In this document: piece after piece, positions 1 through 64,000 of the stretch
Numbering within the stretch: position 1 is the first letter of the stretch
Layout: every line of letters begins with the position of its first letter
DNA from: a virus
Strand: one strand, 5' to 3'
Length of the DNA stretch: 64,000 bases
IMG/VR virus record: IMGVR_UViG_3300021961_000050
Span: 24,225-88,224 of that record
Program-made: the position numbers and the translations under genes
The notes under the pieces: model-generated
The model's input: the letters and a program-made list of their open reading frames with translations, nothing else
Told to the model about the DNA's origin: nothing
The model's database searches: none

Positions 1-159
1 GATCTATTAGCAAATGACCTTTATGGCGACAGTGCTTTGTGGTGGGTGTTTGCTCAACGTAATCCAAATACTATCCAAGATCCCATCTACGATTTTCGTC
101 CAGGTGTTGTTATCTATGTGCCTAAAAAGGAAAATATAACAGCGGCTCTAGGATTATAA
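1..159 (+). CDS. 53: Baseplate wedge protein gp53, C-terminal end (partial)
   Basis: The window opens inside a reading frame that runs from base 1 to a TAA at 157-159, giving the last 52 residues. The segment with LWWVFAQRNPN followed by a proline-rich turn and GVVIYVP is the LysM-like C-terminal part of the T4 gp53 family, which joins neighbouring baseplate wedges. In T4-like phages gp53 sits next to gp5/gp25/gp6, as here. The start lies upstream of the window. The next gene begins one base after the stop. Confidence 0.8.
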   Translation, partial: DLLANDLYGDSALWWVFAQRNPNTIQDPIYDFRPGVVIYVPKKENITAALGL

Positions 160-160
160 C

Positions 161-3100
161 ATGGCATCTCAAGAATCAATTGATAAGGCCCAGGCGCTAA
201 GGAAACAAATTGAAACGGCTGAAGCTCGTCGGGCTGAAATTAAAGCCATTACAAATCCTACAGATGCACAACAAAGAGAACTTAGAAGTTTAAATAATCA
301 AATTTCTCATGCACAGTACCAGTTTCGTACAGATAAAGATTTATTAAGCCTAGCAAACGAAAATATGAGTGCAGGTGATAAACTTTCTGTGTTTGGACTT
401 GCATCAGGAACAGTTGGTGGGCTTGATAGTCCAGTGGCCGCTACTGGTTTATTAGAAGCAGGTGTAGCATTACAAAGTGTAGAAGAACAGTTTGAAACAA
501 AAACAGAACCAGAAACATCTAAAGGCAAACCTGACAGTACAGAAACAACAAAACAAAACACAGATGCAGTTGGAGATCCTTTACCAAATCAACTACACCA
601 ATATGCAAGTTATGCCTATTCTCTTAGTTGGCACTTACTCACAGTAGATGAGTATAACAAGGTTGTGGAGACACAAGAGTATGTGGCAAACAAAGTGCTG
701 GTAGCCAGTGCTGGCAGATATAACGATATTAAAACTGGTGATCGTGCATTCAACAGAAGTTCTGTGTTTTCTGATGATTTCTATTTTGAAGGATTAGAAT
801 TTGATACAGTAATTGGCATAACTGAAATGTCAAGATCCACTAATGCCATCAGCCTTGATTTTACTTTAGTTGAACCATACGGAATGACTTTAGTCAACAA
901 AGTAGCAGAAGTATGTTCATCAAGCGAAGTGGGATCAATTGACAACTATACTCATGCACCCTATCTATTACAGATTGATTTTTATGGCATGGACGACACC
1001 GGCAACATTACAGGTATCATTTCTGGAATAACCAAACGAATACCAATCAAATTGGTTAGTATGGGTATAAACATTACCAATAGAGGTAGTGAATATAAGA
1101 TTAAAGCAGTACCATTTAATCATAGTGCTTATGATCTAACATCAGTACAGACACCAGCAAATTTTGAAATTACCGCACAGACAGTGGCAGGTTTTTTTCA
1201 AAGTTCAGAATCTGAAAAAGAATTATTTAAAACTGTTGCTATAGAAGAACGATCAGATAACAATATTGCACGTAGAACATCCAACTCTGACTTTGTTGGT
1301 CCTGATGGACAGATTAACAACAATGTTACAGAATCTTTGTTTGGGGCTGACTCAGCATATCTACTGTTAAAAGATCCAATTTATAAAGTAAAGAGTTACG
1401 GTAGTGCTATCAACAGTTGGAACCAACGATTAACAGAAACAAATAAAATACAATATCCTGATACTTACTTTTTTAAATTTGATAAAACTATTGGAGAATC
1501 AAGCATAACCACTGAAGGTACAACTAGTCCTAAAAATACTAGTATGACCAATCTCAAAAATAAAAAAGAACCAATCAGTATCAGAAGAACTAATATTGGA
1601 GCATCTACTAGAGACTTAGACTATAATGTTACTACAATCTCTATTAATGCTGGTACTACCATTGACATGTTATTAAACTACATAATCAGACACAGTCAAT
1701 ACATTAGAGAGCAAATAGTAATTCCTGAATCCTTTGCTACTACAGATGCGTATATTGCGGCTAAGAAAAAATTTGCTGATTCACCAATGTCCTGGTTTAA
1801 AATAGTACCAACAGTTAAATTAAAAAACTTTGACAAAATCAAACAGGTATGGTCACGTGATATAACCTATCACATTGTTCCATATAAAGTGTATAATACC
1901 AAATTAGATATTATGCCACAGAAAACACAGACCCATCCTGTCAAAGTCTATAACTATCTATACACAGGAAAAAATGACGACATTTTAGATCTAGAATTAA
2001 AATTTGATTTCTTATACTTTACTGCTTTAACTCCATATAGAAGCCATCAGACCACTGTGAATCCTATGGCCCAAGCCACAGAAGAAACAAGGAATACCAA
2101 TCCAGGCGGATACATGCCTCAATACGAGGGAGTAATATCAAATAACCCCAATGCTGTGCAACCTAATGTGATACAGCATCAATATAATTCGCGTGAATCA
2201 GCAACAGGACATCATATCACTGCTAAAGATCAAGCAGTGGCAGATGCGGCCACCAGTCTATTAAGTGGCAGTATGGGAGATATGATACAGGTTAAACTAT
2301 CTATCATTGGTGATCCTGATTACATCAAACAGGATGATGTATTTTATCCACCTAGATATACAGTTGATGAAAAGATTGACAATACAACAGACTTTGACCC
2401 TAGACTAACTGCAAATGGTAGCTTAATAACTGATCATGGTGAACTTTACGTACAAATTTTATTTAGAACACCTACTGACCTTGATGAAAGTACAGGCATG
2501 ATGAAATTTGATAAAAATCAAATTGCTATGTTTTCAGGAATGTATCGTGTGGTCAGAGTCGTTAATAAATTTAGTAGAGGACAGTTTATACAGGATTTAG
2601 AATTGGTTAGAATGCCTAGACAAAGTGCCTATGACTATGTAGTAGGCAATAAACTTCGAGGTAGTGAATCTAAAAAAGAACGTACAGAAGATTTAAACAT
2701 TGACAAAGGTATTGGTGCTGGAGACACCGAGATAGGTGCACCCGACGATTCAACAGCATCTACTGCACCAGGAGATGAAGATGTCCCTACCCAAGCAGAA
2801 CCACCAGCACCGGACGTAACGCCAGATGAACCTGAAACATCTCAAGTAGAGGACTTAAAAGATATTAGAGAAAATGCAGAAGAAGAACCAATAACAAATC
2901 AAAATGAACCAACATCTGAGGTACCACCACCGGAGCCAGTAACTCCAGTTACACTACCAGATGGAGTAACTCAAGATAGGTTTGGCAGTTATCAATATAA
3001 AGGACTTACTGTGCCTGCAGGTGTAGAACCAGGATCTGCTGAATTTAATCGGACTATTACTGCAATTGATAATCAACAAACTATACAGGTTCAAGCGGTT

Positions 3101-3388
3101 AATCCTAGCACCGGGCAGACAGCAACAAGAGAGTTTAATGGTGACTGGAAAGCAAGTAATATATCAAGAGCAGAAAATAATGTTGACTTTGCTGAAAGTG
3201 AGCTCAAACGCTTTGACCAGAAAGTTAACAGTGGGTTCTTTGATCGAGATGGTAAAGGTATAAGTGCCGAGACTCAGGCTAAACTAGATGCCGCCCGAGA
3301 AAGATATGTGGCTGATGTTGCGGCGGCTAAATCCACATTATCACAAGCCCAGCAGGGTGATGTTGTTCTTACTCCAAATTCACGATAG
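161..3388 (+). CDS. Putative baseplate hub protein (gp27-like, enlarged)
   Basis: 1075-residue structural protein placed between gp53 and gp5, the position expected for the hub subunit that carries the gp5 spike. Residues 1-60 are helical and charged. About residues 140-330 and 480-860 are beta-rich; the YNYLYTGKNDDILDLELKF segment is of a kind I associate with hub proteins of marine T4-like phages. The C-terminal quarter (about 850-960) is acidic and rich in P, E, D and T, likely a disordered linker, then a short domain and a coiled-coil-like tail. T4 gp27 is about 390 residues, so this is much larger. Assignment as hub rests on order and general character, not on a motif. The ATG at 161 directly follows the gp53 stop, with GGA seven bases upstream. 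Confidence 0.5.
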   Translation: MASQESIDKAQALRKQIETAEARRAEIKAITNPTDAQQRELRSLNNQISHAQYQFRTDKDLLSLANENMSAGDKLSVFGLASGTVGGLDSPVAATGLLEAGVALQSVEEQFETKTEPETSKGKPDSTETTKQNTDAVGDPLPNQLHQYASYAYSLSWHLLTVDEYNKVVETQEYVANKVLVASAGRYNDIKTGDRAFNRSSVFSDDFYFEGLEFDTVIGITEMSRSTNAISLDFTLVEPYGMTLVNKVAEVCSSSEVGSIDNYTHAPYLLQIDFYGMDDTGNITGIISGITKRIPIKLVSMGINITNRGSEYKIKAVPFNHSAYDLTSVQTPANFEITAQTVAGFFQSSESEKELFKTVAIEERSDNNIARRTSNSDFVGPDGQINNNVTESLFGADSAYLLLKDPIYKVKSYGSAINSWNQRLTETNKIQYPDTYFFKFDKTIGESSITTEGTTSPKNTSMTNLKNKKEPISIRRTNIGASTRDLDYNVTTISINAGTTIDMLLNYIIRHSQYIREQIVIPESFATTDAYIAAKKKFADSPMSWFKIVPTVKLKNFDKIKQVWSRDITYHIVPYKVYNTKLDIMPQKTQTHPVKVYNYLYTGKNDDILDLELKFDFLYFTALTPYRSHQTTVNPMAQATEETRNTNPGGYMPQYEGVISNNPNAVQPNVIQHQYNSRESATGHHITAKDQAVADAATSLLSGSMGDMIQVKLSIIGDPDYIKQDDVFYPPRYTVDEKIDNTTDFDPRLTANGSLITDHGELYVQILFRTPTDLDESTGMMKFDKNQIAMFSGMYRVVRVVNKFSRGQFIQDLELVRMPRQSAYDYVVGNKLRGSESKKERTEDLNIDKGIGAGDTEIGAPDDSTASTAPGDEDVPTQAEPPAPDVTPDEPETSQVEDLKDIRENAEEEPITNQNEPTSEVPPPEPVTPVTLPDGVTQDRFGSYQYKGLTVPAGVEPGSAEFNRTITAIDNQQTIQVQAVNPSTGQTATREFNGDWKASNISRAENNVDFAESELKRFDQKVNSGFFDRDGKGISAETQAKLDAARERYVADVAAAKSTLSQAQQGDVVLTPNSR

Positions 3389-3398
3389 GAAATAATAA

Positions 3399-5555
3399 AT
3401 GGCAATCAATCATAGATTAGGTACAAAAGTTAGTAAAAATCTTCGTCGTGAAGAAGCGTCTGCTACACGAATTGAACCATATCCGTACATAGGTATAGTT
3501 AAAAATAATCTTGATCCTTCACGTAGTGGCAGACTACAGGTATGGATTCCTGACCTAGGTGGTGATCCGCAAGATGCTCAAAACTGGCGTACTGTAAGTT
3601 ATGCTAGTCCATTTATGGGTACAACCACACATCCTATTAAGAATAATACTATTCCTAGTAAGTCTAATAAATTTGATACTGTAAGCCATACCTATGGCAT
3701 GTGGATGATACCTCCTGATCTTGACGTTGAAGTCATTGTAATATTTGTAGCAGGTGATCCTACTAGAGGGTATTGGATTGGTTGCGTTAATTCAAATGTT
3801 AGTAAACATATGACTCCCGGGGTTGCCGGCAGTACCAAATATGATATTTCTAATTCTTCGCCTGAAACACAAAAAGCAATTACAGCTCTAGAGCGGGCTA
3901 ATATACAACCACAACCTCCAGTGGTTGAGTTTAATGAGTACAACGAAAACGCATTTAAAAGCCAAGCATTTTATAATAATAAAAAACCCGTACACGAATA
4001 CCAATTTAAAAAATTAAGAGAGCAAGGTCTTGATTGTGATCCTTATAGAGGGGCAACTACCAGCAGTAGTCAACGTGAAACTCCTAGTAATGTTTTTGGT
4101 ATATCAACACCTGGAAGACCCTACAATGATCCTGCAGATGACACAGAATTAGTACAAAAGATTTTAGACGGTAAACTTAACGAAGACTTCTATAGATTTA
4201 ACACTAAAAAAGGCGGACATGTCTTTGTAATGGATGATGGGTCAATAACTGGTGCTGATCAAATGATTAGACTACGCACAGCCAATGGTCATCAAATAAC
4301 CATGCACGACTCAGCAGACATGTTGTATATTGCTCATGGCAGTGGTAACAGTTGGTTAGAAATGACCAGTAGTGGTAGTGTCAATGTTTACAGTAAAGGT
4401 AGCCTAAACATTAGATCTGAAACTAATATAAATCTACAGGCAGATAATAATGTCAACATTGAAGCAAAGAATAAAATAAACATCAGATCAACAAACAAAA
4501 CTCAGATGGATCTTGGAAGTTTTACTATGATAACAGCAGGAGCAATTAATCTTGCATCTAATGGTATAACCAATATCAAAAGCCAACAAGGATTCAACGT
4601 TGATGCTACAGGAGCAATATCTGTTCTAGCAGGTGGCAAACTAGCATTAACAGGTAGTCAAATTTTAGAAAACAGTGGCGGTGAAAAGAAACTTAAAATG
4701 CCTAAACAACTTGTGACTAATAAATTTCCTGATGTAGGTCTGAACAAAGATGTTGGACTATATGTGTCAACTCCTAACAGTTTTGACAGTGTGGTCACTG
4801 CGGCTCCTACACACGAACCATATGGTAGATTCCAACCTACTTGGTCACCAATTGACGCAGGTCGATTTGATGTTTCTGCTTATGCTACTAAAGAGAATTT
4901 AGATAAAACTGTACAGAAATTACCATCAGGTGAGTACACTGGATCAGTTGATGCTGTTAAAGATGCTAAAGGCACAGAAGTTAAAAATGCCGCAGGTGAT
5001 AAACAATTAAGAGTTCAACCTACGTCTAATCAAACATTAGGTCCATTAGAACCTGATGACATGACAGCCTACTACACACAGTTAGGACAGAGTGAAAGCA
5101 GTGGGGACTACACATCAACCAATGAGCTAGGCTATGTTGGTAAGTACCAAATGGGCCATAGTGCTCTAATAGACGCTGGACTAGTAAAATCATCAGTGAC
5201 CAGTAATGCTGATCTTAATAATCCAAATAATTGGTTAGGAAAAGATGGACAACCTGCTAGCCTAAATGAGTTTTTAAATACTCCACAAGCACAGGAAGAT
5301 GCTGTAAAACTTTACACACAGAAAAACTATAATACCTTGTTAAATAATGGTGGAATTACTAAAGAAATGTCAAAAGAAGAGATTGGCGGCATGCTTAGTA
5401 CTGCACACCTATTAGGTGCAACTGGTGCTAAAGATTGGCGTAATACAGGAGCAGGTGCAGATGCTAACGGAACTACAGGCACAGACTACTTCCAACGAGG
5501 TAAGTATGCTGTTAGTGTGTTAGGTCCTAAAGTGCCACAAATTAACGCTGGATAA
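3399..5555 (+). CDS. 5: gp5-like baseplate spike with C-terminal muramidase-like domain
   Basis: 718 residues. Residues about 25-140 form the OB-fold of gp5/VgrG spikes (YIGIVKNNLDPSRSGRLQVW, later GYWIGCV). Residues about 265-430 are short alternating hydrophobic/polar repeats with many N, S and K residues (SVNVYSKGSLNIRSE and similar), the signature of the intertwined triple beta-helix needle. Residues about 550-715 look like a lysozyme/transglycosylase-type domain: QSESSGDY (candidate catalytic E566), GYVGKYQMG and a helical tail with AHLLGATGAKDW. In T4 gp5 the lysozyme lies between OB-fold and helix; here that place is a linker and the enzyme-like domain is at the C-terminus. It would puncture the outer membrane and open peptidoglycan. 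RBS AGGAAA precedes the ATG. Confidence 0.8.
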   Translation: MAINHRLGTKVSKNLRREEASATRIEPYPYIGIVKNNLDPSRSGRLQVWIPDLGGDPQDAQNWRTVSYASPFMGTTTHPIKNNTIPSKSNKFDTVSHTYGMWMIPPDLDVEVIVIFVAGDPTRGYWIGCVNSNVSKHMTPGVAGSTKYDISNSSPETQKAITALERANIQPQPPVVEFNEYNENAFKSQAFYNNKKPVHEYQFKKLREQGLDCDPYRGATTSSSQRETPSNVFGISTPGRPYNDPADDTELVQKILDGKLNEDFYRFNTKKGGHVFVMDDGSITGADQMIRLRTANGHQITMHDSADMLYIAHGSGNSWLEMTSSGSVNVYSKGSLNIRSETNINLQADNNVNIEAKNKINIRSTNKTQMDLGSFTMITAGAINLASNGITNIKSQQGFNVDATGAISVLAGGKLALTGSQILENSGGEKKLKMPKQLVTNKFPDVGLNKDVGLYVSTPNSFDSVVTAAPTHEPYGRFQPTWSPIDAGRFDVSAYATKENLDKTVQKLPSGEYTGSVDAVKDAKGTEVKNAAGDKQLRVQPTSNQTLGPLEPDDMTAYYTQLGQSESSGDYTSTNELGYVGKYQMGHSALIDAGLVKSSVTSNADLNNPNNWLGKDGQPASLNEFLNTPQAQEDAVKLYTQKNYNTLLNNGGITKEMSKEEIGGMLSTAHLLGATGAKDWRNTGAGADANGTTGTDYFQRGKYAVSVLGPKVPQINAG

Positions 5556-5558
5556 ATA
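5551..5558 (+). promoter_or_regulatory. T4-type late promoter box upstream of gp25
   Basis: GATAAATA, one mismatch from the T4 late consensus TATAAATA, overlapping the stop codon of the spike gene and ending five bases before the gp25 ATG. With T4 spacing the start site would fall on the ATG itself. The box is short and could be chance in AT-rich DNA; recurrence of such boxes in front of late genes here supports it. Confidence 0.4.
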
Positions 5559-5563
5559 TTATT

Positions 5564-5941
5564 ATGGCTACAATGTATAAAGGATTTAGTACAGTTGGTA
5601 GAAACAAGAAGTTTCGTTTAACTGACTTTGAACTAGTAAAACAGGATCTTGTTAATCACTTTCATATCCGTAAAGGTGAGAAGTTAATGAATCCTAACTT
5701 TGGCACGATCATATGGAACGTGCTACATGAGCCACTAACAGAAGATCTTAAAAGCGTAATTACTACAGATATCAAAGATATTGCTAATTATGACCCTAGA
5801 GTATCTGTTGACAAGGTCATTGTTACAGAATATGATCAAGGCATACAAATAGAATTAGAACTTAGATATCTTCAAACTGATCAAACTAATTTAATGAATC
5901 TAAGATTTGATCGTCAAACAGAAAATCTTATAGCAAATTAA
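5564..5941 (+). CDS. 25: Baseplate wedge protein gp25
   Basis: 125 residues, close to the T4 gp25 length (132). It belongs to the GPW/gp25 family of baseplate proteins that join the wedge to the inner sheath ring. Typical features are the N-terminal DFELVKQDLVNHFHIRKGE helix and the NPNFGTIIWNVLHEPL signature around residues 45-60, followed by a beta-rich C-terminus. It lies between the spike gene and gp6, the standard order of T4-like phages. No clear Shine-Dalgarno sequence precedes the ATG; the upstream bases are the late-promoter-like box, so translation may depend on coupling or on a leaderless message. Confidence 0.92.
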   Translation: MATMYKGFSTVGRNKKFRLTDFELVKQDLVNHFHIRKGEKLMNPNFGTIIWNVLHEPLTEDLKSVITTDIKDIANYDPRVSVDKVIVTEYDQGIQIELELRYLQTDQTNLMNLRFDRQTENLIAN

Positions 5942-5960
5942 ATACGCACTTTTTTCCTTG

Positions 5961-5968
5961 AATAAATA
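5961..5968 (+). promoter_or_regulatory. T4-type late promoter box upstream of gp6
   Basis: AATAAATA, one mismatch from TATAAATA, in the 48-base gap between gp25 and gp6. It leaves about 15 bases of leader that contain AACAGGAAA, a usable ribosome binding site before the ATG at 5990. This is the best placed of the plus-strand late boxes in the tail block. Confidence 0.5.
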
Positions 5969-5989
5969 TAGTATAACAGGAAAATAAGT

Positions 5990-8900
5990 ATGGCTATAAC
6001 TACAAGACAAACAAGTTTATTAGTTGCTGAAGACTGGACCAAAGTCTATCAAACTTTTCGTAATGCTGACTTTAAGAGTTATGACTATGAAACTCTAAGA
6101 AAGTCAATGGTTGATTATCTCAGGTTGTATTATCCTGAGGATTTCAATGACTTCATTGAATCAAGTGAATTTGTTGCATTGATTGACCTATTATCATTCT
6201 TAGGTCAAAGTTTGGCATTTAGAACTGATCTTAATTCACGTGAAAACTTTATTGACACAGCACAACGTCGTGACAGTATCTTAAAACTAGCAAGACTGAT
6301 CAGTTACAACCCTAAAAGAAATATACCAGCATCAGGTCTACTCAAATTTGACTCTGTGAGTACTACTGAAACAGTGTTTGACAGTACAGGATTAAATCTT
6401 GCTGGTTTAGTAGTTAATTGGGCTGATTCAGCCAACGACAATTGGCAAGAACAGTTTACTGCTATTATCAACGCTAGTCTTAATACTAATCAGGTTATTG
6501 GTAAACCAAGTAACACACAATTAATCAATGGTGTTACTAATGCTGAATATCAGGTTAATCTAATCCCTAATGTGATTGGTACTTATAGTTTTCAACCAAA
6601 CATTGAAAACGTGCCTATTACCTTTGAAGCAATAAGCCCTACTAGTTCAAATAGAACCTATATCTATGAAGCAGATCCAAGACCAAATAGATCATTTAAT
6701 CTTTTATATAAAAATGATAATCTTGGCAACAGCAGTAATAACACAGGTTTCTTTTTATATTTTAAACAAGGCGAACTTAAGAGTGTTGATTTAAATTTTA
6801 CTGAAAGTATTCCTAACAGAGTTTATAGTATCAATGTTGACAATATTAATAATAGTGACGTATGGTTATACAGTCTTGATTCATTGGGCAACGAAAGCAC
6901 ATTATGGGAACAGGTTCCTGCTGTTGGTGTTACCAATGTAATCTATAACAAAGGTACTAATAGAACAGTCTATCAGATCAATACCAGAGCCAACGATCAA
7001 ATTGATCTAGTATTTGGCGATGGTGCATTCGCCACAGTTCCTCAAGGACGGTATAGACTCTATTATAGAGTAAGTAATGGCCAACAGTACAAGATTACAC
7101 CCGATGAGATGCAATCTATAACTGTTCCTATTAATTATGTTAGTAAGACAGGTAGAATTGAAACATTAAATATAACTGCTAGTTTGCAATACACAGTGGC
7201 CAATGCGGCAACTAGAGAAACTATTGAGGATATTAGACAGAAAGCACCTCAACAATATTACACACAAGATCGTATGGTATCAGGTGAAGATTATAATATT
7301 CTGCCTTATACCTTGTTCAGCAACATACTTAAAGTTAAAGCAATTAACAGAACAAGTTCAGGTGTAAGTCGCTATCTGGACGTTATTGATACCACAGGTA
7401 AGTATTCTAGTACCAACGTGTTTGCCCAGGATGGTATGCTCTATCGCAATCCTACGATAACAACATTCAGTTTTGAATATAATACTAGAAATGATATCTA
7501 TAGAGTAATATTCAATCAAGTAAAACCAATTGTAGCAAAACAACAAACATTACAATTTTTCTATGCTTATTATCCTTTACTAGCAGTCAGTGACGGTTAC
7601 TGGCATAAATCAACAACCATTGCCAATGGTTGTACAGGATTTTTCGTCAACAGTCTTGATAGACCAATTCAGATAGGTGAAGGTGTAAGTAGTAACTATG
7701 GTTACATACTACCAAGAGCTATTGTTAAATTTTCTGCTGGTAGTGGTAATTACTTTGATTCTAAAAATAGAATACAATCAGGTACTCCGTCAAAAGATGG
7801 AGACAAGTATTATATCTATGCGGCAGTACAAGATCTTGTAGGCGACGGAACCAATGGAGGACTAGGAAATCTAAGTAATGGCTCAGGACCTGTAACCATT
7901 AACCAAAACGTTCCTGAAGGTGCTGTAGCACAGGAAGTGTTTGCTGTGTTTAACAATGAGTTTCCTACAGATTTAATCATTGAAATGATCAACTATATTG
8001 AAGCTTTCCAAGACTTTGGTCTAAGATATAACATGGAAACTTCAGCTTGGACTATCATTTATCCTGAAAATTTAAGTACAGCAGAGTTTAGCCTAACAAA
8101 TGCTGGCAACACCAGTGGCAATGGTCTAGACAGTAGTTGGACTATTATCTTCCAAACAGTAGAACAGACCTATAATGTGACTAGTAGAGGTCTTGAATAC
8201 ATATTTGAAAGTGTGAGAGAAACTAATTTTTATTTTGATAATGATGTTAAAATTTATGACCCAAAGACAGGATTAACAATTAGTGATCAGGTTAAAATTC
8301 TTAAAATCAATACGAAACCAGACGATATAGAAGCATTAGCTTTGGACTATCCATGGTTTATCTATGATAAGATCACTGAAGTTGATGGTTATGAGAATCC
8401 TAATAGAATTCAAGTAACATTCCCTGATACTGATAACGATGGTATTCCAGACAATCCAGAATTATTTGAACTCATAGTAGCACCTGATGTAAATTCACAA
8501 AACAAATATGTGTTTTTTGAAAATGTAGTTGGCTATGATAATTTTATCAACGAACAACCATATGACAATAACAGTGTGGTTACTGAGTATTCGTCATTGA
8601 GAGACATACAATCATCTGCTACATTATATACAGATGGTCAGATATTTTATGTACCAGATGATGACATATTTTATAAATTAACAGTCAATGGCGCAGTATA
8701 CACACTAACAGAACAAACAGAGTTTACAGCCAAAATTGGTCGTCAGGATATCTATTTTCAATATCGTCATAACTCCCCAAACTACAGACGTATTGATCCA
8801 AGTCCAAACAACATTATTGATCTTTACATATTAACCAAACAGTATGCTGACGATTATATTGCTTGGATACAGGATACATCAAATACTGTTAGTGAGCCAC

Positions 8901-9370
8901 AAATTCCAACAGGTGACGAATTAGAATTAGAGTTTAGTAAATTAGAAAAATATAAGAGTGTAAGTGACACAGTGATCTATAACCCTGCAAAATTTAAACC
9001 TATATTTGGTGCAGAAGCAGATCCTAGTCTTCAGGCAGTGTTTAAAGTTGTTAAGAATGCTAGTGTGGTGGTTAGTGACAATGATGTTAAGACTTCTGTG
9101 ATTGCGGCTATCAACAGTTATTTTGATATTGCCAATTGGGACTTTGGAGAAACATTTTATTTCAGTGAACTTAGTGCATACCTCCATAGTGTTCTAGCAC
9201 CAAACATAGCCAGTGTGATTATTGTACCGTCAAGTCAGTCTAGCAACTTTGGTAGTTTGATGCAGATCAATGCTGAATATAATGAAATCATTGTTAGTTC
9301 TGCAACAGTAGACAATGTACAAGTAATTGCGGCTATTACAGCGGCACAACTTAATCAAATATCTTTATAA
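5990..9370 (+). CDS. 6: Baseplate wedge protein gp6 (large form)
   Basis: 1126 residues, against about 660 in T4. The N-terminal half shows the gp6/gpJ-type baseplate core: YPEDFNDFIESSEFVALID, LAFRTDLNSRENF, AQRRDSILKLARLISYNP at residues 45-105, and further on KAPQQYYTQDRMVSGEDY, a region typical of the gp6 core that leads to the C-terminal domain. gp6 dimers close the inner ring of the baseplate and hold wedges together. The extra length in the second half (about residues 500-1000) is beta-rich and may be an added domain. Last residues are hydrophobic and helical. Its own late-type promoter box and RBS precede it; the next gene follows after 17 bases. Confidence 0.9.
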   Translation: MAITTRQTSLLVAEDWTKVYQTFRNADFKSYDYETLRKSMVDYLRLYYPEDFNDFIESSEFVALIDLLSFLGQSLAFRTDLNSRENFIDTAQRRDSILKLARLISYNPKRNIPASGLLKFDSVSTTETVFDSTGLNLAGLVVNWADSANDNWQEQFTAIINASLNTNQVIGKPSNTQLINGVTNAEYQVNLIPNVIGTYSFQPNIENVPITFEAISPTSSNRTYIYEADPRPNRSFNLLYKNDNLGNSSNNTGFFLYFKQGELKSVDLNFTESIPNRVYSINVDNINNSDVWLYSLDSLGNESTLWEQVPAVGVTNVIYNKGTNRTVYQINTRANDQIDLVFGDGAFATVPQGRYRLYYRVSNGQQYKITPDEMQSITVPINYVSKTGRIETLNITASLQYTVANAATRETIEDIRQKAPQQYYTQDRMVSGEDYNILPYTLFSNILKVKAINRTSSGVSRYLDVIDTTGKYSSTNVFAQDGMLYRNPTITTFSFEYNTRNDIYRVIFNQVKPIVAKQQTLQFFYAYYPLLAVSDGYWHKSTTIANGCTGFFVNSLDRPIQIGEGVSSNYGYILPRAIVKFSAGSGNYFDSKNRIQSGTPSKDGDKYYIYAAVQDLVGDGTNGGLGNLSNGSGPVTINQNVPEGAVAQEVFAVFNNEFPTDLIIEMINYIEAFQDFGLRYNMETSAWTIIYPENLSTAEFSLTNAGNTSGNGLDSSWTIIFQTVEQTYNVTSRGLEYIFESVRETNFYFDNDVKIYDPKTGLTISDQVKILKINTKPDDIEALALDYPWFIYDKITEVDGYENPNRIQVTFPDTDNDGIPDNPELFELIVAPDVNSQNKYVFFENVVGYDNFINEQPYDNNSVVTEYSSLRDIQSSATLYTDGQIFYVPDDDIFYKLTVNGAVYTLTEQTEFTAKIGRQDIYFQYRHNSPNYRRIDPSPNNIIDLYILTKQYADDYIAWIQDTSNTVSEPQIPTGDELELEFSKLEKYKSVSDTVIYNPAKFKPIFGAEADPSLQAVFKVVKNASVVVSDNDVKTSVIAAINSYFDIANWDFGETFYFSELSAYLHSVLAPNIASVIIVPSSQSSNFGSLMQINAEYNEIIVSSATVDNVQVIAAITAAQLNQISL

Positions 9371-9387
9371 TGGATAGGTAAACATCA

Positions 9388-12300
9388 ATGGCCGTAAGAA
9401 AGACTCTTAATTTATTACCAGGTATATTCCGTACTGATACAAATGAAAAATTTTTATCAGCAACCATTGATCAATTGGTTTCAGAACCAAATCTTACCAG
9501 AGTACACGGGTACATTGGAAGAAAGTTTGCTCCTACATATAAGAAAGGTGATAGTTACGTTACAGAGTCAAGTTTTAACAGACAAAACTATCAACTTGAA
9601 CCTAGTATAGTTGTTAAAGACAAAGAAGATAATGTTGAATTTTTTAGCAGTTATATTGATCTAATTAATCAGATCAAATATTATGGTGGTATTACAAACA
9701 ATCATAACAGACTGTTTGACAACGAATATTATACATTTGATCCACACATTTCTCTTGATAAACTAATTAATTTTACTCAGTACTATTGGTTGCCTAATGG
9801 CCCAGATCCAGTCAACGTAAGTACTGAAGGTGTTGACCTTACTAAAACATTCACCGTGACTAGAGATGCTAGTACCAATCAATACATTTTTGATGACAAC
9901 GGCACAATTACTAATAACATTACACTAGCACGTGGTGGTAGTTATGAATTTGTTTTAGATCAAACAGGTAATCCTTTTTGGATACAAACAGAATTAGGAG
10001 TTGATGGTAAATTAAATTCTACTCCAACTATTAGTTCTAGATCTGTGTTAGGCGTCACCAACAATGGTGCTGATTCAGGAACAGTGACATTTAATGTTCC
10101 ACAGTCTAATGCACAAGATAGATTTATTAAAATGGCATCAGTTTACAATGTAGACTATGCTACTCCATTGGCCTACTCAGAATTACACAATCGTTACCTA
10201 TCATCATTCTTAGAAGAATATCCACAATACGCTGGCATTACTGGCAATCTAGATGGAAAAACTTTAATTTTTATTGATGTAGAAACATTAATCAACCTTG
10301 GTGAACCTGCGTGGACTGCACCAACTGTAATAAATCCTGATGGTAATCCAGAACCAACCTTAGATGCAGGTGTAATAGTTCCAGATGCAGATCGTTACGG
10401 TGTGTGGAAAGTTGTATTTTCTTCTGGTGGTATTAATGATCCAATAATTAGATTAGTACCAGTACAATCAGTTGATATTAACGAAAAAGTTTTTATTAGA
10501 TATGGTGTACTCAATGCTAATAAAGAATATTACAAAGATTACGATGGTTTCTTTCATGAAGTGCCATTACTTTCTAGTACAAAAAATACGTTGTACATAC
10601 AAGATGAAAATGACACTGAAATTTATAAATCAATTAAAATTGTTGAACCAACAGGTTGGTCAATTGATGTTGACAATGACATCTTAGGAAAGAAAACATA
10701 CACCAGTCCAAATGGTATTGTGTTTACCAGTGGTCTTAAAATTAGATTTGGTACTGATGTTACTCCTAGTACCTATGCTGACAAAGAATATTATGTTGAA
10801 AACGTTGGTGATAGTATTAGATTAGTTGATGTTGAACTAATGGTCACTCCGGAGACTTATTTAGATGAGTTAGCTTTAAATTATCCTGATGAAATATTTC
10901 CTGACTATATTACTATTGTACGTGGTAGTATTGATCTTAATGCTTGGTCAAGAAACAATCGCTGGTTCCATCAGGACATTATTATAGCCACAGCAGGATA
11001 TAATAACACACCTATTGAATTAGATCAAAATGCTCGTGCTAAGAGACCTATTGTACAGTTTGAATCAAACCTAAAATTATTAAATTATGGTACCATTGGT
11101 AAAAGACAGATCAATATATTAGATACTACTACTGCTGACGCATTTAACGAGTTAGAAGGTAAAACATATACCATAGCAGTTGGTACAGAGTTATTTGACG
11201 GCATGCGTATTCTATTTGCCGCTGATAATGACCCATTGGTAAGAGATAAGATTTATGTTATTAATTTAGTACAATATGAAGCAGACCCAGTTACTGGATT
11301 GCCTACTGGCGATTATCATATTAAATTAACTATTGCTGATGATGGTGATGCTGATGTCAATGACAGTGTAGTAGTCACAGATGGTCCATATAAAGGATCC
11401 CAATGGTGGTATGACGGTAACCAATGGTATGAAGCACAACAAAAAACAGGATTGAATCAAGCACCATTGTTTGATGTATTTGATTTAAATGACAATAGCC
11501 TAACAACATATTCACGATCAACTTTTGCAGGTAGTAAGATATTTGGCTATAAAGTTAATACTGCTAACACTGCTGACCCAATACTTGGGTTTGGATTAAG
11601 TTATAGATCCTTTACCACTCAAGGTGACATTGAATTTACTAACTTCTTCGATACTGATACGTTTGAGTATACCAATGGACAAGATGTTATCGTAGATTCT
11701 ATAGCTCAAGGATTCTTACATAAAATTACAGGTAGAGAAACATACTTAATAAAAAATGTTTGGCAAACTGTAGTTGAACCAAGCAAACAATACCAATTAA
11801 TTGAATTTACCTATGATGAATACAACTATCCTTTTGTATTAGATATTACTCCACGTGCCGAACAAACAACCCCAAATGTTAAAGTTTTTTTAAATAATCA
11901 ATTATTAAAATCAACACAGTGGACTTTAAGTTCTAATAGAGAGTTGACTTTAACACCAACACTCAATGCTGGTGATAAAATTATAGTAGCTGTCTTTAGT
12001 GATCAGGTTAGTAAATTAGGGCACTATGAAGTTCCTAGCAATCTAAACCTAAATGCACAAAATATTGATCTAGACACATTAACGTTAGGTCAAATGAGAA
12101 ACCACTTAGTGGCTTTGAGTGAAAATAGTAAAGAATTAGATGGCAATGTACTTGGTGCAAGTAATCTTAGAGATATAGAACTAAAAGCACAAGGTGGTAA
12201 TATTCTTCAACACAGTGCCCCTGTGCCATATTCAGCATTGTTCTTGCTAGATAAAGAAGCAAATTTTGTTAACAGTGTCAGACTAGCACAACAAGAATAT

Positions 12301-15300
12301 TCAAAATTTAAATATAAATTCTTAGAACTTAGTTCAACTCTTTCAGGAGTTGACCCAACTGATCCTGTGGCCACTGTTGATTTGATTCTAACAGAAATTA
12401 ATAAAATTAAAAATGCAACTTTCCCTTGGTATTACAGTGACATGGTACCATATGGTCCATTAAAAACTATTGTAGCAGATGTTGGGTATACTATCTTTGA
12501 TCCATTGGTTAGATCATATGAAATTATTAATGTGTTTAATAATAGATTGTTAAGTAACCAGGCAATTTTAGTTTACCTCAATGGAGTTCAGTTAGTAATT
12601 GATAAGGACTATTACTTTAATCAAGATCGTCCTGCAGTTACAATAAATGAAACAGTGACTCTTGAAGTAGATGATATATTAACCATAGTTGAATATTCAA
12701 ACACTGACGGTAACTATATACCTGAAACACCAACCAAGTTAGGACTTTATCCTAAGTTTATTCCAGAAGTATTTGAAGATGATACCTATAGAACTCCAGT
12801 AATTGTGATTAGAGGGCACGACGGAAGTCTAACTCCTGCATTTGGTGATTATAGAGATGACGTATTATTAGAATTAGAAAAACGTATCTATAATAATATT
12901 AAAGTACCAATGCAACTCAGCTTTGAAGATATCTATAATGTACTGCCAGGTAGATTTAGAGACAATGATTATACTATCAATGAAGCAAACAGAATATTGT
13001 CTAAAGGATTTTTGAATTGGATTGGTAATAACAAAATTGATTTCTCAGAAAATGTAACATTCAAAAACAATGACGCATTTACTTGGAATTACTCAGGTGT
13101 GCCTGATAGATTAGATGGCAGTGACCTGCCAGGTAGTTGGAGAGCCTGTTATCAATATTTTTATGATACAGATGCACCAAATACACGTCCATGGGAAATG
13201 TTAGGATTTAGTATCAAACCAGACTGGTGGGAAGGTTATTATGGACCTGCACCTTACACTGGTGGTAATGCTTTATTATGGGAAGATCTTGAACAAGGTC
13301 GTATTGTAGACGGTGATCGTGCCGGTATTGATCCTTTATTTGCTAGACCTGGTCTTACTACTATTATTCCTGTAGATGCCAATGGTGGGCTAATACCACC
13401 AAGCAGTATCTTATGTAGAAATCTTAGAGCATCATCAGCTAGCAAGTCCTGGACAATAGGTGAACAAGGTCCTGCTGAAATTGCATGGCGCCGTTCAAGT
13501 GAATTTCCTTATGCTGTACAGATTGCTATGGCGTTGGCTAAACCAGGAAAATATTTTGGTCTAAACATTGACATTGACGACTATAGAAAAAATAATGAAT
13601 TAGGACAATTTATTAATAGTAATTCTCATCATATTAGACAAACTGATGTAAGTTACAACGGGTACTTAAATTCAGAAAATTCAATCTATAGAACTGCTAG
13701 TTATCTTAACTGGATAGCAGATCAATTAATTAATTTAGGTATAGATCCTTCTGCTAGATTATCATTGCTAGTTCAACGTTATCAAGTCCAATTAGCCTAT
13801 AAGATGGCAGGGTTCAGCGATCATAGATTCCTGCAGGTTCTAGCTGAGCAAAGTTCGCCATCAAGTACTAATGAAAGTATTGTTATACCAGATGAAAACT
13901 ATGATATTCATCTTTACAAATCAACACCAGTTGACAGGCTAGTCTACAGTGCTGTGATTGTTGAAAAAACAGACAGTGGATATACAGTAAAAGGTTATGA
14001 TGTATCTAATCCTTATTTTACTATCATCCCAAGTGTGGTTAATAGTAATGCTAGAAAAATTAAAGTTCTTGATAAAGAAGGTGTAGTATATCTAGACTAC
14101 CAACCAATTAAACTTACAGTGCCTTATGGCTATGAATTTAAAACACTTCAGCAGACTGTAGATTTCTTAATTAGTTACGAAAGATACTTAATGTCACAGG
14201 GTTTTACTTTTAACAAGATAGAAGAAGAGCTTGGTGAAATTAAAAACTGGAAATTGTCAGTCAAGGAATTGTTATTCTGGGCTCAACAAGGTTGGAATTC
14301 AGGTAGCATTCTAGTACTAAGTCCTATATCAAATTCTATTGCTGTTAGTACCATTGGGGCTATTGTTGACGAAGTGTCGGATAGGCAGTACGAGTCAAGA
14401 GTAGTTGACCAAAACTTTAAATTGATCAAACGTAACAAATATAATATCACACGTTCGCCTGAAGAGTTTACTCTAACTTTAACTGATGCAAATAGCATAG
14501 TAGGTTATATAGAATTAAATCTTGTTCAATATGAACACACTTTGATATTTGACAATTCTACAGTGTTCAATGACATTATTTACAAACCTGAATTAGGTAG
14601 TAGACAGTACCGTTTGAAACTTATTGGTCAAAAGACAGGTGATTGGAATGGTAGTATGTATGCTCCTGGCTTCATATATGGCAGTGCTGTAACACAGACA
14701 TGGAATTCAGGAAAAGACTATCTCAAAGGAGACATAGTCAAATATAAAGATCAATTATTTGTAGCATTGAATAATGTACCAGCAACTGCGGAATTTGATT
14801 TTACTAAATGGAAATTGTCTGACGCTGGGCAATTTAATAAAGGATTACTTACAAACTTTTCAAGTAACGCCACAAGATCAAAATCATATTATGATTCTAA
14901 AGGTTACTTCCAAGATCAAAATCAGTTACAGTACAGTCATGGTTTGATTGGTTTTAAACCCAGACAATATTTGTCAGACATTGGCTTAGATGAAAGTACA
15001 CAGATTGAATTCTATAAAGGCTATATCAAACAAAAAGGTACAGCAAACAGTATTGAAGCTTTGACTAATGCTCAGTTTAGTAATCTAGATAGTCAAATTA
15101 ATTTTTATGAAGAATGGGCTATACGTGTTGGAGAATATGGCGCATTGGATACTAACCCTTACATTGAAATTGTATTAGATGAAAAAGAGTTTGGGGTTAA
15201 TCCTGCTAGGGCAGAATTTTTAACAGCAGAAGATGCAGGTCTAGCAGATGGATTGACTAAGTTTAGTAAAACTGAACTATATAGAACTGCTGAAAGTTTC

Positions 15301-18300
15301 TCAGGATATATAGCACTTAACCGTACGGACGAAAGTGACTATGATAATGATATACCAACAGCTGGTTATGTTAATATTGATGATGTTGATACAACTATAT
15401 TTGATCTAACAAACTATCAAGAACTTAATAGTAAGATAGATGAAATAGGCACAGGTTATAGAATTTGGGTAGCAAAAAATTTCAGTCAAGAATGGGACGT
15501 TTTACGTGTTACAGAAACTGATAACAATGTTATTGGTGTAAAAAATGATCTAGACGGGTTCGTAACATTTACATTTGAACAACCACATGGTTTAGAAAAA
15601 GAAGAACTATTCTTCCTTAAACAATTTATAACAGAGTTTAATGGATTTTATCGTGCTTATAAGATTGTTGATCTTAACAGCATCATGGTTGAGTACGCAG
15701 GTGATACTACAAACCTAACATCAATTGATGGTCGCGGCTTATTGTTTAAATTAGATAGTATGCGATTTTCCTTTATGGAAGACAGTCGTGTGTACGGATT
15801 AACTAATCCAAAACACGGTTGGAAGATTGGTGATAAGATTTGGATTGATACTGACGCGGCAACTAGCCTTGTACAAGGTCAGCCCGTTAACACTGTACAA
15901 AATACTTGGAAAGTTTATGAAAAACAACACCCGTGGTCATTGAAATCAGGCATTTCTAAACCAGTTGGTTTGCAATCTAATGCAGATACCTACGGTAGTT
16001 CAGTTAGAATGAGTTATGATCTGTCTACTATTGCTGTGGGTGGAGAAACTGCATCTAGATATGACGTTATCACTGATACAACAACAGCAGGAGTTGGCGA
16101 GGTTAATCTATTTGTTAGAAACTATGACAACGAATATGAACACTCAGTGGTTATAAGTCCATCAACAGGTAATACATACGAGTTTGGATCATTTGTTGAC
16201 TTTGCTATTGATAGATTAGGTGTAGGTTCTCCAGGCAGTGAGTCAGATTTAGGTTTTGTACATATCTACAATAGACCTGAAGGGCAGGCTGGTTGGAATA
16301 TTGGTCAGGTTGTTGTAGGTAATGTTGCTTCTACAGGTGACAGATTTGGATCATCTATATCATTTGATGAATCAGGTCGTTGGTTATATGTTGGTGCTCC
16401 TGGCAATGATCTGGTCTATGTCTACGGATTAGATGAAACCATAGAACTTGAATCTGGAACGGTACTACCTGACGGTGTAGACGTTAATGTGGCAATACCA
16501 TTTACTCCACAGATCACAGACGATGCAGATTCACTATTAGTTAAAAATAAAAATACCACCTTTGTTCCAAACATTGACTATGTAGTCGATGGCGGTAATA
16601 TTCAATTTAATTTTGTTCCACCAGTAATTGAACTAGACATTATCCAACAACCTTACTATGTTTATGTTGACACACTTACGGGAAATGCAAGTAGTGAGTT
16701 TGGTTACTTTATGGATTCAAGTTTAGATGGTGCACAGTTAGGTATTGGTGTACCAAATGATCCAGTGACAGTTAACGAAACAGTTGATAAGATAAAACAT
16801 GGTAGAACATATACTATTGTGTCTAATGTAAGTACAGATTTTACCACAGTTGGTGCGGCCAACAATATAGTTGGTACAACCTTTGTTGCCAATACTACCA
16901 GTTTGGTTGGAGCATTCACAGGTGATGGAACAGTTTCTACAGTATATGCTGGTGCAGGGTCAGTACACGTTTATGATCGTGTAATTGAGGCATTTGATAG
17001 TACTGACAGCACTGACTATGTTGTTACAGGAACCATTGGTAGAATTTATAGAGTACTAGTTGATGACATAGAAGTTGATAGAAGTAGATATTCTATTGTT
17101 GGATCTAACACTGTTAGATTTATCACACCATTGGGTGTGGGCAAAGTTGTCTATGTAGAAACTAATGAATTTAATTTGCTTGAGCTATTAACTGGTACCA
17201 TAGTACAAGAAGGTGCAAGATTTGGAACAAGTCTAACAATCTGTTCTAACAACTGTGCGATCTATGTAGGTGCACCATATTATGACAATGGCTCATCATA
17301 TAACACAGGATCAGTGTTTAAATTCCATCACAGAGGAAGATTATATGGTACTAACACAGGTAGTATACAAGATCCTACCTTTGTACCAAACGACACAATA
17401 CGTTTAGATAACTTTGAAGTTAAAGTCAAACTTAGACTCAGTGAAACAGTCACAGTATCAGAAGGTGATTTTATCACACAGTCTAGTTCAGGTGCTAATG
17501 TTACTGTTACAGCAGACTCGCCTACTGGTGGTTCAGTAACAGTTTCAATATCTGATTATAACAATGCTAATGTGTTCACACTAGGATCTGGCGTGGTTTC
17601 AATCAATGGAACACCCACAACTGCTTATCCAAGAAGAACTACACTTGACGAATGGGTAGAAGATATCAACAGTGCTAACTTATTAGGTATCACTGCTGTT
17701 AACGAACACGGATACTTTAGATTAAACTCTGATAGAACTGTGGCTAAAAATTTATTAAGAACTCTGTCAGGCAGAAATGTAACAGGCAGTGATGGAGTAT
17801 ATGCTGATTCAGGTATGGCTGTATTTGCTGAAATGCAGATCATCTTAAGTACATTTAACACCCCAGGGGAATTCTTTGGTACCAATGTTATTCTAGCTCG
17901 CAACGCTTACATGTTGGTCATATCAACAGGCAAAGGTACAACTAAACGTTACATGACTTTTGATGTTAACGAAACAGTATTTGATGATGAATCCACAACA
18001 TTTACTGATCAAGTCAAAGGCGGCGGCAGTGTCTATATCTATGAGTTATACGATGATCCTAGAGACGCTGTAGAAGATCCAGGACGCTATGCCTATGCTC
18101 AACAGTTAGATCCAGAAGAACTTAATCCTGGTGATGAATTTGGTCATGCTATTGACATTGTGGGCAATTATATTATGGCCACAGCACCCAATGATGACAC
18201 CAATACATATTTAGAGCTATCAGGTAACATCACAGTAGCGGCAGGTGATGTTATCACTCAACCAACAGCTGGCCTTGATGAATTTACCGCTTACTACAGT

Positions 18301-21300
18301 GTTGAAGAAGGAAATCGTATAGGTATAATCAACTATAGTAGTCAACAGATACTAACTGGTTCGTCAGACACATTATATGTTAATGGTGTAGACAGTGGGG
18401 TTTATCCTACAGATATATCAGATAATACAGGTAAAGTCTATCTATTTGAAAATCTAACAGGTGGTCGTGGTTGGAAATTAATTAGTTATGAAACACCTAA
18501 GGTGGATATAGATTCTATCAATCGTATGTATATGTACGACAAGGTTTCAAATACTATTCTAGCTAACATGGAATTTATTGATCCTGTTAAAGGTAAAATA
18601 ATGGGTCAAGCTGAACAAGAAATTAGCTATAAAACAGAATATGACCCAGCTGTCTATAACATGGGCAGTAGAAGATACAATGGTGATTTACATTGGGGAG
18701 CAGAACAGGTTGGTCGTGTTTGGTGGAATCTGAACAAGGTTAGATTCTTAGATTATGAACAAGGTTCATTGACCTATAGAAGTATTAATTGGGGTCGTTT
18801 CTTCCCAGGATCAGTAATTGAAGTTGCTGAATGGGTTGAAAGTACAGTACCACCAAGTCAATATGATATTGTGGTTAACGATGGAACTCCATTGTATCCA
18901 GATGACAGTGCTTATGTTCGCACAATCTATGTAGATACATCTGGAGTTATTACTAACAAATATTATTATTGGGTAATTAACAAACCAAGTTTAGATAAAG
19001 TAAACTCAGACAGAAAATTACCAGTGACTACAATTAAAACCTTAATTGAAAATCCAAAAAGTTCTGGAGTACCTTATGCGGCTGTGATTCACAATCAAGC
19101 TCTGATAGTGTACAATGCGTCAAACTATCTATCAGCTTCGGATACAGTGTTACACGTTGATTATGAATTAATCAAAAATTCAAATATTATTCACAGTGAG
19201 TATGAGTTAGTACAGAAAAACAATGGACAAAGTAGAGTTGCTCCAAAAGTCATTGATAAGATGATTGACAGTCTTGCAGGACTTGATATTCTTGGTCGTG
19301 TGGTTCCTGATCCAAAACTTAGTGTTGCAGACAGATACGGTATCAGCGTAAGACCTAGACAGTCAATGTTCAAAGATAGATTTGAAGCCATGAAGAATTT
19401 AGTTGGCTACGTTAATAATATTTTTGCAAGTAATCCTATAGCAAAACAATATAGACTTGATAGACTATTAGATAAAGAAAAAGAACCAAACTTTAAATTA
19501 AATGAGTATAATCAACGAGTTGACTCTGATGAAGAATTAACTTACATAGACACAGAAGTATTAAATCCTGGGTATAAAGTTCTAGTTACCAGCAGTGTAC
19601 AAAATGATGGCCTATGGACATTAAATGAGCTCAGCGAAGATAAAGAATGGATTTTAGTTCGCATTCAAAGTTATGACACCACACTCTATTGGGAATATCA
19701 AGATTGGTATGCTAAAGGTTACGATCAAAATACCAAGACAACCTACGTTGCGGAATCTAACGTAGAAGCACTGAAATTATCATATGGTGTAGGTGACGTT
19801 ATTAGAATAGCTAACTCAGGCAACGGTGAATGGCAAATGGTTGTTGTTAATTCCAGCTCTGAGTTTGAATTAGTTGGTATACAAAATGGTACAATTAAAC
19901 TGTTAGACATTTTGGCAGACTTTACAGATACCAATCTTGGTTTTGGTAATTCAGGGTATGATCTTGGTCGCTATGCACAGAGCCCAAACATTGAAATTAG
20001 AAATATTCTAAATGCTCTACGTTACGATATTTTTACAGGTACACTAACAGACGAAACTAACAAGTTATTCTTTGTTATGATGAACTATGCTCTTAGTGAG
20101 CAGAAATATATTGATTGGATATTCAAAACCAGTTTTGTTAGTATAGCACATAGATTAAGAAATCTTGATCAGTTACCTAACTATATCAGAGATAATCAAA
20201 GTTATTATCAAGACTACATCAATGAAGTAAAACCTTATAAAACTAAGATTAGAGAATATCTTGTATCATATGACAGCTTTGATCAATTTGAAGGTTCAGT
20301 AACTGATTTTGATCTGCCAGCATATTATGACACACAAGACAGACTGTTTAGATCTCCAAGTGGAGAACAAGCAGAAAAAGATTCTCAACTTTGGCAACAA
20401 GATCAGTATTCACAATGGTATGGTAACAGAACACTGTTCATTGAAAGTATTCTTGTAGAAGATGGTGGAAGTGATTACACAGAAATACCTACAGTTACTA
20501 TTGTTGGTAATGGATCAGGAGCAGAAGCTCATGCAGTTATCAATGGTGATACTGGTGCTATTACCAGCATTGTTGTTGATAAGCCAGGAAGTGGATACAC
20601 ATTTACTCCTACTGTGATCATCAATGGTAATGGTACAGGAGCCAAGGCCTATGCAGTACTTAAAAATACTCAAGTACGAGGCATTTCAACCACAATGAAA
20701 TTTGATAGAATTACTTATTCATCAACTGTTCAGGAATGGGCTACAAATTCCTACTACAATGAAGGTGACATAGTAAGTTATCAAGGACAAGGATATCGTG
20801 TTCTGGCAAATATTACCACTGGATTAGTATTCACAAGCAGTGACTATGAATTATATTCATCTGAATTGTTTACTAATGCCAATGACCGTATTATGGCTTA
20901 CTATGACCCACAAAACGGTCAACCTGCCAAAGACTTAAAATTATTAGTTCCAGGGGTTGAATATCCTGGAGTTCAAGTTACAGGTCTTCCATTTACTAGA
21001 CAGCCTGGATTCAATGGATCAGCTCTGGCAAATTTAATAGTGAATTCAAGTGTAACAGTGGCCATTGGTGATGTGATTACTCAAACAGTACCTGATGTTG
21101 CTCTTTATCTATCTAGTTCTGTAAGTGTTACTGAGGGCGATTTCCTAACCCAAGGTAATGCTAATATCACAGTGTTAACTACTAGTTCAGATACCATGGA
21201 GATATTTGGTAATTACAACTCAGTTGTTGAGTTTGATGTAGAAGAAACAGCTAATGTATTCATTAATGGTGTAGAACAAGAAATTACTACATTTGATTAT

Positions 21301-22935
21301 TATTCTACAACTTGGAGTAATGTTGGTATTACTACTGCTAACATTATGACTCTGTCAGAACCAATGCTAACTGTTTCATCAGCATCTAGTGGACTAATAA
21401 TTGTTGGTATATTAGACAGCACTGCTGATTTTGAAACCGGTACTAATATTAAGATCAATGGATCTGAAGTAGCATCTGAATTTGTAGATATTGAATATAG
21501 ATCATTGATTACAGATACACCATACGATTCAACAACCTACGACGCTGTAGAATATGACGAAGATGGTAATCCAATTTTGTCTACTGCTACAGTAGATACT
21601 GTGATTAGAAGTACCTATGCCGACACAGCTTTGGGAACCCGTCCAGAAGATATTGATGTTGTAGGCGGAGCCTACGTAGACACATACTCAAGTCATGCAC
21701 CTGAAGAACTAATTCCGGGTGTAATGTTTGAAACACTTGATATGAAAATTTACACCAACCTAGCAAGTAGTGGAAATGTTGATATTGCTGGTTATAGAAT
21801 ATTCTACAACATGAGGGGTGAAGAAACATATCTAAGAATTTCTGATAGTTATACTACCATGTTAACACAGGAACTAGCATTAACAGACACAGTGATACAT
21901 GTTGGTGATGCATCTAAAATGCCAGCACCAAATCCAGCTGGTGCTATTCCTGGCGCAGTCTTTATCAATGGTGAGAGAATTACTTACTTTGTAAGAGATT
22001 TAACAAACAATACACTAGGTCAGATTAGAAGAGGCACTTGGGGAACAGGTGCTCCTGAACTACATCCATATGGTACTTACGTTGTTGATGGCGGACTTGA
22101 TCAAATAGTACCTGGTGTTGAAATTGGTAATGTAGAAATTACTGCTAATACATCATTGACAGCAACTACTACAAAAACACATAAATTTAGAGTTTTAGGA
22201 AATCTAACTGTTGATCCTGGAGACTTTATCACTGTGCCTGCTAGTGGATCTAATGTAATGGTTGTAGGTAAGAGTTTTGATGAAGAAGAAGTGATAGACA
22301 TTGTAAAAATTACAGAACCACCAACACTTGATGAATTTGCAACTGTTGAAATAGTACTCAGTGCTGAAACAACCATCTATGGACCAACGGCCTACTTTAC
22401 AGAAGAAACTACAGGTGCTAACGTATTGGTATTTAATCCAGGAAGTCGCACAGACACTTTCCAAGGAAAATATGCCCCATTGAACCCTACTGGTACAGAA
22501 TCATTGGTTGCCAATGTTGGTAATATATTAATCAACGGTGTAGATTCAGGACTAACTGCTGTCAGTGTAGACGAAATACCACCAGTTGGTTATGAAATTG
22601 AAGTTAATGGGTCTAGTTTATCATCCAATGTTTACGCTCTTGCAGTGTCATTGTCAGGTGACGTTGGAGTGCATCAAGTTAGAACTGATGGTGAAGTAAA
22701 TGTCTACGTTGGTAATGTTTTCCAAACTGCTAATGCCTTAAGTTGGTACAATGCTGGTGATGGGGTGTACACAACTACAGATGGTACAGGATTAGAAGGG
22801 TCAACAACAATGGCCGCTGAATTTATTAAGGAACAACCTGCAATCTTTAATCAAGGTCTGGTGTTAGAAAGAACGGTAAATATATTTGACAATCCATTGA
22901 TTACTGAAGACAGTGAGATAATTATTGAGGAATAG
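9388..22935 (+). CDS. Giant baseplate/tail structural protein with FG-GAP-like propeller
   Basis: 4515 residues, a fifth of the window. The N-terminus (KTLNLLPGIFRTDTNEKFLS, then VHGYIGRKFAPTY) matches what I know as a conserved start of very large baseplate-associated proteins of marine T4-like phages that lie after gp6, where T4 has gp7 and gp8. Residues about 2200-2940 contain seven FG-GAP-like units (YGSSVRMS, FGSFVDFA, FGSSISFD, FGYFMDSS, FGTSLTIC, FGTNVILA, FGHAIDIV), each followed by a short strand such as LYVGAPG. A G-D-F/V-I/L-T-Q repeat recurs at residues about 2690, 2950, 3893, 3916 and 4277. Residues about 3689-3760 hold a GSGYT-type tandem pair. The C-terminal part resembles fibre or adhesin modules. 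Role in wedge structure plus receptor contact is inferred. RBS GGATAGG precedes the ATG. Confidence 0.75.
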   Translation: MAVRKTLNLLPGIFRTDTNEKFLSATIDQLVSEPNLTRVHGYIGRKFAPTYKKGDSYVTESSFNRQNYQLEPSIVVKDKEDNVEFFSSYIDLINQIKYYGGITNNHNRLFDNEYYTFDPHISLDKLINFTQYYWLPNGPDPVNVSTEGVDLTKTFTVTRDASTNQYIFDDNGTITNNITLARGGSYEFVLDQTGNPFWIQTELGVDGKLNSTPTISSRSVLGVTNNGADSGTVTFNVPQSNAQDRFIKMASVYNVDYATPLAYSELHNRYLSSFLEEYPQYAGITGNLDGKTLIFIDVETLINLGEPAWTAPTVINPDGNPEPTLDAGVIVPDADRYGVWKVVFSSGGINDPIIRLVPVQSVDINEKVFIRYGVLNANKEYYKDYDGFFHEVPLLSSTKNTLYIQDENDTEIYKSIKIVEPTGWSIDVDNDILGKKTYTSPNGIVFTSGLKIRFGTDVTPSTYADKEYYVENVGDSIRLVDVELMVTPETYLDELALNYPDEIFPDYITIVRGSIDLNAWSRNNRWFHQDIIIATAGYNNTPIELDQNARAKRPIVQFESNLKLLNYGTIGKRQINILDTTTADAFNELEGKTYTIAVGTELFDGMRILFAADNDPLVRDKIYVINLVQYEADPVTGLPTGDYHIKLTIADDGDADVNDSVVVTDGPYKGSQWWYDGNQWYEAQQKTGLNQAPLFDVFDLNDNSLTTYSRSTFAGSKIFGYKVNTANTADPILGFGLSYRSFTTQGDIEFTNFFDTDTFEYTNGQDVIVDSIAQGFLHKITGRETYLIKNVWQTVVEPSKQYQLIEFTYDEYNYPFVLDITPRAEQTTPNVKVFLNNQLLKSTQWTLSSNRELTLTPTLNAGDKIIVAVFSDQVSKLGHYEVPSNLNLNAQNIDLDTLTLGQMRNHLVALSENSKELDGNVLGASNLRDIELKAQGGNILQHSAPVPYSALFLLDKEANFVNSVRLAQQEYSKFKYKFLELSSTLSGVDPTDPVATVDLILTEINKIKNATFPWYYSDMVPYGPLKTIVADVGYTIFDPLVRSYEIINVFNNRLLSNQAILVYLNGVQLVIDKDYYFNQDRPAVTINETVTLEVDDILTIVEYSNTDGNYIPETPTKLGLYPKFIPEVFEDDTYRTPVIVIRGHDGSLTPAFGDYRDDVLLELEKRIYNNIKVPMQLSFEDIYNVLPGRFRDNDYTINEANRILSKGFLNWIGNNKIDFSENVTFKNNDAFTWNYSGVPDRLDGSDLPGSWRACYQYFYDTDAPNTRPWEMLGFSIKPDWWEGYYGPAPYTGGNALLWEDLEQGRIVDGDRAGIDPLFARPGLTTIIPVDANGGLIPPSSILCRNLRASSASKSWTIGEQGPAEIAWRRSSEFPYAVQIAMALAKPGKYFGLNIDIDDYRKNNELGQFINSNSHHIRQTDVSYNGYLNSENSIYRTASYLNWIADQLINLGIDPSARLSLLVQRYQVQLAYKMAGFSDHRFLQVLAEQSSPSSTNESIVIPDENYDIHLYKSTPVDRLVYSAVIVEKTDSGYTVKGYDVSNPYFTIIPSVVNSNARKIKVLDKEGVVYLDYQPIKLTVPYGYEFKTLQQTVDFLISYERYLMSQGFTFNKIEEELGEIKNWKLSVKELLFWAQQGWNSGSILVLSPISNSIAVSTIGAIVDEVSDRQYESRVVDQNFKLIKRNKYNITRSPEEFTLTLTDANSIVGYIELNLVQYEHTLIFDNSTVFNDIIYKPELGSRQYRLKLIGQKTGDWNGSMYAPGFIYGSAVTQTWNSGKDYLKGDIVKYKDQLFVALNNVPATAEFDFTKWKLSDAGQFNKGLLTNFSSNATRSKSYYDSKGYFQDQNQLQYSHGLIGFKPRQYLSDIGLDESTQIEFYKGYIKQKGTANSIEALTNAQFSNLDSQINFYEEWAIRVGEYGALDTNPYIEIVLDEKEFGVNPARAEFLTAEDAGLADGLTKFSKTELYRTAESFSGYIALNRTDESDYDNDIPTAGYVNIDDVDTTIFDLTNYQELNSKIDEIGTGYRIWVAKNFSQEWDVLRVTETDNNVIGVKNDLDGFVTFTFEQPHGLEKEELFFLKQFITEFNGFYRAYKIVDLNSIMVEYAGDTTNLTSIDGRGLLFKLDSMRFSFMEDSRVYGLTNPKHGWKIGDKIWIDTDAATSLVQGQPVNTVQNTWKVYEKQHPWSLKSGISKPVGLQSNADTYGSSVRMSYDLSTIAVGGETASRYDVITDTTTAGVGEVNLFVRNYDNEYEHSVVISPSTGNTYEFGSFVDFAIDRLGVGSPGSESDLGFVHIYNRPEGQAGWNIGQVVVGNVASTGDRFGSSISFDESGRWLYVGAPGNDLVYVYGLDETIELESGTVLPDGVDVNVAIPFTPQITDDADSLLVKNKNTTFVPNIDYVVDGGNIQFNFVPPVIELDIIQQPYYVYVDTLTGNASSEFGYFMDSSLDGAQLGIGVPNDPVTVNETVDKIKHGRTYTIVSNVSTDFTTVGAANNIVGTTFVANTTSLVGAFTGDGTVSTVYAGAGSVHVYDRVIEAFDSTDSTDYVVTGTIGRIYRVLVDDIEVDRSRYSIVGSNTVRFITPLGVGKVVYVETNEFNLLELLTGTIVQEGARFGTSLTICSNNCAIYVGAPYYDNGSSYNTGSVFKFHHRGRLYGTNTGSIQDPTFVPNDTIRLDNFEVKVKLRLSETVTVSEGDFITQSSSGANVTVTADSPTGGSVTVSISDYNNANVFTLGSGVVSINGTPTTAYPRRTTLDEWVEDINSANLLGITAVNEHGYFRLNSDRTVAKNLLRTLSGRNVTGSDGVYADSGMAVFAEMQIILSTFNTPGEFFGTNVILARNAYMLVISTGKGTTKRYMTFDVNETVFDDESTTFTDQVKGGGSVYIYELYDDPRDAVEDPGRYAYAQQLDPEELNPGDEFGHAIDIVGNYIMATAPNDDTNTYLELSGNITVAAGDVITQPTAGLDEFTAYYSVEEGNRIGIINYSSQQILTGSSDTLYVNGVDSGVYPTDISDNTGKVYLFENLTGGRGWKLISYETPKVDIDSINRMYMYDKVSNTILANMEFIDPVKGKIMGQAEQEISYKTEYDPAVYNMGSRRYNGDLHWGAEQVGRVWWNLNKVRFLDYEQGSLTYRSINWGRFFPGSVIEVAEWVESTVPPSQYDIVVNDGTPLYPDDSAYVRTIYVDTSGVITNKYYYWVINKPSLDKVNSDRKLPVTTIKTLIENPKSSGVPYAAVIHNQALIVYNASNYLSASDTVLHVDYELIKNSNIIHSEYELVQKNNGQSRVAPKVIDKMIDSLAGLDILGRVVPDPKLSVADRYGISVRPRQSMFKDRFEAMKNLVGYVNNIFASNPIAKQYRLDRLLDKEKEPNFKLNEYNQRVDSDEELTYIDTEVLNPGYKVLVTSSVQNDGLWTLNELSEDKEWILVRIQSYDTTLYWEYQDWYAKGYDQNTKTTYVAESNVEALKLSYGVGDVIRIANSGNGEWQMVVVNSSSEFELVGIQNGTIKLLDILADFTDTNLGFGNSGYDLGRYAQSPNIEIRNILNALRYDIFTGTLTDETNKLFFVMMNYALSEQKYIDWIFKTSFVSIAHRLRNLDQLPNYIRDNQSYYQDYINEVKPYKTKIREYLVSYDSFDQFEGSVTDFDLPAYYDTQDRLFRSPSGEQAEKDSQLWQQDQYSQWYGNRTLFIESILVEDGGSDYTEIPTVTIVGNGSGAEAHAVINGDTGAITSIVVDKPGSGYTFTPTVIINGNGTGAKAYAVLKNTQVRGISTTMKFDRITYSSTVQEWATNSYYNEGDIVSYQGQGYRVLANITTGLVFTSSDYELYSSELFTNANDRIMAYYDPQNGQPAKDLKLLVPGVEYPGVQVTGLPFTRQPGFNGSALANLIVNSSVTVAIGDVITQTVPDVALYLSSSVSVTEGDFLTQGNANITVLTTSSDTMEIFGNYNSVVEFDVEETANVFINGVEQEITTFDYYSTTWSNVGITTANIMTLSEPMLTVSSASSGLIIVGILDSTADFETGTNIKINGSEVASEFVDIEYRSLITDTPYDSTTYDAVEYDEDGNPILSTATVDTVIRSTYADTALGTRPEDIDVVGGAYVDTYSSHAPEELIPGVMFETLDMKIYTNLASSGNVDIAGYRIFYNMRGEETYLRISDSYTTMLTQELALTDTVIHVGDASKMPAPNPAGAIPGAVFINGERITYFVRDLTNNTLGQIRRGTWGTGAPELHPYGTYVVDGGLDQIVPGVEIGNVEITANTSLTATTTKTHKFRVLGNLTVDPGDFITVPASGSNVMVVGKSFDEEEVIDIVKITEPPTLDEFATVEIVLSAETTIYGPTAYFTEETTGANVLVFNPGSRTDTFQGKYAPLNPTGTESLVANVGNILINGVDSGLTAVSVDEIPPVGYEIEVNGSSLSSNVYALAVSLSGDVGVHQVRTDGEVNVYVGNVFQTANALSWYNAGDGVYTTTDGTGLEGSTTMAAEFIKEQPAIFNQGLVLERTVNIFDNPLITEDSEIIIEE

Positions 22936-22937
22936 AA

Positions 22938-24416
22938 ATGACTATTAAGATTAGCCAACTTGGAAATTTGACTACATTTACAGATACTACCTATGTGGTA
23001 GCAGTTAATACTGCCGCCACGTTTACCACTGTAAAATCAACTGGATTGGTTCTAAAAGATTATGTATTAGGTGATTTACCAGATCAAGTTGCTAATTTAG
23101 AAAGTAACAGTACTACTTTTACTTCTAATATATCAACAATAGAATCAGACGTTGCTAATTTAGAATCGTCAATGACTTCTGTAGAAGGTGATATTGTCGC
23201 TATACAGTCTGACATATCAACCATAGAAGGTAATATTGCTTCGTTAGAAGCCAATGCGGCCGCTCAAGCAGAATTAATCAGTAACTTAGATACATTAGAT
23301 CTAGCAAACGTAGAGGCCAATGTGGCCACATTACAAAGTGATGTTAATGATTTAGAAAGTAATGTTACTATACTACAAGGTGATGTAGCATCCTTAACAG
23401 ATGGTTCAACAACATTTGGTAATGTTGTTCCTACTGCTAACGTGTCATATGACCTAGGCAGTCCAACTGCGATGTGGAAAGATCTATATCTCAGTGGTAA
23501 TACAGTTTACCTAGGTGGAGCTACATTAAGTTTTGATGGATACAGTGTCACAGTTGATCAACCATTATTGTCACTTTCTGGATCACAGTCATTTGGTATA
23601 ACCACAGTTGAATCACTACACATTGATCAACAGGGATATGGATTTAGTGGCAACGGAAGAGTGGCTATTTCCACTGGTGCACTAGGCGACCCTTGGGGTG
23701 AAGGTGCATTAGTTGTTGAAACTAACAATCTTGAAGGCAACGGCATCGTGCCAAGTAATCCTGATCAATATACATTAGGTACCATTGATATTCCATGGCG
23801 CGATATCTACACAGGTAATTTAACCGTTGGTACTCCAACAACATTGGGAACATCAACAATACAGTTTCCAAACAACGGTGCAATACTTGAAGGTAATCTA
23901 GGTGTTTATCCATCAACTTTTGTTAGAGCACCTGATAATGGTACAGCATTATTAACAGCCAGTTACACTGGAAATGTTAGTTTAAACAATTTTGTTGAAT
24001 TAGGGGACACTGCTAATATAGGATTATATGGTGCAGGTGACGTGATACATAACTGGCAGTTTGATACAAGTGGATTAACATGGCCAGATGGTACAGTACA
24101 AACAACAGCCTCTCCAATGGTAAGACCTGTACTTACAGACAATGCTGGTAACTGGAGCACATTAACAGATGTGGATCCTGATACGTATTGTGGATTAAAT
24201 CTTGTGGATCCTCCGACGGCAACTGCTTTGGTAAATTTATTAGACGGCTCATATAACGGACAGACGTTTTTTGTTGTAAAAAATAATTCAGGAGGCAGTC
24301 AATTACTAATAACAATGACTACTTGGGATACTAGCACTAATTCTGTAGCTGTACTGAATAATATGGGTGAAGGAAATTTTGTTTGGCAGGGTTCGTACTG
24401 GGTTAGATTGCCTTAG
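22938..24416 (+). CDS. Tail-fibre-like protein with N-terminal coiled coil
   Basis: 492 residues. Residues about 50-160 form a long heptad-like coiled coil with repeating VANLES, STIES, DIVAIQSDISTIEGNIA and ANVATLQSDV units, the usual trimeric stalk. It is followed by YDLGSPTAMWKDLYLSGNTV, a segment very common in fibre proteins of marine T4-like phages, and then beta-rich repeats. The last 100 residues form a compact domain (LVDPPTATALVNLLDGSYNG) that ends in WQGSYWVRLP. The gene starts two bases after the giant gene and is probably translated with it. Likely a fibre or whisker attached to the baseplate; receptor specificity cannot be read. Confidence 0.7.
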   Translation: MTIKISQLGNLTTFTDTTYVVAVNTAATFTTVKSTGLVLKDYVLGDLPDQVANLESNSTTFTSNISTIESDVANLESSMTSVEGDIVAIQSDISTIEGNIASLEANAAAQAELISNLDTLDLANVEANVATLQSDVNDLESNVTILQGDVASLTDGSTTFGNVVPTANVSYDLGSPTAMWKDLYLSGNTVYLGGATLSFDGYSVTVDQPLLSLSGSQSFGITTVESLHIDQQGYGFSGNGRVAISTGALGDPWGEGALVVETNNLEGNGIVPSNPDQYTLGTIDIPWRDIYTGNLTVGTPTTLGTSTIQFPNNGAILEGNLGVYPSTFVRAPDNGTALLTASYTGNVSLNNFVELGDTANIGLYGAGDVIHNWQFDTSGLTWPDGTVQTTASPMVRPVLTDNAGNWSTLTDVDPDTYCGLNLVDPPTATALVNLLDGSYNGQTFFVVKNNSGGSQLLITMTTWDTSTNSVAVLNNMGEGNFVWQGSYWVRLP

Positions 24417-24443
24417 ATTGGTATAATATTAACAGAATAAATT

Positions 24444-25121
24444 ATGAATACAAATGCGATAAATAACAATATGGATAACAAAATGCAAGAAAATCAACCT
24501 AAACGAGTGCCTGATGAGCAGGGCGGAATACAGGTTCAAGGTCATATTAAAATATTTGACCCAGAAACCAAAGAAGTATTCGTAGACAAACGCAACGCTA
24601 TTCACTATGAAAACATGAGTGAAGCGATTGCCTACAGTCTTGCCAATAAAGCCACAAACTTTATTACAGAAATGCACTTTGGTAATGGAGGCACCACAGT
24701 TGACCCAACTGGTGTTATTACCTACTTGCCTACTAATACTAATGTACAGAATGCAGACTTGTATAATCCGCAGTATTCAAAAATTGTTGATGATACCAAT
24801 GCGGCAAACAGCGATCCATTAAGAAATAAAATGTCAATTACGCATGTTCCTGGACAGATATACAGTGATATCGTTGTAACCTGTCTATTAGATTATGGTG
24901 AACCCAGTGGACAAGCAGTTTTCGATAATAGTCAAGACCTAAACGGTACTTTTGTTTTTGATGAACTTGGTCTTAAAGGCTATGACAGCTCAACTGGTGA
25001 AGCTGGAAAATTGTTAACACACGTGATTTTTAGTCCAGTACAAAAATCACTAAACAGATTAATACAAATTGATTACACAGTAAGAATTCAAACTTTAACA
25101 TATTTGAGTTCTACAACATAA
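24444..25121 (+). CDS. Conserved tail structural protein of unknown role
   Basis: 225 residues with no recognised catalytic motif. A polar N-terminal stretch of about 30 residues precedes HIKIFDPETKEVFVDKRNAI, a beta-rich core with MHFGNGGTTVDPTGVITYLP and a C-terminus ending in strands. Proteins of this kind sit among fibre genes of marine T4-like phages and are annotated as virion structural proteins; I cannot assign it to a T4 counterpart. ATG at 24444 is chosen over a second ATG at 24471 because both are in frame and the first gives the fuller reading; there is no strong ribosome binding site for either. Confidence 0.6.
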   Translation: MNTNAINNNMDNKMQENQPKRVPDEQGGIQVQGHIKIFDPETKEVFVDKRNAIHYENMSEAIAYSLANKATNFITEMHFGNGGTTVDPTGVITYLPTNTNVQNADLYNPQYSKIVDDTNAANSDPLRNKMSITHVPGQIYSDIVVTCLLDYGEPSGQAVFDNSQDLNGTFVFDELGLKGYDSSTGEAGKLLTHVIFSPVQKSLNRLIQIDYTVRIQTLTYLSSTT

Positions 25122-25135
25122 TTTAGGATAATAAC

Positions 25136-26524
25136 ATGTCGTACATCATAAGAAAAACTAACGGAACAACATTAGGAACTATATTAGACGGTACCTTAGA
25201 TACTGCGGCTACTAGTTTATCGTTAGTAGGTAGAAATTATAGCAACTATGGTCAGGTAATGACTGACAACCTAGTGTCAATGGTTGAAAATTTTGCTTAT
25301 AACATATCACCAAGTAATCCTTTAGCTGGACAGTTATGGTACGACACTGGAACATCTAGATTAAAAGTATATACAGGTACACAGTTTAAAAACGTAGGTA
25401 GTTGTCAAGCAGAAATTAGTGCACCAATAACAACGGTAGCGGGTGACTTATGGTGGGACACTATAGAAGAACAGTTATATGTCTATAACGGTACTACACC
25501 ATACGCAGTGGCTGGATGGATTCTAGTAGGACCTAAATATAAAAAGACAAAAGGTATAAGCACTGCCCAATGGGAACAGATTACAGATAGTTTATCAACA
25601 GTACATGATGTTGTATCAATTTACTTAAATGGTACAAGAACAGCAATTATTAGTAGAGACAGTGAATTTACTCCTCAAACAACTATCTCTGGTTTTACTA
25701 CTATTAAAACTGGACACAATTTATCATCTGCACAGACACTTTGGGGTACAGCAAACAACGCATCCTATCTAGGTGGTGTACCTGCCGCAAATTATCTTAG
25801 AGCAGATGCAAATGATACCACTACAGGTTCTTTAGGTATTATTAATGACAGTGGTCTAACAGTTGGTGCTGGAAGTGATCTAACATTAACAGTTTCAGGA
25901 ACAACAGCTGAAATTAGAAACGTTAGTTTAAATTCAGACATAGTGTTCTATACAAATATTTCCAGTACAGACACTGCGGTATTAACTGTTGATGGTAGCA
26001 CAGGAAAAATAACAGTTGCTAGTGATCCAACAACTAACTTGGGTATTGCTACTAAACAATATGTTGACAACAGTTTTGTAGATTCAGTGTTAGGTGGTGT
26101 ACCAACTACCACAACAATGCCTGAATTAACAGCAAATACCAGTGTTGCTACCACAGAATTTGTGATTAACAATTCAGGTTTCTTAAAGAATAAAATTTAT
26201 GATGGTGGAAATGCTAATGTAGCAACAACATTCTTTACTGTGGTTGACACAGGAACGGGTTATGCTAATTTAGCAATAGATGATACCAGTGTATTAACTG
26301 CTACATCCGACGGAGTTAATTTACTAAATGGTGCTACTGCGGTAACACAAACAGATTCTTATTTAAGTAGTGGTAACGCTAGGGTAGCAACAACACAATT
26401 TGTTAAAACTGCTACACAATGGTGGGATGGCAGTGCTAAATTTGTTAGCACAGATGAGCCTGAAGCAGGTGTTAATGATGCTGGATCAAATGATGGTGAT
26501 TTTTGGTTCCAACGCGAAGCATAG
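25136..26524 (+). CDS. Tail-fibre-like protein A (tandem paralogue)
   Basis: 462 residues. The first 140 residues share a clear pattern with the gene at 26567: a strand with DTAATSLSLVGRNY, then NPLAGQLWYDTGTSRLKVYT, later PITTVAGDLWWDT. Copies of GQLWYD and GDLWWD read as small repeated beta units. The middle and C-terminal parts contain SNARVATTQFVKTATQWWDG-type repeats found in phage fibres, with two partial copies (TTEFVINNSG, TTQFVKTA). No enzymatic motif. The GGATAATAAC before the ATG gives a weak ribosome binding site. Probably a distal fibre component or a fibre connector; the host receptor is unknown. Confidence 0.65.
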   Translation: MSYIIRKTNGTTLGTILDGTLDTAATSLSLVGRNYSNYGQVMTDNLVSMVENFAYNISPSNPLAGQLWYDTGTSRLKVYTGTQFKNVGSCQAEISAPITTVAGDLWWDTIEEQLYVYNGTTPYAVAGWILVGPKYKKTKGISTAQWEQITDSLSTVHDVVSIYLNGTRTAIISRDSEFTPQTTISGFTTIKTGHNLSSAQTLWGTANNASYLGGVPAANYLRADANDTTTGSLGIINDSGLTVGAGSDLTLTVSGTTAEIRNVSLNSDIVFYTNISSTDTAVLTVDGSTGKITVASDPTTNLGIATKQYVDNSFVDSVLGGVPTTTTMPELTANTSVATTEFVINNSGFLKNKIYDGGNANVATTFFTVVDTGTGYANLAIDDTSVLTATSDGVNLLNGATAVTQTDSYLSSGNARVATTQFVKTATQWWDGSAKFVSTDEPEAGVNDAGSNDGDFWFQREA

Positions 26525-26531
26525 CATTTAA

Positions 26532-26539
26532 GATAAATA
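26532..26539 (+). promoter_or_regulatory. T4-type late promoter box upstream of fibre gene
   Basis: GATAAATA, one mismatch from TATAAATA, in the 42-base gap between the two paralogous fibre genes. The predicted leader would contain AAGGTGTAAAC, a usable ribosome binding site before the ATG at 26567. Confidence 0.42.
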
Positions 26540-26566
26540 AAGTTATAGTTTAAGGTGTAAACAAAT

Positions 26567-28033
26567 ATGGCATATACAATTACAACAACGGCAGGAACAG
26601 CAATAGCAACCGTTTCAGACGGTACCGTTAATACTACGGCAACCAATCTAACACTTATTGGTAAAAACTATGCTGGTTACGGTGTGTTTCTTAATGAAAA
26701 TTATATCAAACTACTTGAAAACTTTTCAAATGGCTCAGCACCAAGTACTCCTTTAAAAGGCCAATTGTGGTATGATGCTAACAACAGTGTTTTAAAAGTT
26801 TACAGTGGAACACAATGGAAACCAATTTCAAGTTCTGCCACTGGCGGAACTGCACCAACAGGTCCTGTTATTGGCGACTTATGGTGGGATACTGCTAATG
26901 CTCAATTGAAAGTGTGGAGTGGTTCAACCTGGGTTATTGTTGGTCCAGCATATACTTCAACATCAGGAACATCAGGTGGCTTAGTAGAAACAATATTAGA
27001 TAATGTTTCAGGTAGCCATGTTGTTGTTAGATTTTATGTTTCTAACACCACAGTAGGCATTATCAGTAAAGACGCAACATTTACTCCATTAACTAGTGTT
27101 CCAGGCTTTTCTACTATCAAACCTGGATTTAATCTTGTAAGTTCTAGCACAATTACAGGTGCTCAGTTTACAGGTGATGCTAGTAACGCATTAACACTTA
27201 ACAATTTAACATCAGGACAATTTTTACGTAGTGATACTAACATCACAACATCTTATACACTTGACGTGGTTAATAACACTGGTCTAACAGTAGGTGGATC
27301 AAGTGACTTTAATATTGGTGTTAGTGGCGGAGTTGTTAAATTAACAAACACAGTTAATAACAGTGATTTAGATATTGTTGTTAATAAAGGTAGTACACTT
27401 ACACAGGCTATCACTATTGATGGATCAACAGCCGCAGTTACAGTCCCTGAGGATTTTAACGTAGGCGGAGATGTTGCAGTTATAGGCACCTTAGGTGTTA
27501 CAGGTACAACATCATGCAGTACATTAACAGTTTCAAGCACATTTACTCCAACAGCTAATGCGTCAATTAACATTGGATCTACCAGTAGTAGATGGAACTT
27601 AGTCTACGCACAGAGTTTTGTTGGAACTTCAGTTCAAGCACAATATGCTGACTTGGCAGAACGTTTTGAATCAGATCATAGTTATCCAGCTGGCACAGTG
27701 GTTGAAATTGGTGGCACTAAAGAAATTACATCAGCAGTTCATGACCTTAGTGAATCTGTATTTGGTGTGATAAGTACTAGAGCGGCATTTTTAATGAATG
27801 GTGAAGCTGGTACTGATGCAACGCATCCAGCTGTGGCAGTCAATGGAAGAGTTCCAGTTAGAGTAATTGGAAAAGTTAAGAAAGGTGATCGTTTAGTTTC
27901 AGCAGGGCGTGGACTTGCAAGATCAGCAACTAGAGACGAACTAACACCATTCAATGTTATTGGACGTGCTTTAGAGAATAAAACTTCAGATGCTGAAGGT
28001 ATGATAGAAGCAATAGTTAAATTAAATTCATAG
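26567..28033 (+). CDS. Tail-fibre-like protein B with C-terminal G2-like domain
   Basis: 488 residues, tandem paralogue of the preceding gene in its N-terminal 130 residues (NTTATNLTLIGKNYAGYG, GQLWYDANNSVLKVYSGTQW, IGDLWWDT). After a beta-rich middle comes NIGSTSSRWNLVYAQSF and a separate C-terminal domain of about 120 residues that starts QYADLAERFESDHSYPAGTV and continues with GGTKEI, VFGVIST and GRVPVRVIGKVKKGDRLV. This arrangement resembles the peptidase G2-type intramolecular chaperone domain of some phage spikes, which folds the trimer and may cut itself off; I infer this from layout and do not identify catalytic residues. A late-type box and an RBS precede it. Confidence 0.68.
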   Translation: MAYTITTTAGTAIATVSDGTVNTTATNLTLIGKNYAGYGVFLNENYIKLLENFSNGSAPSTPLKGQLWYDANNSVLKVYSGTQWKPISSSATGGTAPTGPVIGDLWWDTANAQLKVWSGSTWVIVGPAYTSTSGTSGGLVETILDNVSGSHVVVRFYVSNTTVGIISKDATFTPLTSVPGFSTIKPGFNLVSSSTITGAQFTGDASNALTLNNLTSGQFLRSDTNITTSYTLDVVNNTGLTVGGSSDFNIGVSGGVVKLTNTVNNSDLDIVVNKGSTLTQAITIDGSTAAVTVPEDFNVGGDVAVIGTLGVTGTTSCSTLTVSSTFTPTANASINIGSTSSRWNLVYAQSFVGTSVQAQYADLAERFESDHSYPAGTVVEIGGTKEITSAVHDLSESVFGVISTRAAFLMNGEAGTDATHPAVAVNGRVPVRVIGKVKKGDRLVSAGRGLARSATRDELTPFNVIGRALENKTSDAEGMIEAIVKLNS

Positions 28034-28045
28034 GAATAGAGAGAT

Positions 28046-28987
28046 ATGGCATACGCACAAGGCGATTTAATTTTAGATGATCATTATAATACCTTTGCAA
28101 CAGGTAATGCAGACGGTACTACTAACCATGCTGTGGCAAATATTAACACTGTATGGGGTGTAGGTAATGGCAACAAAGGATATGGTCAGACATCAACGTT
28201 AAGTGCAGTCAGTGCAGGTAGTACTGTCACAGCAACTCAATGGTCAACTATGATTTCAAGACTAAATTCAATCTTAACACACCAAAGTGGCGCAGGATCA
28301 GGATTAGGCTTACCAACTGCTGGTAGTACAATTACATATCTGTCAACATTGTCAACTAACGTTACCAATGCTTTTAATAACAGATTAAATTTTACCACAC
28401 GTGGTACTGCTAGTACAACCAACTATGATGGTACTTGGAACGTTGCGGCTCCAACAACCTTTTCACAAAGTAGAACAGTAACATTTGCTAGTTCAGATCA
28501 AGCAAGATACTTTTTTAATGCAGGTGGACGTGTTGCTATAGTATTAAGTAGTCCAAGTGGCGGTGCAGATACTGCTAAAGAACAATCAATTACTGCTTTA
28601 GCAAACTCTGTTGGTACATTGTATATAGATCAAAGTACCAGTGGTAGAACAGGATCTGGCCAGACATTAAGTGTCAATGGTTCAAGTATTGGATTTTGGG
28701 ATTTAACAACATCAAATCAAACACTGATAACATTGACCTGTACCAATGCTAACTACACAACAAACACAGTTACTATAGCGGCTCGTTGCACTGGAACGGC
28801 AGGTTCAAACGGTGGTATTGGTAATGTAATCACATTTGATATTACCTACAACGATGCGGCCAATGATGGTGCATGGAATGATGCGATTAACATGGTGTTA
28901 AGAGCGGCTGTTCAAATTACACCCCCAGAAACTACAAACTTAACCAATGTTTGGGGCACAGTGACTCCAGCGGCCACAGCAAACTAG
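28046..28987 (+). CDS. Tail-fibre-associated protein, last gene of the tail block
   Basis: 313 residues. The start MAYAQGDLILDDHYNTFATG is of a type found at the N-terminus of short fibre or structural proteins in marine T4-like phages, followed by a helical region (residues about 70-115) and a beta-rich C-terminal domain containing SSDQARYFFNAGGRVAIVLS and WNDAINMVLRAAVQITPP. No catalytic motif. It lies 12 bases after the fibre gene with GAATAGAGAG as possible ribosome binding site, and is directly followed by a promoter/terminator element that closes the tail block. May be the host-contacting tip or a chaperone for it; function not determined. Confidence 0.6.
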   Translation: MAYAQGDLILDDHYNTFATGNADGTTNHAVANINTVWGVGNGNKGYGQTSTLSAVSAGSTVTATQWSTMISRLNSILTHQSGAGSGLGLPTAGSTITYLSTLSTNVTNAFNNRLNFTTRGTASTTNYDGTWNVAAPTTFSQSRTVTFASSDQARYFFNAGGRVAIVLSSPSGGADTAKEQSITALANSVGTLYIDQSTSGRTGSGQTLSVNGSSIGFWDLTTSNQTLITLTCTNANYTTNTVTIAARCTGTAGSNGGIGNVITFDITYNDAANDGAWNDAINMVLRAAVQITPPETTNLTNVWGTVTPAATAN

Positions 28988-29016
28988 TTGACAGACTAAC
29001 TTATTTGTTATATAAT
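28988..29016 (+). promoter_or_regulatory. Consensus sigma70 promoter for the accessory island
   Basis: TTGACA at 28988-28993, 17 bases, TATAAT at 29011-29016: both boxes are perfect and the spacing is optimal. It starts directly after the stop codon of the last tail gene and would begin transcription near 29023, driving the genes from 29073 onward. It differs in type from the TATAAATA-like boxes of the tail block and matches the promoters seen on the minus strand, so the island may be expressed early. Confidence 0.85.
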
Positions 29017-29038
29017 AAAAGGCACTTCGGTGCTTTTT
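29017..29038 (+). terminator. Rho-independent terminator abutting the promoter
   Basis: Nine-base-pair stem (29017-29025 with 29030-29038, one G-T pair) closed by a C(TTCG)G tetraloop and followed by TTTTTATTTT. It would stop messages coming from the tail genes. Its left arm begins at the first base after the TATAAT box, so a transcript starting near 29023 holds only the top of the stem. Confidence 0.85.
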
Positions 29039-29072
29039 ATTTTGGTTGAATTTCTAGAAGATAATTATATGT

Positions 29073-29387
29073 ATGAACACTGTTGATCAATTAGTTGAAG
29101 AAATTAAGTTAGCCACGGATTATCAAACTAACAAAAAAATTCTTAAAGAAAAGATTCTAACAGATCTGCACATGACTTATAATGGCGGACTCTTTAAGAT
29201 TACTCCTGAGATATTGGCCTTTGTAACTACTTGGCCTGACGATGAATTGTTCTTAGAAGATGTCTACGAAAATCCTATAAAAATTAATAAATTAGAATTT
29301 TTAGATCTATCTCGTCAGCATTATCAACAGACAATGAATACTTGGCATATAGAACATGAAAAAATCAAACGAATTAGAAAGGTCTAG
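29073..29387 (+). CDS. Conserved hypothetical protein, first gene of the island
   Basis: 104 residues, mostly helical, acidic and lysine rich, with no recognised motif. It contains LHMTYNGGLFKITPEILAFV and ends in a basic helix (HEKIKRIRKV). I do not recognise a function. It is the first frame after the promoter/terminator element and overlaps the next gene by 32 bases, so it belongs to the same message. AGAAGATAA lies before the ATG. The region between the terminator and this gene (29039-29072) holds nothing else I can see. Confidence 0.55.
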   Translation: MNTVDQLVEEIKLATDYQTNKKILKEKILTDLHMTYNGGLFKITPEILAFVTTWPDDELFLEDVYENPIKINKLEFLDLSRQHYQQTMNTWHIEHEKIKRIRKV

Positions 29388-30141
29388 AGGGGTTCTACTA
29401 TTTGCATCTAATACAGAAACAGTTGACTATGTAAAAATAGCAAATAGATCAGCAAAATTAATAGAACATTTCTTAAACGTACCTGTAACCATAGTATCTA
29501 ATCAAACAACAAGTGCCAATAAAAGATTTTCAATTGACTCAGGCACATTTGAGCAATGGAATAATTTAGATCGTTACATGGCCTATCAGTTAAGTCCCTA
29601 TGATCAAACTTTGTTGTTAGATTCTGACTATCTTGTTCTTGACAAGAATCTGCTGAAACTTTTTGATGTTGTTAATGATTACATCATTCCATTTAATAAC
29701 ATTAACATTGATAATTTGACAATGCCTAAAGACACCATGGGAACACACAGTTTGCCATTTCTTTGGGCTACGATTGTAGCATTTAATAAAACAGACAAAA
29801 CAGAAAAACTATTTGATTTGGTAAAGCGTGTACAAAAGAATTTTAAATATTATACCAAACTTTATAACATTAAAAATACCAATTACAGAAATGACTATGC
29901 CTTCGCCATAGCAGACAATATCATCAACGGATACACACAAGATTGCAGGCATTATCTACCATGGACTATGTTAACCGTGTCAAATAAAATTAAATCAATG
30001 CGAATTGAGGATGGATTAATTAAGATCAAAGAACAAGATAAAGCTCTGGTATCCCCCTTACAAAGCCTTCATATTATGAGCAAACAATGGTTGTTGTCAG
30101 ACGAATGTGAACAATTTATCAATGAGGCCATCAATGGATAG
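29356..30141 (+). CDS. GT-A-fold glycosyltransferase-like protein
   Basis: 261 residues. The pattern fits a small GT-A-type (GT8-like) glycosyltransferase: a nucleotide-binding N-terminal part (GVLLFASNTETVDYVKIA, residues 12-29), then YDQTLLLDSDYLV with a DSD at residues 89-91 that would bind the metal and sugar nucleotide. Later an acceptor-side region with NYRNDYAFAIADNIING. The next gene is a diverged relative with the same layout. Start at 29356 overlaps the previous gene by 32 bases and gives the full N-terminal strand; no better start is visible. Sugar donor and acceptor unknown. Confidence 0.6.
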   Translation: MKKSNELERSRGVLLFASNTETVDYVKIANRSAKLIEHFLNVPVTIVSNQTTSANKRFSIDSGTFEQWNNLDRYMAYQLSPYDQTLLLDSDYLVLDKNLLKLFDVVNDYIIPFNNINIDNLTMPKDTMGTHSLPFLWATIVAFNKTDKTEKLFDLVKRVQKNFKYYTKLYNIKNTNYRNDYAFAIADNIINGYTQDCRHYLPWTMLTVSNKIKSMRIEDGLIKIKEQDKALVSPLQSLHIMSKQWLLSDECEQFINEAING

Positions 30142-30952
30142 ATTTAAACAACAACAGGGTTTTCTAACCATTGCACAAAATACAACGGTTGATTATTTAA
30201 ATTTAGCATATCACCAGGCTAAATCAATAAAACAAACACAAAAGATCAATAATTATGCAGTACTAGTTGATCAAAAGACATTTGAACAAGTCACTGACCT
30301 ACATAGAACAGTGTTTGATTATGTTATTCTGATAGAAAATGATCAAGCAGAAAATGATCTTTGGAAACTGCGTAATGAGTGGCAGGTTTTCAATCTCACA
30401 CCATTTAAAGAAACCATTAAATTAGAAAGTGATTTAGTTTTTACAAGATCTGTTGATCATTGGTGGACTGCGTTAAGATTAAAAGATGTTTGTCTCAGTT
30501 ACCAATGTAAGAATTTTCAAGGACAAACAGTACCCAAATCAAGATACAGAAAATTGTTTTATGATAATGATTTACCAGATGTTTATAACGGTATGATGTA
30601 TTTTCGTTATAGTCAAACTGCGGCAGATTTTTTTAGGACTGCCAGAAAGATCTATGAAGAATGGCCCACAGTTACTAAAAATTTATTGAATTGTTCAGAC
30701 AAAGAACCTACCACTGATGTGGTTTATAGTTTAACAGCAAAACTTTTAGGTAAAGAAAATTTTTACGTTCCAAGTTTAGATTTTTTTAATTTTGTACACA
30801 TGAAACCACAAATACAAAATTGGTCAGATCACCAATGTTGGACAGACTATGTGTTAGTTGAACAAGATAATGCCATGTTAAGAATTAATAACACCAATCA
30901 ATACTATCCTGTTCACTATTATGAAAAGGACCTATTTAATGTCCAAAGCTGA
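30134..30952 (+). CDS. Glycosyltransferase-like protein, paralogue of the previous gene
   Basis: 272 residues from the ATG at 30134, which overlaps the previous stop (ATGGATAG) and has TGAGG upstream; earlier in-frame ATGs would extend deeper into the neighbour. Layout follows the previous gene: QQGFLTIAQNTTVDYLNLAY at residues 7-26, FKETIKLESDLVFTRSVDHW with ESD (98-100) at the place of the DSD, and DLPDVYNGMMYFRYSQTA with a following helix. The first acidic residue is E instead of D. Likely acts on the same glycan or on a peptide-linked sugar; this is inferred from the neighbours only. Confidence 0.55.
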   Translation: MDRFKQQQGFLTIAQNTTVDYLNLAYHQAKSIKQTQKINNYAVLVDQKTFEQVTDLHRTVFDYVILIENDQAENDLWKLRNEWQVFNLTPFKETIKLESDLVFTRSVDHWWTALRLKDVCLSYQCKNFQGQTVPKSRYRKLFYDNDLPDVYNGMMYFRYSQTAADFFRTARKIYEEWPTVTKNLLNCSDKEPTTDVVYSLTAKLLGKENFYVPSLDFFNFVHMKPQIQNWSDHQCWTDYVLVEQDNAMLRINNTNQYYPVHYYEKDLFNVQS

Positions 30953-31304
30953 AGAAGAATTTTTAAAGGCCATGCGGGAATATATTCCGCCATTGGTTAA
31001 ACCTGATGAGTACCGTGCCTATTATGATGAAAATGGTTGGATTATATTCTTTGCGGCTAACCAATTTCCTCCAGAGGGTAATTGGATTAACATTGATAAA
31101 GATCTATATATCACACATAATTGGACTAACCTTAAAGTCATTGACAATGCTATCAAAAAGGTTGAAATTGACACCAGTTTTCGTGTACAATTAATTAAGA
31201 GTGATCATGGATTTAGGACTGTTCAAAATCATGCTGGTTTAATCTTAGAAGAAGACGAGGAATATTCTGATGTAGACTACTATGACATCAGAAAAAACAT
31301 ATAA
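30939..31304 (+). CDS. Hypothetical protein between glycosyltransferase-like genes
   Basis: 121 residues from the ATG at 30939, preceded by AAGGACC; it overlaps the previous gene by 14 bases and its stop shares a base with the next ATG. The protein is acidic with an N-terminal helix (EEEFLKAMREYIPPLV), a beta region (GWIIFFAANQFPPEGNWINI) and a C-terminal acidic patch (LEEDEEYSDVDYYD). No family recognised. The tight coupling on both sides suggests it works with the flanking glycosyltransferase-like proteins. Confidence 0.6.
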   Translation: MSKAEEEFLKAMREYIPPLVKPDEYRAYYDENGWIIFFAANQFPPEGNWINIDKDLYITHNWTNLKVIDNAIKKVEIDTSFRVQLIKSDHGFRTVQNHAGLILEEDEEYSDVDYYDIRKNI

Positions 31305-32197
31305 TGACACAAATCATTGACATCGCAGATTTAGACTGCGTTTATCTCAGTTATGATGAGCCCAAAAAGGAAGAGTTTTGGATTAAAATTCAAAATATGG
31401 TACCTTGGGCAAAACGTGTAGATGGAGTAAAAGGTTCAGATGCCGCACACAAAGCCGCGGCCAATGCCAGTGACACTGATCGTTTTATACTGATAGATGG
31501 TGATAACTTGCCTGACGCTAACTTTTTTAATCTACAGTTAACTTTGGATGATTCTAATAGAGATTCAGTATTTCGTTGGCGAGCAAAAAATGCAATAAAC
31601 GGACTACAATATGGCAATGGAGGATTAAGTTGTTGGACCAAAGAGTTTATCTATAACATGCGTACACATGAAAACACAGATGGTAAGGAAGAAAATGATG
31701 TAGAGTTTTGTTTTTATCCTAACTATTGGGCCATGCACGACTGTTATTCAACTACATACCCCAACCAGACTCCATTCCAAGCATGGCGAGCAGGATTCCG
31801 TGAAGGTGTTAAAATGAGTCTAAACAGAGGACGTAAGCCTACGGTGGAAGAATTTAAACAGCAGGTTCATGCACGTAACTATGATCATTTATGTATTTGG
31901 CAGACAGTAGGGGCAGACGTTGACAATGGATTTTATTCTATCTATGGTGCCAGATTAGGCACACATCTAACCATGTTAGAAGATTGGAATTATCAGTTAG
32001 TACAGGACTTTGATGAGTTAGCTTTGATGTGGCCTACTTTTCAAGATGCCACGCCTGATCATTGTAAGAATCTAGGAGAAAGTCTACGTACCTGTTTGGG
32101 ATTAGACATAGTAGACATGGATCCAGAAGAAAGCAAATTTTTTAAACATCATTACAAAAGTAACTTTCATAATAAAGGTATAATGCTACGTGAGTAA
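31304..32197 (+). CDS. GT-A-like glycosyltransferase domain protein
   Basis: 297 residues. DCVYLSYDEPKKEEFWIKI (11-29) is a Rossmann-type first strand, and RFILIDGDNLPDANFF carries a DxD-like DGDN at 65-68. Then AINGLQYGNGGLSCWTKEF and TPFQAWRAGFREGVKMSLNR. The same block order occurs in the C-terminal half of the protein encoded at 45210-46535, so the two are related. Such proteins are common in marine phage genomes and are usually annotated as hypothetical or as glycosyltransferases. The ATG overlaps the previous TAA by one base. Confidence 0.55.
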   Translation: MTQIIDIADLDCVYLSYDEPKKEEFWIKIQNMVPWAKRVDGVKGSDAAHKAAANASDTDRFILIDGDNLPDANFFNLQLTLDDSNRDSVFRWRAKNAINGLQYGNGGLSCWTKEFIYNMRTHENTDGKEENDVEFCFYPNYWAMHDCYSTTYPNQTPFQAWRAGFREGVKMSLNRGRKPTVEEFKQQVHARNYDHLCIWQTVGADVDNGFYSIYGARLGTHLTMLEDWNYQLVQDFDELALMWPTFQDATPDHCKNLGESLRTCLGLDIVDMDPEESKFFKHHYKSNFHNKGIMLRE

Positions 32198-33035
32198 GCC
32201 TATATTACCTTTTCTTGAAACTATGATTACACAGGTTTGTAATATCAGCTGTCTAGGTTGTACAAACTACAGTGATCTGACACACCAAGGATACGTTAGT
32301 TGGCAACAGGGTAAAGAATGGTTAGAGCCATGGCTAAGCAGGATAGATATTCCTGACTTTGGCATCATGGGAGGTGAGCCTTTGATTAATCCTGAAGTTG
32401 AGCATTGGATCTTAGGTATCAGACAGTTAATGCCTAAGACACAGATAAGATTTACTACTAATGCTTTGTTGTTAGAAAAGAAATGGCATCTAGTAGATCT
32501 AATGTCAGAACTTGGTAATTGTGTACTTAAAATAACAGTGCATGAAAACAATCCTGTGATTGAACAAACTATAGAAAAGATATTTAACAGTTATGATTGG
32601 AAACCTGTTACTGAGTATGGCATTGATAGATATGTCACTGATAAAGATTTTAAGTTTCAAATTAATAGACCAAAGACCTTTATTAAATCTTACAAAAATA
32701 ATTATGCTAACATGATGCCATATTCAAGTGACCCTGTAAAGGCATTTGAAATATGCTGTCAAAAAAATTGCCCTTTACTTTACCAAGGACGTATCTATAA
32801 ATGTAGCACTAGTGGGCTATTGAAGGAAACTTTAGAAAGATTTGGTAATCCAAATTTTGAACAGTGGAAAGATTATGTAACTGATGGTATTGGGTTTGAT
32901 TGTACCAATTCTGAACTAGCAACATTTATAAACAACTTTGAAAAACCTGAGCAGATCTGTAGAATGTGCCCTACTGTAGATGATTCTGCTACTATAGATC
33001 ATTATGCTACAGTAACAAGGGGAAAATATGCTTAG
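32190..33035 (+). CDS. Radical SAM protein, C-terminal SPASM-like type
   Basis: 281 residues; GTG start at 32190, inside the end of the previous gene. The radical SAM cluster motif CNISCLGC (C17, C21, C24) is near the N-terminus and GIMGGEPLINP (GGEP at 61-64) binds the SAM methionine. Unlike the five enzymes further on, its extra cysteines lie C-terminally (EICCQKNCPLLYQGRIYKC, then ICRMCP), the normal place of a SPASM/twitch auxiliary cluster. Enzymes of this type modify peptides or small molecules by hydrogen abstraction. The substrate is not visible; glycosyltransferase-like genes flank it. Confidence 0.82.
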   Translation: MSKPILPFLETMITQVCNISCLGCTNYSDLTHQGYVSWQQGKEWLEPWLSRIDIPDFGIMGGEPLINPEVEHWILGIRQLMPKTQIRFTTNALLLEKKWHLVDLMSELGNCVLKITVHENNPVIEQTIEKIFNSYDWKPVTEYGIDRYVTDKDFKFQINRPKTFIKSYKNNYANMMPYSSDPVKAFEICCQKNCPLLYQGRIYKCSTSGLLKETLERFGNPNFEQWKDYVTDGIGFDCTNSELATFINNFEKPEQICRMCPTVDDSATIDHYATVTRGKYA

Positions 33036-34005
33036 TCTAGCATTAAGAGATAATCTTCCCTGGGATCAAGATTTAGTTTGGACGTATCTTTACCAACAAT
33101 TAGAATCAGATATGCCTATCACAATAGATATTTGTCCTGAGGCTTGTTGTCTAAGATCTGCTGGTGTTTATGATTTGCTTGACAAATTTTGTGTTACTGT
33201 TGGATACAATAAAACCATTACAATTAAAACTGCTAATATGATCGAGTATCATTCAATTTACAAAATAGAACGGAACGCAGGTAGTTGGTATGAACTTCCT
33301 TTACTACAACAATGGTTGAAAGATAATCCAATTATATATACAACTACTCCTTCAAAAATGTTTGGATGCTTTAACAGTAGAAATCACTGGTCAAGACTTT
33401 GGTTGTCAACAATCTTATACAATTACTATAAAGAAAAATCTTTATTAACCTACCACTATGATGGTACCGTTATAAATTTTAACTACGATCTCTATATAGG
33501 TATTGACGATTTGATTAAAAGAGACTGTGAGCAAATTACACAGGCCTACAACTTTTTACAAAACTGTCCGTTGACATTAGATCAGATAAATGAATATCCT
33601 ATACAGCATCCTGCTAATATGTCATTGTTAAAATTTTATCAAGATCTATTTGTTGATATTGTATCTGAAACAAATGTTGCAGGGAATAGTTTTCTAGTTA
33701 CTGAAAAAACCTGGCGTTCAATTATATCTAAAAGACCATTTATTGTGATGTCAAATCAGGGATTCTTACACCATTTAAAAAAATTAGGATTTAAAACATT
33801 TGATTTTTATTGGTCAGAAGAGTATGATCAAAACTCTGATAAAAATAGAATAAAACATATTATTGATTTATTAGATCAACTGTCTAAACTAACATTGGTC
33901 CAAGTTGAAGAAATGTTGAAAGACATGGATGATATTTTAGAACACAATCTATCAGTGTTTAACAGTTTGTCTTTTGGTAGACTCAATGAGATTTTCAATG
34001 GATAG
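33028..34005 (+). CDS. Glycosyltransferase-like protein (GT10/exostosin-type C-terminus)
   Basis: 325 residues; ATG at 33028 overlaps the previous gene. Residues about 205-268 (YQDLFVDIVSETN, FLVTEKTWRSIISKRPFIV, FLHHLKKLGFKTFDFYWSEE) form a block that I associate with nucleotide-sugar-binding C-terminal domains in the fucosyltransferase GT10 and exostosin-like range, widespread in marine phages and bacteria. The N-terminal 200 residues show no known motif. It is followed by an SGNH hydrolase overlapping by eight bases. A role as a sugar transferase is likely but the donor is not known. Confidence 0.55.
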   Translation: MLSLALRDNLPWDQDLVWTYLYQQLESDMPITIDICPEACCLRSAGVYDLLDKFCVTVGYNKTITIKTANMIEYHSIYKIERNAGSWYELPLLQQWLKDNPIIYTTTPSKMFGCFNSRNHWSRLWLSTILYNYYKEKSLLTYHYDGTVINFNYDLYIGIDDLIKRDCEQITQAYNFLQNCPLTLDQINEYPIQHPANMSLLKFYQDLFVDIVSETNVAGNSFLVTEKTWRSIISKRPFIVMSNQGFLHHLKKLGFKTFDFYWSEEYDQNSDKNRIKHIIDLLDQLSKLTLVQVEEMLKDMDDILEHNLSVFNSLSFGRLNEIFNG

Positions 34006-34744
34006 ACTGTTTACCTTTGGTTGTAGTTTTACAAAATATTGTTGGCCAACTTGGGCTGACATCTTAGCACAATCAGCTGAGCATTATGAAAACTGGGCAA
34101 CTCCTGGTGGAGGCAATCAATACATTTTTAACAGTTTGATAGAATGTCATAAACGAAATAGTCTGACTGCCAACGACACCGTAATTATAATGTGGACCAG
34201 TATCAGTCGTGAAGATAGATATATTAGAGACAAAGGATGGTTAACACCTGGTAGTATCTTCAATCAAACAGACTATGATAAAAATTTTGTAAAAAATCTA
34301 GCAGATCCATATGGTTATTTGATTAGAGATCTAGCAATCATATCAGCTACACGCATGATATTAGATCAAATTGGATGCCAATGGCACTTTTTATCAATGG
34401 TACCTATAGAATATCATGATGACAGTACATATTTTAAGAAAGATCTAAAGATTACAAAAGAAATTAAAGATTTATATCAGATAGAACTTGATCTGATTAA
34501 ACCTAGTGTGTTTGACACAGTGTTTAATGGGGATTGGTCCAGCAGAAAACATCTAAAACCACAGGTTGATGATAATCACCCTACGCCTGGTGAACATTTA
34601 ATTTACTTAAATACAATACTGCCTCAATATAATATTAGTAATGACACAGTTAATTTGGTTAAGTTGAGCGACCAAATTGTATTAGACAATCTGCCATTTG
34701 ATTGGCAGGGTTGGAAATTAAATCAATTAGGAATGAGATTCTAA
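33998..34744 (+). CDS. SGNH/GDSL-type hydrolase-like protein
   Basis: 248 residues from the ATG at 33998, chosen because it places the nucleophile motif near the N-terminus (LFTFGCSFTKY) and overlaps the previous stop by only eight bases. Block GGGNQYIFNSL supplies the glycine/asparagine oxyanion signature (block III type), TVIIMWTSISREDRY follows, and DNHPTPGEHL near residue 190 gives the expected D-x-H pair. The family removes or transfers acyl groups, often acetyl on sugars. Two similar but diverged proteins occur at 42648 and 62084. Confidence 0.7.
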   Translation: MDRLFTFGCSFTKYCWPTWADILAQSAEHYENWATPGGGNQYIFNSLIECHKRNSLTANDTVIIMWTSISREDRYIRDKGWLTPGSIFNQTDYDKNFVKNLADPYGYLIRDLAIISATRMILDQIGCQWHFLSMVPIEYHDDSTYFKKDLKITKEIKDLYQIELDLIKPSVFDTVFNGDWSSRKHLKPQVDDNHPTPGEHLIYLNTILPQYNISNDTVNLVKLSDQIVLDNLPFDWQGWKLNQLGMRF

Positions 34745-36138
34745 TGAGTGAAAAATCAAAATTTATGGCTTCCGCAGAGGATATGAAAGATCGTTTAGGA
34801 ACGGCTCTCTGTTTGGCTAAATGGCAACAGGTCAGTCTACATCTTACCACAGGCATGACCAACTCATGCTATCATCCACCATTACACGAAATTGATCCTA
34901 GTGTGATTGAAATTAAACCAGCGGCCTTGCATAATACAGAACATAAAAAACAACAGCGTAAAAAAATGTTAGCAGGTGATCGACCCAAGGAGTGTAACTA
35001 CTGCTGGCACATGGAGGATGCTGGACATTTAAGTGATCGTCATTATCGCTCAGGTGAACCATGGGCTTTAGAACACTTTGACTCTATTGTCAATAGTCCA
35101 TGGGACCAAGATGCTACTCCCAGTTATGTAGAAGTTAACTTTAATCATGCCTGTCAAATGGCCTGTAGTTATTGTTCACCACAGTATTCAACAGAATGGG
35201 GTAAAGACATAGAACGCTGGGGTGCTTACCCCACGTCAACACCACATAACGCACCTGAACATTTTCAAGGAAGACGCAAGCCTATACCTAACAGAGAACA
35301 TAATCCCTATGTAGAAGCATTTTGGAAATGGTGGCCTGAATTATACGGATCATTGAAACATTTTCGTATGACAGGTGGCGAGCCCTTAATGGATAAGAAT
35401 ACATACAAAGTTTTTGATTATATTCTAACTTTACCTAAAAAAGATCTGCACGTTGATGTAACATCAAACTTTTCAGTAGAACCTAAACTGTTTAATCAAT
35501 ACATTAACAAAGTCAAAGAACTCTGTACAGATGAAAAGATTGAACACTTTATGCAGTATGTAAGTATAGACACAGGTATACCTAATCATGCTGAATACAT
35601 CAGACACGGACTCCAATGGCAAAGATTTGAAACATATATTCATCAGTACTTAACCAGAGTACCTAATAGAAACAGTTTAACTTTTATTGTTACTCTAAAT
35701 AATTTAAGTATACTAGGTCTACAAAGATTGCTTGAAAATATTTTAGAATATCGTAAACTATACAGTGAAAACTATCAACGCATTTGGTTTGATACTCCAG
35801 TACTACGTACACCAAATTGGCAGAGTCTACAGATATTACCACCAACGTATAGTAAGATATTAGAAAAAACCATTCAATGGATGAAACTTCATCGCTTAGA
35901 AGAAGGATCTAATAATTTTGTTGGATTTAAAGATTATGAAATTCAAAGATTAGAAAGAGATCTTACTTGGATGCAACGTGGTAAAAAACTCACTAAAGAC
36001 TATCTACATAAACAAAGAGCAGACTTCTATAGATTCTTTAATGAATATGACAAACGTAGAAACATTAGTTTTGAAGATACCTTTCCACAAATGAAAGATT
36101 TTTGGCAGGAGTGTAAATGGCATGCAGAAAATTCATGA
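34744..36138 (+). CDS. Radical SAM enzyme with N-terminal SPASM-like module (array member 1)
   Basis: 464 residues; start taken at the ATG overlapping the previous stop (TAATG at 34742-34746), because an upstream in-frame ATG at 34702 would add 14 residues inside the neighbour. Cysteines C23, C42, C84 and C87 form an auxiliary module before the radical SAM motif CQMACSYC (C137, C141, C144); MTGGEPLMDK is at 209-218. The N-terminal signature LAKW..., GMTNSCYHP, ECNYCW is shared with the gene at 36282, pointing to tandem duplication. A long C-terminal helical region ends with DFYRFFNEYDKRR. Such twitch/SPASM-type enzymes bind extra iron-sulfur clusters. Substrate unknown. Confidence 0.82.
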   Translation: MSEKSKFMASAEDMKDRLGTALCLAKWQQVSLHLTTGMTNSCYHPPLHEIDPSVIEIKPAALHNTEHKKQQRKKMLAGDRPKECNYCWHMEDAGHLSDRHYRSGEPWALEHFDSIVNSPWDQDATPSYVEVNFNHACQMACSYCSPQYSTEWGKDIERWGAYPTSTPHNAPEHFQGRRKPIPNREHNPYVEAFWKWWPELYGSLKHFRMTGGEPLMDKNTYKVFDYILTLPKKDLHVDVTSNFSVEPKLFNQYINKVKELCTDEKIEHFMQYVSIDTGIPNHAEYIRHGLQWQRFETYIHQYLTRVPNRNSLTFIVTLNNLSILGLQRLLENILEYRKLYSENYQRIWFDTPVLRTPNWQSLQILPPTYSKILEKTIQWMKLHRLEEGSNNFVGFKDYEIQRLERDLTWMQRGKKLTKDYLHKQRADFYRFFNEYDKRRNISFEDTFPQMKDFWQECKWHAENS

Positions 36139-36277
36139 CAATACCTGCCCAGCATTTTTTAATGACGCTACAATAGATCCTTCTGGTTCTTATAGTCCTT
36201 GTACTGCTTTAGGCGGTGGAGCATTTAAATTTCCTAATAAAACATTTAAAGAATTTAGTAAACTTTTAGATATTTAA
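36122..36277 (+). CDS. 51-residue orphan of the N-terminal SPASM-like module
   Basis: Short frame from the ATG at 36122 to TAA at 36277, overlapping the end of the previous gene by 17 bases and stopping four bases before the next ATG. Residues 9-27 (CPAFFNDATIDPSGSYSPC) match the N-terminal pattern of the neighbouring radical SAM proteins (C-x-x-P-W then D-G-x-x-x-P-C), and KTFKEFSKLL matches the following helix. It ends before the CxxC and the radical SAM core. It is either a remnant of a deleted radical SAM gene or a stand-alone mini-domain. A peptide substrate of the neighbouring enzymes is a further, weaker possibility. GGAGTG lies upstream of the ATG. Confidence 0.5.
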   Translation: MQKIHDNTCPAFFNDATIDPSGSYSPCTALGGGAFKFPNKTFKEFSKLLDI

Positions 36278-36281
36278 GAGA

Positions 36282-37628
36282 ATGCCAAAATTAGCCAACG
36301 AAACAGATTTAGAATATAAACGCAGAGTTATAGATATCAAGTCAGAATCATTCTGTGGAGCCAAATGGTATAACGCTACCATATGGTTAGGATCAGGCAT
36401 GACTACCAGTTGTCATCATCCCTTACCACATGCCATTGATGTTAAACAAATAGAATTTAATCCCAAGGCCATACACAACACTGTTGAAAAGAAAGAGCAA
36501 CGCAGACAGATGCAGGTGGGAGAAAGACCAGCAGGCTGTGAATACTGTTGGAAAATTGAGGACATGGGCACTGATAAGATATCAGACCGTGTAGATAAAA
36601 CCGTAATTTATACAGATGGAGAATTAGATGAAGCGTTCCAAAAAGATTACAGAGAAGACGTCAACCTACGAACTTTGGAAATTGCTTTTGATCGCACTTG
36701 CCAGCTGGCCTGTAGTTACTGCAATCCTGCTTTTTCCAGTACTTGGGCTAGAGATATCAAGCGGCAAGGCCCATATAACGGACTCATTAGTGATGGTCGT
36801 AATCATTTCACACATACTCATACTAGCAGTCAACTTTTTAGCATTAACGATCACAATCCATATATTGACGCATTCTTCAAGTGGTGGGAAACAGACCTCC
36901 ACAAAACACTAACTGAGTTACGTATAACAGGCGGTGAACCCTTGATGTCAGGATATACTTGGCAACTGTTTGATTGGTTTAAGGCAAATAGAGGGCAGTC
37001 AAAGACACGTATTGCTATTAATAGTAATCTAGCATTTGAACAAGATAAAATAGATAGACTGTTAGAAGCCGCAAAAGATGTTGAACTAGACATATACACA
37101 TCATGTGAAGCAACATTTGAACGAGCAGAATATATTCGTGATGGATTAGATTATAACCAATGGTTCAACAATGTTGAATATTTGTTAGAAAGTAAAAAAC
37201 TTAGAGGCCTACATGTGATGTGTACTATCAATAGTTTATGTTTAATCAGTTTGCCTAACTTCCTAAGACATATTATATATCTAAAGAAAAAGTACGGGCA
37301 AGATGCAATTAACTTTACTCTAAATATCCTACGCTTTCCTAGTTTCCAGTCACCATTGGTATTACCTAAAGAGTTTAGACAGGCACAGGCTAATAGACTA
37401 GGTATTGTTTTACACAACTATAGCGAACATTTACACGAGTTTGAACGAAATCACATAGAACGATTAATAGATTATTTAGAACTAGTAGACAAACCACATG
37501 CAGATGCTTTTGAAGAAAAGAAACTGACGCACGATTTTAAACAGTTTTATCAACAATATGACGAACGTAGAGGTAAAAACTTTCAAGAAACGTTTCCTGA
37601 ACTAAAAGATTGGTATAAAACCTTATGA
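36282..37628 (+). CDS. Radical SAM enzyme with N-terminal SPASM-like module (array member 2)
   Basis: 448 residues. The auxiliary cysteines are C25, C44, C86 and C89 (CGAKWYNATIW, TTSCHHPLPHAID, GCEYCWK). The radical SAM motif CQLACSYC gives C140, C144 and C147, and ITGGEPLMSG follows. It is the closest relative of array member 1, sharing the GMT-x-SC-x-HP pattern, which is unlike the P-CC pattern of members 3-5. Its C-terminus (FKQFYQQYDERRGKNFQETFPELKD) also mirrors member 1. The next gene starts inside its stop (ATGAG at 37625). TTAAGAGA before the ATG is a weak ribosome binding site. Confidence 0.82.
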   Translation: MPKLANETDLEYKRRVIDIKSESFCGAKWYNATIWLGSGMTTSCHHPLPHAIDVKQIEFNPKAIHNTVEKKEQRRQMQVGERPAGCEYCWKIEDMGTDKISDRVDKTVIYTDGELDEAFQKDYREDVNLRTLEIAFDRTCQLACSYCNPAFSSTWARDIKRQGPYNGLISDGRNHFTHTHTSSQLFSINDHNPYIDAFFKWWETDLHKTLTELRITGGEPLMSGYTWQLFDWFKANRGQSKTRIAINSNLAFEQDKIDRLLEAAKDVELDIYTSCEATFERAEYIRDGLDYNQWFNNVEYLLESKKLRGLHVMCTINSLCLISLPNFLRHIIYLKKKYGQDAINFTLNILRFPSFQSPLVLPKEFRQAQANRLGIVLHNYSEHLHEFERNHIERLIDYLELVDKPHADAFEEKKLTHDFKQFYQQYDERRGKNFQETFPELKDWYKTL

Positions 37629-38941
37629 GTGATAAAGAAAAAGATTACTATAAAAATTATAACTACAATGATCGTAAGCCTATATATATTAACGATAGCG
37701 AGTTAAGATCTGATCAATTGGAAAGACTAACAGAAAGTAAAGTTTTTTGTTTAATTCCGTGGATTCATTTACATGCTTTTCCAGATGGTCGTGCTTATCC
37801 CTGTTGTCTCAGTGATATGAATCTTCCAATTGGCAATTTAAAAAAAGACACTATGAAAACTGTTTGGAATGGCGACCCTTACAAAAACATGCGTAAAAAT
37901 ATGCTTGAAGAACAACCTTGTAAAGAATGTACCAAATGTTATGAACAAGAGCAAAGTGGTTTTATGAGTATGCGTAATTCAGCCAACAAAAACTTTGGTC
38001 AACATATTGGTTTAGTAGACAACACAAAAGAAGATGGCACCTATGAAGATTTTAAAATTAGATACTACGACATCAGATTTAGTAATTTGTGTAATATGAG
38101 TTGTCGTACTTGTGGTAGTCTCTTTAGTAGTAGTTGGTATAATGAAGAAACTAAATTGTTTGGTCCTAGGAATCATCCACAGATCATGTATGCCGGTCGT
38201 ACTGAAATGGATATGTGGGAGCAGATGCAAGAACATATACCCTATGTAGAGCAAATTTACTTTGCTGGTGGCGAACCATTGATCATGGAAGAACACTATA
38301 GAGTTCTTAAAGAGCTGGTAAGGTTAGAAAGATTTGATGTTAGACTAATTTACAATACAAATTTTAGTAGACTTAATCTTAAAGATGAAGATGTTTTAGA
38401 TTATTGGAGTATGTTTGACAGTGTCAGTGTTGGCGCCAGTTTAGATGCTATGGGTGATCGTGCTGAGTATATTCGTAAAGGTACACGTTGGGATGAAATT
38501 GTTGAAAATAGAAAACGCATGATTGAAAAATGTCCTAAAGTAGATTTTTATATAAGTTCAACAGTGAGTATCTATAACGCATTTCATGTCAGTGATTTTC
38601 ATAGAGAATGGGTTAACCAAGGATTAATACAACCACAAGATTGGAATATTAATATTTTACAATTTTCTGACAGAGATAGAATAGATGTGTTACCAAAAAA
38701 CTATAAATTAGAATTAACTAAAAAAATTACAGACCATATCGCGTGGTTAGAACCACTTGACAAACTTAATAGAGCTACAAACGGTTATAGAAGTATGTTA
38801 AATTTTTTAAATCAAGAAGACAAACAACATCTACTAGCAGAATTTTTTAGAATCAATGATAAAATGGATGTCTATAGAAAAGAAAGATTTGCACAGGTGT
38901 TTCCTGAGTACAAGGATTTAAGAACTTATGTCATTGCCTGA
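37625..38941 (+). CDS. Radical SAM enzyme with N-terminal SPASM-like module (array member 3)
   Basis: 438 residues. The N-terminal module is of the classic form CLIPWIHLHAFPDGRAYPCC (C42, C60, C61), then NLPIGNLKKDTMKTVWNGD and KECTKCYEQE (C102, C105). The radical SAM motif CNMSCRTC is at C156, C160 and C163, and FAGGEPLIMEEHYR follows. The first 35 residues are a polar lysine/asparagine-rich extension. Start overlaps the previous stop by four bases and the end overlaps the next start by 14, so translation is coupled. The enzyme class is clear; the reaction is not. Confidence 0.84.
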   Translation: MSDKEKDYYKNYNYNDRKPIYINDSELRSDQLERLTESKVFCLIPWIHLHAFPDGRAYPCCLSDMNLPIGNLKKDTMKTVWNGDPYKNMRKNMLEEQPCKECTKCYEQEQSGFMSMRNSANKNFGQHIGLVDNTKEDGTYEDFKIRYYDIRFSNLCNMSCRTCGSLFSSSWYNEETKLFGPRNHPQIMYAGRTEMDMWEQMQEHIPYVEQIYFAGGEPLIMEEHYRVLKELVRLERFDVRLIYNTNFSRLNLKDEDVLDYWSMFDSVSVGASLDAMGDRAEYIRKGTRWDEIVENRKRMIEKCPKVDFYISSTVSIYNAFHVSDFHREWVNQGLIQPQDWNINILQFSDRDRIDVLPKNYKLELTKKITDHIAWLEPLDKLNRATNGYRSMLNFLNQEDKQHLLAEFFRINDKMDVYRKERFAQVFPEYKDLRTYVIA

Positions 38942-40127
38942 TAAGATCTGTATGTTACCTTGGATATCAATGGAAACGTCTCCAATTGGTACAGCACGAC
39001 CTTGTTGTCTGGCCACAGATGAAATTACACAGTCTGATGGAGAAAAATTTAATCTTAGAGAACACACTTTAGAAGAAATATACCACAGTGACTATATGAA
39101 AGATCTTAGACAGCAGTTCTTAGATGGTAAACAACCTAAGACATGCCAACGTTGTTGGAGTGAAGAAGCCGCTGGTCGCACATCAAAGCGTATGAACAGT
39201 CGCATTCGTCTCAAAGAGTATTACAATCAAATTAATTGGACAGATACTAATCCTGATCAACTATGGTTCCTTGATCTTAAACTAGGTAACATCTGTAATT
39301 TAAAATGTCGTATTTGCGGATCATGGTCAAGTTCAAAATGGGCTAAAGAAGAAATAGACTATGTACCTGATCTTAAAGATCGTAAAGAGCACCTTGCTTA
39401 TAAATTTTTACAGGCGGGTAGTTGGCCAAGAGAGAATCCAGACTTTTGGCTAAACATGAATACCCTATTACCTAATATCAAATACTTAGAGTTTACTGGC
39501 GGCGAGCCATTTCTAATACAACAGCACTTTGACTTTTTAAAAACGGCTGTAAGAACAGGACACGCAGAACATATTGAAATACATTACAATACCAACGGCA
39601 CACAGTTTCCAGAAGATAGAGATCTATGGAAAGAGTTTAAACATGTTGAAATAGCATTTTCAATTGACAACACTGAACAGCGTTTTGAATATGAACGTTA
39701 TGGTGCAGATTGGAATGAAGTGCAGAATAATATTAAACGATTTAATGACATGCGTGGACCTAAACTGAGCACACAACTCTGTACCACAATGAATATTCAA
39801 AATGTCTATTATCTACCTGAAATTTGTGATTGGATAGATACACAAACATTTGACCATGTCTACTTTAACATGTTGCATGATCCATGGCATATGAACATAA
39901 CACACATGACAGACCAAGCACAGAATTTAGTCATTGATAGACTTTCATCACATGCTTTTAACATCAAATATGTCAATGAAATTCAAAACATTATAAATTT
40001 TATTAAAAATGGTAATGGTAGTACCGGTATACCTTTTTGTACACAAATGAAACAGACAGATCAATACCGCAATCAAAGTTTCTTAGAGACACATCCAGAA
40101 ATAGCAAAGGCCATGGGTTATGAGTGA
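38928..40127 (+). CDS. Radical SAM enzyme with N-terminal SPASM-like module (array member 4)
   Basis: 399 residues, the shortest of the array. CMLPWISMETSPIGTARPCC supplies C8, C26 and C27; TCQRCW gives C73 and C76; the radical SAM motif CNLKCRIC is at C123, C127 and C130, followed by LEFTGGEPFLIQQHF. The C-terminus ends with YRNQSFLETHPEIAKAMGYE, an ending of the same kind as member 3. Both ends overlap neighbouring genes (14 and 8 bases). Members 3, 4 and 5 share the P-CC pattern but are well diverged from one another, which argues for different substrates or different steps rather than recent copies. Confidence 0.84.
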   Translation: MSLPDKICMLPWISMETSPIGTARPCCLATDEITQSDGEKFNLREHTLEEIYHSDYMKDLRQQFLDGKQPKTCQRCWSEEAAGRTSKRMNSRIRLKEYYNQINWTDTNPDQLWFLDLKLGNICNLKCRICGSWSSSKWAKEEIDYVPDLKDRKEHLAYKFLQAGSWPRENPDFWLNMNTLLPNIKYLEFTGGEPFLIQQHFDFLKTAVRTGHAEHIEIHYNTNGTQFPEDRDLWKEFKHVEIAFSIDNTEQRFEYERYGADWNEVQNNIKRFNDMRGPKLSTQLCTTMNIQNVYYLPEICDWIDTQTFDHVYFNMLHDPWHMNITHMTDQAQNLVIDRLSSHAFNIKYVNEIQNIINFIKNGNGSTGIPFCTQMKQTDQYRNQSFLETHPEIAKAMGYE

Positions 40128-41505
40128 TGACAAATATCTAATAACCACTCGTCGTGATAGTGAAATGAGTGTGAGCATATATAATACTGTTTATGACCCT
40201 AAAACAATGCCTAAACCTGTTGGGTTATGTATGGCTCCTTGGACTCATACATATCTAAACCCACAAACTGAGCGTAGAATGTGTTGCGCCAGCCGTGAAT
40301 CTGCACAGAACTTTGAACAGTACATAGATACAAAAGCAGGAACTGGTAAGTATATTCCCATCACACTAGAAGAGCATTGGAATGGTGAACACATGAAGAG
40401 TGTACGCAGACGCATGATGCGTGGCGAACGACTGCCTGAATGTGAAGTATGCAATGATAAATTACTAAACACTGACGTTTACAGAAGTTATTTTGAAAGA
40501 CTCTTTGGTGATAAGTATTTACGTATATGGGACACTACAGATGATACAGGCTATACCACAATGAAGCCTGTAAGTTGGGACTACCGTTTCAGCAATCTTT
40601 GTAATTTTAAGTGTCGCATGTGTGGTGATATGTTGTCAAGTGCTTGGGAGTCAGAGCAGAGGCAACATAACATGATAGACTGGTCAAATCCTAAAAATAA
40701 TTGGATGCTTCCAGAAATAAAAGAACAGATAGAACTGTTCCAGTCATCTCAAATTGAAAAAGAGTTCTCAGACGCCGTTGAGTCTCATCAAGTTGAAGAA
40801 GTATATTGGGTTGGTGGTGAACCTCTAATGTACGATCAACATTGGAGATACATGAAACGTATCGTTGACCTAGGAGATGGCAAAAATGTTTACGCTAGAT
40901 ACAACACAAATCTTAGTCGCATCAACTATCGCGGTATCAATCTCTATAATGATATTCTATCTGGGCTACGTGATTGGCAAATCTGTGCAAGCCTTGATGG
41001 TACAGGACAAGTTGGAGAGTATATCCGAACAGGTCTTAGCTATCAAACGTGGCTTGAGAACTTTAAAGCAGGTCTTGCACGATCTACACACCGCCGTCAA
41101 ATGAGAATAGACTTCACACTTACCCTACCAGGTATGTTTGAAGTTAAAAATATAGATAATCTAGCAGTGATGCTAGATGTGGACTTGTTAAGTAAGGTGG
41201 TGTTTAGTTTTTCATCAGACATCATCTTAAGTCCACTTGCACTTCCAAAAAAACTATTACATGCTAAGATTGATGATCTATTATCTAATACACTAACCAA
41301 TCGTTCTCTCATTGACACATTAGAACAATTAAAATCTAGACCAACTTTTGAAGAACAATGGCCCAATGAGTACAAGTATGGTCTTGCAAAAGGTAAGGCT
41401 CGTGTGTTACAATTAGAGAGTATACGTAAAGATAAATTTACCTTACGTGATATATTGTCACATGATAAAGATATATTAGAATGGTGGGATTCAATTGGAA
41501 ATTAA
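40120..41505 (+). CDS. Radical SAM enzyme with N-terminal SPASM-like module (array member 5)
   Basis: 461 residues. CMAPWTHTYLNPQTERRMCC gives C37, C55 and C56; ECEVCNDK gives C108 and C111; the core motif CNFKCRMC is at C161, C165 and C168; VYWVGGEPLMYDQHW follows. The N-terminal extension of about 35 residues includes VYDPKTMPKPVG. Start overlaps the previous gene by eight bases (ATGAGTGA). A 352-residue protein of unknown function starts inside its end. Spacing between the CC and CxxC elements is longer than in member 4, with GTGKYIPITLEEHWNGEHM between them. Confidence 0.84.
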   Translation: MSDDKYLITTRRDSEMSVSIYNTVYDPKTMPKPVGLCMAPWTHTYLNPQTERRMCCASRESAQNFEQYIDTKAGTGKYIPITLEEHWNGEHMKSVRRRMMRGERLPECEVCNDKLLNTDVYRSYFERLFGDKYLRIWDTTDDTGYTTMKPVSWDYRFSNLCNFKCRMCGDMLSSAWESEQRQHNMIDWSNPKNNWMLPEIKEQIELFQSSQIEKEFSDAVESHQVEEVYWVGGEPLMYDQHWRYMKRIVDLGDGKNVYARYNTNLSRINYRGINLYNDILSGLRDWQICASLDGTGQVGEYIRTGLSYQTWLENFKAGLARSTHRRQMRIDFTLTLPGMFEVKNIDNLAVMLDVDLLSKVVFSFSSDIILSPLALPKKLLHAKIDDLLSNTLTNRSLIDTLEQLKSRPTFEEQWPNEYKYGLAKGKARVLQLESIRKDKFTLRDILSHDKDILEWWDSIGN

Positions 41506-42553
41506 AGTTACTCTACGTAATCCGTTGGACAAACAAGATTTTTTGGATTATTATATAGTTCCAAATAATAGTCAACTGGCCTGTGATTGGTTTGGTGCTC
41601 TACAGCAACTATTAAAAAATGGTAATCTATTAGAAAAGAACTTTTGTTTTTTAGGATTTCCTAACTCAGCAAGAACAGTTGACTATCTATGTAAAGAACT
41701 TAATTGGGCAGTTGATCAAATAAATTCTGCATTTGCTGATTATAATATTTTAGAAATTTTTACCAGTGATGCAGTGTCTAATAATCAAAACTTGCTTAAC
41801 CATTTACATAATCATTTTGAACAGTTACAAGGTACGGTAGAAAATTTAAGCAGTTACTATAAACGTGCTGACTACGATACCAAATATGCTATCAGACAAT
41901 TAAACAATCTTTGTCATGAACTAGAAAGCCTATTACTAAGTCAACGCAAACAACGTTCAGATCCAGAATGGGTTAGACCTAGTCAGATAACCACGTTCTT
42001 ACACGCACAGAGATACGAATTAACAGATGAGCATCGTCAGGGATTTGTTGCCAATGGATATGATCGTAAGTTTAGTCATGTCTATATGCACTGGACGCAG
42101 ATAGGAAAGACCTTGTTTGAAGTGTTCCGTGATGAACATGCACCTACACTAACAGACACAGTCTGTGAAGCAATTACTCATTTGCGTTATTATTCAGGTG
42201 AGTTTGATGTAGAATGGGGTAACACTGTGACCTATGGTGGTAACAATCCATGGCACAATTTAGAACAGGATAAATTTATCCAATGGCTAATAGATAATGG
42301 ATTTGATCCTAAGGATACAAAATTAAGTTTAGGATATTTGCCTCTTGGGCATATAGATTTGATGAAATCATTTGGCACTGACGATCCTATCAGAGTAAGA
42401 GAAATATTGGGTCGTTATCTTGATATCTATAGTATAGAGGCGGGTGAATGCTCTAATGTATTTGACTATTGTTGGGCTGACAGTGATCATAAACAGCGTC
42501 AAATTGAATCAATGAAACCTGGATATGATTACAGTAGCAAGGAGAATGTATGA
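41495..42553 (+). CDS. Protein of unknown function following the radical SAM array
   Basis: 352 residues from a TTG at 41495; an in-frame stop at 41477-41479 rules out an upstream ATG, and GGTGGG lies at a suitable distance. No family recognised. The middle part is helical (NLLNHLHNHFEQLQGTVENL, residues about 110-160). Later regions have YDRKFSHVYMHWTQIGKTLFEV and VEWGNTVTYGGNNPWHN, then KLSLGYLPLGHIDL. Histidine and tyrosine/tryptophan-rich patches look like an enzyme or binding protein rather than a structural one. Its overlap with the last array member suggests a shared role, possibly substrate handling. Confidence 0.6.
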   Translation: MEIKVTLRNPLDKQDFLDYYIVPNNSQLACDWFGALQQLLKNGNLLEKNFCFLGFPNSARTVDYLCKELNWAVDQINSAFADYNILEIFTSDAVSNNQNLLNHLHNHFEQLQGTVENLSSYYKRADYDTKYAIRQLNNLCHELESLLLSQRKQRSDPEWVRPSQITTFLHAQRYELTDEHRQGFVANGYDRKFSHVYMHWTQIGKTLFEVFRDEHAPTLTDTVCEAITHLRYYSGEFDVEWGNTVTYGGNNPWHNLEQDKFIQWLIDNGFDPKDTKLSLGYLPLGHIDLMKSFGTDDPIRVREILGRYLDIYSIEAGECSNVFDYCWADSDHKQRQIESMKPGYDYSSKENV

Positions 42554-42651
42554 AGTGGTTAAAGAAAATAATTGAAAGAATTAAATTAGAAATCAGATAC
42601 AGAAAACGTCTGAGAGAACTTAAAAAGAAAGATCCATTTATCTATAAATGA
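42550..42651 (+). CDS. Small basic helical peptide (33 residues)
   Basis: ATG at 42550 overlaps the previous stop by four bases, with AAGGAGAA upstream, and the stop overlaps the next ATG by four. The 33 residues are almost one amphipathic basic helix (MKWLKKIIERIKLEI, then RYRKRLRELKKK) ending in DPFIYK. Very small basic proteins ending this way occur in marine T4-like phages as far as I recall. Overlaps on both sides and a good ribosome binding site make it a real gene in spite of its size. Function unknown; the charge suggests RNA or membrane binding. Confidence 0.6.
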   Translation: MKWLKKIIERIKLEIRYRKRLRELKKKDPFIYK

Positions 42652-43298
42652 AAATACTTACACTAGGCGATAGTTTTACCAAAGGCAGTGAATTAGCAGA
42701 TCCTGTTAGTTCTGCTTGGCCATCTGTGCTGGCTAATATTGGAGAGCACAATGTGACCAATGAAGCGGAATACGGTGGTAGTAATGATATGATGTTTCGT
42801 AAAGCCATTGAACTAACAGCAGTGGATCATTACGATTTAATCATCATTGCTTGGACTGAAGCACATAGAATGGAAGTCTATCTTAATGAACCTAGAGACA
42901 TGGAATATAGATCATACACTGTAGGTCCGTTGAGTATAAATCATAACTGGGGTAATCTAAAATGGACCAAAGAATATTATGCTGAACATTATAATGAAGA
43001 ATATTTTTTAAGAAAGTGGCTAACACAGGTTATAGCTCTACAGGGATATTTTAAAAGTAGAGACCAAAAATATATTTTTTTAAATGCTTTTGGAAACCAA
43101 CAGGCTTTACCAAAATATAATTTAACAACTAAACAATCTGTTGATTCTAAATATTTTTTAGGTTGGCCCAATGAAGGAATAGTAGAATGGGTTTATGGAT
43201 TACCCAAAGGCAAATATGGGCATCCATTAGAACAGGCACACATATTAATTGCAGAGAAAATCAATGAAAGTATTAGGAATTTCAGCTGGGTTTCATGA
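42648..43298 (+). CDS. SGNH/GDSL hydrolase-like protein
   Basis: 216 residues. ILTLGDSFTKGSEL at the N-terminus holds the GDSF nucleophile (serine 9), EAEYGGSNDMMFRKAI the G-x-N block, LIIIAWTEAHRMEVY the central strand, and YGHPLEQAHILIAEKI a C-terminal histidine block. This family of small hydrolases is frequent in marine phages and may act on acylated sugars or peptides. It is one of three such genes in the window. The ATG overlaps the small basic peptide and the end overlaps the carbamoyltransferase start by 35 bases. Confidence 0.7.
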   Translation: MKILTLGDSFTKGSELADPVSSAWPSVLANIGEHNVTNEAEYGGSNDMMFRKAIELTAVDHYDLIIIAWTEAHRMEVYLNEPRDMEYRSYTVGPLSINHNWGNLKWTKEYYAEHYNEEYFLRKWLTQVIALQGYFKSRDQKYIFLNAFGNQQALPKYNLTTKQSVDSKYFLGWPNEGIVEWVYGLPKGKYGHPLEQAHILIAEKINESIRNFSWVS

Positions 43299-44748
43299 TG
43301 CTGGAATAGCATTCATTGACAATGGTAACATTGTCTATGCTGGACACAGTGAAAGATACAGCAAGATCAAACATGATAGCGAGTTAAATCCGCAAATTCT
43401 TGCTGACTGTATCAGTAGATGTGGGATTCCTGATGTTATTGCCTACTATGAGAAACCATGGATTAAAAAGACCAGACAGTTATATGCAGGTCAATGGAAT
43501 GATCTTTGGCACGGTTGGTCAGTTCGCAACATGATTAACAAAGTTGATCCAACTAACGAATTACATCGTGTACCAATTAAAACATATAATCATCACAAAT
43601 CACATGCGGCCGCTGGCTTCCAAACTTCTAAATTTAGAGATGCTACGGTGGTTGTGATAGATGCCATTGGTGAGTGGGACACTATGTCTGTATGGAACGC
43701 ATACTATGATCGTAATGGTCGTGCCTGTTATGAAAAGTTATGGAGCCAACGCTATCCACATTCGATAGGTTTGATGTATTCAGCATTTACTAAAGAGGTT
43801 GGGCTCAGACCTTTAGATGAAGAATACATTCTAATGGGTATGGCCGCCTATGGTAATGATCTAGGTACTGCTTCGTTTAAACATGTTCTAATTGATGATG
43901 AAAATGCCCTAACATTCAGACATAATCTACATATTGGTTTACCTAACAGTGGAGAATATGGAGAACCGTTTGATATAGCCGCCAGTGCCCAAAAACTGAC
44001 AGAATATCTGATCAACTCAGTGGTATCCTACGCAAAGAAAAACGGTCGCAGTAATAATTTAGTCTACATGGGTGGAGTTGCTCTTAACTGTTTGGCTAAT
44101 AGGGACCTAGGAAGATTCTTTGATAATATTTGGATCATGCCTAATCCAGGCGATTGTGGTAGCTCACTGGGTGCGGCCGCACTGGCGTGGGGACATAAAG
44201 TAAATTGGCAAGATGCTTATCTAGGTTATGATATCAAACAGCCTTATCCAATAACAGAACTATTAAGTGAACTAGTGGAAAGGAAAATAGTAGGAGTGGC
44301 CAACGGTCCTGCAGAGTTTGGCCCTAGGGCATTAGGCAATAGATCATTACTAGCAGATCCAAGAGGACCAGAGATAAAAGATCAGGTAAATGAAATTAAA
44401 CAGAGACAAAAGTTCCGTCCATTTGCTCCTGTTATCTTAGAAGAATATGTTGATGAATATTTTTCCATGCCCAATGGTTGGGAAACTAGTCCTTATATGC
44501 AGACCACTGCTATTTGTAAAAATCTAAAAGAATTTCCTGCTATTGTACATGCAGATGGTACTAGCCGTGTACAAACAGTAGGTCCAGAATGCAGAAGTGG
44601 AATTAGACAATTACTAGAACAATGGTTTATGTGGACTGGCTGTCCTATGTTGTTAAATACTAGTCTAAACATTCGCGGTCAACCAATGGTCAATGACAGA
44701 CAAGATGCGGAAAGATTTGAAAAATTATATGGAATAAGGGTATTATGA
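43264..44748 (+). CDS. NodU/CmcH/TobZ-family carbamoyltransferase
   Basis: 494 residues from the ATG at 43264, chosen because MKVLGISAGFHDAGIAFIDN is the family N-terminus. NHHKSHAAAGF (H110, H111, H114) is the metal/carbamoyl phosphate site, TVVVIDAIGEWDTMS (D133) the ATP-binding acidic site, YMGGVALNCLANR (269-280) the ASKHA nucleotide loop, and ANGPAEFGPRALGNRSLLAD the conserved C-terminal YrdC-like domain motif with GPRALG. All key motifs are intact. The family transfers a carbamoyl group from carbamoyl phosphate through carbamoyl-AMP to a hydroxyl, usually on a sugar or antibiotic scaffold. It fits an island of glycan-tailoring enzymes. It is followed by an overlapping P-loop kinase. Confidence 0.93.
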   Translation: MKVLGISAGFHDAGIAFIDNGNIVYAGHSERYSKIKHDSELNPQILADCISRCGIPDVIAYYEKPWIKKTRQLYAGQWNDLWHGWSVRNMINKVDPTNELHRVPIKTYNHHKSHAAAGFQTSKFRDATVVVIDAIGEWDTMSVWNAYYDRNGRACYEKLWSQRYPHSIGLMYSAFTKEVGLRPLDEEYILMGMAAYGNDLGTASFKHVLIDDENALTFRHNLHIGLPNSGEYGEPFDIAASAQKLTEYLINSVVSYAKKNGRSNNLVYMGGVALNCLANRDLGRFFDNIWIMPNPGDCGSSLGAAALAWGHKVNWQDAYLGYDIKQPYPITELLSELVERKIVGVANGPAEFGPRALGNRSLLADPRGPEIKDQVNEIKQRQKFRPFAPVILEEYVDEYFSMPNGWETSPYMQTTAICKNLKEFPAIVHADGTSRVQTVGPECRSGIRQLLEQWFMWTGCPMLLNTSLNIRGQPMVNDRQDAERFEKLYGIRVL

Positions 44749-45209
44749 AAATATTAGTTATGGGATTACCAGGGTCAGGAAAATCAACTCTGTCAGAAAA
44801 ATTACTCAACGAAATTGGTAAAACACAAACTGTAGATTGGATCAATGCTGACGACCTTAGAGAGAAAAACAATGATTGGGACTTTAGTGAAGAAGGTAGA
44901 AAACGTCAAGCACGTAGAATGAGAGATTTAGCAGACGAAGGCACAAGAAATCATATGGTCTGTATTGCTGATTTTGTTTGTCCTACTAAAGAATTGCGGA
45001 ACATATACAATGCTGATTTTGTCATTTGGATGGATACTATCAAGGAAGGTCGTTTTGAAGATACTAATCGTATATTTGAACCACCCACAGTAGATGAATA
45101 TGATGTTAAAATATCATCATTTGAAGAAGCTGATCGTTGGTCAACCACTGCCGCTGATTTGATTGACATACTATTAACTTCTGATCCGTCGGAATGGACA
45201 GGTGGCTAG
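44745..45209 (+). CDS. P-loop kinase, adenylylsulfate kinase (CysC)-like
   Basis: 154 residues. Walker A GLPGSGKST at residues 7-15; INADDLREKNNDWDFSEEGR follows the pattern of the APS kinase region where D-x-D-x-x-R contacts substrate; MVCIADFVCPTKELRN corresponds to the second-strand region. Family members phosphorylate APS to PAPS, the sulfate donor; marine phages often carry such genes, and the actual substrate may be another small molecule. It overlaps the carbamoyltransferase by four bases and the next gene starts directly after its stop. At 154 residues it is somewhat shorter than typical CysC (about 200). Confidence 0.65.
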   Translation: MKILVMGLPGSGKSTLSEKLLNEIGKTQTVDWINADDLREKNNDWDFSEEGRKRQARRMRDLADEGTRNHMVCIADFVCPTKELRNIYNADFVIWMDTIKEGRFEDTNRIFEPPTVDEYDVKISSFEEADRWSTTAADLIDILLTSDPSEWTGG

Positions 45210-46535
45210 ATGTACGACATCTTTATAATGGACATGGGCGGACATGACGCTAATGTTATAGAACTACAGTCCAAATTTCCACATGCTAAAGTGGTTAGAT
45301 ACTATGATACTCATTTAACAACTATACGACGCTGTGTGGCACGGTCCAGAACTCCTTTTGTTTGGATTATATCAAGTTGTTGCGACTATTCAAAATTTGA
45401 TTTTGATTATAAGGCGTCACCCTGGGAAAGTTATCAGATACACTGCTGGTCCAGTGGAGACCAAAAATTTGGTGATACATTTTTGATCAACTGTTTTGAG
45501 TTTAACAAACAAAAAGATTCAATTGAATTACTAGAATGGTACAAGGATATTAATTGGCATGAAGATGGTGTACCTAGACTAGCATGGCCAAAAGTCATTT
45601 ATACATCAGACAATCAAACAGACATTATCAACGCAACCAAATTTGATTCCTTATACATACAATTTCTTAGAGATATAGACCAAACCACTAAATTTAATCC
45701 CTCTCTTTGGAATAAACGTGCTGTATACACCTTTAACAGAGCAAACAGTGTATCACTAGTACCACGCGATATTTCAGGCGAAATAGGCAGTCAAATCTAC
45801 GATTATCCTTATGTAATCAAGCAAAAAGACCAGTTTTTAGACGATAAAATGCTGGATATAGTCTACATCAGCAATGGTGAACCTGACGCAGAACGGTGGT
45901 ATAAACACCTCTGTGACTGCGTACAACGCCCTGTGTTGCGAGTTCAGAATGTCAACGGACGTAGACAAGCATATCAAGAAGCCGCACGTGTAAGCACCAC
46001 TGATTGGTTTTTTGCTGTGTTTGCTAAACTAGAAGTCCATGCAGAATTTGATTGGACCTGGCAACCAGATTATCTACAAGAACCTAAACATTACATATTT
46101 CATAGTCGTAATCCAGTTAACGGATTAGAATATGGTCACATGGGCATAATTGCTTATAATAAGAATTTAGTTTTAGATACCAATGACAGTGGTCTTGACT
46201 TTACTCTGAGTCGTTCTCATGCCGTGGTACCTGTATTAAGTGCTATTGCTCATTACAACACCACACCAGAACTAACTTGGCGTACTGCATTCCGTGAGTG
46301 TGTTAAACTAAAACATGACATTGATACTACAGGCAATATTGAAAGTGTGATTAGGTTAGACACCTGGAAAACAGAAACCTATCCAGATCAACCTAATGGG
46401 GATTGGTCAATTAAAGGTGCGTTGGATGCTGAGGAATACTACAAACAGGCCAACGGGGACTATGACAAATTAATGTTAACCTTTGAATGGGCGTGGCTAA
46501 AAGAGTACTATGCTATGAAAGGCTATACTGAATAA
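45210..46535 (+). CDS. Double GT-A-like domain protein, last gene of the island
   Basis: 441 residues. The C-terminal half (about 210-415) follows the protein at 31304 block by block: DIVYISNGEPDAERWYKHL, RQAYQEAARVSTTDWFFAVF, PVNGLEYGHMGIIAYNKNL, TPELTWRTAFRECVKLKHD. The N-terminal half (YDIFIMDMGGHDANVIELQ, IRRCVARSRTPFVWIISSCC, FGDTFLINCFEFNK) repeats the same outline, so the protein looks like an internal duplication. Neither half keeps the DGDN seen at 31304, which suggests loss of catalysis or metal-independent binding. ATG follows the previous stop; GGACAGGTGG is a good ribosome binding site. The end overlaps the opposing aminotransferase gene by 23 bases. Confidence 0.55.
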   Translation: MYDIFIMDMGGHDANVIELQSKFPHAKVVRYYDTHLTTIRRCVARSRTPFVWIISSCCDYSKFDFDYKASPWESYQIHCWSSGDQKFGDTFLINCFEFNKQKDSIELLEWYKDINWHEDGVPRLAWPKVIYTSDNQTDIINATKFDSLYIQFLRDIDQTTKFNPSLWNKRAVYTFNRANSVSLVPRDISGEIGSQIYDYPYVIKQKDQFLDDKMLDIVYISNGEPDAERWYKHLCDCVQRPVLRVQNVNGRRQAYQEAARVSTTDWFFAVFAKLEVHAEFDWTWQPDYLQEPKHYIFHSRNPVNGLEYGHMGIIAYNKNLVLDTNDSGLDFTLSRSHAVVPVLSAIAHYNTTPELTWRTAFRECVKLKHDIDTTGNIESVIRLDTWKTETYPDQPNGDWSIKGALDAEEYYKQANGDYDKLMLTFEWAWLKEYYAMKGYTE

Positions 46536-47643
46536 CACTAACAATTTCCTCAACTTCTTCATCTGTTAGTTCAGGATAAATTGGTAAACTCAAAGCGGTT
46601 TTACAAAACTCATCAGCACCCTCTAATATAAAATTCTTGTCTGCTAGAAGTTTACTCATAAAACTAACTCCTTCAGTTGCCAATGGTTGATGATAATGTA
46701 TCCTTGATTCAATTCCAACATTTTCTAATTCTTTAACAATCTGAGAACGATCATGATGATGAATTACATACTTACTCCAACTATGATCAACCAGTTCGTG
46801 TAATTCACTACCAGGAGTTACTACATAGTCTCTTAATTCGTTATTGTAATACTCTGCTATTTCTTTTCTTCTCTGTTGCCATTGGTCAAAATATTTTAAT
46901 TTAACTAACATCTGTCCACAGTCTACTTCGCTCATACGACTATTAGTTCCTGAATAAACAAAATTGTTATTTTTTCCATTGTTTCTAAAATCTTTAACTA
47001 GTTCTGCCCAATCCTGGTCGTCTGTTAATAACATACCACCACTGCCATAATTGTTTAAATTTTTTGTAGGATCAAAACTGAATATACTAATGTCGCCTAG
47101 ATTACCACTTGGTTGACCATTCCAACTACTACCAAAACTTTGTGCGGCGTCTTCAATGATATAATTACTTTTTTCTTTAAATAAAGTTCCAAACGATTTT
47201 ATCTGCTCATAGTTAGCACAATTACCAAAAAGATTTACATACATCAAAGCATCAATATCTTCAGTTGGTACTGAAATAGATTTAAGATCTATTATCCCAG
47301 TAACAGAATCTACATCACAAAAGATAGGTTCTAAATCAGATTCAATGACAGAATTTACAGTGGCAATATAACTCACAGCAGGAATTAGCACAGTCCTAAT
47401 ACGAGAATTGGTCATCTTTAAACATCTTAAAGCAAATATTAGAGCCTGTGTTCCACTGTTAACAGAAATAGCATGACGTCTATTAGTTCGCCTGGCCATT
47501 GTTAATTCAAATGTTTCTGTGTAATGACCGTCCAGCACTTGTCCGCTGACTAATATGTCATTGGTAACTTCAAGTATCTCTGCCTGTATACTCTTATACT
47601 GTCGATCAATTCCAAAGAACGGAATTTTGTAGGAACCACTCAT
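46513..47643 (-). CDS. DegT/DnrJ/EryC1 sugar aminotransferase
   Basis: 376 residues, full length for the family. HAISVNSGTQALIFAL (58-73) binds the cofactor phosphate, YIIEDAAQSFGSSW contains D165 that contacts the pyridine nitrogen, and FSFDPTKNLNNYGSGGML places the Schiff-base lysine at K194. These enzymes aminate keto sugars on nucleotide carriers, often giving 3- or 4-amino sugars. Its start overlaps the end of the epimerase gene by 38 bases, so the two are translated together; the pair could make a nucleotide-activated amino sugar for the glycosyltransferase-like proteins encoded convergently. No promoter is seen directly upstream; it would depend on the thyA promoter. Confidence 0.9.
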   Translation of the reverse strand: MSGSYKIPFFGIDRQYKSIQAEILEVTNDILVSGQVLDGHYTETFELTMARRTNRRHAISVNSGTQALIFALRCLKMTNSRIRTVLIPAVSYIATVNSVIESDLEPIFCDVDSVTGIIDLKSISVPTEDIDALMYVNLFGNCANYEQIKSFGTLFKEKSNYIIEDAAQSFGSSWNGQPSGNLGDISIFSFDPTKNLNNYGSGGMLLTDDQDWAELVKDFRNNGKNNNFVYSGTNSRMSEVDCGQMLVKLKYFDQWQQRRKEIAEYYNNELRDYVVTPGSELHELVDHSWSKYVIHHHDRSQIVKELENVGIESRIHYHQPLATEGVSFMSKLLADKNFILEGADEFCKTALSLPIYPELTDEEVEEIVSVIQYSLS

Positions 47644-48571
47644 GATATCTTTTAAAACCTTCTTCTATGTCAATAGTTGGATTGTATCCTAAATCTGATC
47701 TTGCACGATCAATGTTTAATCTTCCCCTACTAGGAAATGTTTGATCTCTATCTGTTAGTTTAACTGTGCCTTGTCCAACCAGGTCTACAATTAAATTAGC
47801 GGCCATTTCTAAATTATATTCTGTTGTATTACTTCTAGTGATGTTATAGCAGGTATTAGCACAGGACTTTATAGCCGCAAGTACAATGCCCTGGGCTGTA
47901 TCTTCTACGTGTGTAAAGTCTAATATTTCTTTTGGACCCTTTACCACAAGTTCTTTTCCTAATAATGCCTGTGTAAAAAATTTACTTACCACGCGATCGT
48001 TGACGTCCCATTCACCATAAACAGCACTAGGCCTAACAATGACGTGATCAAATCCAGCACGTTTAGAATAGTCAGCAACTAAATGTTCACCCATTAGTTT
48101 CATGATAGCATACTGTCCTGTAGGACGACACGTTTCTGTTTCATCTGTGTTACTGTCAAAATCTCCATAGACCATAGAGCTTGATACGTAGACAAACTTT
48201 TCAACATTATTACTGCGTGTGGCTTCTAATAGATTTACAAGACCATTGCACATAACATCACTGGCCACCAATGGCATTTGACTCACTACTTTTTGTCTTG
48301 GAAAACTGGCTAGGTGAATAACACAGTCTGGACGATAGTGATGAAATATGCGATCAATGTATCTTGATTCTCTGATGTCCATCACTGATGTTGTTGTGTG
48401 TTTGCCTAGTCTATGTTGTCTCTGTTTTATTAGATAGTCTAATTCTAATTTTGGAACAAAGCCATAGTCTGTTATTGAGTCAATGATTTTTACGTTGTGA
48501 CCTTGATAGTCAAGTAATCTTGCCACGTTATGACCAATGAATCCTAATCCACCTGTAACTAATATTTTCAT
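47606..48571 (-). CDS. NAD-dependent sugar epimerase/dehydratase
   Basis: 321 residues from the ATG at 48571, where MKILVTGGLGFIGHNVARLL gives the Rossmann GGxGxxG (7-13) right at the start. The catalytic YxxxK is Y154/K158 (TGQYAIMKLMGE) with SSS at 130-132 preceding. VMDIRESR and HLASFPRQK are further family marks. Members oxidise or epimerise nucleotide sugars; the closest look is GalE/RmlB-like. It overlaps the 90-residue gene upstream by four bases and the aminotransferase downstream by 38, forming one unit. Confidence 0.9.
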   Translation of the reverse strand: MKILVTGGLGFIGHNVARLLDYQGHNVKIIDSITDYGFVPKLELDYLIKQRQHRLGKHTTTSVMDIRESRYIDRIFHHYRPDCVIHLASFPRQKVVSQMPLVASDVMCNGLVNLLEATRSNNVEKFVYVSSSMVYGDFDSNTDETETCRPTGQYAIMKLMGEHLVADYSKRAGFDHVIVRPSAVYGEWDVNDRVVSKFFTQALLGKELVVKGPKEILDFTHVEDTAQGIVLAAIKSCANTCYNITRSNTTEYNLEMAANLIVDLVGQGTVKLTDRDQTFPSRGRLNIDRARSDLGYNPTIDIEEGFKRYHEWFLQNSVLWN

Positions 48572-48840
48572 ATTAAGTCTTCGTATCCCCATTTCAATTG
48601 ATAAAATGTATAGTCTCTGTCTTTCATGTTACCATAGACCTTAACATTATAAACTACAGCATGACCATTTTTATATCCAAGATCAAGTTCTGTAGTATAC
48701 CAAAGTTTCTCTTTATTAGTGTGTTTCTTTGCCCATTTGCCTGCTTCACTTTCTTCCCATTCTAATACTATACCACTAGCATAGACATCAGGATCACTGA
48801 CATCTCCTAGATATCCTTTGTATAATAATACTGATGTCAT
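48568..48840 (-). CDS. Small hypothetical protein after thyA
   Basis: 90 residues, overlapping thyA and the epimerase by four bases each. Contents: VLLYKGYLGDVSDPDVYASG, EWEESEAGKWAKKHTNKEKL and YTFYQLKWGYEDLI. No motif recognised; it is acidic and mixed in secondary structure. Coupling to thyA rather than its own signal decides expression. Confidence 0.6.
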   Translation of the reverse strand: MTSVLLYKGYLGDVSDPDVYASGIVLEWEESEAGKWAKKHTNKEKLWYTTELDLGYKNGHAVVYNVKVYGNMKDRDYTFYQLKWGYEDLI

Positions 48841-49715
48841 ACTGCCATGGGAGCCTTGATGCTAGGCATAGGATTATAGTTTTCTAAACGGAAATCATCC
48901 ATAGTAAACTTGGTAATGTCTGTTATATTAGGATTGATCCAAAGTGTCGGAGCAGGTAATGGTTCACGTTGGACTTGTTCTTTTACCTGCTCCATATGGT
49001 TCAAATATATGTGAGCGTCTCCTAGCACGTGAACTAGATCGCCTACCCCAAGCCCACACACTTGAGCAATCATGTGGGTGAATAAGGCATAGGATGATAT
49101 ATTAAAAGGCACGCCTAAAAACATATCACAGGATCGCTGATATATTTGACACGACAACTTACCATTGCTGGTCACGTAAAATTGAGCAAAACAGTGACAA
49201 GGCGGTAACGCCATCAGATCTAACTCGCCTGGATTCCATGCGGTAATTATATGACGACGGCCATATGGATCCTGTTTGATTCCCTCAATTAAATTTGATA
49301 ATTGGTCAACTTCTATAGGTTTACGTAGAGTAGGTGTTACCCATTCTGTTTTGGTAGTTTGCCACTTACGCCATTGTACACCATAGACACGGCCTAGGTC
49401 TCCTTGATATCTTGCTCTAGGTTTCCAATAGTCTGCTTCAGCATTAGCAGTCCATATGGTTGTTTTTTTGGGTGCTTCACTACCATGTAATATTTCACGA
49501 AGTCTATGCTCATCACTGGAACCTTCAATAAACCAAAGTAGTTCAGATAGGCAGGCTTTGAACGCTAGTCGTTTAGTAGTAACAGCAGGAAATCCTTTAG
49601 ATAAATCATAGCGTTGTTGCATACCAAAAACACCAATAGTACCAACACCGGTTCGATCTTCTCGTGTTTCTCCGTTTTCTAAAACGTATTTTAGAGCATC
49701 AATATATTGTTTCAT
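48837..49715 (-). CDS. thyA: Thymidylate synthase ThyA
   Basis: 292 residues. ThyA converts dUMP to dTMP with methylene-tetrahydrofolate. REDRTGVGTIGVFGMQQRYD near the N-terminus, LSELLWFIEGSSDEHRLREI, GRVYGVQWRKWQ, LPPCHCFAQFYV with the catalytic cysteine C173, QRSCDMFLGVPFNISSYAL and VHVLGDAHIYLNHM are all in place. It lies next to dihydrofolate reductase, which regenerates the folate product, as in many T4-like phages. A sigma70 promoter sits at the end of the upstream gene; only six bases separate its TATAAT from the ATG, so this message may be leaderless. Confidence 0.97.
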   Translation of the reverse strand: MKQYIDALKYVLENGETREDRTGVGTIGVFGMQQRYDLSKGFPAVTTKRLAFKACLSELLWFIEGSSDEHRLREILHGSEAPKKTTIWTANAEADYWKPRARYQGDLGRVYGVQWRKWQTTKTEWVTPTLRKPIEVDQLSNLIEGIKQDPYGRRHIITAWNPGELDLMALPPCHCFAQFYVTSNGKLSCQIYQRSCDMFLGVPFNISSYALFTHMIAQVCGLGVGDLVHVLGDAHIYLNHMEQVKEQVQREPLPAPTLWINPNITDITKFTMDDFRLENYNPMPSIKAPMAV

Positions 49716-49721
49716 AATTTA

Positions 49722-49750
49722 ATTATAGTTGAATAGGAAAACAAAGTCAA
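49722..49750 (-). promoter_or_regulatory. Sigma70 promoter of thyA
   Basis: On the minus strand TTGACT (49750-49745), 17 bases, TATAAT (49727-49722). The -35 box lies directly after the dihydrofolate reductase stop codon. The start site expected seven bases after the -10 box falls on the thyA ATG. Confidence 0.75.
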
Positions 49751-50242
49751 CTAGAAGAATTCACGTTTCCAAATTTCGTAGGTACATTCTGTACCAGGAC
49801 GTACTGATCGTATTCTAAAACAGTGTAACCAATTTTCTAAATTTATTCTAGTGTCAGCATACCAATCTCCCTTTATTCTGGTGAGATAGATTTTTTTAAT
49901 AATATCTTTACATGACTCAAATAGCTCTTTACCACCAATGATAAAGATTTCTTTCTCAGGAAATTGTTTTTCTAATTCAAGAATGTGACTAACAATATCA
50001 CCTTGTATTCTTCTAGCAGATAAAGGATCAAGTAGTGGCCTAGAAGTTGCTACTACATTTATTCTGTCTGATAATGGTTTGGGCATCATGGGATCATCCC
50101 ATGTTTTTCTGCCCATAACCACAATGTTCCCTTTGGTATGATTTTTAAACCAAAGTAGGTCTTCTTTATGTTTTGGCCATGGTAACGTTCCTTTATTACC
50201 AATGCCACCATACGGAGTACTTGCTAAGATTGCTGAAATCAT
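49751..50242 (-). CDS. folA: Dihydrofolate reductase
   Basis: 163 residues, normal length for bacterial/phage DHFR. ISAILASTPYGGIGNKGTLP (with the LPW that positions folate), KHKEDLLWFKNHTKGNIVVM, GRKTWDD and IFIIGGKELFESC (NADPH loop GG) are the family marks. The enzyme reduces dihydrofolate produced by ThyA. Its ATG overlaps the upstream 116-residue gene by four bases; the thyA promoter is placed directly after its stop. Confidence 0.95.
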   Translation of the reverse strand: MISAILASTPYGGIGNKGTLPWPKHKEDLLWFKNHTKGNIVVMGRKTWDDPMMPKPLSDRINVVATSRPLLDPLSARRIQGDIVSHILELEKQFPEKEIFIIGGKELFESCKDIIKKIYLTRIKGDWYADTRINLENWLHCFRIRSVRPGTECTYEIWKREFF

Positions 50243-50589
50243 ATATCTTTTAGCACCTTATCAGTTTCAGGCTGTACAGTTTTAACAACCTTTTCAATGT
50301 CAACAAAAAAATCAACATTTTTTATATAAGGATCTAAATCACTAAATTTGTTGTTTAGCATTTCTTCAATTTCAGAGTCTTGTTGTCCTTCGCCAAGTAA
50401 TTCTTTTACATTTACAGATACCACTGTGCCATCAATTAAATTGACCACTATTCTTTCTAAAATTGAAACAGGAACTTCTTTTTTATCAACACCATTGACA
50501 AGGTCTTGCCATCTTTTTTTAGAATTTATCTGTATTTTTGTACCTGAACTATTACGCCGCGGCTTTGGTTGTTTTGGATTTTCCGCCAT
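50239..50589 (-). CDS. Conserved phage protein of unknown function
   Basis: 116 residues. A basic polar N-terminus (PKQPKPRRNSSGTKIQINSK) is followed by RWQDLVNGVDKKEVPVSILE, VVNLIDGTVVSVNVKELLGE, and an acidic helical C-terminus with YIKNVDFFVDIEKVVKTV. Proteins of this shape are conserved in marine T4-like phages as far as I recall; no activity known to me. Overlaps the upstream gene by 38 bases and DHFR by four. AAAGG before the ATG fits a ribosome binding site. Confidence 0.6.
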   Translation of the reverse strand: MAENPKQPKPRRNSSGTKIQINSKKRWQDLVNGVDKKEVPVSILERIVVNLIDGTVVSVNVKELLGEGQQDSEIEEMLNNKFSDLDPYIKNVDFFVDIEKVVKTVQPETDKVLKDI

Positions 50590-51169
50590 TTTTAGCCTTT
50601 GGTGTTAGTGACAATGCCTCATCTCTTAATCTCTTTGCTTCTGCTAATAAAGAATTTGCATCAGCCTCCATTTTATCAGCTTGTTCTATACGTTGTTTTG
50701 CTAGATCTTCATCTGATAATGTACTAGTAGCAGTTGCACTAGTTTGAGGTTCACCAACATCGCGTCCGCCAGCCATACCAGCATTAGCATCCATTTCAGC
50801 TAGTCGCTTAACAGCGTCTTCGCCTTGCGCCATTTGAGATAGAATGTCATTTAATTCATCTAAACGGCAACTGCTAGTAGCATTCACTGTAACAATAACT
50901 TGTTTAGTAGGAACTTTTTTCATGTACCCACCTTTGTGTAATGCTGTTAAACAGTTTTGTCCATCTGACATAGTATGACGGAATAGTGCATCTGCAAGTT
51001 CAGAAGCATTTTGACCAACTTCACTTTCTAATACTGTCATAGTTTCATCATGCAATAATGATGGAATAGTTTCTGTATAAATTACCAATGCCATATGATC
51101 TTCATCAGGCACTGTTTTATAAATAATTGCAACCTTGCGATTATTGTGTCTACCTACATGTTTAATCAT
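50552..51169 (-). CDS. Conserved marine T4-like phage protein of unknown function
   Basis: 205 residues from the ATG at 51169; the longer frame start would lie inside the upstream gene, and MIKHVGRHNNRKVAIIY is the N-terminus I know from related phages. DEDHMALVIYTETIPSLLHD, ELADALFRHTMSDGQNCL, VPTKQVIVTVNATSSCRLDE and LNDILSQMAQGEDAVKRLAE form a regular alpha/beta core; the last 70 residues are a coiled-coil-like helix with an alanine/lysine-rich tail. Strongly conserved across marine T4-likes, so probably a core function in virion assembly or replication, not identified. The upstream gene ends one base before the ATG. Confidence 0.65.
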   Translation of the reverse strand: MIKHVGRHNNRKVAIIYKTVPDEDHMALVIYTETIPSLLHDETMTVLESEVGQNASELADALFRHTMSDGQNCLTALHKGGYMKKVPTKQVIVTVNATSSCRLDELNDILSQMAQGEDAVKRLAEMDANAGMAGGRDVGEPQTSATATSTLSDEDLAKQRIEQADKMEADANSLLAEAKRLRDEALSLTPKAKNGGKSKTTKAAA

Positions 51170-51170
51170 G

Positions 51171-51431
51171 TTATTTTTCCTCCGTAGCCTGTTCTGGCTG
51201 TTGAATAGCTCCAACACTTTGTAAGAAAGCTATAAGTTTGTTGTAAAGAGTTCCAACGTTTACCATTTCTTCAGGACGGTAAGCACCTCTTTGATTTGTG
51301 ACTTGAATAATCTGTGCTAGACCTATCAAGTCTTGAACACTTAACCCAGGTGTACCACCAGCTGGCTGTTCTGCTTGAACTGTTGGTTGAGCCACGGGCT
51401 GTTCTTGAACTTCTTTTGTTTTTTTAGCCAT
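51171..51431 (-). CDS. Small conserved phage protein
   Basis: 86 residues. Low-complexity Q/P/V/A-rich N-terminus (about 30 residues), then LSVQDLIGLAQIIQVTNQRG, PEEMVNVGTLYNKLIAFLQS and an acidic tail. A protein of the same layout occurs next to the 205-residue gene in related phages, so the pair probably works together. AAGGAGAATTT before the ATG is a strong ribosome binding site. The 72-base gap upstream (51432-51503) is AT-rich and contains GTTAAATA, a weak late-box look-alike, but nothing firm. Confidence 0.62.
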   Translation of the reverse strand: MAKKTKEVQEQPVAQPTVQAEQPAGGTPGLSVQDLIGLAQIIQVTNQRGAYRPEEMVNVGTLYNKLIAFLQSVGAIQQPEQATEEK

Positions 51432-51503
51432 ATAAAATTCTCCTTAGGGAACAATTTTATTTAACTATATTTTGTGGGGTGGAAAAATTTTCTTGGGTTT
51501 TAA

Positions 51504-51746
51504 TTATATAGAAGGAGCCATCAGACCAAAATAGGTTGATTCCTCAGGACGTTCAAAAGCAACAATAATTTTATCAAACTCTCCTTCTATATAAAATCGT
51601 CCTTCGAGATTTTCATAGATCCAATTGGACAGATCTCTCAATGTCGTTGGTGTTTGGTTTATAGTTAGTCGGGTAAAATGTGGCGGACAATGATGTAGTT
51701 GTCTAAGGTTATGGACATTAAGTGGATTAATCTTTTTGTTAAACAT
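51504..51746 (-). CDS. Small hypothetical protein overlapping the VWA gene
   Basis: 80 residues: NVHNLRQLHHCPPHFTRLTI, then TLRDLSNWIYENLEGRFYIE and IVAFERPEESTYFGLMAPS. Mixed alpha/beta; I do not recognise it. The ATG overlaps the stop of the VWA gene by eight bases, so translation is coupled. Small proteins in this position are found with the VWA/MoxR genes in related phages as far as I recall. Confidence 0.55.
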   Translation of the reverse strand: MFNKKINPLNVHNLRQLHHCPPHFTRLTINQTPTTLRDLSNWIYENLEGRFYIEGEFDKIIVAFERPEESTYFGLMAPSI

Positions 51747-53004
51747 TTTGTTTTTCTAAACTATAACGAGCAGTAACACCATACGGAGCAACAACATCGT
51801 TAGTTCCGTGGATTACAAACAGTGTATCACAATAGTTTTCGTCACCCCATCCGTCCCAAACATAACCATCAGTAAACATGATAAACAATTTTGGTTGAAT
51901 GTCATTTTCTTTCATAAATTCCCAATTACAGTTAAGTTCAGTACCGCCACCACCTTGAACTTGATAAGTGTCAATATCGTCAATATTGTCTGGAGTAAAA
52001 ATAATGTGACCGTAGACTTCTGTGTCAAATGACCAAACCTGTAGTTTAAAATCATCATATGATTGCATAATGCCTTTAATTTCACTAAGAATGTCGCGTA
52101 GCATATCATCACCCATTGACCCTGAAGCATCAATTGATACACAAACATCAATAGTTTCTGCTAGATCACTGCCAGGAAAAACAGCATCCATATGCCATGC
52201 ACGACGACTTGGACGCATCCAAGTAAAGTCACTTTTAACTTGGCTTTGAACCTGTTGTTGAATTAATTCTCTCCAATTAAGTTGCGGATTAGTTAACTGT
52301 TGAATTAATCGTTTAACTCCACTAGGTAAATTAGTTGCTCCTTGCGCCGCATTTAATACTGCTTCTTTTATTTCATTTCTAATTTCTTTTTTCTCTTCTT
52401 CTGAAAGTTTAGGACGTCCTGAACCTTTACCTTTTTCTTCTTTGCCATCTGCACCTTGATTTTCGTCTTCACTATCGTCGCCATTGAGATGTTCATCTAA
52501 GAGTTGTTTAACAAGATCATCAATATTAATTTTTTCTGCATTTTCATATAAATCATCATAGACCTGTTCAGCTGACCAACCACGATATTTTTCGTCATGT
52601 AAACCTATAGGAATAAATTCACCTATGCGTTGATCTATTAGGTCTTGATTAACACAATAGTCGTCTGCAATATTCCATAAGCGAGGATCACGGTCTCCAC
52701 GACGTCCCATATGATCATAGACACAGTGTAACACTTCATGACCTACAAGAAATTCAAGTTGTTTTTGTGGTAACGTTTTGATAAATTCAGAATTATAATA
52801 AAATTTACGTCCATCAGTTGCGGCAGTTGGGCACCAATCGTCAGCATTTATTAGTTGTAATCTGGTAGCAAGATTGCCAAAGAAAGGTGCTTTGATTAAC
52901 AAAGCCACTCTAGCAGTGATTAGTTTTTCACGACTTTCAGCATCAATGGTGGGATCTGTTTTTGTAACTACCTTAGATTTATCTGCTAGTGTTGTCTGAC
53001 TCAT
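51739..53004 (-). CDS. VWA domain metallopeptidase-like protein (MoxR partner)
   Basis: 421 residues. N-terminal half: zinc-protease-like FLVGHEVLHCVYDHMGRRGD (HEVLH at 89-93, H98) in the DUF2201 type of setting, then NIADDYCVNQDLI. A charged linker (about 175-205) precedes a helical segment and a C-terminal von Willebrand A domain with the MIDAS motif VSIDASGSMGDD (292-300) and later IMFTDGYVWDGWG. Such proteins work with MoxR AAA+ ATPases, possibly as a metal-dependent chaperone that remodels protein complexes; the MoxR gene lies at 54096-55193, separated by an opposite-strand radical SAM gene. A consensus promoter is 33 bases upstream, with GAAAGGGTAAG as ribosome binding site. Confidence 0.85.
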   Translation of the reverse strand: MSQTTLADKSKVVTKTDPTIDAESREKLITARVALLIKAPFFGNLATRLQLINADDWCPTAATDGRKFYYNSEFIKTLPQKQLEFLVGHEVLHCVYDHMGRRGDRDPRLWNIADDYCVNQDLIDQRIGEFIPIGLHDEKYRGWSAEQVYDDLYENAEKINIDDLVKQLLDEHLNGDDSEDENQGADGKEEKGKGSGRPKLSEEEKKEIRNEIKEAVLNAAQGATNLPSGVKRLIQQLTNPQLNWRELIQQQVQSQVKSDFTWMRPSRRAWHMDAVFPGSDLAETIDVCVSIDASGSMGDDMLRDILSEIKGIMQSYDDFKLQVWSFDTEVYGHIIFTPDNIDDIDTYQVQGGGGTELNCNWEFMKENDIQPKLFIMFTDGYVWDGWGDENYCDTLFVIHGTNDVVAPYGVTARYSLEKQNV

Positions 53005-53036
53005 CTTACCCTTTCATACTCTCTCATTTATAGTTT

Positions 53037-53065
53037 ATTATACAACCAAATTGGTTTTCTGTCAA
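53037..53065 (-). promoter_or_regulatory. Consensus sigma70 promoter of the VWA gene
   Basis: TTGACA (53065-53060), 17 bases, TATAAT (53042-53037) on the minus strand. It drives the VWA gene and the small conserved genes beyond. It lies back to back with the plus-strand late box at 53080. Confidence 0.85.
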
Positions 53066-53079
53066 CCATTAGTTTGACC

Positions 53080-53087
53080 TATAAATA
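53080..53087 (+). promoter_or_regulatory. Perfect T4-type late promoter
   Basis: TATAAATA, an exact match to the T4 late promoter, five bases before the ATG of the plus-strand radical SAM gene. With T4 spacing the start site coincides with that ATG. It is the only perfect late box I found on this strand between genes. Confidence 0.65.
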
Positions 53088-53092
53088 TTGAT

Positions 53093-54085
53093 ATGTTTAA
53101 ATTTTGTTCAGCACCATGGGATACTATTCAAGTCAGAAGAGATGGTCAAATATCTTCCTGTCTTTGCCCTGCTTGGCACAAACTAGGATGGGAATTTGGT
53201 AATATCAGTGAAACTCCTCTAGAAACAGCATTTAATCAAGGTAATTTTATTGAAATGCGTAACAGTGTTATAGACCAAACCTTTCGTCATTGTGGTTCAA
53301 ATTGTTATAAACTCTATGAATTAGAGCAGGTAAAAACATTAGATCATTTAAACAGTTTTCCAAAACTACCAACGCAGATTAATTTAGGTATTGATCCAAA
53401 CTGTAATCTTGAATGCCGAAGTTGTCGTAATGAAAGAACATATACTAAAGAGGTAGATCCGCAAGCAGATAAAATTTTAAATAATCTCATTACTACCTAT
53501 AACAATTTCCCACACAAGGTAAAAATCTATGCTGATGCGGTAGGAGATATCTTTGCCAGTCAAGCATACAAAAAGTTTTTAAACAGATCTGATCTTCCTG
53601 ATTGCTTTGAGTTTTGTATACAGACCAATGGTAATCTCATAACAAAAAATAAAGAGCTATTGAATAAAATACATCAACAAATTGACGTAGTTATCATCAG
53701 TTTTGATGCGGCCACAGACAAAACATATAAAAAAGTTAGAGGTGGAAAATTTCAACAGGTCATTGAAGGTGTAAAATTTTTAACCTCTCTAGGGGTTAAG
53801 GTTCAAACACAATTTGTTGTACAACAGTCTAACTATTTAGAAATACCAGACTATATCAAATTAGCAAAATTTTTAAACGTTGATCAGGTTGGATTATATG
53901 CAATGACCAGATGGAGCCACATGGATCACAATTGGTGGAAAAGAAATCGCATATTCAATCATCCAAATACTGATTTTAATTTCATTGCTGATATTTTAGT
54001 CAAACATAAAGATGATCAACAACTAGCACTATGCGGTAATCTCAAAGAATTTTTACAAGAAACACTGAAAGAAAGGGGCCTGTAA
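53093..54085 (+). CDS. Solitary radical SAM enzyme with N-terminal SPASM-like module
   Basis: 330 residues. FCSAPWDTIQVRRDGQISSC (C5, C23), then C25, C67 and C71 make the auxiliary module; the core motif CNLECRSC gives C104, C108 and C111. In place of GGEP it has KIYADAVGDIFASQAY, the G-D-P/I-F-A-S form seen in a subset of twitch-type enzymes. SFDAATDKTYKKVRGGKFQQ is a typical late core segment. The only plus-strand gene in 17 kb of minus-strand genes, it splits the VWA and MoxR genes and has its own late promoter and terminator, which makes it a moron-like insertion. The start has no Shine-Dalgarno sequence; the cysteine at residue 5 fixes it. Confidence 0.85.
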   Translation: MFKFCSAPWDTIQVRRDGQISSCLCPAWHKLGWEFGNISETPLETAFNQGNFIEMRNSVIDQTFRHCGSNCYKLYELEQVKTLDHLNSFPKLPTQINLGIDPNCNLECRSCRNERTYTKEVDPQADKILNNLITTYNNFPHKVKIYADAVGDIFASQAYKKFLNRSDLPDCFEFCIQTNGNLITKNKELLNKIHQQIDVVIISFDAATDKTYKKVRGGKFQQVIEGVKFLTSLGVKVQTQFVVQQSNYLEIPDYIKLAKFLNVDQVGLYAMTRWSHMDHNWWKRNRIFNHPNTDFNFIADILVKHKDDQQLALCGNLKEFLQETLKERGL

Positions 54086-54092
54086 GCCCCTT
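54073..54092. terminator. Bidirectional terminator hairpin between convergent genes
   Basis: Seven-base-pair stem AAGGGGC (54073-54079) with GCCCCTT (54086-54092), loop of six bases that contains the stop codon of the radical SAM gene. Followed by TGTTCT on the plus strand and by TCTTTC on the minus strand, so it could serve both converging genes although neither side has a perfect T tract. Confidence 0.7.
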
Positions 54093-54095
54093 GTT

Positions 54096-55193
54096 CTAGT
54101 TCAATGACGCTACTACGTATTTTCCAAACTTTTTATGGAACTCATCAAAGTTTTTAAGTTTGTTTGGTACCAATGGAAGTTTGTAGGTAGTTAGTGCTAA
54201 TTTTACACCCATAACAGTAACTTCTGTAGTAAAGTTATCCATCATAAAACGAAAAAAGTGATCTGCCATGGCATGCCATTCATTAGTACCACTGCTACCT
54301 AATTTTTCGTGTGCTTCTTTGAGTTCATAGCACATACTAACAGTTAGCGAGTACATAGCACTGATTTCAGATGTTTCTAATTTACTAACCTTACCAGAAA
54401 GAATATCACTTGGGTTGGGCATCTTGTTGGCAATTTTACGATGAGCCATAAATTTAACAGCAAGTCCTTCACCTACTGTACCAGAAACAAGATCAGTAAC
54501 AGTATCATTAGTAAGATCATCATCTAATAAATCACTTACAAATGTCCATGAACGAGGAGTAGCAAATGATCTACTAATACTCTTAGGATCAAAATCATAT
54601 AAATCTTGTTTACTAAAGTTCAAATAGCCAACTACATCTTTATTAATTTTATTCTCCGCGGCCCATTCTAACCATGACTCAAAATCTACACGCATTTCTA
54701 AATGAACAAAACGATTAGCCAATGGAGCAGGCATTCTATAGGTAACACCTTTGTCACTTTCTCTGTTACCAGCCGCCACTATTACTACATTGTCTGGAAG
54801 AACATACTTACCAATACGTCTATTTAAAACTAACTGATAGGCCGCGGCCTGTACGCTAGGAGCCGCTGAATTCATCTCATCTAAGAATAAAACAATAATT
54901 GGATATTGTTTAGACATAGATTCATCAGGCAAATCAATTGGAGCCGCCCAATCCATAACACCTAGATCCTTGTTGTAAAACGGAATACCACGAATGTCTG
55001 TTGGATCCATCTGTGCTAGACGTAAGTCAATAATATGACCTTTCATCTCTTTAGCAATACCTGCCACTAATTCTGATTTACCAATGCCTGGAGGACCCCA
55101 TAAAAATACAGGACGTTTACGATCAAAACAACGAATAATTGATGTTCTTGCTTCTTTTGCTGTTACAGTGCGATTTTCTGTAATGTTGCTCAT
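54096..55193 (-). CDS. MoxR-type AAA+ ATPase
   Basis: 365 residues from the ATG at 55193 with GGAG seven bases upstream; a TTG further upstream is less likely. Walker A LWGPPGIGKSEL (33-40 core), Walker B IVLFLDEMNSA (101-110), sensor 1 region NVVIVAAGNRESDKG and the sensor 2 area with FATPRSWTFVSDLL. The MoxR group pairs with VWA proteins to mature or remodel protein complexes; the partner here is the VWA protein at 51739-53004. It has its own consensus promoter at 55226-55254, with about 25 bases of leader. Confidence 0.9.
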   Translation of the reverse strand: MSNITENRTVTAKEARTSIIRCFDRKRPVFLWGPPGIGKSELVAGIAKEMKGHIIDLRLAQMDPTDIRGIPFYNKDLGVMDWAAPIDLPDESMSKQYPIIVLFLDEMNSAAPSVQAAAYQLVLNRRIGKYVLPDNVVIVAAGNRESDKGVTYRMPAPLANRFVHLEMRVDFESWLEWAAENKINKDVVGYLNFSKQDLYDFDPKSISRSFATPRSWTFVSDLLDDDLTNDTVTDLVSGTVGEGLAVKFMAHRKIANKMPNPSDILSGKVSKLETSEISAMYSLTVSMCYELKEAHEKLGSSGTNEWHAMADHFFRFMMDNFTTEVTVMGVKLALTTYKLPLVPNKLKNFDEFHKKFGKYVVASLN

Positions 55194-55225
55194 GTCTAAC
55201 TCCAATCCTCTACATTAAAAACTAT

Positions 55226-55254
55226 ATTATAGACTCAAACCGTTGGTTTGTCAA
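55226..55254 (-). promoter_or_regulatory. Consensus sigma70 promoter of the MoxR gene
   Basis: TTGACA (55254-55249), 17 bases ending in GAGTC, TATAAT (55231-55226). It begins two bases after the stop of the small membrane protein gene. Confidence 0.85.
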
Positions 55255-55256
55255 GT

Positions 55257-55412
55257 TTAACCAATTTTACGGCGAACACAAAGATTTTTAATAAATTTTT
55301 TAATAAAAAATTTTGTTTGAACGTACAATACCTGTGGAATTCCAAATTTGAAAGCCCATAACAAGTCCATTATAATAGCACCAATTACCAGTCCTAGAAA
55401 AAAATTAAACAT
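55257..55412 (-). CDS. Small membrane protein (51 residues)
   Basis: ATG at 55412 with AAGGAGATAG as a strong ribosome binding site, stop at 55257-55259. One transmembrane segment (FFLGLVIGAIIMDLLWAF, residues 4-21) followed by FGIPQVLYVQ and a strongly basic helix (KFFIKKFIKNLCVRRKIG). It would sit in the inner membrane with the basic end inside. Own promoter at 55437-55465. No homologue recognised; small membrane proteins in early phage regions often interfere with host functions or take part in lysis control. Confidence 0.7.
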   Translation of the reverse strand: MFNFFLGLVIGAIIMDLLWAFKFGIPQVLYVQTKFFIKKFIKNLCVRRKIG

Positions 55413-55436
55413 ATCTATCTCCTTATTATTAATTAC

Positions 55437-55465
55437 ATTATAGACTCATTTAACCAAAATGTCAA
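55437..55465 (-). promoter_or_regulatory. Consensus sigma70 promoter of the 51-residue membrane protein
   Basis: TTGACA (55465-55460), 17 bases ending in GAGTC, TATAAT (55442-55437). The TGA stop codon of the upstream gene is part of the TTGACA box. Confidence 0.85.
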
Positions 55466-55683
55466 CCAAAATATTGAACTAACAAATATGTCATTAGAAA
55501 CATGATAGCAGTAAAGGTCACAATCCTAATAGCATCAGTAAATCGTGCTAGTTCTTGTGCATGCCTTTGGACGTCATCAATCTTAACAGCTAATACATCA
55601 ACTTTACCTCTAAGTTTAGTCATATCACTGCCTAGTTCTTGCCATTGACGGTTTGTTCCAACGTTTTTTACTTGTTCTTTCAT
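55462..55683 (-). CDS. C-tail-anchored small membrane protein
   Basis: 73 residues. A polar coiled-coil-like helix with LGSDMTKLRGKVDVLAVKID and VQRHAQELARFTD (about residues 15-48) is followed by a C-terminal transmembrane segment (IVTFTAIMFLMTYLLVQYF). This layout fits a tail-anchored protein with its soluble part in the cytoplasm, or a small holin/antiholin-like protein; nothing decides between these. AAGGAGAA precedes the ATG. It has its own promoter at 55719-55747 and is followed by another promoter that overlaps its stop. Confidence 0.7.
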   Translation of the reverse strand: MKEQVKNVGTNRQWQELGSDMTKLRGKVDVLAVKIDDVQRHAQELARFTDAIRIVTFTAIMFLMTYLLVQYFG

Positions 55684-55718
55684 AAAGTTCTCCTTGAAAT
55701 TATTGTAATTATGATATA

Positions 55719-55747
55719 ATTATAGCATATCTTGTGGTAGATGTCAA
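55719..55747 (-). promoter_or_regulatory. Consensus sigma70 promoter of the tail-anchored protein
   Basis: TTGACA (55747-55742), 17 bases, TATAAT (55724-55719). Located after the terminator of the upstream ncRNA, so it is the only visible source of transcription for the 73-residue gene. Confidence 0.85.
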
Positions 55748-55796
55748 GAATATTTTATAAAAACCACTAGATGTTGTATATTTTCTTTACACTAGA

Positions 55797-55959
55797 CAAA
55801 AAAATACCTCAGGTTCGCGTCTGAGGTATTTAAGATTTTTATGAATGCCCAGTTTAAGTTATAGACAGTAAACTGGGACCGTAAAGTTGTCTGCGTCAAC
55901 TGCGTTTTTTTAGAGTGGACGCCACCGCAACGGAGCTCTACCACTTACCTTACTAACTA
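55797..55959 (-). ncRNA. Candidate structured non-coding RNA (about 160 nt)
   Basis: The 299-base gap 55684-55982 has no convincing reading frame but holds a perfect sigma70 promoter, three hairpins and a strong terminator. On the minus strand from about 55959: a hairpin with arms 55945-55941 and 55918-55914 (AGTGG/CCACT) enclosing a small CCG/CGG stem; a five-base-pair hairpin AGTTG/CAACT (55901-55897 with 55889-55885); a nine-base-pair hairpin CCCAGTTTA/TAAACTGGG (55877-55869 with 55856-55848); and the terminator at 55831-55802. AAAAAAACGCAG lies between the first two. GTGGTAGAGC near the 5' end recalls a tRNA D-arm, but no T-arm or acceptor stem is present. Not matched to a known family by me; a regulatory RNA of early infection is the simplest reading. 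Confidence 0.65.
55798..55831 (-). terminator. Terminator of the candidate ncRNA
   Basis: Eleven-base-pair perfect stem (55831-55821 with 55812-55802, AAATACCTCAG/CTGAGGTATTT), loop of eight bases, then seven T residues on the minus strand (55804-55798). Confidence 0.9.
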
Positions 55960-55965
55960 AAAACT

Positions 55966-55994
55966 ATTATAGACTCTTTTGATTAATTTGTCAA
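55966..55994 (-). promoter_or_regulatory. Consensus sigma70 promoter of the candidate ncRNA
   Basis: TTGACA (55994-55989), 17 bases ending in GAGTC, TATAAT (55971-55966). The TTGACA box encodes the last leucine and threonine codons of the methyltransferase. No open frame follows, only the hairpin region. Confidence 0.88.
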
Positions 55995-56981
55995 CCATTT
56001 TTTTTTAAAAACTTGTACACTCCTAGTTTCAAAATTAAAGTTCTTTTCACTAAAATTAGCACGTACAAACCAATCAAAATAATCTATTTTAGTTCTAACA
56101 TAGCCCATTGATTCTAAAATTAATTTAAACCATGATGGATTTGGAAATCCAACAGGTATTATATCTAATCCTTTAAAATGTCCGTCAAAATTTGAATCAT
56201 CTTTTTCATGATTCCAAAAGATTAAAGATTTTTCACTTTTAGTAATATCAGTTATTTCTGCAGTTTCAATAATAATATTTTTTGGACCTGCTTGCGTAAT
56301 TGACTCTAAAATTTCATAGTGGTCGTGTACGTGATACATTATTCCACTTAATAAAACAGTGTCTTTATCTAAGGTTAATTTAGTATTATTTTGATAGTCA
56401 TGTATGTCACTATAGATGCAATTAAATTTGTTTTCTAAATTAAATGCGTTGGCACTTTTATTTGCTATCTCTATATTATTTTTTCTAACGTTAGTTGTAA
56501 TAACTTCAGATGCATTATTTTCTAAACAGATAAAAGCTAAAAATCCACAGTGTCCAGCAAAATCAATAATTTTTTTATTAGATATAATGTCTAAATTATC
56601 TAAGACGATCTTTTGATATCTAACTAAATCATGTATAGAATAATCAAATTGATTAGGTTGAAAATTGTTGTAATCAATATCTAACCATTGGGTTGGAGAA
56701 AATTTGTGAATGTTGATACATTCTTCTTGTATTTCTTTAGGAAGCAGATTAAATTCATTGGGACTATTACAATTTGGCCAATTCTCTCCACGTATAAGAT
56801 TATAAGAATCTTGCCAACTTTTTAAAAAATCAGGCATCAGTGATGATTGGCTAACAGTCCATAGATATTCATTGTAAAGATATTTTTTACTACTGGGAAG
56901 TTTTGATTTAATGTTAGTTATTTCTTCGTCAGAAATACCGTAATGATTTTTTAAATATTTTTGAGCTTCTTCAAAAAACAT
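55983..56981 (-). CDS. Class I SAM-dependent methyltransferase-like protein
   Basis: 332 residues. Motif I is NKKIIDFAGHCGFLAFICLE (136-154), with EVITTNVRKNNIEIANKSAN as the second-strand/ribose part and KDTVLLSGIMYHVHDHYEIL as motif post-II/III. The C-terminal part has FPNPSWFKLILESMGYVRTK, of the type seen in small-molecule methyltransferases or the CmoB group. A helical N-terminal 110 residues precedes. Codons are more AT-rich than in the flanking genes (many TTT/AAA/AAT), a possible sign of recent acquisition. The start has only weak A-rich upstream sequence (ACTTTAAA). Confidence 0.7.
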   Translation of the reverse strand: MFFEEAQKYLKNHYGISDEEITNIKSKLPSSKKYLYNEYLWTVSQSSLMPDFLKSWQDSYNLIRGENWPNCNSPNEFNLLPKEIQEECINIHKFSPTQWLDIDYNNFQPNQFDYSIHDLVRYQKIVLDNLDIISNKKIIDFAGHCGFLAFICLENNASEVITTNVRKNNIEIANKSANAFNLENKFNCIYSDIHDYQNNTKLTLDKDTVLLSGIMYHVHDHYEILESITQAGPKNIIIETAEITDITKSEKSLIFWNHEKDDSNFDGHFKGLDIIPVGFPNPSWFKLILESMGYVRTKIDYFDWFVRANFSEKNFNFETRSVQVFKKKWLTN

Positions 56982-56982
56982 T

Positions 56983-57333
56983 TTAAAGTTTATATTTTAC
57001 ACGATACCATACGCATTCTTTGGTATCAATCTTGTCTGGATATAAACACCAATGTGGATCTACACAGGTTTTAGGATTAGTACCATTGGCTACGCAGGCT
57101 AGTTGCTGTTCTTTCTCTTTGTTGACCTTTGCTTCAAACTTCTGTCTAATTTTGAGCCATTCAGCATATTCCTCAAAGGTCAGCGTTTCTGCCACTATCT
57201 GCTCTAAGGGAGTTTGGTCTCGTTGATCAACCAATTTTTTAACAGTGTCCTCAATACTCCATGCTATGGATATCATTGACAGTATTAACCATAATATGGC
57301 CGCAATTAATAAACCTATATTTACTTTTTTCAT
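56983..57333 (-). CDS. Membrane-anchored protein with cysteine-rich C-terminus
   Basis: 116 residues. An N-terminal signal anchor (VNIGLLIAAILWLILSMISI, residues 4-23) is followed by a helical, charged segment (FEEYAEWLKIRQKFEAKVNK) and a C-terminal part with four cysteines (LACVANGTNPKTC, HWCLYP, KECVWYR) that could form two disulfides in the periplasm. A spanin-type or other periplasmic role is possible but not shown. The promoter -10 box ends six bases before the ATG, with no room for a ribosome binding site, so the message may be leaderless. Confidence 0.62.
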   Translation of the reverse strand: MKKVNIGLLIAAILWLILSMISIAWSIEDTVKKLVDQRDQTPLEQIVAETLTFEEYAEWLKIRQKFEAKVNKEKEQQLACVANGTNPKTCVDPHWCLYPDKIDTKECVWYRVKYKL

Positions 57334-57339
57334 AATAAT

Positions 57340-57368
57340 ATTATACAGTTATTTGTCCTGATTGTCAA
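57340..57368 (-). promoter_or_regulatory. Consensus sigma70 promoter placed directly before an ATG
   Basis: TTGACA (57368-57363), 17 bases, TATAAT (57345-57340) within the last codons and just after the stop of the 130-residue gene. Six bases separate the -10 box from the ATG at 57333. Confidence 0.82.
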
Positions 57369-57741
57369 GATATTGTTGTAAATCATTTCCGTGTAATCCT
57401 ATCATCATAGCCTCAACTTCACCATAGACAATTATACTTTGAGCATTTATAATGTAGTACGGTGAGGTAAAATATCGTTCAAGCTGAACAAAGGTTTTGG
57501 GTTTGTATTTTTCTGTTAGTTTAAACCTAAAAGTAGGCATGTCAGTCTTAGACAACAAATTGTGCCCAGTACTGGTCAGTCTAAGACTGTTTGGATTAAT
57601 TGGATTATGCCACCAAGTTGCTGGATTGAATAGTTTATTATAGGTTAACCCCTCTTCAGGGTTTCTGATAAAGGGGTTAAGATCATATTCATTGAATTTT
57701 TTCTGCCAGACACTCTGTGGTGAATTAGCAGTTCTAACCAT
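57349..57741 (-). CDS. Conserved phage protein of unknown function
   Basis: 130 residues: WQKKFNEYDLNPFIRNPEEG, NPINPNSLRLTSTGHNLLSK, FRFKLTEKYKPKTFVQLERY and IIVYGEVEAMMIGLHGNDLQ. Mixed alpha/beta, many prolines and asparagines in the first half. I know similar small proteins from marine T4-like phages without known role. It overlaps no neighbour; the upstream gene ends one base before its ATG. The promoter for the next gene is embedded in its last codons. Confidence 0.6.
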   Translation of the reverse strand: MVRTANSPQSVWQKKFNEYDLNPFIRNPEEGLTYNKLFNPATWWHNPINPNSLRLTSTGHNLLSKTDMPTFRFKLTEKYKPKTFVQLERYFTSPYYIINAQSIIVYGEVEAMMIGLHGNDLQQYLDNQDK

Positions 57742-57742
57742 G

Positions 57743-58015
57743 TTATTGGTCTTTCTGAATACCTGCCAGTGACCCTAAATCTTCTGCAGTAGTTGTTTGG
57801 GCAATTTGCTCATAATTTTGAAATAGGCCTTCGCCTGTTGCTGAAATATTTTCAATTCTATTGTCAATTTTAGCAACTTCTACGTCAGGAGCAGAAGGTG
57901 TAGGTACTGGTGCTTCGGGTTGTGCTGTATCTGCAATTACATTATCAACTTGAGGATCATTCGCATCAAGGTCTTTCATTTTTTGCATTAGTGTATAAAA
58001 TTGGTCATCTGCCAT
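57743..58015 (-). CDS. Small acidic hypothetical protein
   Basis: 90 residues, acidic and low in hydrophobic residues: FYTLMQKMKDLDANDPQVD, a proline/alanine-rich linker (PEAPVPTPSAPDVEVA) and NRIENISATGEGLFQNYEQI. Probably largely disordered. A strong ribosome binding site (AAGGAGATAAA) precedes the ATG. No family recognised. Confidence 0.6.
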   Translation of the reverse strand: MADDQFYTLMQKMKDLDANDPQVDNVIADTAQPEAPVPTPSAPDVEVAKIDNRIENISATGEGLFQNYEQIAQTTTAEDLGSLAGIQKDQ

Positions 58016-58025
58016 TTTTATCTCC

Positions 58026-58313
58026 TTATGGGTAAATTGTGTCGCCTTGTTTAAGTAAGACCACAGTAAATTGGTCTGTTTTAAACAGCGAGTTTAATTT
58101 TTTTGCTAAATTAATAGCATGTCCTGGATTTGAAAAACTAACCTTTTTGTATTTAGGTCCAGGATAACTAACCAAGACATTTTGAGTCTTAAGGTTAATA
58201 GGTTGATTGTCAAAAAACACCGCCCAAATTCCTTCACTGTCTAAAATTTGGTCACTTTTGTAAGTGTTTTTATTGACATGTTCTAATAAAATCTTTGGTT
58301 TAGGTCTACTCAT
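58026..58313 (-). CDS. Conserved small protein of marine T4-like phages
   Basis: 95 residues. PKPKILLEHVNKNTYKSDQI, IWAVFFDNQPINLKTQNVLV and YPGPKYKKVSFSNPGHAINL followed by LNSLFKTDQFTVVLLKQGD are a pattern I recognise as conserved in cyanomyophages and relatives, always as a small uncharacterised protein. The strong conservation suggests a core function. AGAAGGAAC upstream supports the ATG. A CATAAATA box lies 29 bases upstream. Confidence 0.7.
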   Translation of the reverse strand: MSRPKPKILLEHVNKNTYKSDQILDSEGIWAVFFDNQPINLKTQNVLVSYPGPKYKKVSFSNPGHAINLAKKLNSLFKTDQFTVVLLKQGDTIYP

Positions 58314-58341
58314 AAAATAATATGTTCCTTCTACTACATAT

Positions 58342-58349
58342 TATTTATG
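58342..58349 (-). promoter_or_regulatory. Possible T4-type late promoter box
   Basis: CATAAATA on the minus strand, one mismatch from TATAAATA, in the 56-base gap upstream of the 95-residue gene. Position fits a start site near 58336 and a leader holding AGAAGGAAC. Weak on its own. Confidence 0.33.
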
Positions 58350-58369
58350 CCAATTATCTGAGTAGTTTA

Positions 58370-58585
58370 TTAAAAATTTCCACCATCAAAGTCTAAACTG
58401 TCTACGTCTGCGGGTGTCTCTTTAACTTCTGTGAGGCCTGCAATTTTAGATAATAGATCAAAGATATCATTGTGTAGATTACGTGCTTCTAACGCTGTTA
58501 ATGTGATATCTTTAGCATTGGTTTGGTTCATGACCTTAACCTTGTTGTTAAAACTTTTAAGATGTAATGTAAGTTGTGATTCCAT
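58370..58585 (-). CDS. Small hypothetical phage protein
   Basis: 71 residues: LTLHLKSFNNKVKVMNQTNA, ITLTALEARNLHNDIFDLLS and an acidic tail DVDSLDFDGGNF. One base of overlap with the stop of the upstream gene. The acidic phenylalanine-ended tail resembles those of phage proteins that bind partner proteins, but no function is known to me. Confidence 0.58.
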   Translation of the reverse strand: MESQLTLHLKSFNNKVKVMNQTNAKDITLTALEARNLHNDIFDLLSKIAGLTEVKETPADVDSLDFDGGNF

Positions 58586-59055
58586 TAGTGACCTCCATTG
58601 GCCATGCGAATTTGATGTTGCATTTCTTCTTTAGAATGAAATGGTCCTTGGTAAGGATATCTATTAAGCGTAATCAGTTTAGGGCAATAACTTTTAACCC
58701 ACCCATTGTTAAACTTAACTATATAGTATCCAGCACAGAAAAAACTTTTTGATTTGCGACCTTTAGTGAAGATGGGTAGTTTGTGCTTGACATCCCACAG
58801 AATATTTTGTGCATTATAATCACATGGATAACCATAGACACTGTGGGCTTCACTGATCTGTTTAACAGGAACCTTTTTATCAACAATAATATTGTATCTA
58901 TCTTTTAACAGTTTAAGACTGGTAAATTTTTCTCTTTGATTATTGTGAACTAAGGTAAATCCAACTGAGTTGGCCAGTATAGTGCCAACCTTTTTACCAT
59001 CTTCCTCAACAATCCAACATTTATTTTTAATTATAGATTTAGCAAGTAGTGTCAT
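58585..59055 (-). CDS. Conserved phage protein of unknown function
   Basis: 156 residues. LLAKSIIKNKCWIVEEDGKK, VGTILANSVGFTLVHNNQRE, an Y-rich middle (SVYGYPCDYNAQNILWDVKH) and SFFCAGYYIVKFNNGWVKSY then YPYQGPFHSKEEMQHQI. Beta-rich with several conserved aromatic residues and cysteines. I recall this kind of protein in cyanomyophages without function. Overlaps the desaturase by four bases upstream and its stop shares a base with the next ATG. Confidence 0.62.
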   Translation of the reverse strand: MTLLAKSIIKNKCWIVEEDGKKVGTILANSVGFTLVHNNQREKFTSLKLLKDRYNIIVDKKVPVKQISEAHSVYGYPCDYNAQNILWDVKHKLPIFTKGRKSKSFFCAGYYIVKFNNGWVKSYCPKLITLNRYPYQGPFHSKEEMQHQIRMANGGH

Positions 59056-59789
59056 TTTTTTATCACCTTGATTAACAGATAGGATGGATCAACCAACCAG
59101 TTATTTGAATACTTAATAATATTAGGATTATCGTGGTGAAATTTTTGCATACTTTCTCCACCTGTGAGTATGCCAAATTTTGGCCAATCTAATATATCAG
59201 GACCTGGATGGCAAATACCATTAACAATAAAATTTTCAAAAACTTTTTGATAGACTGGAATGAATCCAAATATAGCAACAGCTACCTTCCAATCAATCAG
59301 AGAAGTTGCTAAAAACATTCCGCTCCAAATAGTATAGTAGTGTATATGAATAAATTTTTGTAAAGGTATTTTAAATAAGTCTTTGGCCAATGGAGCATTT
59401 AATCCTTTAAAATAACTGGTAGGATAGAATTCCCAAATACCTAAAAACACTGACCATTTACCTAGTTTAGATGGACTGTGTGGGTCTCCTTGAGAATCAC
59501 AAACTCTATGATGTTGTCTGTGCATGGTTGCATACATTAATGGACTGCCTATTCCTAGTAAGATAGCAAAAGGCAACAAGAGATACTCTACCCATTTAGA
59601 TAATTTAAATTGTTGATGAGTATAATATCTATGAAGCAAAATACTATTGCCTAATACTGTGCAGATCATACCTAGGACAAATAATAAGATTATCTGTCCT
59701 AGAGATAAAAATGTTAGGCTGACAGCAAACAATACATAGACAAATGTATTGAATATTGCCGGTTTCCATTCATTGATAAATTTATTCAT
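59052..59789 (-). CDS. Membrane fatty acid desaturase-like protein
   Basis: 245 residues from the ATG at 59789, which overlaps the queD stop by eight bases; the longer frame would run deep into queD. The di-iron histidine boxes are HRYYTH (53-58) and HRQHH (90-94); the third reads MQKFHHDN (218-219 HH) and lacks the first histidine of the usual HxxHH. Two hydrophobic hairpins (residues about 12-52 and 66-90, and 145-175) anchor it in the membrane. Family members introduce a double bond in acyl chains, usually delta-9. An acyl carrier protein gene lies 3 kb away on the same strand. Phage-borne desaturases could adjust host membrane lipid composition. Confidence 0.8.
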   Translation of the reverse strand: MNKFINEWKPAIFNTFVYVLFAVSLTFLSLGQIILLFVLGMICTVLGNSILLHRYYTHQQFKLSKWVEYLLLPFAILLGIGSPLMYATMHRQHHRVCDSQGDPHSPSKLGKWSVFLGIWEFYPTSYFKGLNAPLAKDLFKIPLQKFIHIHYYTIWSGMFLATSLIDWKVAVAIFGFIPVYQKVFENFIVNGICHPGPDILDWPKFGILTGGESMQKFHHDNPNIIKYSNNWLVDPSYLLIKVIKK

Positions 59790-60234
59790 TACTATATATC
59801 GCTGAGTTAGCACCGTGCTCAGCACACTCTACTGAATGTACCCAACAACGATTATTTGATTGTTCTCTGATCAGTTTGTCCGCAAAGTTAAATGCGTGTT
59901 CCGCAAACTTCTCTGCACCAACGCCATCCATTACTACAATCTCTGCTAGGTCTAGTGCTTCAAGTTCCATGAACTTGTCTAGATAGGGATCATCTTTATC
60001 AATAGCAGTCTTATGATCAAAGTGATCTTCTAACCAAGACTTAATCTTTTTAAGTCCGCCAAAGTCTACTGCCCAGTTCTTGTTGTCTAAGTGATCACAT
60101 GCAAATGTAAACTTAAACTGTAGACTGTAACCATGTAGTAAATGACAGTGTGAATGATCAGCATTAGGTTGTCTAAAACATGCTGATAGCCCAATGTTAT
60201 GACCATATGTTTTTGTTGAATAAAATTTAGCCAT
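59782..60234 (-). CDS. queD: QueD-like 6-pyruvoyl tetrahydropterin/6-carboxy-tetrahydropterin synthase
   Basis: 150 residues. The layout is that of QueD: FYSTKTYGHNIGLSACF, the HSHCHLLHGYSLQFKFTF metal-site region (27-44), AVDFGGLKKIKSWLEDHFDH (catalytic histidine at 74) and SVECAEHGANSAIY at the C-terminus. The metal signature usually written HGH reads HGY here, so one zinc ligand must come from another histidine, or the form is typical of phage homologues. QueD makes 6-carboxy-tetrahydropterin for preQ0/7-deazaguanine synthesis; queE lies at 63512-64000. AGGAGGCAAG is a very strong ribosome binding site. Leader of about 75 bases contains an AGACG/CGTCT hairpin. Confidence 0.85.
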   Translation of the reverse strand: MAKFYSTKTYGHNIGLSACFRQPNADHSHCHLLHGYSLQFKFTFACDHLDNKNWAVDFGGLKKIKSWLEDHFDHKTAIDKDDPYLDKFMELEALDLAEIVVMDGVGAEKFAEHAFNFADKLIREQSNNRCWVHSVECAEHGANSAIYSNE

Positions 60235-60315
60235 CTCTTGCCTCCTAAAAGTAAGTGTGATGACAGGCAGAATATTTTGAGACGGGTGACTGTCTGGAGA
60301 CGTCTTTGAGTACTT

Positions 60316-60323
60316 TATTTATA
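60316..60323 (-). promoter_or_regulatory. Perfect T4-type late promoter upstream of queD
   Basis: TATAAATA on the minus strand (60323-60316), just below the stop of the 53-residue gene. Predicted start about 60310, giving a leader of about 75 bases with a short hairpin (AGACG/CGTCT). queD may therefore be expressed both early from upstream and late from here. Confidence 0.6.
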
Positions 60324-60326
60324 TGA

Positions 60327-60488
60327 TTAGTCATTGTCATTAGATTGGTTATTAGCTTTTTTTCTCATGTACTGTTGTTTATTCTCCTGTTCAATGGCAT
60401 TTTTCATTAATTTTAAAAATGTCTTATCGCCATTGGCCAATGTTTTAATTTCTTTTTTAACTAATACTGCTTTTGGATCATAGCCCAT
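60327..60488 (-). CDS. Small basic hypothetical protein (53 residues)
   Basis: ATG at 60488 with AAGGAGTAAT as a strong ribosome binding site; stop at 60327-60329. The protein is helical and lysine rich: GYDPKAVLVKKEIKTLANGD, KTFLKLMKNAIEQENKQQYM and an asparagine-rich tail (KKANNQSNDND). Its own sigma70-like promoter overlaps the end of the exonuclease gene. No family recognised. Confidence 0.68.
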   Translation of the reverse strand: MGYDPKAVLVKKEIKTLANGDKTFLKLMKNAIEQENKQQYMRKKANNQSNDND

Positions 60489-60491
60489 ATA

Positions 60492-61085
60492 TTACTCCTT
60501 TAATTTTATATTATACTGATTATTTTCTAATAAGTCAAACATTGTTTTTTGTTTTTTCATTAAATGAAACCAAAATTTTAATGTATTACAAGCATCAATA
60601 TCTGCACGATGCTGATCCCCTTCAAACCAAAGACCTGTGATTGACATGGCCTGTTGTAGATTTCCTTTTGGGTCATGATCTTTACTAAACTGTAAAAAAT
60701 TATAAATGGTTTTTAGATCTATCCAACGGCCACCTAGATGTTTAAATTCTACTTTATTTTTTTCAAACTCTCTACGTAAAACTCCTGCATCATCATATCC
60801 CCATACTATGGGATTTAACCATGGTTGGTGTTCTTTGATCAGATCTGATAACTCTCTAGCCACAGTTTGGTGACCAACAGAAAAACTTCTTATATCACTG
60901 TCAGTGATCCCTGTCAGACCTACTATAAAAGTATCAATTGGTTCGTTTGGATCAATATACCATTTACGTACAATATACTTGTCTGAGGATTGGTAAGCAT
61001 TGCCAATAGCAACACCAACCTGTATGATACGATTACTTGGTTGGTTAAGTTCTAAATCAATGGCTATGAAATTTTTATCAATCAT
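60492..61085 (-). CDS. dexA: DEDD-type 3'-5' exonuclease, DexA-like
   Basis: 197 residues. FIAIDLELNQPSNRIIQVGV carries the DxE pair (D10, E12) of the first Exo motif; further on QPWLNPIVWGYDDAGVLRRE and HRADIDACNTLKFWFHLM give the middle and last acidic motifs. T4 DexA (exonuclease A, about 227 residues) is the likely counterpart, next to RNase H, and would degrade host DNA or trim phage DNA. Overlaps RNase H by eight bases. A promoter for the small gene downstream is embedded in its last codons. Confidence 0.8.
   Translation of the reverse strand: MIDKNFIAIDLELNQPSNRIIQVGVAIGNAYQSSDKYIVRKWYIDPNEPIDTFIVGLTGITDSDIRSFSVGHQTVARELSDLIKEHQPWLNPIVWGYDDAGVLRREFEKNKVEFKHLGGRWIDLKTIYNFLQFSKDHDPKGNLQQAMSITGLWFEGDQHRADIDACNTLKFWFHLMKKQKTMFDLLENNQYNIKLKE
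60510..60538 (-). promoter_or_regulatory. Sigma70-like promoter of the 53-residue gene
   Basis: TTGACT (60538-60533), 17 bases, TATAAT (60515-60510) within the 3' end of the exonuclease gene. Leader of about 15 bases with AAGGAGTAAT. Confidence 0.78.
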
Positions 61086-62082
61086 TGAGAATCATTTCAG
61101 GATAACTAGCACTCATCCAATGAGCCATTACAGCCGCATTTTCACTGAGTTTTACTAGATCATACTTACCACAGAATTTTAAAAATTGAGCACCAATCAT
61201 TTGATTTTGTTTAACTGTCATACCAGCGGCGATAGTTTCTGCTATCTTTGCTTTTATTTCATCAGGTTGAGCGGTTAGATCTACTAGAACACGATTACGT
61301 TCATAGTCATCTAATACACGATGCTCTACGTCATTATGATCAACCCAACGTTGTAGCATAAGGTTGTTCCAATTAAAACCTTTTTTACTTTTATCTTCAT
61401 ATGCTTCTATTAGACCTATTTTATTTTTACTACCTTTTTCTCTTACACCAGGATATGCTGAAAAGATATTATCTGTAGGATCACCACGCATACATTTTTT
61501 AAACAAGATGTATTGTGGATCAGGTATCTGTTTAGGTTCTTTAGTTTTTTTATCTATTACCCGCTCACCCTTTTTGTCAAAGATACCGTTAAGAGTGTGT
61601 AGTTCGTCAGATATACCGTTATACTGATTAACGTTGTTGCTTAATAATTGATAAAAGTCTGTGTCACTAGACACTATTGTGTGATGATCGTCTGGATGGC
61701 TCTGTATCCAGCCTGCTATCAGATCATCTGCCTCTAATTTAGGATGTTGTAATACTGTACAATTTGTTTTATTACTTAAAAATGTTTTAAGTTCATCAAA
61801 CGTTTCCCAAAACAATTTATCCTCTTCTGCTTCTGCTTCGGTAAGAGCCGCACGTGCCACTGATCTATTTTTCTTGTATGGCTCATAATAATCTTTACGC
61901 CATGAACGACCTTCTAAACAAAATATAACATGATTAGCAGATTGATCACGCCAACTTTTATTAACGCTGGATAAGGTAACATGTATAGCAAAACCTAATC
62001 TATCCCATGTATCTGCCTGTCTATGTGCAGAATGCCTTGCTCTAAAAAATGTATTTGCTGTGTCTACTAACAGATATCTCAT
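61078..62082 (-). CDS. rnh: T4-type RNase H (5'-3' flap/RNA exonuclease)
   Basis: 334 residues, FEN-1-like. D7 in YLLVDTANTFFRARHSAH, a basic helix around WRKDYYEPYKKNRSVARAAL, LEADDLIAGWIQSH (E117, D119, D120) and TIVSSDTDFYQLLSNNVNQY (D140, D142) form the two-metal site. The helix-hairpin-helix region follows with DPQYILFKKCMRGDPTDNIF. T4 RNase H (305 residues) removes RNA primers from Okazaki fragments; this should do the same. It overlaps the exonuclease by eight bases; the SGNH gene ends one base upstream. Confidence 0.9.
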   Translation of the reverse strand: MRYLLVDTANTFFRARHSAHRQADTWDRLGFAIHVTLSSVNKSWRDQSANHVIFCLEGRSWRKDYYEPYKKNRSVARAALTEAEAEEDKLFWETFDELKTFLSNKTNCTVLQHPKLEADDLIAGWIQSHPDDHHTIVSSDTDFYQLLSNNVNQYNGISDELHTLNGIFDKKGERVIDKKTKEPKQIPDPQYILFKKCMRGDPTDNIFSAYPGVREKGSKNKIGLIEAYEDKSKKGFNWNNLMLQRWVDHNDVEHRVLDDYERNRVLVDLTAQPDEIKAKIAETIAAGMTVKQNQMIGAQFLKFCGKYDLVKLSENAAVMAHWMSASYPEMILND

Positions 62083-62083
62083 A

Positions 62084-62779
62084 TCAAACTCTACTTTCTT
62101 CTAAAATAGATATTACTTTTGGTAAAAGGAATTCAGCCCATTTACGATGTGCATCTGCACCAAAATGAAACCAATCATTGGATTTATGTCCCTGATTAGT
62201 TAACCATTTCCAATAGGTCATTTCTGTGTTATATGGTTCAAGATAACAATCATGCCAATCTAATTTAGGCATAGTATGAAAATCACTATAACAGTTAAAA
62301 AAATAATGAGGTATATTACGTTCATTTAATTCTAAATGTAATTGATATATGTCATCATGTGCTTTTTTTGTAGCAGTTGCCCAATCAACAGTTAGCACCC
62401 AATCTTTATAACGATCAACTATTTCATCTGGCCAGTCATCACCAATACCACCAACGTTTATCTGCCACGGAATACCATTGTGTACCCATTCTTCTCTTTC
62501 CCAGGTTGACCAACCAATGATTACAAGATCAGGTGTATTGGTTTCTAGATATTCTTTAGTGCTTCGTATAATTCTTGTGTTTGAACTTGCGGCTTCAGCA
62601 TCGCAGTCTAATATAGCATTTAATGCGTTGGCAATATAACAGCCATAACTGACTGCTAGATTATCTGGGTGAGGCTGTCGTCCCAATGAATAGTATAGCG
62701 GATCATCACAGGCAAAGGCATGTTTGTTTACTGCTTCTGCACCTGCAGAATGACTATCACCATTGACATATACTATCAC
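62084..62779 (-). CDS. SGNH hydrolase-like protein linked to an acyl carrier protein
   Basis: 231 residues. VYVNGDSHSAGAEAVNKHAF holds GDSH with the nucleophile serine, AEAASSNTRIIRSTKEYLE holds the N block, LVIIGWSTWEREEWVHN a typical core strand, and DWFHFGADAHRKWAEFL the C-terminal D-x-x-H pair. The ACP gene upstream overlaps it by four bases, which suggests it acts on an acyl-ACP or on a product derived from it, for example as thioesterase or acyl transferase. This is inferred from coupling only. Marine T4-like phages often carry such hydrolases. Confidence 0.72.
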   Translation of the reverse strand: MIVYVNGDSHSAGAEAVNKHAFACDDPLYYSLGRQPHPDNLAVSYGCYIANALNAILDCDAEAASSNTRIIRSTKEYLETNTPDLVIIGWSTWEREEWVHNGIPWQINVGGIGDDWPDEIVDRYKDWVLTVDWATATKKAHDDIYQLHLELNERNIPHYFFNCYSDFHTMPKLDWHDCYLEPYNTEMTYWKWLTNQGHKSNDWFHFGADAHRKWAEFLLPKVISILEESRV

Positions 62780-63000
62780 TGATTGTCCAATCTACCTTTT
62801 AAAAAGGTTACTACGTCTATAATAGTTTTTGGAGGTTCAGCATCCGTTGGATATTCTACTCCAAATTCTTGTTCAATGTCTAACATTAATTCAATAGCAC
62901 TCAATGAATCAATTTCAAGACCATCAAAAGACGAATCTAAACTGGCATCCTTACCAGTACTTGTTTTTATTATTTCTAAAACTTTATTTTCTATATCCAT
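62776..63000 (-). CDS. acpP: Acyl carrier protein
   Basis: 74 residues, small and acidic with the ACP four-helix pattern: VLEIIKTSTGKDASLDSSFD, then GLEIDSLSAIELMLDIEQEF with the phosphopantetheine serine S32 in DSL, and YPTDAEPPKTIIDVVTFLKG. It would carry acyl chains or other thioester-bound groups. No fatty acid synthase genes are visible, so it presumably uses host acyl-ACP synthetase and holo-ACP synthase, or serves an SGNH/desaturase partner. Stop and ATG overlap on both sides (four bases and one base). Confidence 0.9.
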   Translation of the reverse strand: MDIENKVLEIIKTSTGKDASLDSSFDGLEIDSLSAIELMLDIEQEFGVEYPTDAEPPKTIIDVVTFLKGRLDNQ

Positions 63001-63359
63001 TATGATATCTCAGTCCTTCCATTACCTAGATCTTTACGATTAGATCCTCTTATTTCTGGATCTGCTTGTTCTTGCTCCCATGTTTCCATTACTACATTTT
63101 TACAAACTGTTTTAAACCAATTGTCAACAATATCAGAATCTGTTTTGCCTTGATATCCAGCCCGTACAAGATTAGCTACAAATTTATCATTCCAATCTAA
63201 TTCAAATGACCCATTACTAGGATCACTTGGATCAATTTCCATGCTGATAACTTCTACCCATGGCTCGCCATCTTTTGTTGCCTGTTCTTTAGGTGTAAGT
63301 TTTTTAATTTTTTTAGGTTCTTCTTTTTTACCTACAATATTTTTAATTTTATTCCACAT
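63000..63359 (-). CDS. Conserved small phage protein
   Basis: 119 residues from the ATG at 63359, one base after the previous stop; the earlier in-frame ATG would overlap that gene. MWNKIKNIVGKKEEPKKIKK at the N-terminus is basic; GEPWVEVISMEIDPSDPSNG, SFELDWNDKFVANLVRAGYQ and DIVDNWFKTVCKNVVMETWE are a pattern I know from cyanomyophages. The function is not known. GGGGAAGAATAAG lies upstream as ribosome binding site. Confidence 0.68.
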   Translation of the reverse strand: MWNKIKNIVGKKEEPKKIKKLTPKEQATKDGEPWVEVISMEIDPSDPSNGSFELDWNDKFVANLVRAGYQGKTDSDIVDNWFKTVCKNVVMETWEQEQADPEIRGSNRKDLGNGRTEIS

Positions 63360-63360
63360 C

Positions 63361-63510
63361 TTATTCTTCCCCATCATCTAAATCTTGGCAACGACCAAGT
63401 TTTTCATCTATTCCTAATTCCATGTATGCGTCATCAATTAGATAAGAATTATCAACTGTGTCTTTAAGATCTTTAAAAAAGTTTATAATTATATCAATAA
63501 TTTTTTTCAT
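63361..63510 (-). CDS. Small acidic hypothetical protein (49 residues)
   Basis: Start taken at the ATG at 63510, one base after the queE stop; a longer frame would need a start inside queE. Residues 1-18 are a hydrophobic/basic helix (MKKIIDIIINFFKDLKDTV), then DNSYLIDDAYMELGIDEKLG and an acidic tail. No family recognised. Its stop is followed by the next gene after one base. Confidence 0.55.
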   Translation of the reverse strand: MKKIIDIIINFFKDLKDTVDNSYLIDDAYMELGIDEKLGRCQDLDDGEE

Positions 63511-63511
63511 A

Positions 63512-64000
63512 TTATTTGCCCCAACTGTTTCCCCAAAGATCAACATGTAATCTTGGACTGTAATTATAACCACGTAACATGGCTTCGTCTGCTACACTAA
63601 ACTTATTACCATCATATACTTTAACCACACCGCCTACTGGCATGATGTATACAACTCCTTCAAAGCCTGCATCACGATATGCTTTGACAGCACGATCTAC
63701 TTCATCAAAGTCACTGGGTTTTTCTACTACAAACTTGAGATAGGTTGTGCCATAACGTTCATAGTCTGCAACAATCTCAGGTTTGATAGCATCTTCCCAT
63801 GCTTCGCCACTTGCTGACAGTTTAGCACTGACTGAGAATGTGATATCACTCTTGTAGTTACCTCCTCTATCAAATGCCCAAGTTAACAAATAGTTTTTAA
63901 AATCTTCATGTAGTTCTTGTGTGCCGTTAGTTTCAAATGTAATGTTTTTCAAATCCTGCATACGAGGATGGTTCAATAAGTCTTTGTAACTGCGTTGCCA
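63512..64000 (-). CDS. queE: QueE, 7-carboxy-7-deazaguanine synthase (partial, 5' end off window)
   Basis: The frame is open to the window edge; the first visible codons read WQRSYKDLLNHP, in line with QueE downstream of its GGEP motif. The radical SAM core motif lies outside. LKNITFETNGTQELHEDFKN is the QueE signature with FETNGTQ, followed by ITFSVSAKLSASGEAWEDAI (the S-A-K-L-S-x-S-G-E region), LKFVVEKPSDFDEVDRAVKA and a C-terminal tail including VYIMPVGG. QueE makes 7-carboxy-7-deazaguanine from the QueD product. In phages this leads to preQ0-type bases in DNA or tRNA. Complete in its C-terminal part. Confidence 0.92.
   Translation of the reverse strand, partial: WQRSYKDLLNHPRMQDLKNITFETNGTQELHEDFKNYLLTWAFDRGGNYKSDITFSVSAKLSASGEAWEDAIKPEIVADYERYGTTYLKFVVEKPSDFDEVDRAVKAYRDAGFEGVVYIMPVGGVVKVYDGNKFSVADEAMLRGYNYSPRLHVDLWGNSWGK

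Follow-up and report, generated by a model that had tools for sequence, protein, structure and literature searches.

The window, as we call the whole stretch of 64,000 nucleotides analysed here, is part of a record of 88,224 bases from an uncultured large virus of bacteria. The locus under study comprises two genes:

5990 to 9370 (+): gp6-type baseplate wedge subunit, used as synteny anchor (phrog_10646, 1002 bits, and phrog_219, baseplate wedge subunit)
9388 to 22935 (+): giant virion/baseplate protein in the gp7 position (phrog_10938; gene order after gp6)

The second ORF encodes 4515 amino acids, the length given in the initial annotation, and was matched by the phrog_10938 'virion structural protein' profile in three stretches (1232 bits, E 0). 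Homologues of this giant protein were found in the cultured jumbo phages PA5oct, Atu_ph07, Phosso, Salicola SCTP-2, GAP32 and Vibrio 2.275.O, and in most of them the preceding gene is annotated as a baseplate wedge protein, which is the same gp6-then-giant order as in the window. An ESI-MS/MS note is attached to the database entry of the PA5oct homologue. The description as a baseplate protein, also proposed in the initial annotation, is thus supported by the gene order after gp6 and by the detection of a relative in virions. In T4, gene 7 lies directly after gp6, in the same place as the giant gene. By hhalign, T4 gp7 showed no similarity to the three conserved regions of the giant protein (probability 0.1-0.5%), and there was no solved gp7 among the PDB matches of the profile searches with the giant protein; homology to T4 gp7 was rejected at the sequence level on these results. 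Given that the gene order matches and the sequence does not, we use 'gp7' as the name of a position only. By analogy with T4 gp7, six copies of the protein would be expected per virion, with a place in the baseplate.

Elsewhere in the giant protein, CBM_5_12 stretches were found in the Pfam search. A small module at residues ~3680-3772 (window ~20425-20703) matches phrog_460 (head closure) and phrog_1922, and many copies of such a module are present in giant proteins of Atu_ph07, Phosso and S-MbCM6. At 34702-41505 (+), 42648-44748 (+) and 46513-48592 (-) of the window there are five consecutive radical SAM ORFs, two of them with SPASM domains, and then a DUF6071 protein, a Nol-like carbamoyltransferase, an aminotransferase and a sugar-nucleotide epimerase; this region is a possible phage-borne cluster for glycan or small-molecule synthesis.

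The feature of interest lies in the middle of the giant protein. The initial annotation had placed it at 15990-18220, a span that proved too short, since the domain runs from about 15901 to about 18507 and blade 7 ends beyond 18220. Its parts are as follows:

15901 to 15936 (+): first strand of the scaffold hairpin and propeller start, residues 2172-2183, NTWKVYEKQHPW (89% mean family conservation)
15937 to 16143 (+): blade 1 region, YG 2202, without DxDxDG and without GAP proline
16144 to 16308 (+): blade 2, FG 2266, GVGSP (FG-unit scan, conservation)
16309 to 16425 (+): blade 3 strands A-C, FG 2320, YVGAP (best Pfam FG-GAP_2 stretch, 2312-2342)
16426 to 16662 (+): insert separating blades 3 and 4, probably in the C-D loop of blade 3 (occupancy 1.00 in the 32 near relatives counted)
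16663 to 16776 (+): blade 3 outer strand and blade 4 strands A-B, FG 2438, GIGVP (FG-unit scan)
16777 to 16923 (+): 'KIK' module within blade 4, residues 2464-2512 (occupancy 0.15 in relatives)
16924 to 16974 (+): blade 4 strand C, GAGSVHVY (family alignment)
16975 to 17142 (+): insert separating blades 4 and 5 (near relatives: occupancy 0.97)
17143 to 17325 (+): blade 5, FG 2612, YVGAP (mean conservation 0.79 over 2586-2640, among the highest of the domain)
17326 to 17817 (+): insert between blades 5 and 6, with a GDxITQ module at residues 2682-2762 (17431-17673; module search)
17818 to 18132 (+): blade 6, FG 2830, without GAP proline (FG-unit scan)
18133 to 18213 (+): blade 7 strands A-B, FG 2918, ATAP (FG-unit scan)
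18214 to 18429 (+): GDxITQ module within blade 7, residues 2943-3014 (module HMM 6e-17, occupancy 0.07)
18430 to 18507 (+): blade 7 last strand GKVYLF, then the scaffold strand that returns, GWKLISYETPKVD (agrees with W..IR.E.P.VD in homologues lacking the propeller)

The seven FG-type units occur in order at residues 2202 (YG), 2266, 2320, 2438, 2612, 2830 and 2918 (FG), as had been read initially. Taken alone, the FG/YG dipeptides are at chance level (9 seen, 8.8 expected). Complete FG...GxP units number five in 921 amino acids and none elsewhere in the giant protein, and five were attained in 1 of 20,000 shuffles. Comparison with relatives gives stronger evidence. A profile-guided scan of IMG/VR gave 64 loci, and among 37 aligned segments each of the seven positions retains an FG, YG or LG pair in 35-37 rows. 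The Pfam family FG-GAP_2 (PF14312) reached 27.5 bits over the whole giant protein against a cut-off of 23, with two stretches passing and single stretches scoring just 19-20 bits each, the best being residues 2312-2342. When a profile of 36 relatives was searched against PDB sequences, integrin alpha chains came out on top (alpha-6, E 5e-7), with further matches to integrin alpha-4, alpha-M and alpha-IIb; a weak match to PHIST was set aside as chance. A tblastn search of 50,697 phage records with the window domain returned nothing at 1e-5, unlike a compact relative, which as query did reach cultured phages.

A proline of the GAP/Cage type follows in five of the seven blades with a spacing of 14-16 and is missing from blades 1 and 6, which qualifies the initial reading of a VGAP-like strand after every unit. 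Many integrin repeats have this proline 13-20 residues past the FG glycine (PMC3192720). In calcium-binding alpha-integrin propellers a DxDxDG loop is located between strands A and B in several blades (PMC3192720, PMC8023676), and the bacterial propellers described in PMC3192720 also have such loops. The search for calcium-binding loops, suggested in the initial annotation, gave a negative answer: DxDxDG is absent from the whole window domain, and isolated matches were seen in segments of two relatives only. Judged by its sequence, the window domain is not assigned to the calcium-binding integrin-type propellers.

Structure prediction was carried out for residues 2151-3071 with AlphaFold2 (pLDDT 75.8, pTM 0.75). 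Residues 31-882 of the model could be aligned by VIA-align with complete integrin alpha propellers, among them integrin alpha-M 9t3y (Z 35.5, 2.6 Å over 355 residues) and the propeller-only integrin chain 4wk2 (Z 33.5, 370 of 448 residues, chain range 1-452), and also with the seven-bladed WD40 ring 6tbl_F (Z 33.8, 329 of 336 residues). The raw TM-scores of this model in Foldseek were low, which we attribute to the inserts, and matches to SF3b in the same program were set aside as chance. A distant relative (L078) has the domain in compact form, and its model, built from a separate alignment, gave a best match to integrin propellers with Z 31.5 over 366 residues and a Foldseek match to them at 3e-15. 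Both models agree with the seven-bladed ring that had been anticipated from the sequence, and closure of the predicted ring is well supported by the alignment to entire rings.

The ring is interrupted by five inserts. Those between blades 3-4, 4-5 and 5-6 had been recognised in the initial annotation, which overlooked two others, the KIK module inside blade 4 and the GDxITQ module inside blade 7. A compact clade is devoid of large inserts at 3-4, 4-5 and 5-6, whereas almost every close relative of the window contains the full set of three. The KIK (occupancy 0.15) and blade 7 GDxITQ (0.07) modules are rare in relatives, with a similar copy of KIK in one locus only (L061). We take three of the inserts to be old and two to be young. 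The GDxITQ module is a beta module of ~76 residues; a single giant protein can contain as many as eight matches to it, both in loops of the propeller and close to the C-terminus. It shifts place among relatives, as if it were mobile, and no match was found in the six cultured homologues examined. In the giant protein of the window its copies are at residues 2682-2762, 2942-3014, ~3885-3979, 4271-4301 and 4334-4391 (window ~17431-22560).

The cultured homologues also suggest how the propeller may be seated. No propeller or FG-GAP match was detected at the equivalent place in PA5oct, Atu_ph07, Phosso, Salicola SCTP-2, GAP32 or Vibrio 2.275.O. The similarity between the window protein and the cultured giants stops at ~1944-2078 and restarts at ~2962-3039, or right after the propeller in another search. 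In the place of the propeller, PA5oct, Salicola SCTP-2, Atu_ph07 and Phosso have a short beta-hairpin with the pattern W.V ... W..I..E.P.VD or near it; in the alignment, GAP32 and Vibrio 2.275.O showed no recognisable form of the motif. The propeller of the window is bordered by NTWKVYEKQHPW on one side and by GWKLISYETPKVD on the other; these correspond to the hairpin strands, the former resembling the W.V strand of the four homologues. As these four have a short hairpin turn where the propeller would be, the region looks like a domain insertion into that turn, as far as a short alignment motif can tell. The 1500 extra residues of Atu_ph07 and Phosso, considered as occupants of the same slot, were dropped, as they are located upstream of the hairpin. 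In a tree of the downstream flanking region the sequences with the propeller group together (95/98) and those without it form a second group, the tree being unrooted and several cultured sequences having long branches. A single gain of the propeller is the simplest reading and is favoured by this tree; a single loss may also be compatible with it, given that it is unrooted.

Taking these results together, we consider it probable that residues ~2172-3040 form an FG-GAP seven-bladed propeller devoid of calcium sites, acting as a binding module displayed on the wedge protein in the gp7 position. In the mechanism that we propose, the propeller would be seated in the beta-hairpin turn of the giant wedge protein of a jumbo myophage; its two ends would meet at the hairpin, and the ring could for that reason be added without disturbing the scaffold. 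Later its loops would have taken up further beta modules, three of them old and two young. Its most likely function would be that of a binding module at the baseplate rim. Conservation is highest in blades 5-6 and where the 5-6 insert begins (0.79-0.83) and lowest in blades 1-2 (0.50-0.57), and from this contrast in the sequences we propose a docked and an exposed side: blades 5-6 together with the 5-6 insert, as the conserved side, would pack onto other parts of the baseplate, and the variable blades 1-2 and the added modules would point outward and help to grip a ligand on the host surface. The conservation of blades 5-6 could also stem from folding and not from docking.

The same contrast bears on the main rival, in which the propeller is purely structural and docks tail fibres or braces adjacent wedges with no contact to the host. 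Such a role would fit blades 5-6 and their insert being the best conserved parts, as well as the gp7 position of the giant protein next to gp6; moreover, the nozzle protein of phage T7 is a structural propeller. It is harder to reconcile with the strong variation of blades 1-2 and of several inserts and with their acquisition of young modules, and cultured relatives do without the propeller, which is therefore not required for baseplate assembly as such. We regard a purely structural role as a serious but less probable explanation. An enzyme acting on host polysaccharide, that is, a propeller-type glycanase or lyase, could be imagined, considering that the same supercluster has some propeller families with lyase members (PMC8023676); nevertheless, the top sequence and fold matches are all to non-enzymatic integrin alpha chains and no enzyme domain was found in the giant protein by Pfam, so that we hold this to be very improbable. 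Least credible of all is that a beta-rich filler with no ring closure contains the FG units as chance or decayed repeats, for although the FG dipeptides are at chance frequency and the GAP proline is missing from two blades, the seven positions are kept in nearly all relatives, integrins are matched by profile, and two models from different alignments gave Z values of 35.5 and 31.5. Returning to the binding module, attachment to the host surface is its most likely role, and the binding of a host sugar or protein, as put forward in the initial annotation, is plausible. The CBM_5_12 stretches in other parts of the giant protein count in favour of the binding module. The propeller probably grips the host surface or another part of the tail and is apparently a plug-in addition.

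The best-known role of integrin-type propellers is that of ligand-binding head in adhesion receptors of animals, including humans. The propeller of the window shares with the integrin alpha propeller (alpha-M 9t3y, alpha-6 7ceb) the seven blades, the FG-GAP/Cage-type units and the fold of the whole ring, and similarity at the profile level extends to integrin alpha-6, alpha-4, alpha-M and alpha-IIb. It differs in having no DxDxDG loops, the Cage proline in five of seven blades and five inserted modules, and in being embedded in a structural protein, with ~16-18% identity in the aligned part. In bacteria the role of integrin-type propellers has been called unknown (PMC3192720). No description of an integrin-type propeller in phage baseplates was found in the open-licence papers searched, and a jumbo phage review makes no mention of propellers. 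The baseplate propeller is a concrete place where an integrin-type domain may serve host attachment.

A beta-propeller in a baseplate protein for host recognition occurs in the receptor-binding protein of Staphylococcus phage phi11 (PMC4901313). That propeller is of a different kind and belongs to a separate receptor-binding protein of a siphophage.

Phage FG-GAP proteins are already known, and many giant-virus and phage FG-GAP proteins with similar folds are present in BFVD; what is new here is the embedding, the absence of calcium sites and the nested modules. S-TIM5 gp054, the FG-GAP protein of Vibrio phage nt-1 and a protein of S-MbCM6 have tandem FG-GAP repeats like the window propeller. 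The first of these, annotated as a virion structural protein, and the nt-1 protein are ~400 amino acids long, unlike the giant of the window. In Sinorhizobium phage Phosso a second giant protein (gene 108, L080:1-10769) has FG-GAP-like matches, in a genome region other than that of the gp6-linked giant. The 7022-residue virion protein of Synechococcus phage S-MbCM6 (L106:10780-31848) lies directly after gp6, as the window giant does, and a run of FG-GAP units is found near its residues 4450-4760. Its scaffold has no detectable sequence similarity to the core of the window giant; homology of the two scaffolds was sought and not found, the common matches being confined to the repeated small module (window protein residues ~3685-3767) and the FG-GAP part. 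Because of this lack of similarity, a gp6-adjacent giant with FG-GAP units may have arisen twice, in the window lineage and in S-MbCM6. More tentatively, the gp7-position protein of jumbo myophages might be a docking frame with an exchangeable slot, into which one lineage plugged an entire integrin-type adhesion propeller that in its turn served as a frame for mobile beta modules nested within it, unrelated cyanophages having reached the same arrangement independently.

Among the closest known counterparts are the phrog_10938 giants of PA5oct, Atu_ph07, GAP32 and other jumbo phages. They are homologous to the window protein in the N-terminal, central and downstream regions and have the same order after gp6; unlike the window protein, they contain neither an FG-GAP match nor a propeller, and these propeller-less relatives offer a natural before/after comparison.

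Follow-up and report, generated by a model that had tools for sequence, protein, structure and literature searches.

Analysis of a 64,000-nucleotide stretch of the virus record IMGVR_UViG_3300021961_000050 (positions 24,225 to 88,224, hereafter the window) identified five radical SAM (rSAM) genes, R1 to R5, whose order is kept across related viral loci. This fixed order, more than the N-terminal module of the encoded enzymes, is the real finding. Our preferred reading, held tentatively, is that a rSAM pathway made late in infection tailors a glycan of a tail-fibre/host-recognition cluster. Its observed basis consists of family membership, gene order, cysteines, a gene fusion, co-variation and neighbouring genes.

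The row of five rSAM genes at 34744-41505 given in a preliminary description of the window was confirmed as five open reading frames (ORFs) on the plus strand, with bit scores given here against the family model NF033640:

34744..36138, + strand: R1, N-terminal-twitch rSAM, GMTxSCxHP version, 306 bits; ATG start at 34744, alternative TTG at 34702
36282..37628, + strand: R2, N-terminal-twitch rSAM, 298 bits; 61 orthologs with conserved cysteines
37625..38941, + strand: R3, N-terminal-twitch rSAM, 402 bits; fused to R4 in some relatives
38928..40127, + strand: R4, N-terminal-twitch rSAM, 350 bits; AlphaFold2 model
40120..41505, + strand: R5, N-terminal-twitch rSAM, 281 bits; seed of the order test

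Overlaps between the genes were recovered for R2/R3, R3/R4 and R4/R5 (4, 14 and 8 bases), but not for R1/R2, which are separated by a 143-base gap holding an orphan ORF. Further features of this kind in the record are:

36122..36277, + strand: orphan ORF of 51 aa, truncated N-terminal twitch module, apparent relic of a further rSAM gene
32190..33035, + strand: ordinary rSAM without N-terminal twitch; NF033640 match limited to profile positions 113-238
from 53093: divergent N-SPASM rSAM
G000:C1:20878-21876, − strand: R6, sixth full N-terminal-twitch member, over the NF033640 cut-off; outside the window
G000 16267-17370: ordinary rSAM

The orphan aligned with residues 6-41 of N-terminal-twitch rSAM proteins in two related loci (L194 and L158; phmmer, E 1e-5); this sequence match identifies it as a truncated twitch module rather than a new gene, and it was ruled out as a peptide precursor. 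An additional rSAM member often sits between R1 and R2 in relatives.

All five proteins belong to NF033640 (N_Twi_rSAM), scoring 281-402 bits against a curated cut-off of 170 and covering nearly the whole model (positions 1-4 to 388-398). The auxiliary cysteine module previously placed ahead of the CxxxCxxC core was borne out by this family and by cysteines invariant in all five classes; in R4, Pfam placed SPASM (residues 8-77) before Radical_SAM (119-302). The N-terminal twitch/SPASM module is that of an already named family and holds no novelty. We know of no NF033640 enzyme with a demonstrated reaction. Key cysteines did not vary freely, as the preliminary description had allowed they might: the seven Fe-S cysteines were 98-100% conserved within every class (aligned orthologs, at least 49 per class), and those of R1 (C23, C42, C84, C87 and C137xxxC141xxC144) were 100% conserved in 83 orthologs. 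Chance was ruled out because each class holds at least 49 aligned orthologs with invariant Fe-S cysteines. The CxxxCxxC motif, invariant in the ortholog alignments of R1-R5, is the predicted [4Fe-4S] site for SAM cleavage, and the R4 model (AlphaFold2, pLDDT 95.3) has a rSAM-like fold with rSAM enzymes as its closest PDB folds (Foldseek). Pairwise identity among R1-R5 was 21-32%, in agreement with the view that they are too diverged for simple copies. Of the two sequence versions proposed, the groups R1/R2 and R3/R4/R5 stood, but member 5 carries RMCC and not P-CC.

Gene order was determined in a scan seeded with R5 alone, in which non-redundant viral contigs with at least 7.5 kb upstream were counted. 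The order R1-R2-R3-R4-R5 was kept in 53 of 54 loci. The gene-order check that had been proposed thus returned conserved order with conserved cysteines and not scattered single matches, a result that by its own terms favours a pathway. In one subgroup (L015, L020, L122, L127, L134 and L139) R3 and R4 are fused at full length. Distance matrices of R1-R5 correlated with those of the neighbouring c1 and c2 glycosyltransferases (rho 0.64-0.86; permuted maximum 0.35). Order, cysteines, fusion and co-variation support the multistep pathway suggested earlier, and R1-R5 very probably act jointly in one pathway. A variable island in which auxiliary metabolic genes or selfish paralogs have loosely piled up, with no shared pathway, is very unlikely. 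In its favour, the region has been called hypervariable (PMC7029224), members are added or lost between R1 and R5 across loci, and R1 relatives of 44-47% identity occur also without R2-R5; the order and cysteines kept by the five classes in 53 of 54 loci, the two-domain fusion and the co-variation nevertheless largely refute this alternative. IMG/VR held 527 R1-related loci and 211 R5 loci.

The cassette lies downstream of tail-fibre genes and a GT8 pair and upstream of SGNH, carbamoyltransferase and kinase genes, and the order of these neighbours is also conserved across loci:

25136-26524 and 26567-28033, + strand: c3, two tail-fibre-like proteins; 26567-28033 matches PHROG tail fiber phrog_19602 (E 1e-14); 72 loci
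26533..26539, + strand: ATAAATA, putative T4-type late promoter before a fibre gene
28046..28987, + strand: c5, putative virion protein and candidate glycan acceptor, RYFFNAGG motif; 89 loci
29073..29387, + strand: c7, small protein behind the fibre genes; 85 loci
29356..30141, + strand: c1a, GT8 (glycogenin-like) glycosyltransferase; alignment A1, common with c1b
30107..30952, + strand: c1b, GT8 (glycogenin-like) glycosyltransferase; profile matches PDB glycogenin, best E 1e-7
30921..31304, + strand: c8, small conserved protein; 66 loci
31304..32197, + strand: c2, conserved protein before the array, weakly GT2-like; 108 loci
33028..34005, + strand: c4, putative glycosyltransferase, assigned only by eye from a TEKTxxPI...FI motif; 60 loci
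33974..34744, + strand: 256-aa ORF between c4 and R1; no Pfam or PHROG match
41495..42553, + strand: c9, conserved gene behind R5; confident model, pLDDT 86.3; 54 loci
42648..43298, + strand: c6, SGNH/GDSL-like (DUF6071); Pfam PF19547 45 bits, PF13472 weak; 56 loci
43267..44748, + strand: c11, carbamoyltransferase (NodU/CmcH type); Pfam PF16861, PF02543; 46 loci
44745..45209, + strand: c13, APS-kinase-like P-loop kinase; Pfam PF01583 42 bits
45210..46535, + strand: c2 paralog, putative glycosyltransferase with an extra N-terminal part; clusters with 31304-32197
46513..47643, − strand: DegT/DnrJ/EryC1 sugar aminotransferase; Pfam PF01041 271 bits
47606..48592, − strand: NAD-dependent sugar epimerase/dehydratase; Pfam PF01370 146 bits

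The c2 gene stands immediately before R1 in 87 loci; Pfam GT2 models were matched by 2 of 17 c2 members at E <0.01, a PDB profile search with c2 gave nothing, and c4 had no Pfam or PDB profile match. Weak or missing support for c2 and c4 as glycosyltransferases, and the opposite strand of the DegT and epimerase genes, count against a glycan pathway. Assignment of c9 to a known enzyme was rejected (no PDB sequence match, no Foldseek match at E <1, no Pfam over cut-off). By tblastn, c2, c5 and c9 had no relative among 50,697 deposited phages.

Across loci, 59% of c3 fibre genes have ATAAATA in the 80 nt ahead of them, versus 0 of 551 R1-R5 genes. Because the motif precedes fibre genes and never R1-R5 genes, this suggests that R1-R5 are co-transcribed late with the tail-fibre genes. 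The record carries gp5-, gp25- and gp6-type baseplate genes, a late sigma factor and SbcC/D-type nuclease genes, and the carriers of the cassette are large, mostly uncultivated T4-like phages. As in the host recognition cluster described for pelagimyophages (PMC7029224), fibre genes adjoin GT8 genes in the T4-like structural region; the pelagimyophage cluster is placed between VrlC and gp14, neither of which was recognised in the present record. Fe-S scaffold genes are encoded by 8 of 11 long relatives. Counted over 12 records, IscU is present in 6, an A-type Fe-S carrier in 6, and at least one of the two in 8.

From these data we infer late co-transcription, a joint pathway, a sugar substrate and attachment to the virion. 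R1-R5 would be an ancient paralogous set of N-terminal-twitch rSAM enzymes serving one multistep pathway in the tail-fibre/host-recognition cluster, made late in infection off the tail-fibre transcript. The glycogenin-like GT8 pair would build a glycan together with other glycosyltransferases; R1-R5 may then alter its sugars via hydrogen abstraction (oxidation, epimerisation, deoxygenation or cross-linking), and the SGNH, carbamoyltransferase and kinase-type proteins would complete it. The likeliest acceptor would be the tail-fibre proteins encoded directly upstream. The substrate is probably a sugar and, given a sugar, attachment to the virion and not to the host surface is slightly favoured. 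A fuller version, in which a rSAM assembly line supplied by the phage Fe-S scaffold remodels the fibre glycan into non-host sugars, so that adsorption depends in part on fibre chemistry and not on fibre sequence only, or the tail is protected, is doubtful.

As substrate, a glycan is preferred to a peptide because rSAM relatives adjoin glycosyltransferases both in an unrelated Vibrio phage and in glycan clusters of Bacteroidota. In Vibrio phage K566, an isolated but distant relative, N-terminal-twitch rSAMs are interleaved with GT8 and a weak GT4-like gene; none of the neighbour families of the window occur there. Three Bacteroidota loci (L218, L222 and L224) hold three such rSAMs each, those of L224 adjoining a Wzt_C-type ABC exporter, a GT group 1 protein and a carbamoyltransferase. 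Bdellovibrionota chromosomes hold related arrays, so the array is not confined to phages. All phage neighbour families are absent from a Bacteriovoracaceae array of eight (L207) and single cellular copies mostly lie in mixed contexts, both of which speak against a glycan pathway. A Pfam survey of the genes around cellular homologs (145 neighbours) brought out no single function. The cellular genome scan used R3 orthologs, which biases the cellular sample towards R3, and only multi-copy cellular loci, chosen after the neighbour census, were read in detail.

The rSAMs could instead modify the tail-fibre polypeptides in a RiPP-like manner, for example by introducing C-C or ether cross-links, epimerising residues or oxidising side chains, and the glycosyltransferases would then have a separate role. 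Where the function of a SPASM/twitch rSAM is known, the substrate is mostly a peptide. The best Foldseek matches of R4 were CteB and SkfB, at TM-scores of only ~0.3-0.4; that sactipeptide maturases are among its nearest folds also tells against a glycan pathway. A role on fibre polypeptides is further favoured by the direct linkage of the cassette to fibre genes. This alternative is unlikely, however: a small precursor gene is absent, no conserved Cys was found in the c5 alignment, divergence is faster in c5 (mean p-distance 0.62) than in the enzymes (0.32-0.46), with which c5 shows the lowest correlation, and the cellular and Vibrio-phage relatives accompany glycan genes, not fibres. A RiPP maturation system was rejected as a candidate: among short ORFs of 60-160 aa no family is conserved within the arrays, each being present in at most 3 loci.

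Nucleotide or cofactor chemistry on small molecules (viperin-like, haem AhbC/AhbD-like or MoaA-like) is highly improbable. Viperin folds are among the R4 Foldseek matches and there are weak profile matches to viperin, AhbC and MoaA, but these cover mainly the common core, fall far under the curated cut-offs (viperin NF038283, R1-R5 at 16-30 bits vs 180; AhbC TIGR04546, R4 at 20 bits vs 650 and no match for R1, R2, R3 or R5; MoaA, below cut-off) and the models lack the N-terminal twitch layout.

The same cassette could also act on a host-surface glycan: in the course of infection the phage would remodel the O-chain of LPS or the capsule, for instance to exclude other phages. Such a role was proposed for the GT8 genes of the homologous pelagimyophage cluster (PMC7029224), and the bacterial relative L224 lies in a Wzt-type surface-glycan cluster. 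With no flippase, membrane-anchored transferase or lipid-carrier gene recognised in the cluster, and with tail-fibre linkage and probably late transcription that would come too late for early exclusion, we consider this unlikely.

Should a virion glycan be tailored as preferred here, radical chemistry would be used in building the phage particle, the phages' own Fe-S assembly genes would be explained, and a source of new sugar-modifying enzymes would be at hand. The fixed order permits a direct test: only five genes are involved, a putative acceptor is encoded next to them, and Vibrio phage K566, although a distant relative, has been isolated. The N_Twi_rSAM family occurs in hundreds of viral contigs and is probably in many cases mistaken for a metabolic gene. 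In a survey of the Baltic, 261 "ahbD" auxiliary metabolic genes were listed, with a function that its authors called speculative (PMC9301287); these we infer to be linked to N_Twi_rSAM.

Among known systems, NF033640 shares with R1-R6 the N-terminal twitch followed by the CxxxCxxC core, but its name gives no function, and it does not include the ordered cassette, the fusion, the late-unit position or the glycosyltransferase linkage. The RiPP maturases CteB and SkfB likewise combine a rSAM core with an auxiliary Fe-S module; in R1-R5 this module is N-terminal and a single four-cysteine one, and no precursor peptide gene accompanies it. The T4-like environmental virus TARA_ERS488813_N000010 similarly joins many rSAM genes (12) with Fe-S assembly genes, among them one for an A-type Fe-S carrier, and these were interpreted as Fe-S metabolism; array, order and substrate are not discussed in the accessible part of that report (PMC5332604). 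Mycobacteriophage-encoded glycosyltransferases decorate virion proteins (Freeman 2023, cited in PMC11256854), with no mention of rSAM tailoring in the part of that text available; the present cassette would be a putative part of a virion glycosylation system. No report of rSAM tailoring of a phage-particle glycan was found in the literature open to search, nor a description of an ordered five-rSAM cassette in the portions of the literature available, although rSAM genes have been noted in such phages (PMC5332604, PMC7029224). In the pelagimyophage host recognition cluster, tail fibres, GT8 and rSAM cassettes occur together in T4-like phages, the rSAM cassettes being mentioned as variable add-ons (PMC7029224), whereas here the five classes form a conserved core.

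The five radical SAM (rSAM) ORFs of the preliminary description (R1 to R5) were confirmed as real, with their coordinates. All five exceeded the 170-bit cut-off of NCBIfam NF033640 ("twitch domain-containing radical SAM protein"), with scores of 281-402 bits; the N-terminal auxiliary cysteine module, which had been presented as unusual, is present (Pfam places SPASM ahead of the Radical_SAM domain in R4) but is therefore the defining trait of this named family (N-Twi). Pairwise identities of 21-32% agree with genes too diverged to be simple copies, and the division into two versions was recovered as R1/R2 and R3/R4/R5. Overlaps of 4, 14 and 8 bases were found as claimed, except that R1 and R2 are separated by a gap of 143 bases. 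The 51-aa ORF in this gap (36122-36277, +) matches residues 6-41 (N-terminal) of other N-Twi proteins and is a relic.

The virus record, of which the window is a part, comprises 88,224 bases of a T4-like phage, marked by gp5-, gp25- and gp6-type baseplate, late sigma factor and SbcC/SbcD-type nuclease genes. Nine rSAM genes were counted in it: R1-R5, R6, an N-terminal-SPASM protein at 53093 and two ordinary members. The array and its surroundings are as follows.

Upstream of array: tail-fibre-like proteins (c3) and putative virion protein c5 (28046-28987)
Upstream of array: two GT8 enzymes (c1), whose profile finds glycogenin in PDB
Upstream of array, 31304-32197: c2, weakly GT2-like
34744-36138, 36282-37628, 37625-38941, 38928-40127, 40120-41505, +: R1 to R5
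Downstream of array: c9 (41495-42553), SGNH/DUF6071 protein, carbamoyltransferase, APS-kinase-like protein
Beyond the downstream genes, opposite strand: DegT aminotransferase, sugar epimerase
Record positions 20824-22110 (G000:C1; L008:1824-3110; also given as 20878-21876), -: R6, outside the window

R6 has 42% identity to R4 and an N-terminal extension of ~80 aa, and is flanked by the SbcD-type nuclease and gp55-type late sigma factor genes. The divergent rSAM gene at 53093-54085 (+) lies on the opposite strand to both neighbours, a VWA/DUF2201 metallopeptidase-like gene (51739-53004, -) and a MoxR-type AAA ATPase gene (54096-55205, -), with TATAAATA 13 bases upstream of its start. A giant structural ORF (9388-22935, 4515 aa) is related to the virion structural protein phrog_10938.

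Related loci in IMG/VR numbered 30 (R4 seed), 527 (R1 seed) and 211 (R5 seed), of which at most 80 per scan were analysed. Classes and gene orders were derived from a tree of rSAM ORFs in the R4- and R1-seeded sets. As the idea of a fixed order had come from the R4 and R1 seeds, its test used the R5-seeded set, some contigs of which also occur in the other two sets. This set holds 61 non-redundant loci, 54 with at least 7.5 kb upstream. All five classes were labelled automatically in 43 of the 54; on recheck against the window proteins, 10 of the remaining 11 also had them (four R3-R4 fusions, five R3 orthologs labelled R4, and L160, with R1 cut by the contig end). The search for the same order in other phages thus found R1-R5 in 53/54 loci, the exception (L156) having R5 and downstream genes only. 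The R3-R4 fusion is full-length and characterises one subgroup. R1 relatives of 44-47% identity occurred without R2-R5 in L103, L107, L108 and L110-L119, several of these contigs ending shortly past R1. Far from varying freely, the four auxiliary and three core cysteines were 98-100% conserved in each class (49-83 sequences). Distance matrices of R1-R5, c1 and c2 correlated at 0.62-0.86 across 39 non-redundant loci (permuted R1-R5 maximum, 0.35); c5, which diverges faster, correlated more weakly (0.46-0.63). This shows co-inheritance and not interaction, as common phage ancestry alone would also produce correlation. We consider it very likely that R1-R5 act in one pathway.

The predicted R4 structure (pLDDT 95.3) matched rSAM enzymes in Foldseek, led by CteB, SkfB and BlsE at TM ~0.36; the fold thus favours neither a peptide nor a sugar. 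When 50,697 deposited phages were searched with R4, the sole matches were Vibrio phages K566/K567 and a single-cell fragment; K566 carries N-Twi genes interleaved with a GT8 and a weakly GT4-like protein, and none of the window's neighbour families was found there. One GTDB scan (R3 seed) gave 79 loci. Three Bacteroidota loci (L218, L222, L224) have three N-Twi genes apiece, L224 near a Wzt_C-type ABC exporter, a GT group 1/UbiA/GDSL protein, a PhyH oxygenase and a carbamoyltransferase, and L222/L218 with a WelO5-type oxygenase. Eight clustered N-Twi genes on a Bacteriovoracaceae MAG contig that looks like bacterial chromosome (L207:6040-18036) adjoin an Obg GTPase and an NTP-transferase/HAD protein, and group with phage R1/R2 (support 0.97) and R5 (1.0). 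When 145 genes next to cellular N-Twi copies were classified, no function dominated. Contigs L199-L203 and L275 resemble phage contigs of the window's lineage; the MAGs in which they were binned are those of Pelagibacter, Verrucomicrobia, Betaproteobacteria, Flavobacterium and Rickettsiales. L199 and L275 have fibre/GT8/c2 neighbours, and L200-L203 were judged from rSAM classes alone. A sugar is the likelier substrate: N-Twi arrays occur with glycan genes in three unrelated settings, the search for a precursor peptide found none, and no Cys is conserved in c5.

Downstream, c9 is conserved in 54 loci; its predicted structure (pLDDT 86.3) had no PDB fold match and is possibly a new enzyme fold, and conserved motifs (HxxFExLQ, CHExE, EVFxDE) suggest a His/Glu/Asp metal site.

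ATAAATA is the T4-type late promoter motif. Of the c3 fibre genes, 59% had it in the preceding 80 nt, compared with 12% of c5 genes, 0/551 R1-R5 genes and 0.5% of random windows. The window has it at 26533, preceding the second fibre gene, and then not until 46.5 kb or later. Because it precedes fibre genes and no R1-R5 gene, the array is probably carried on the late fibre transcript. Only 6 sites on + and 2 on - were counted, versus ~18.6 expected per strand, most directly upstream of genes, as if it were selected against elsewhere. Given a sugar, fibre linkage and the late motif tip the balance slightly towards a glycan on the virion rather than on the host. PMC7029224, which describes rSAM cassettes in a host recognition cluster, proposes instead that the GT8s of the homologous cluster modify the host O-chain.

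Fe-S supply was surveyed in 11 long relatives (133-374 kb) and the window's record. N_Twi members over the cut-off were present in 12/12 (up to 12 in one; 6 in the window's record), IscU-type scaffolds in 6/12 and A-type carriers in 6/12, with at least one of these in 8/12; the window's record, a fragment, yielded neither.

PMC5332604 reports one T4-like genome with 12 rSAM genes. A Baltic Sea survey (PMC9301287) lists 261 ahbD auxiliary genes, many of which may be N_Twi members misnamed through profile annotation. No description of an ordered five-class cassette was found in the openly accessible literature. The NF033640 family and rSAM genes in T4-like phages and their host recognition cluster were already known; within the open literature, the ordered cassette appears to be new.
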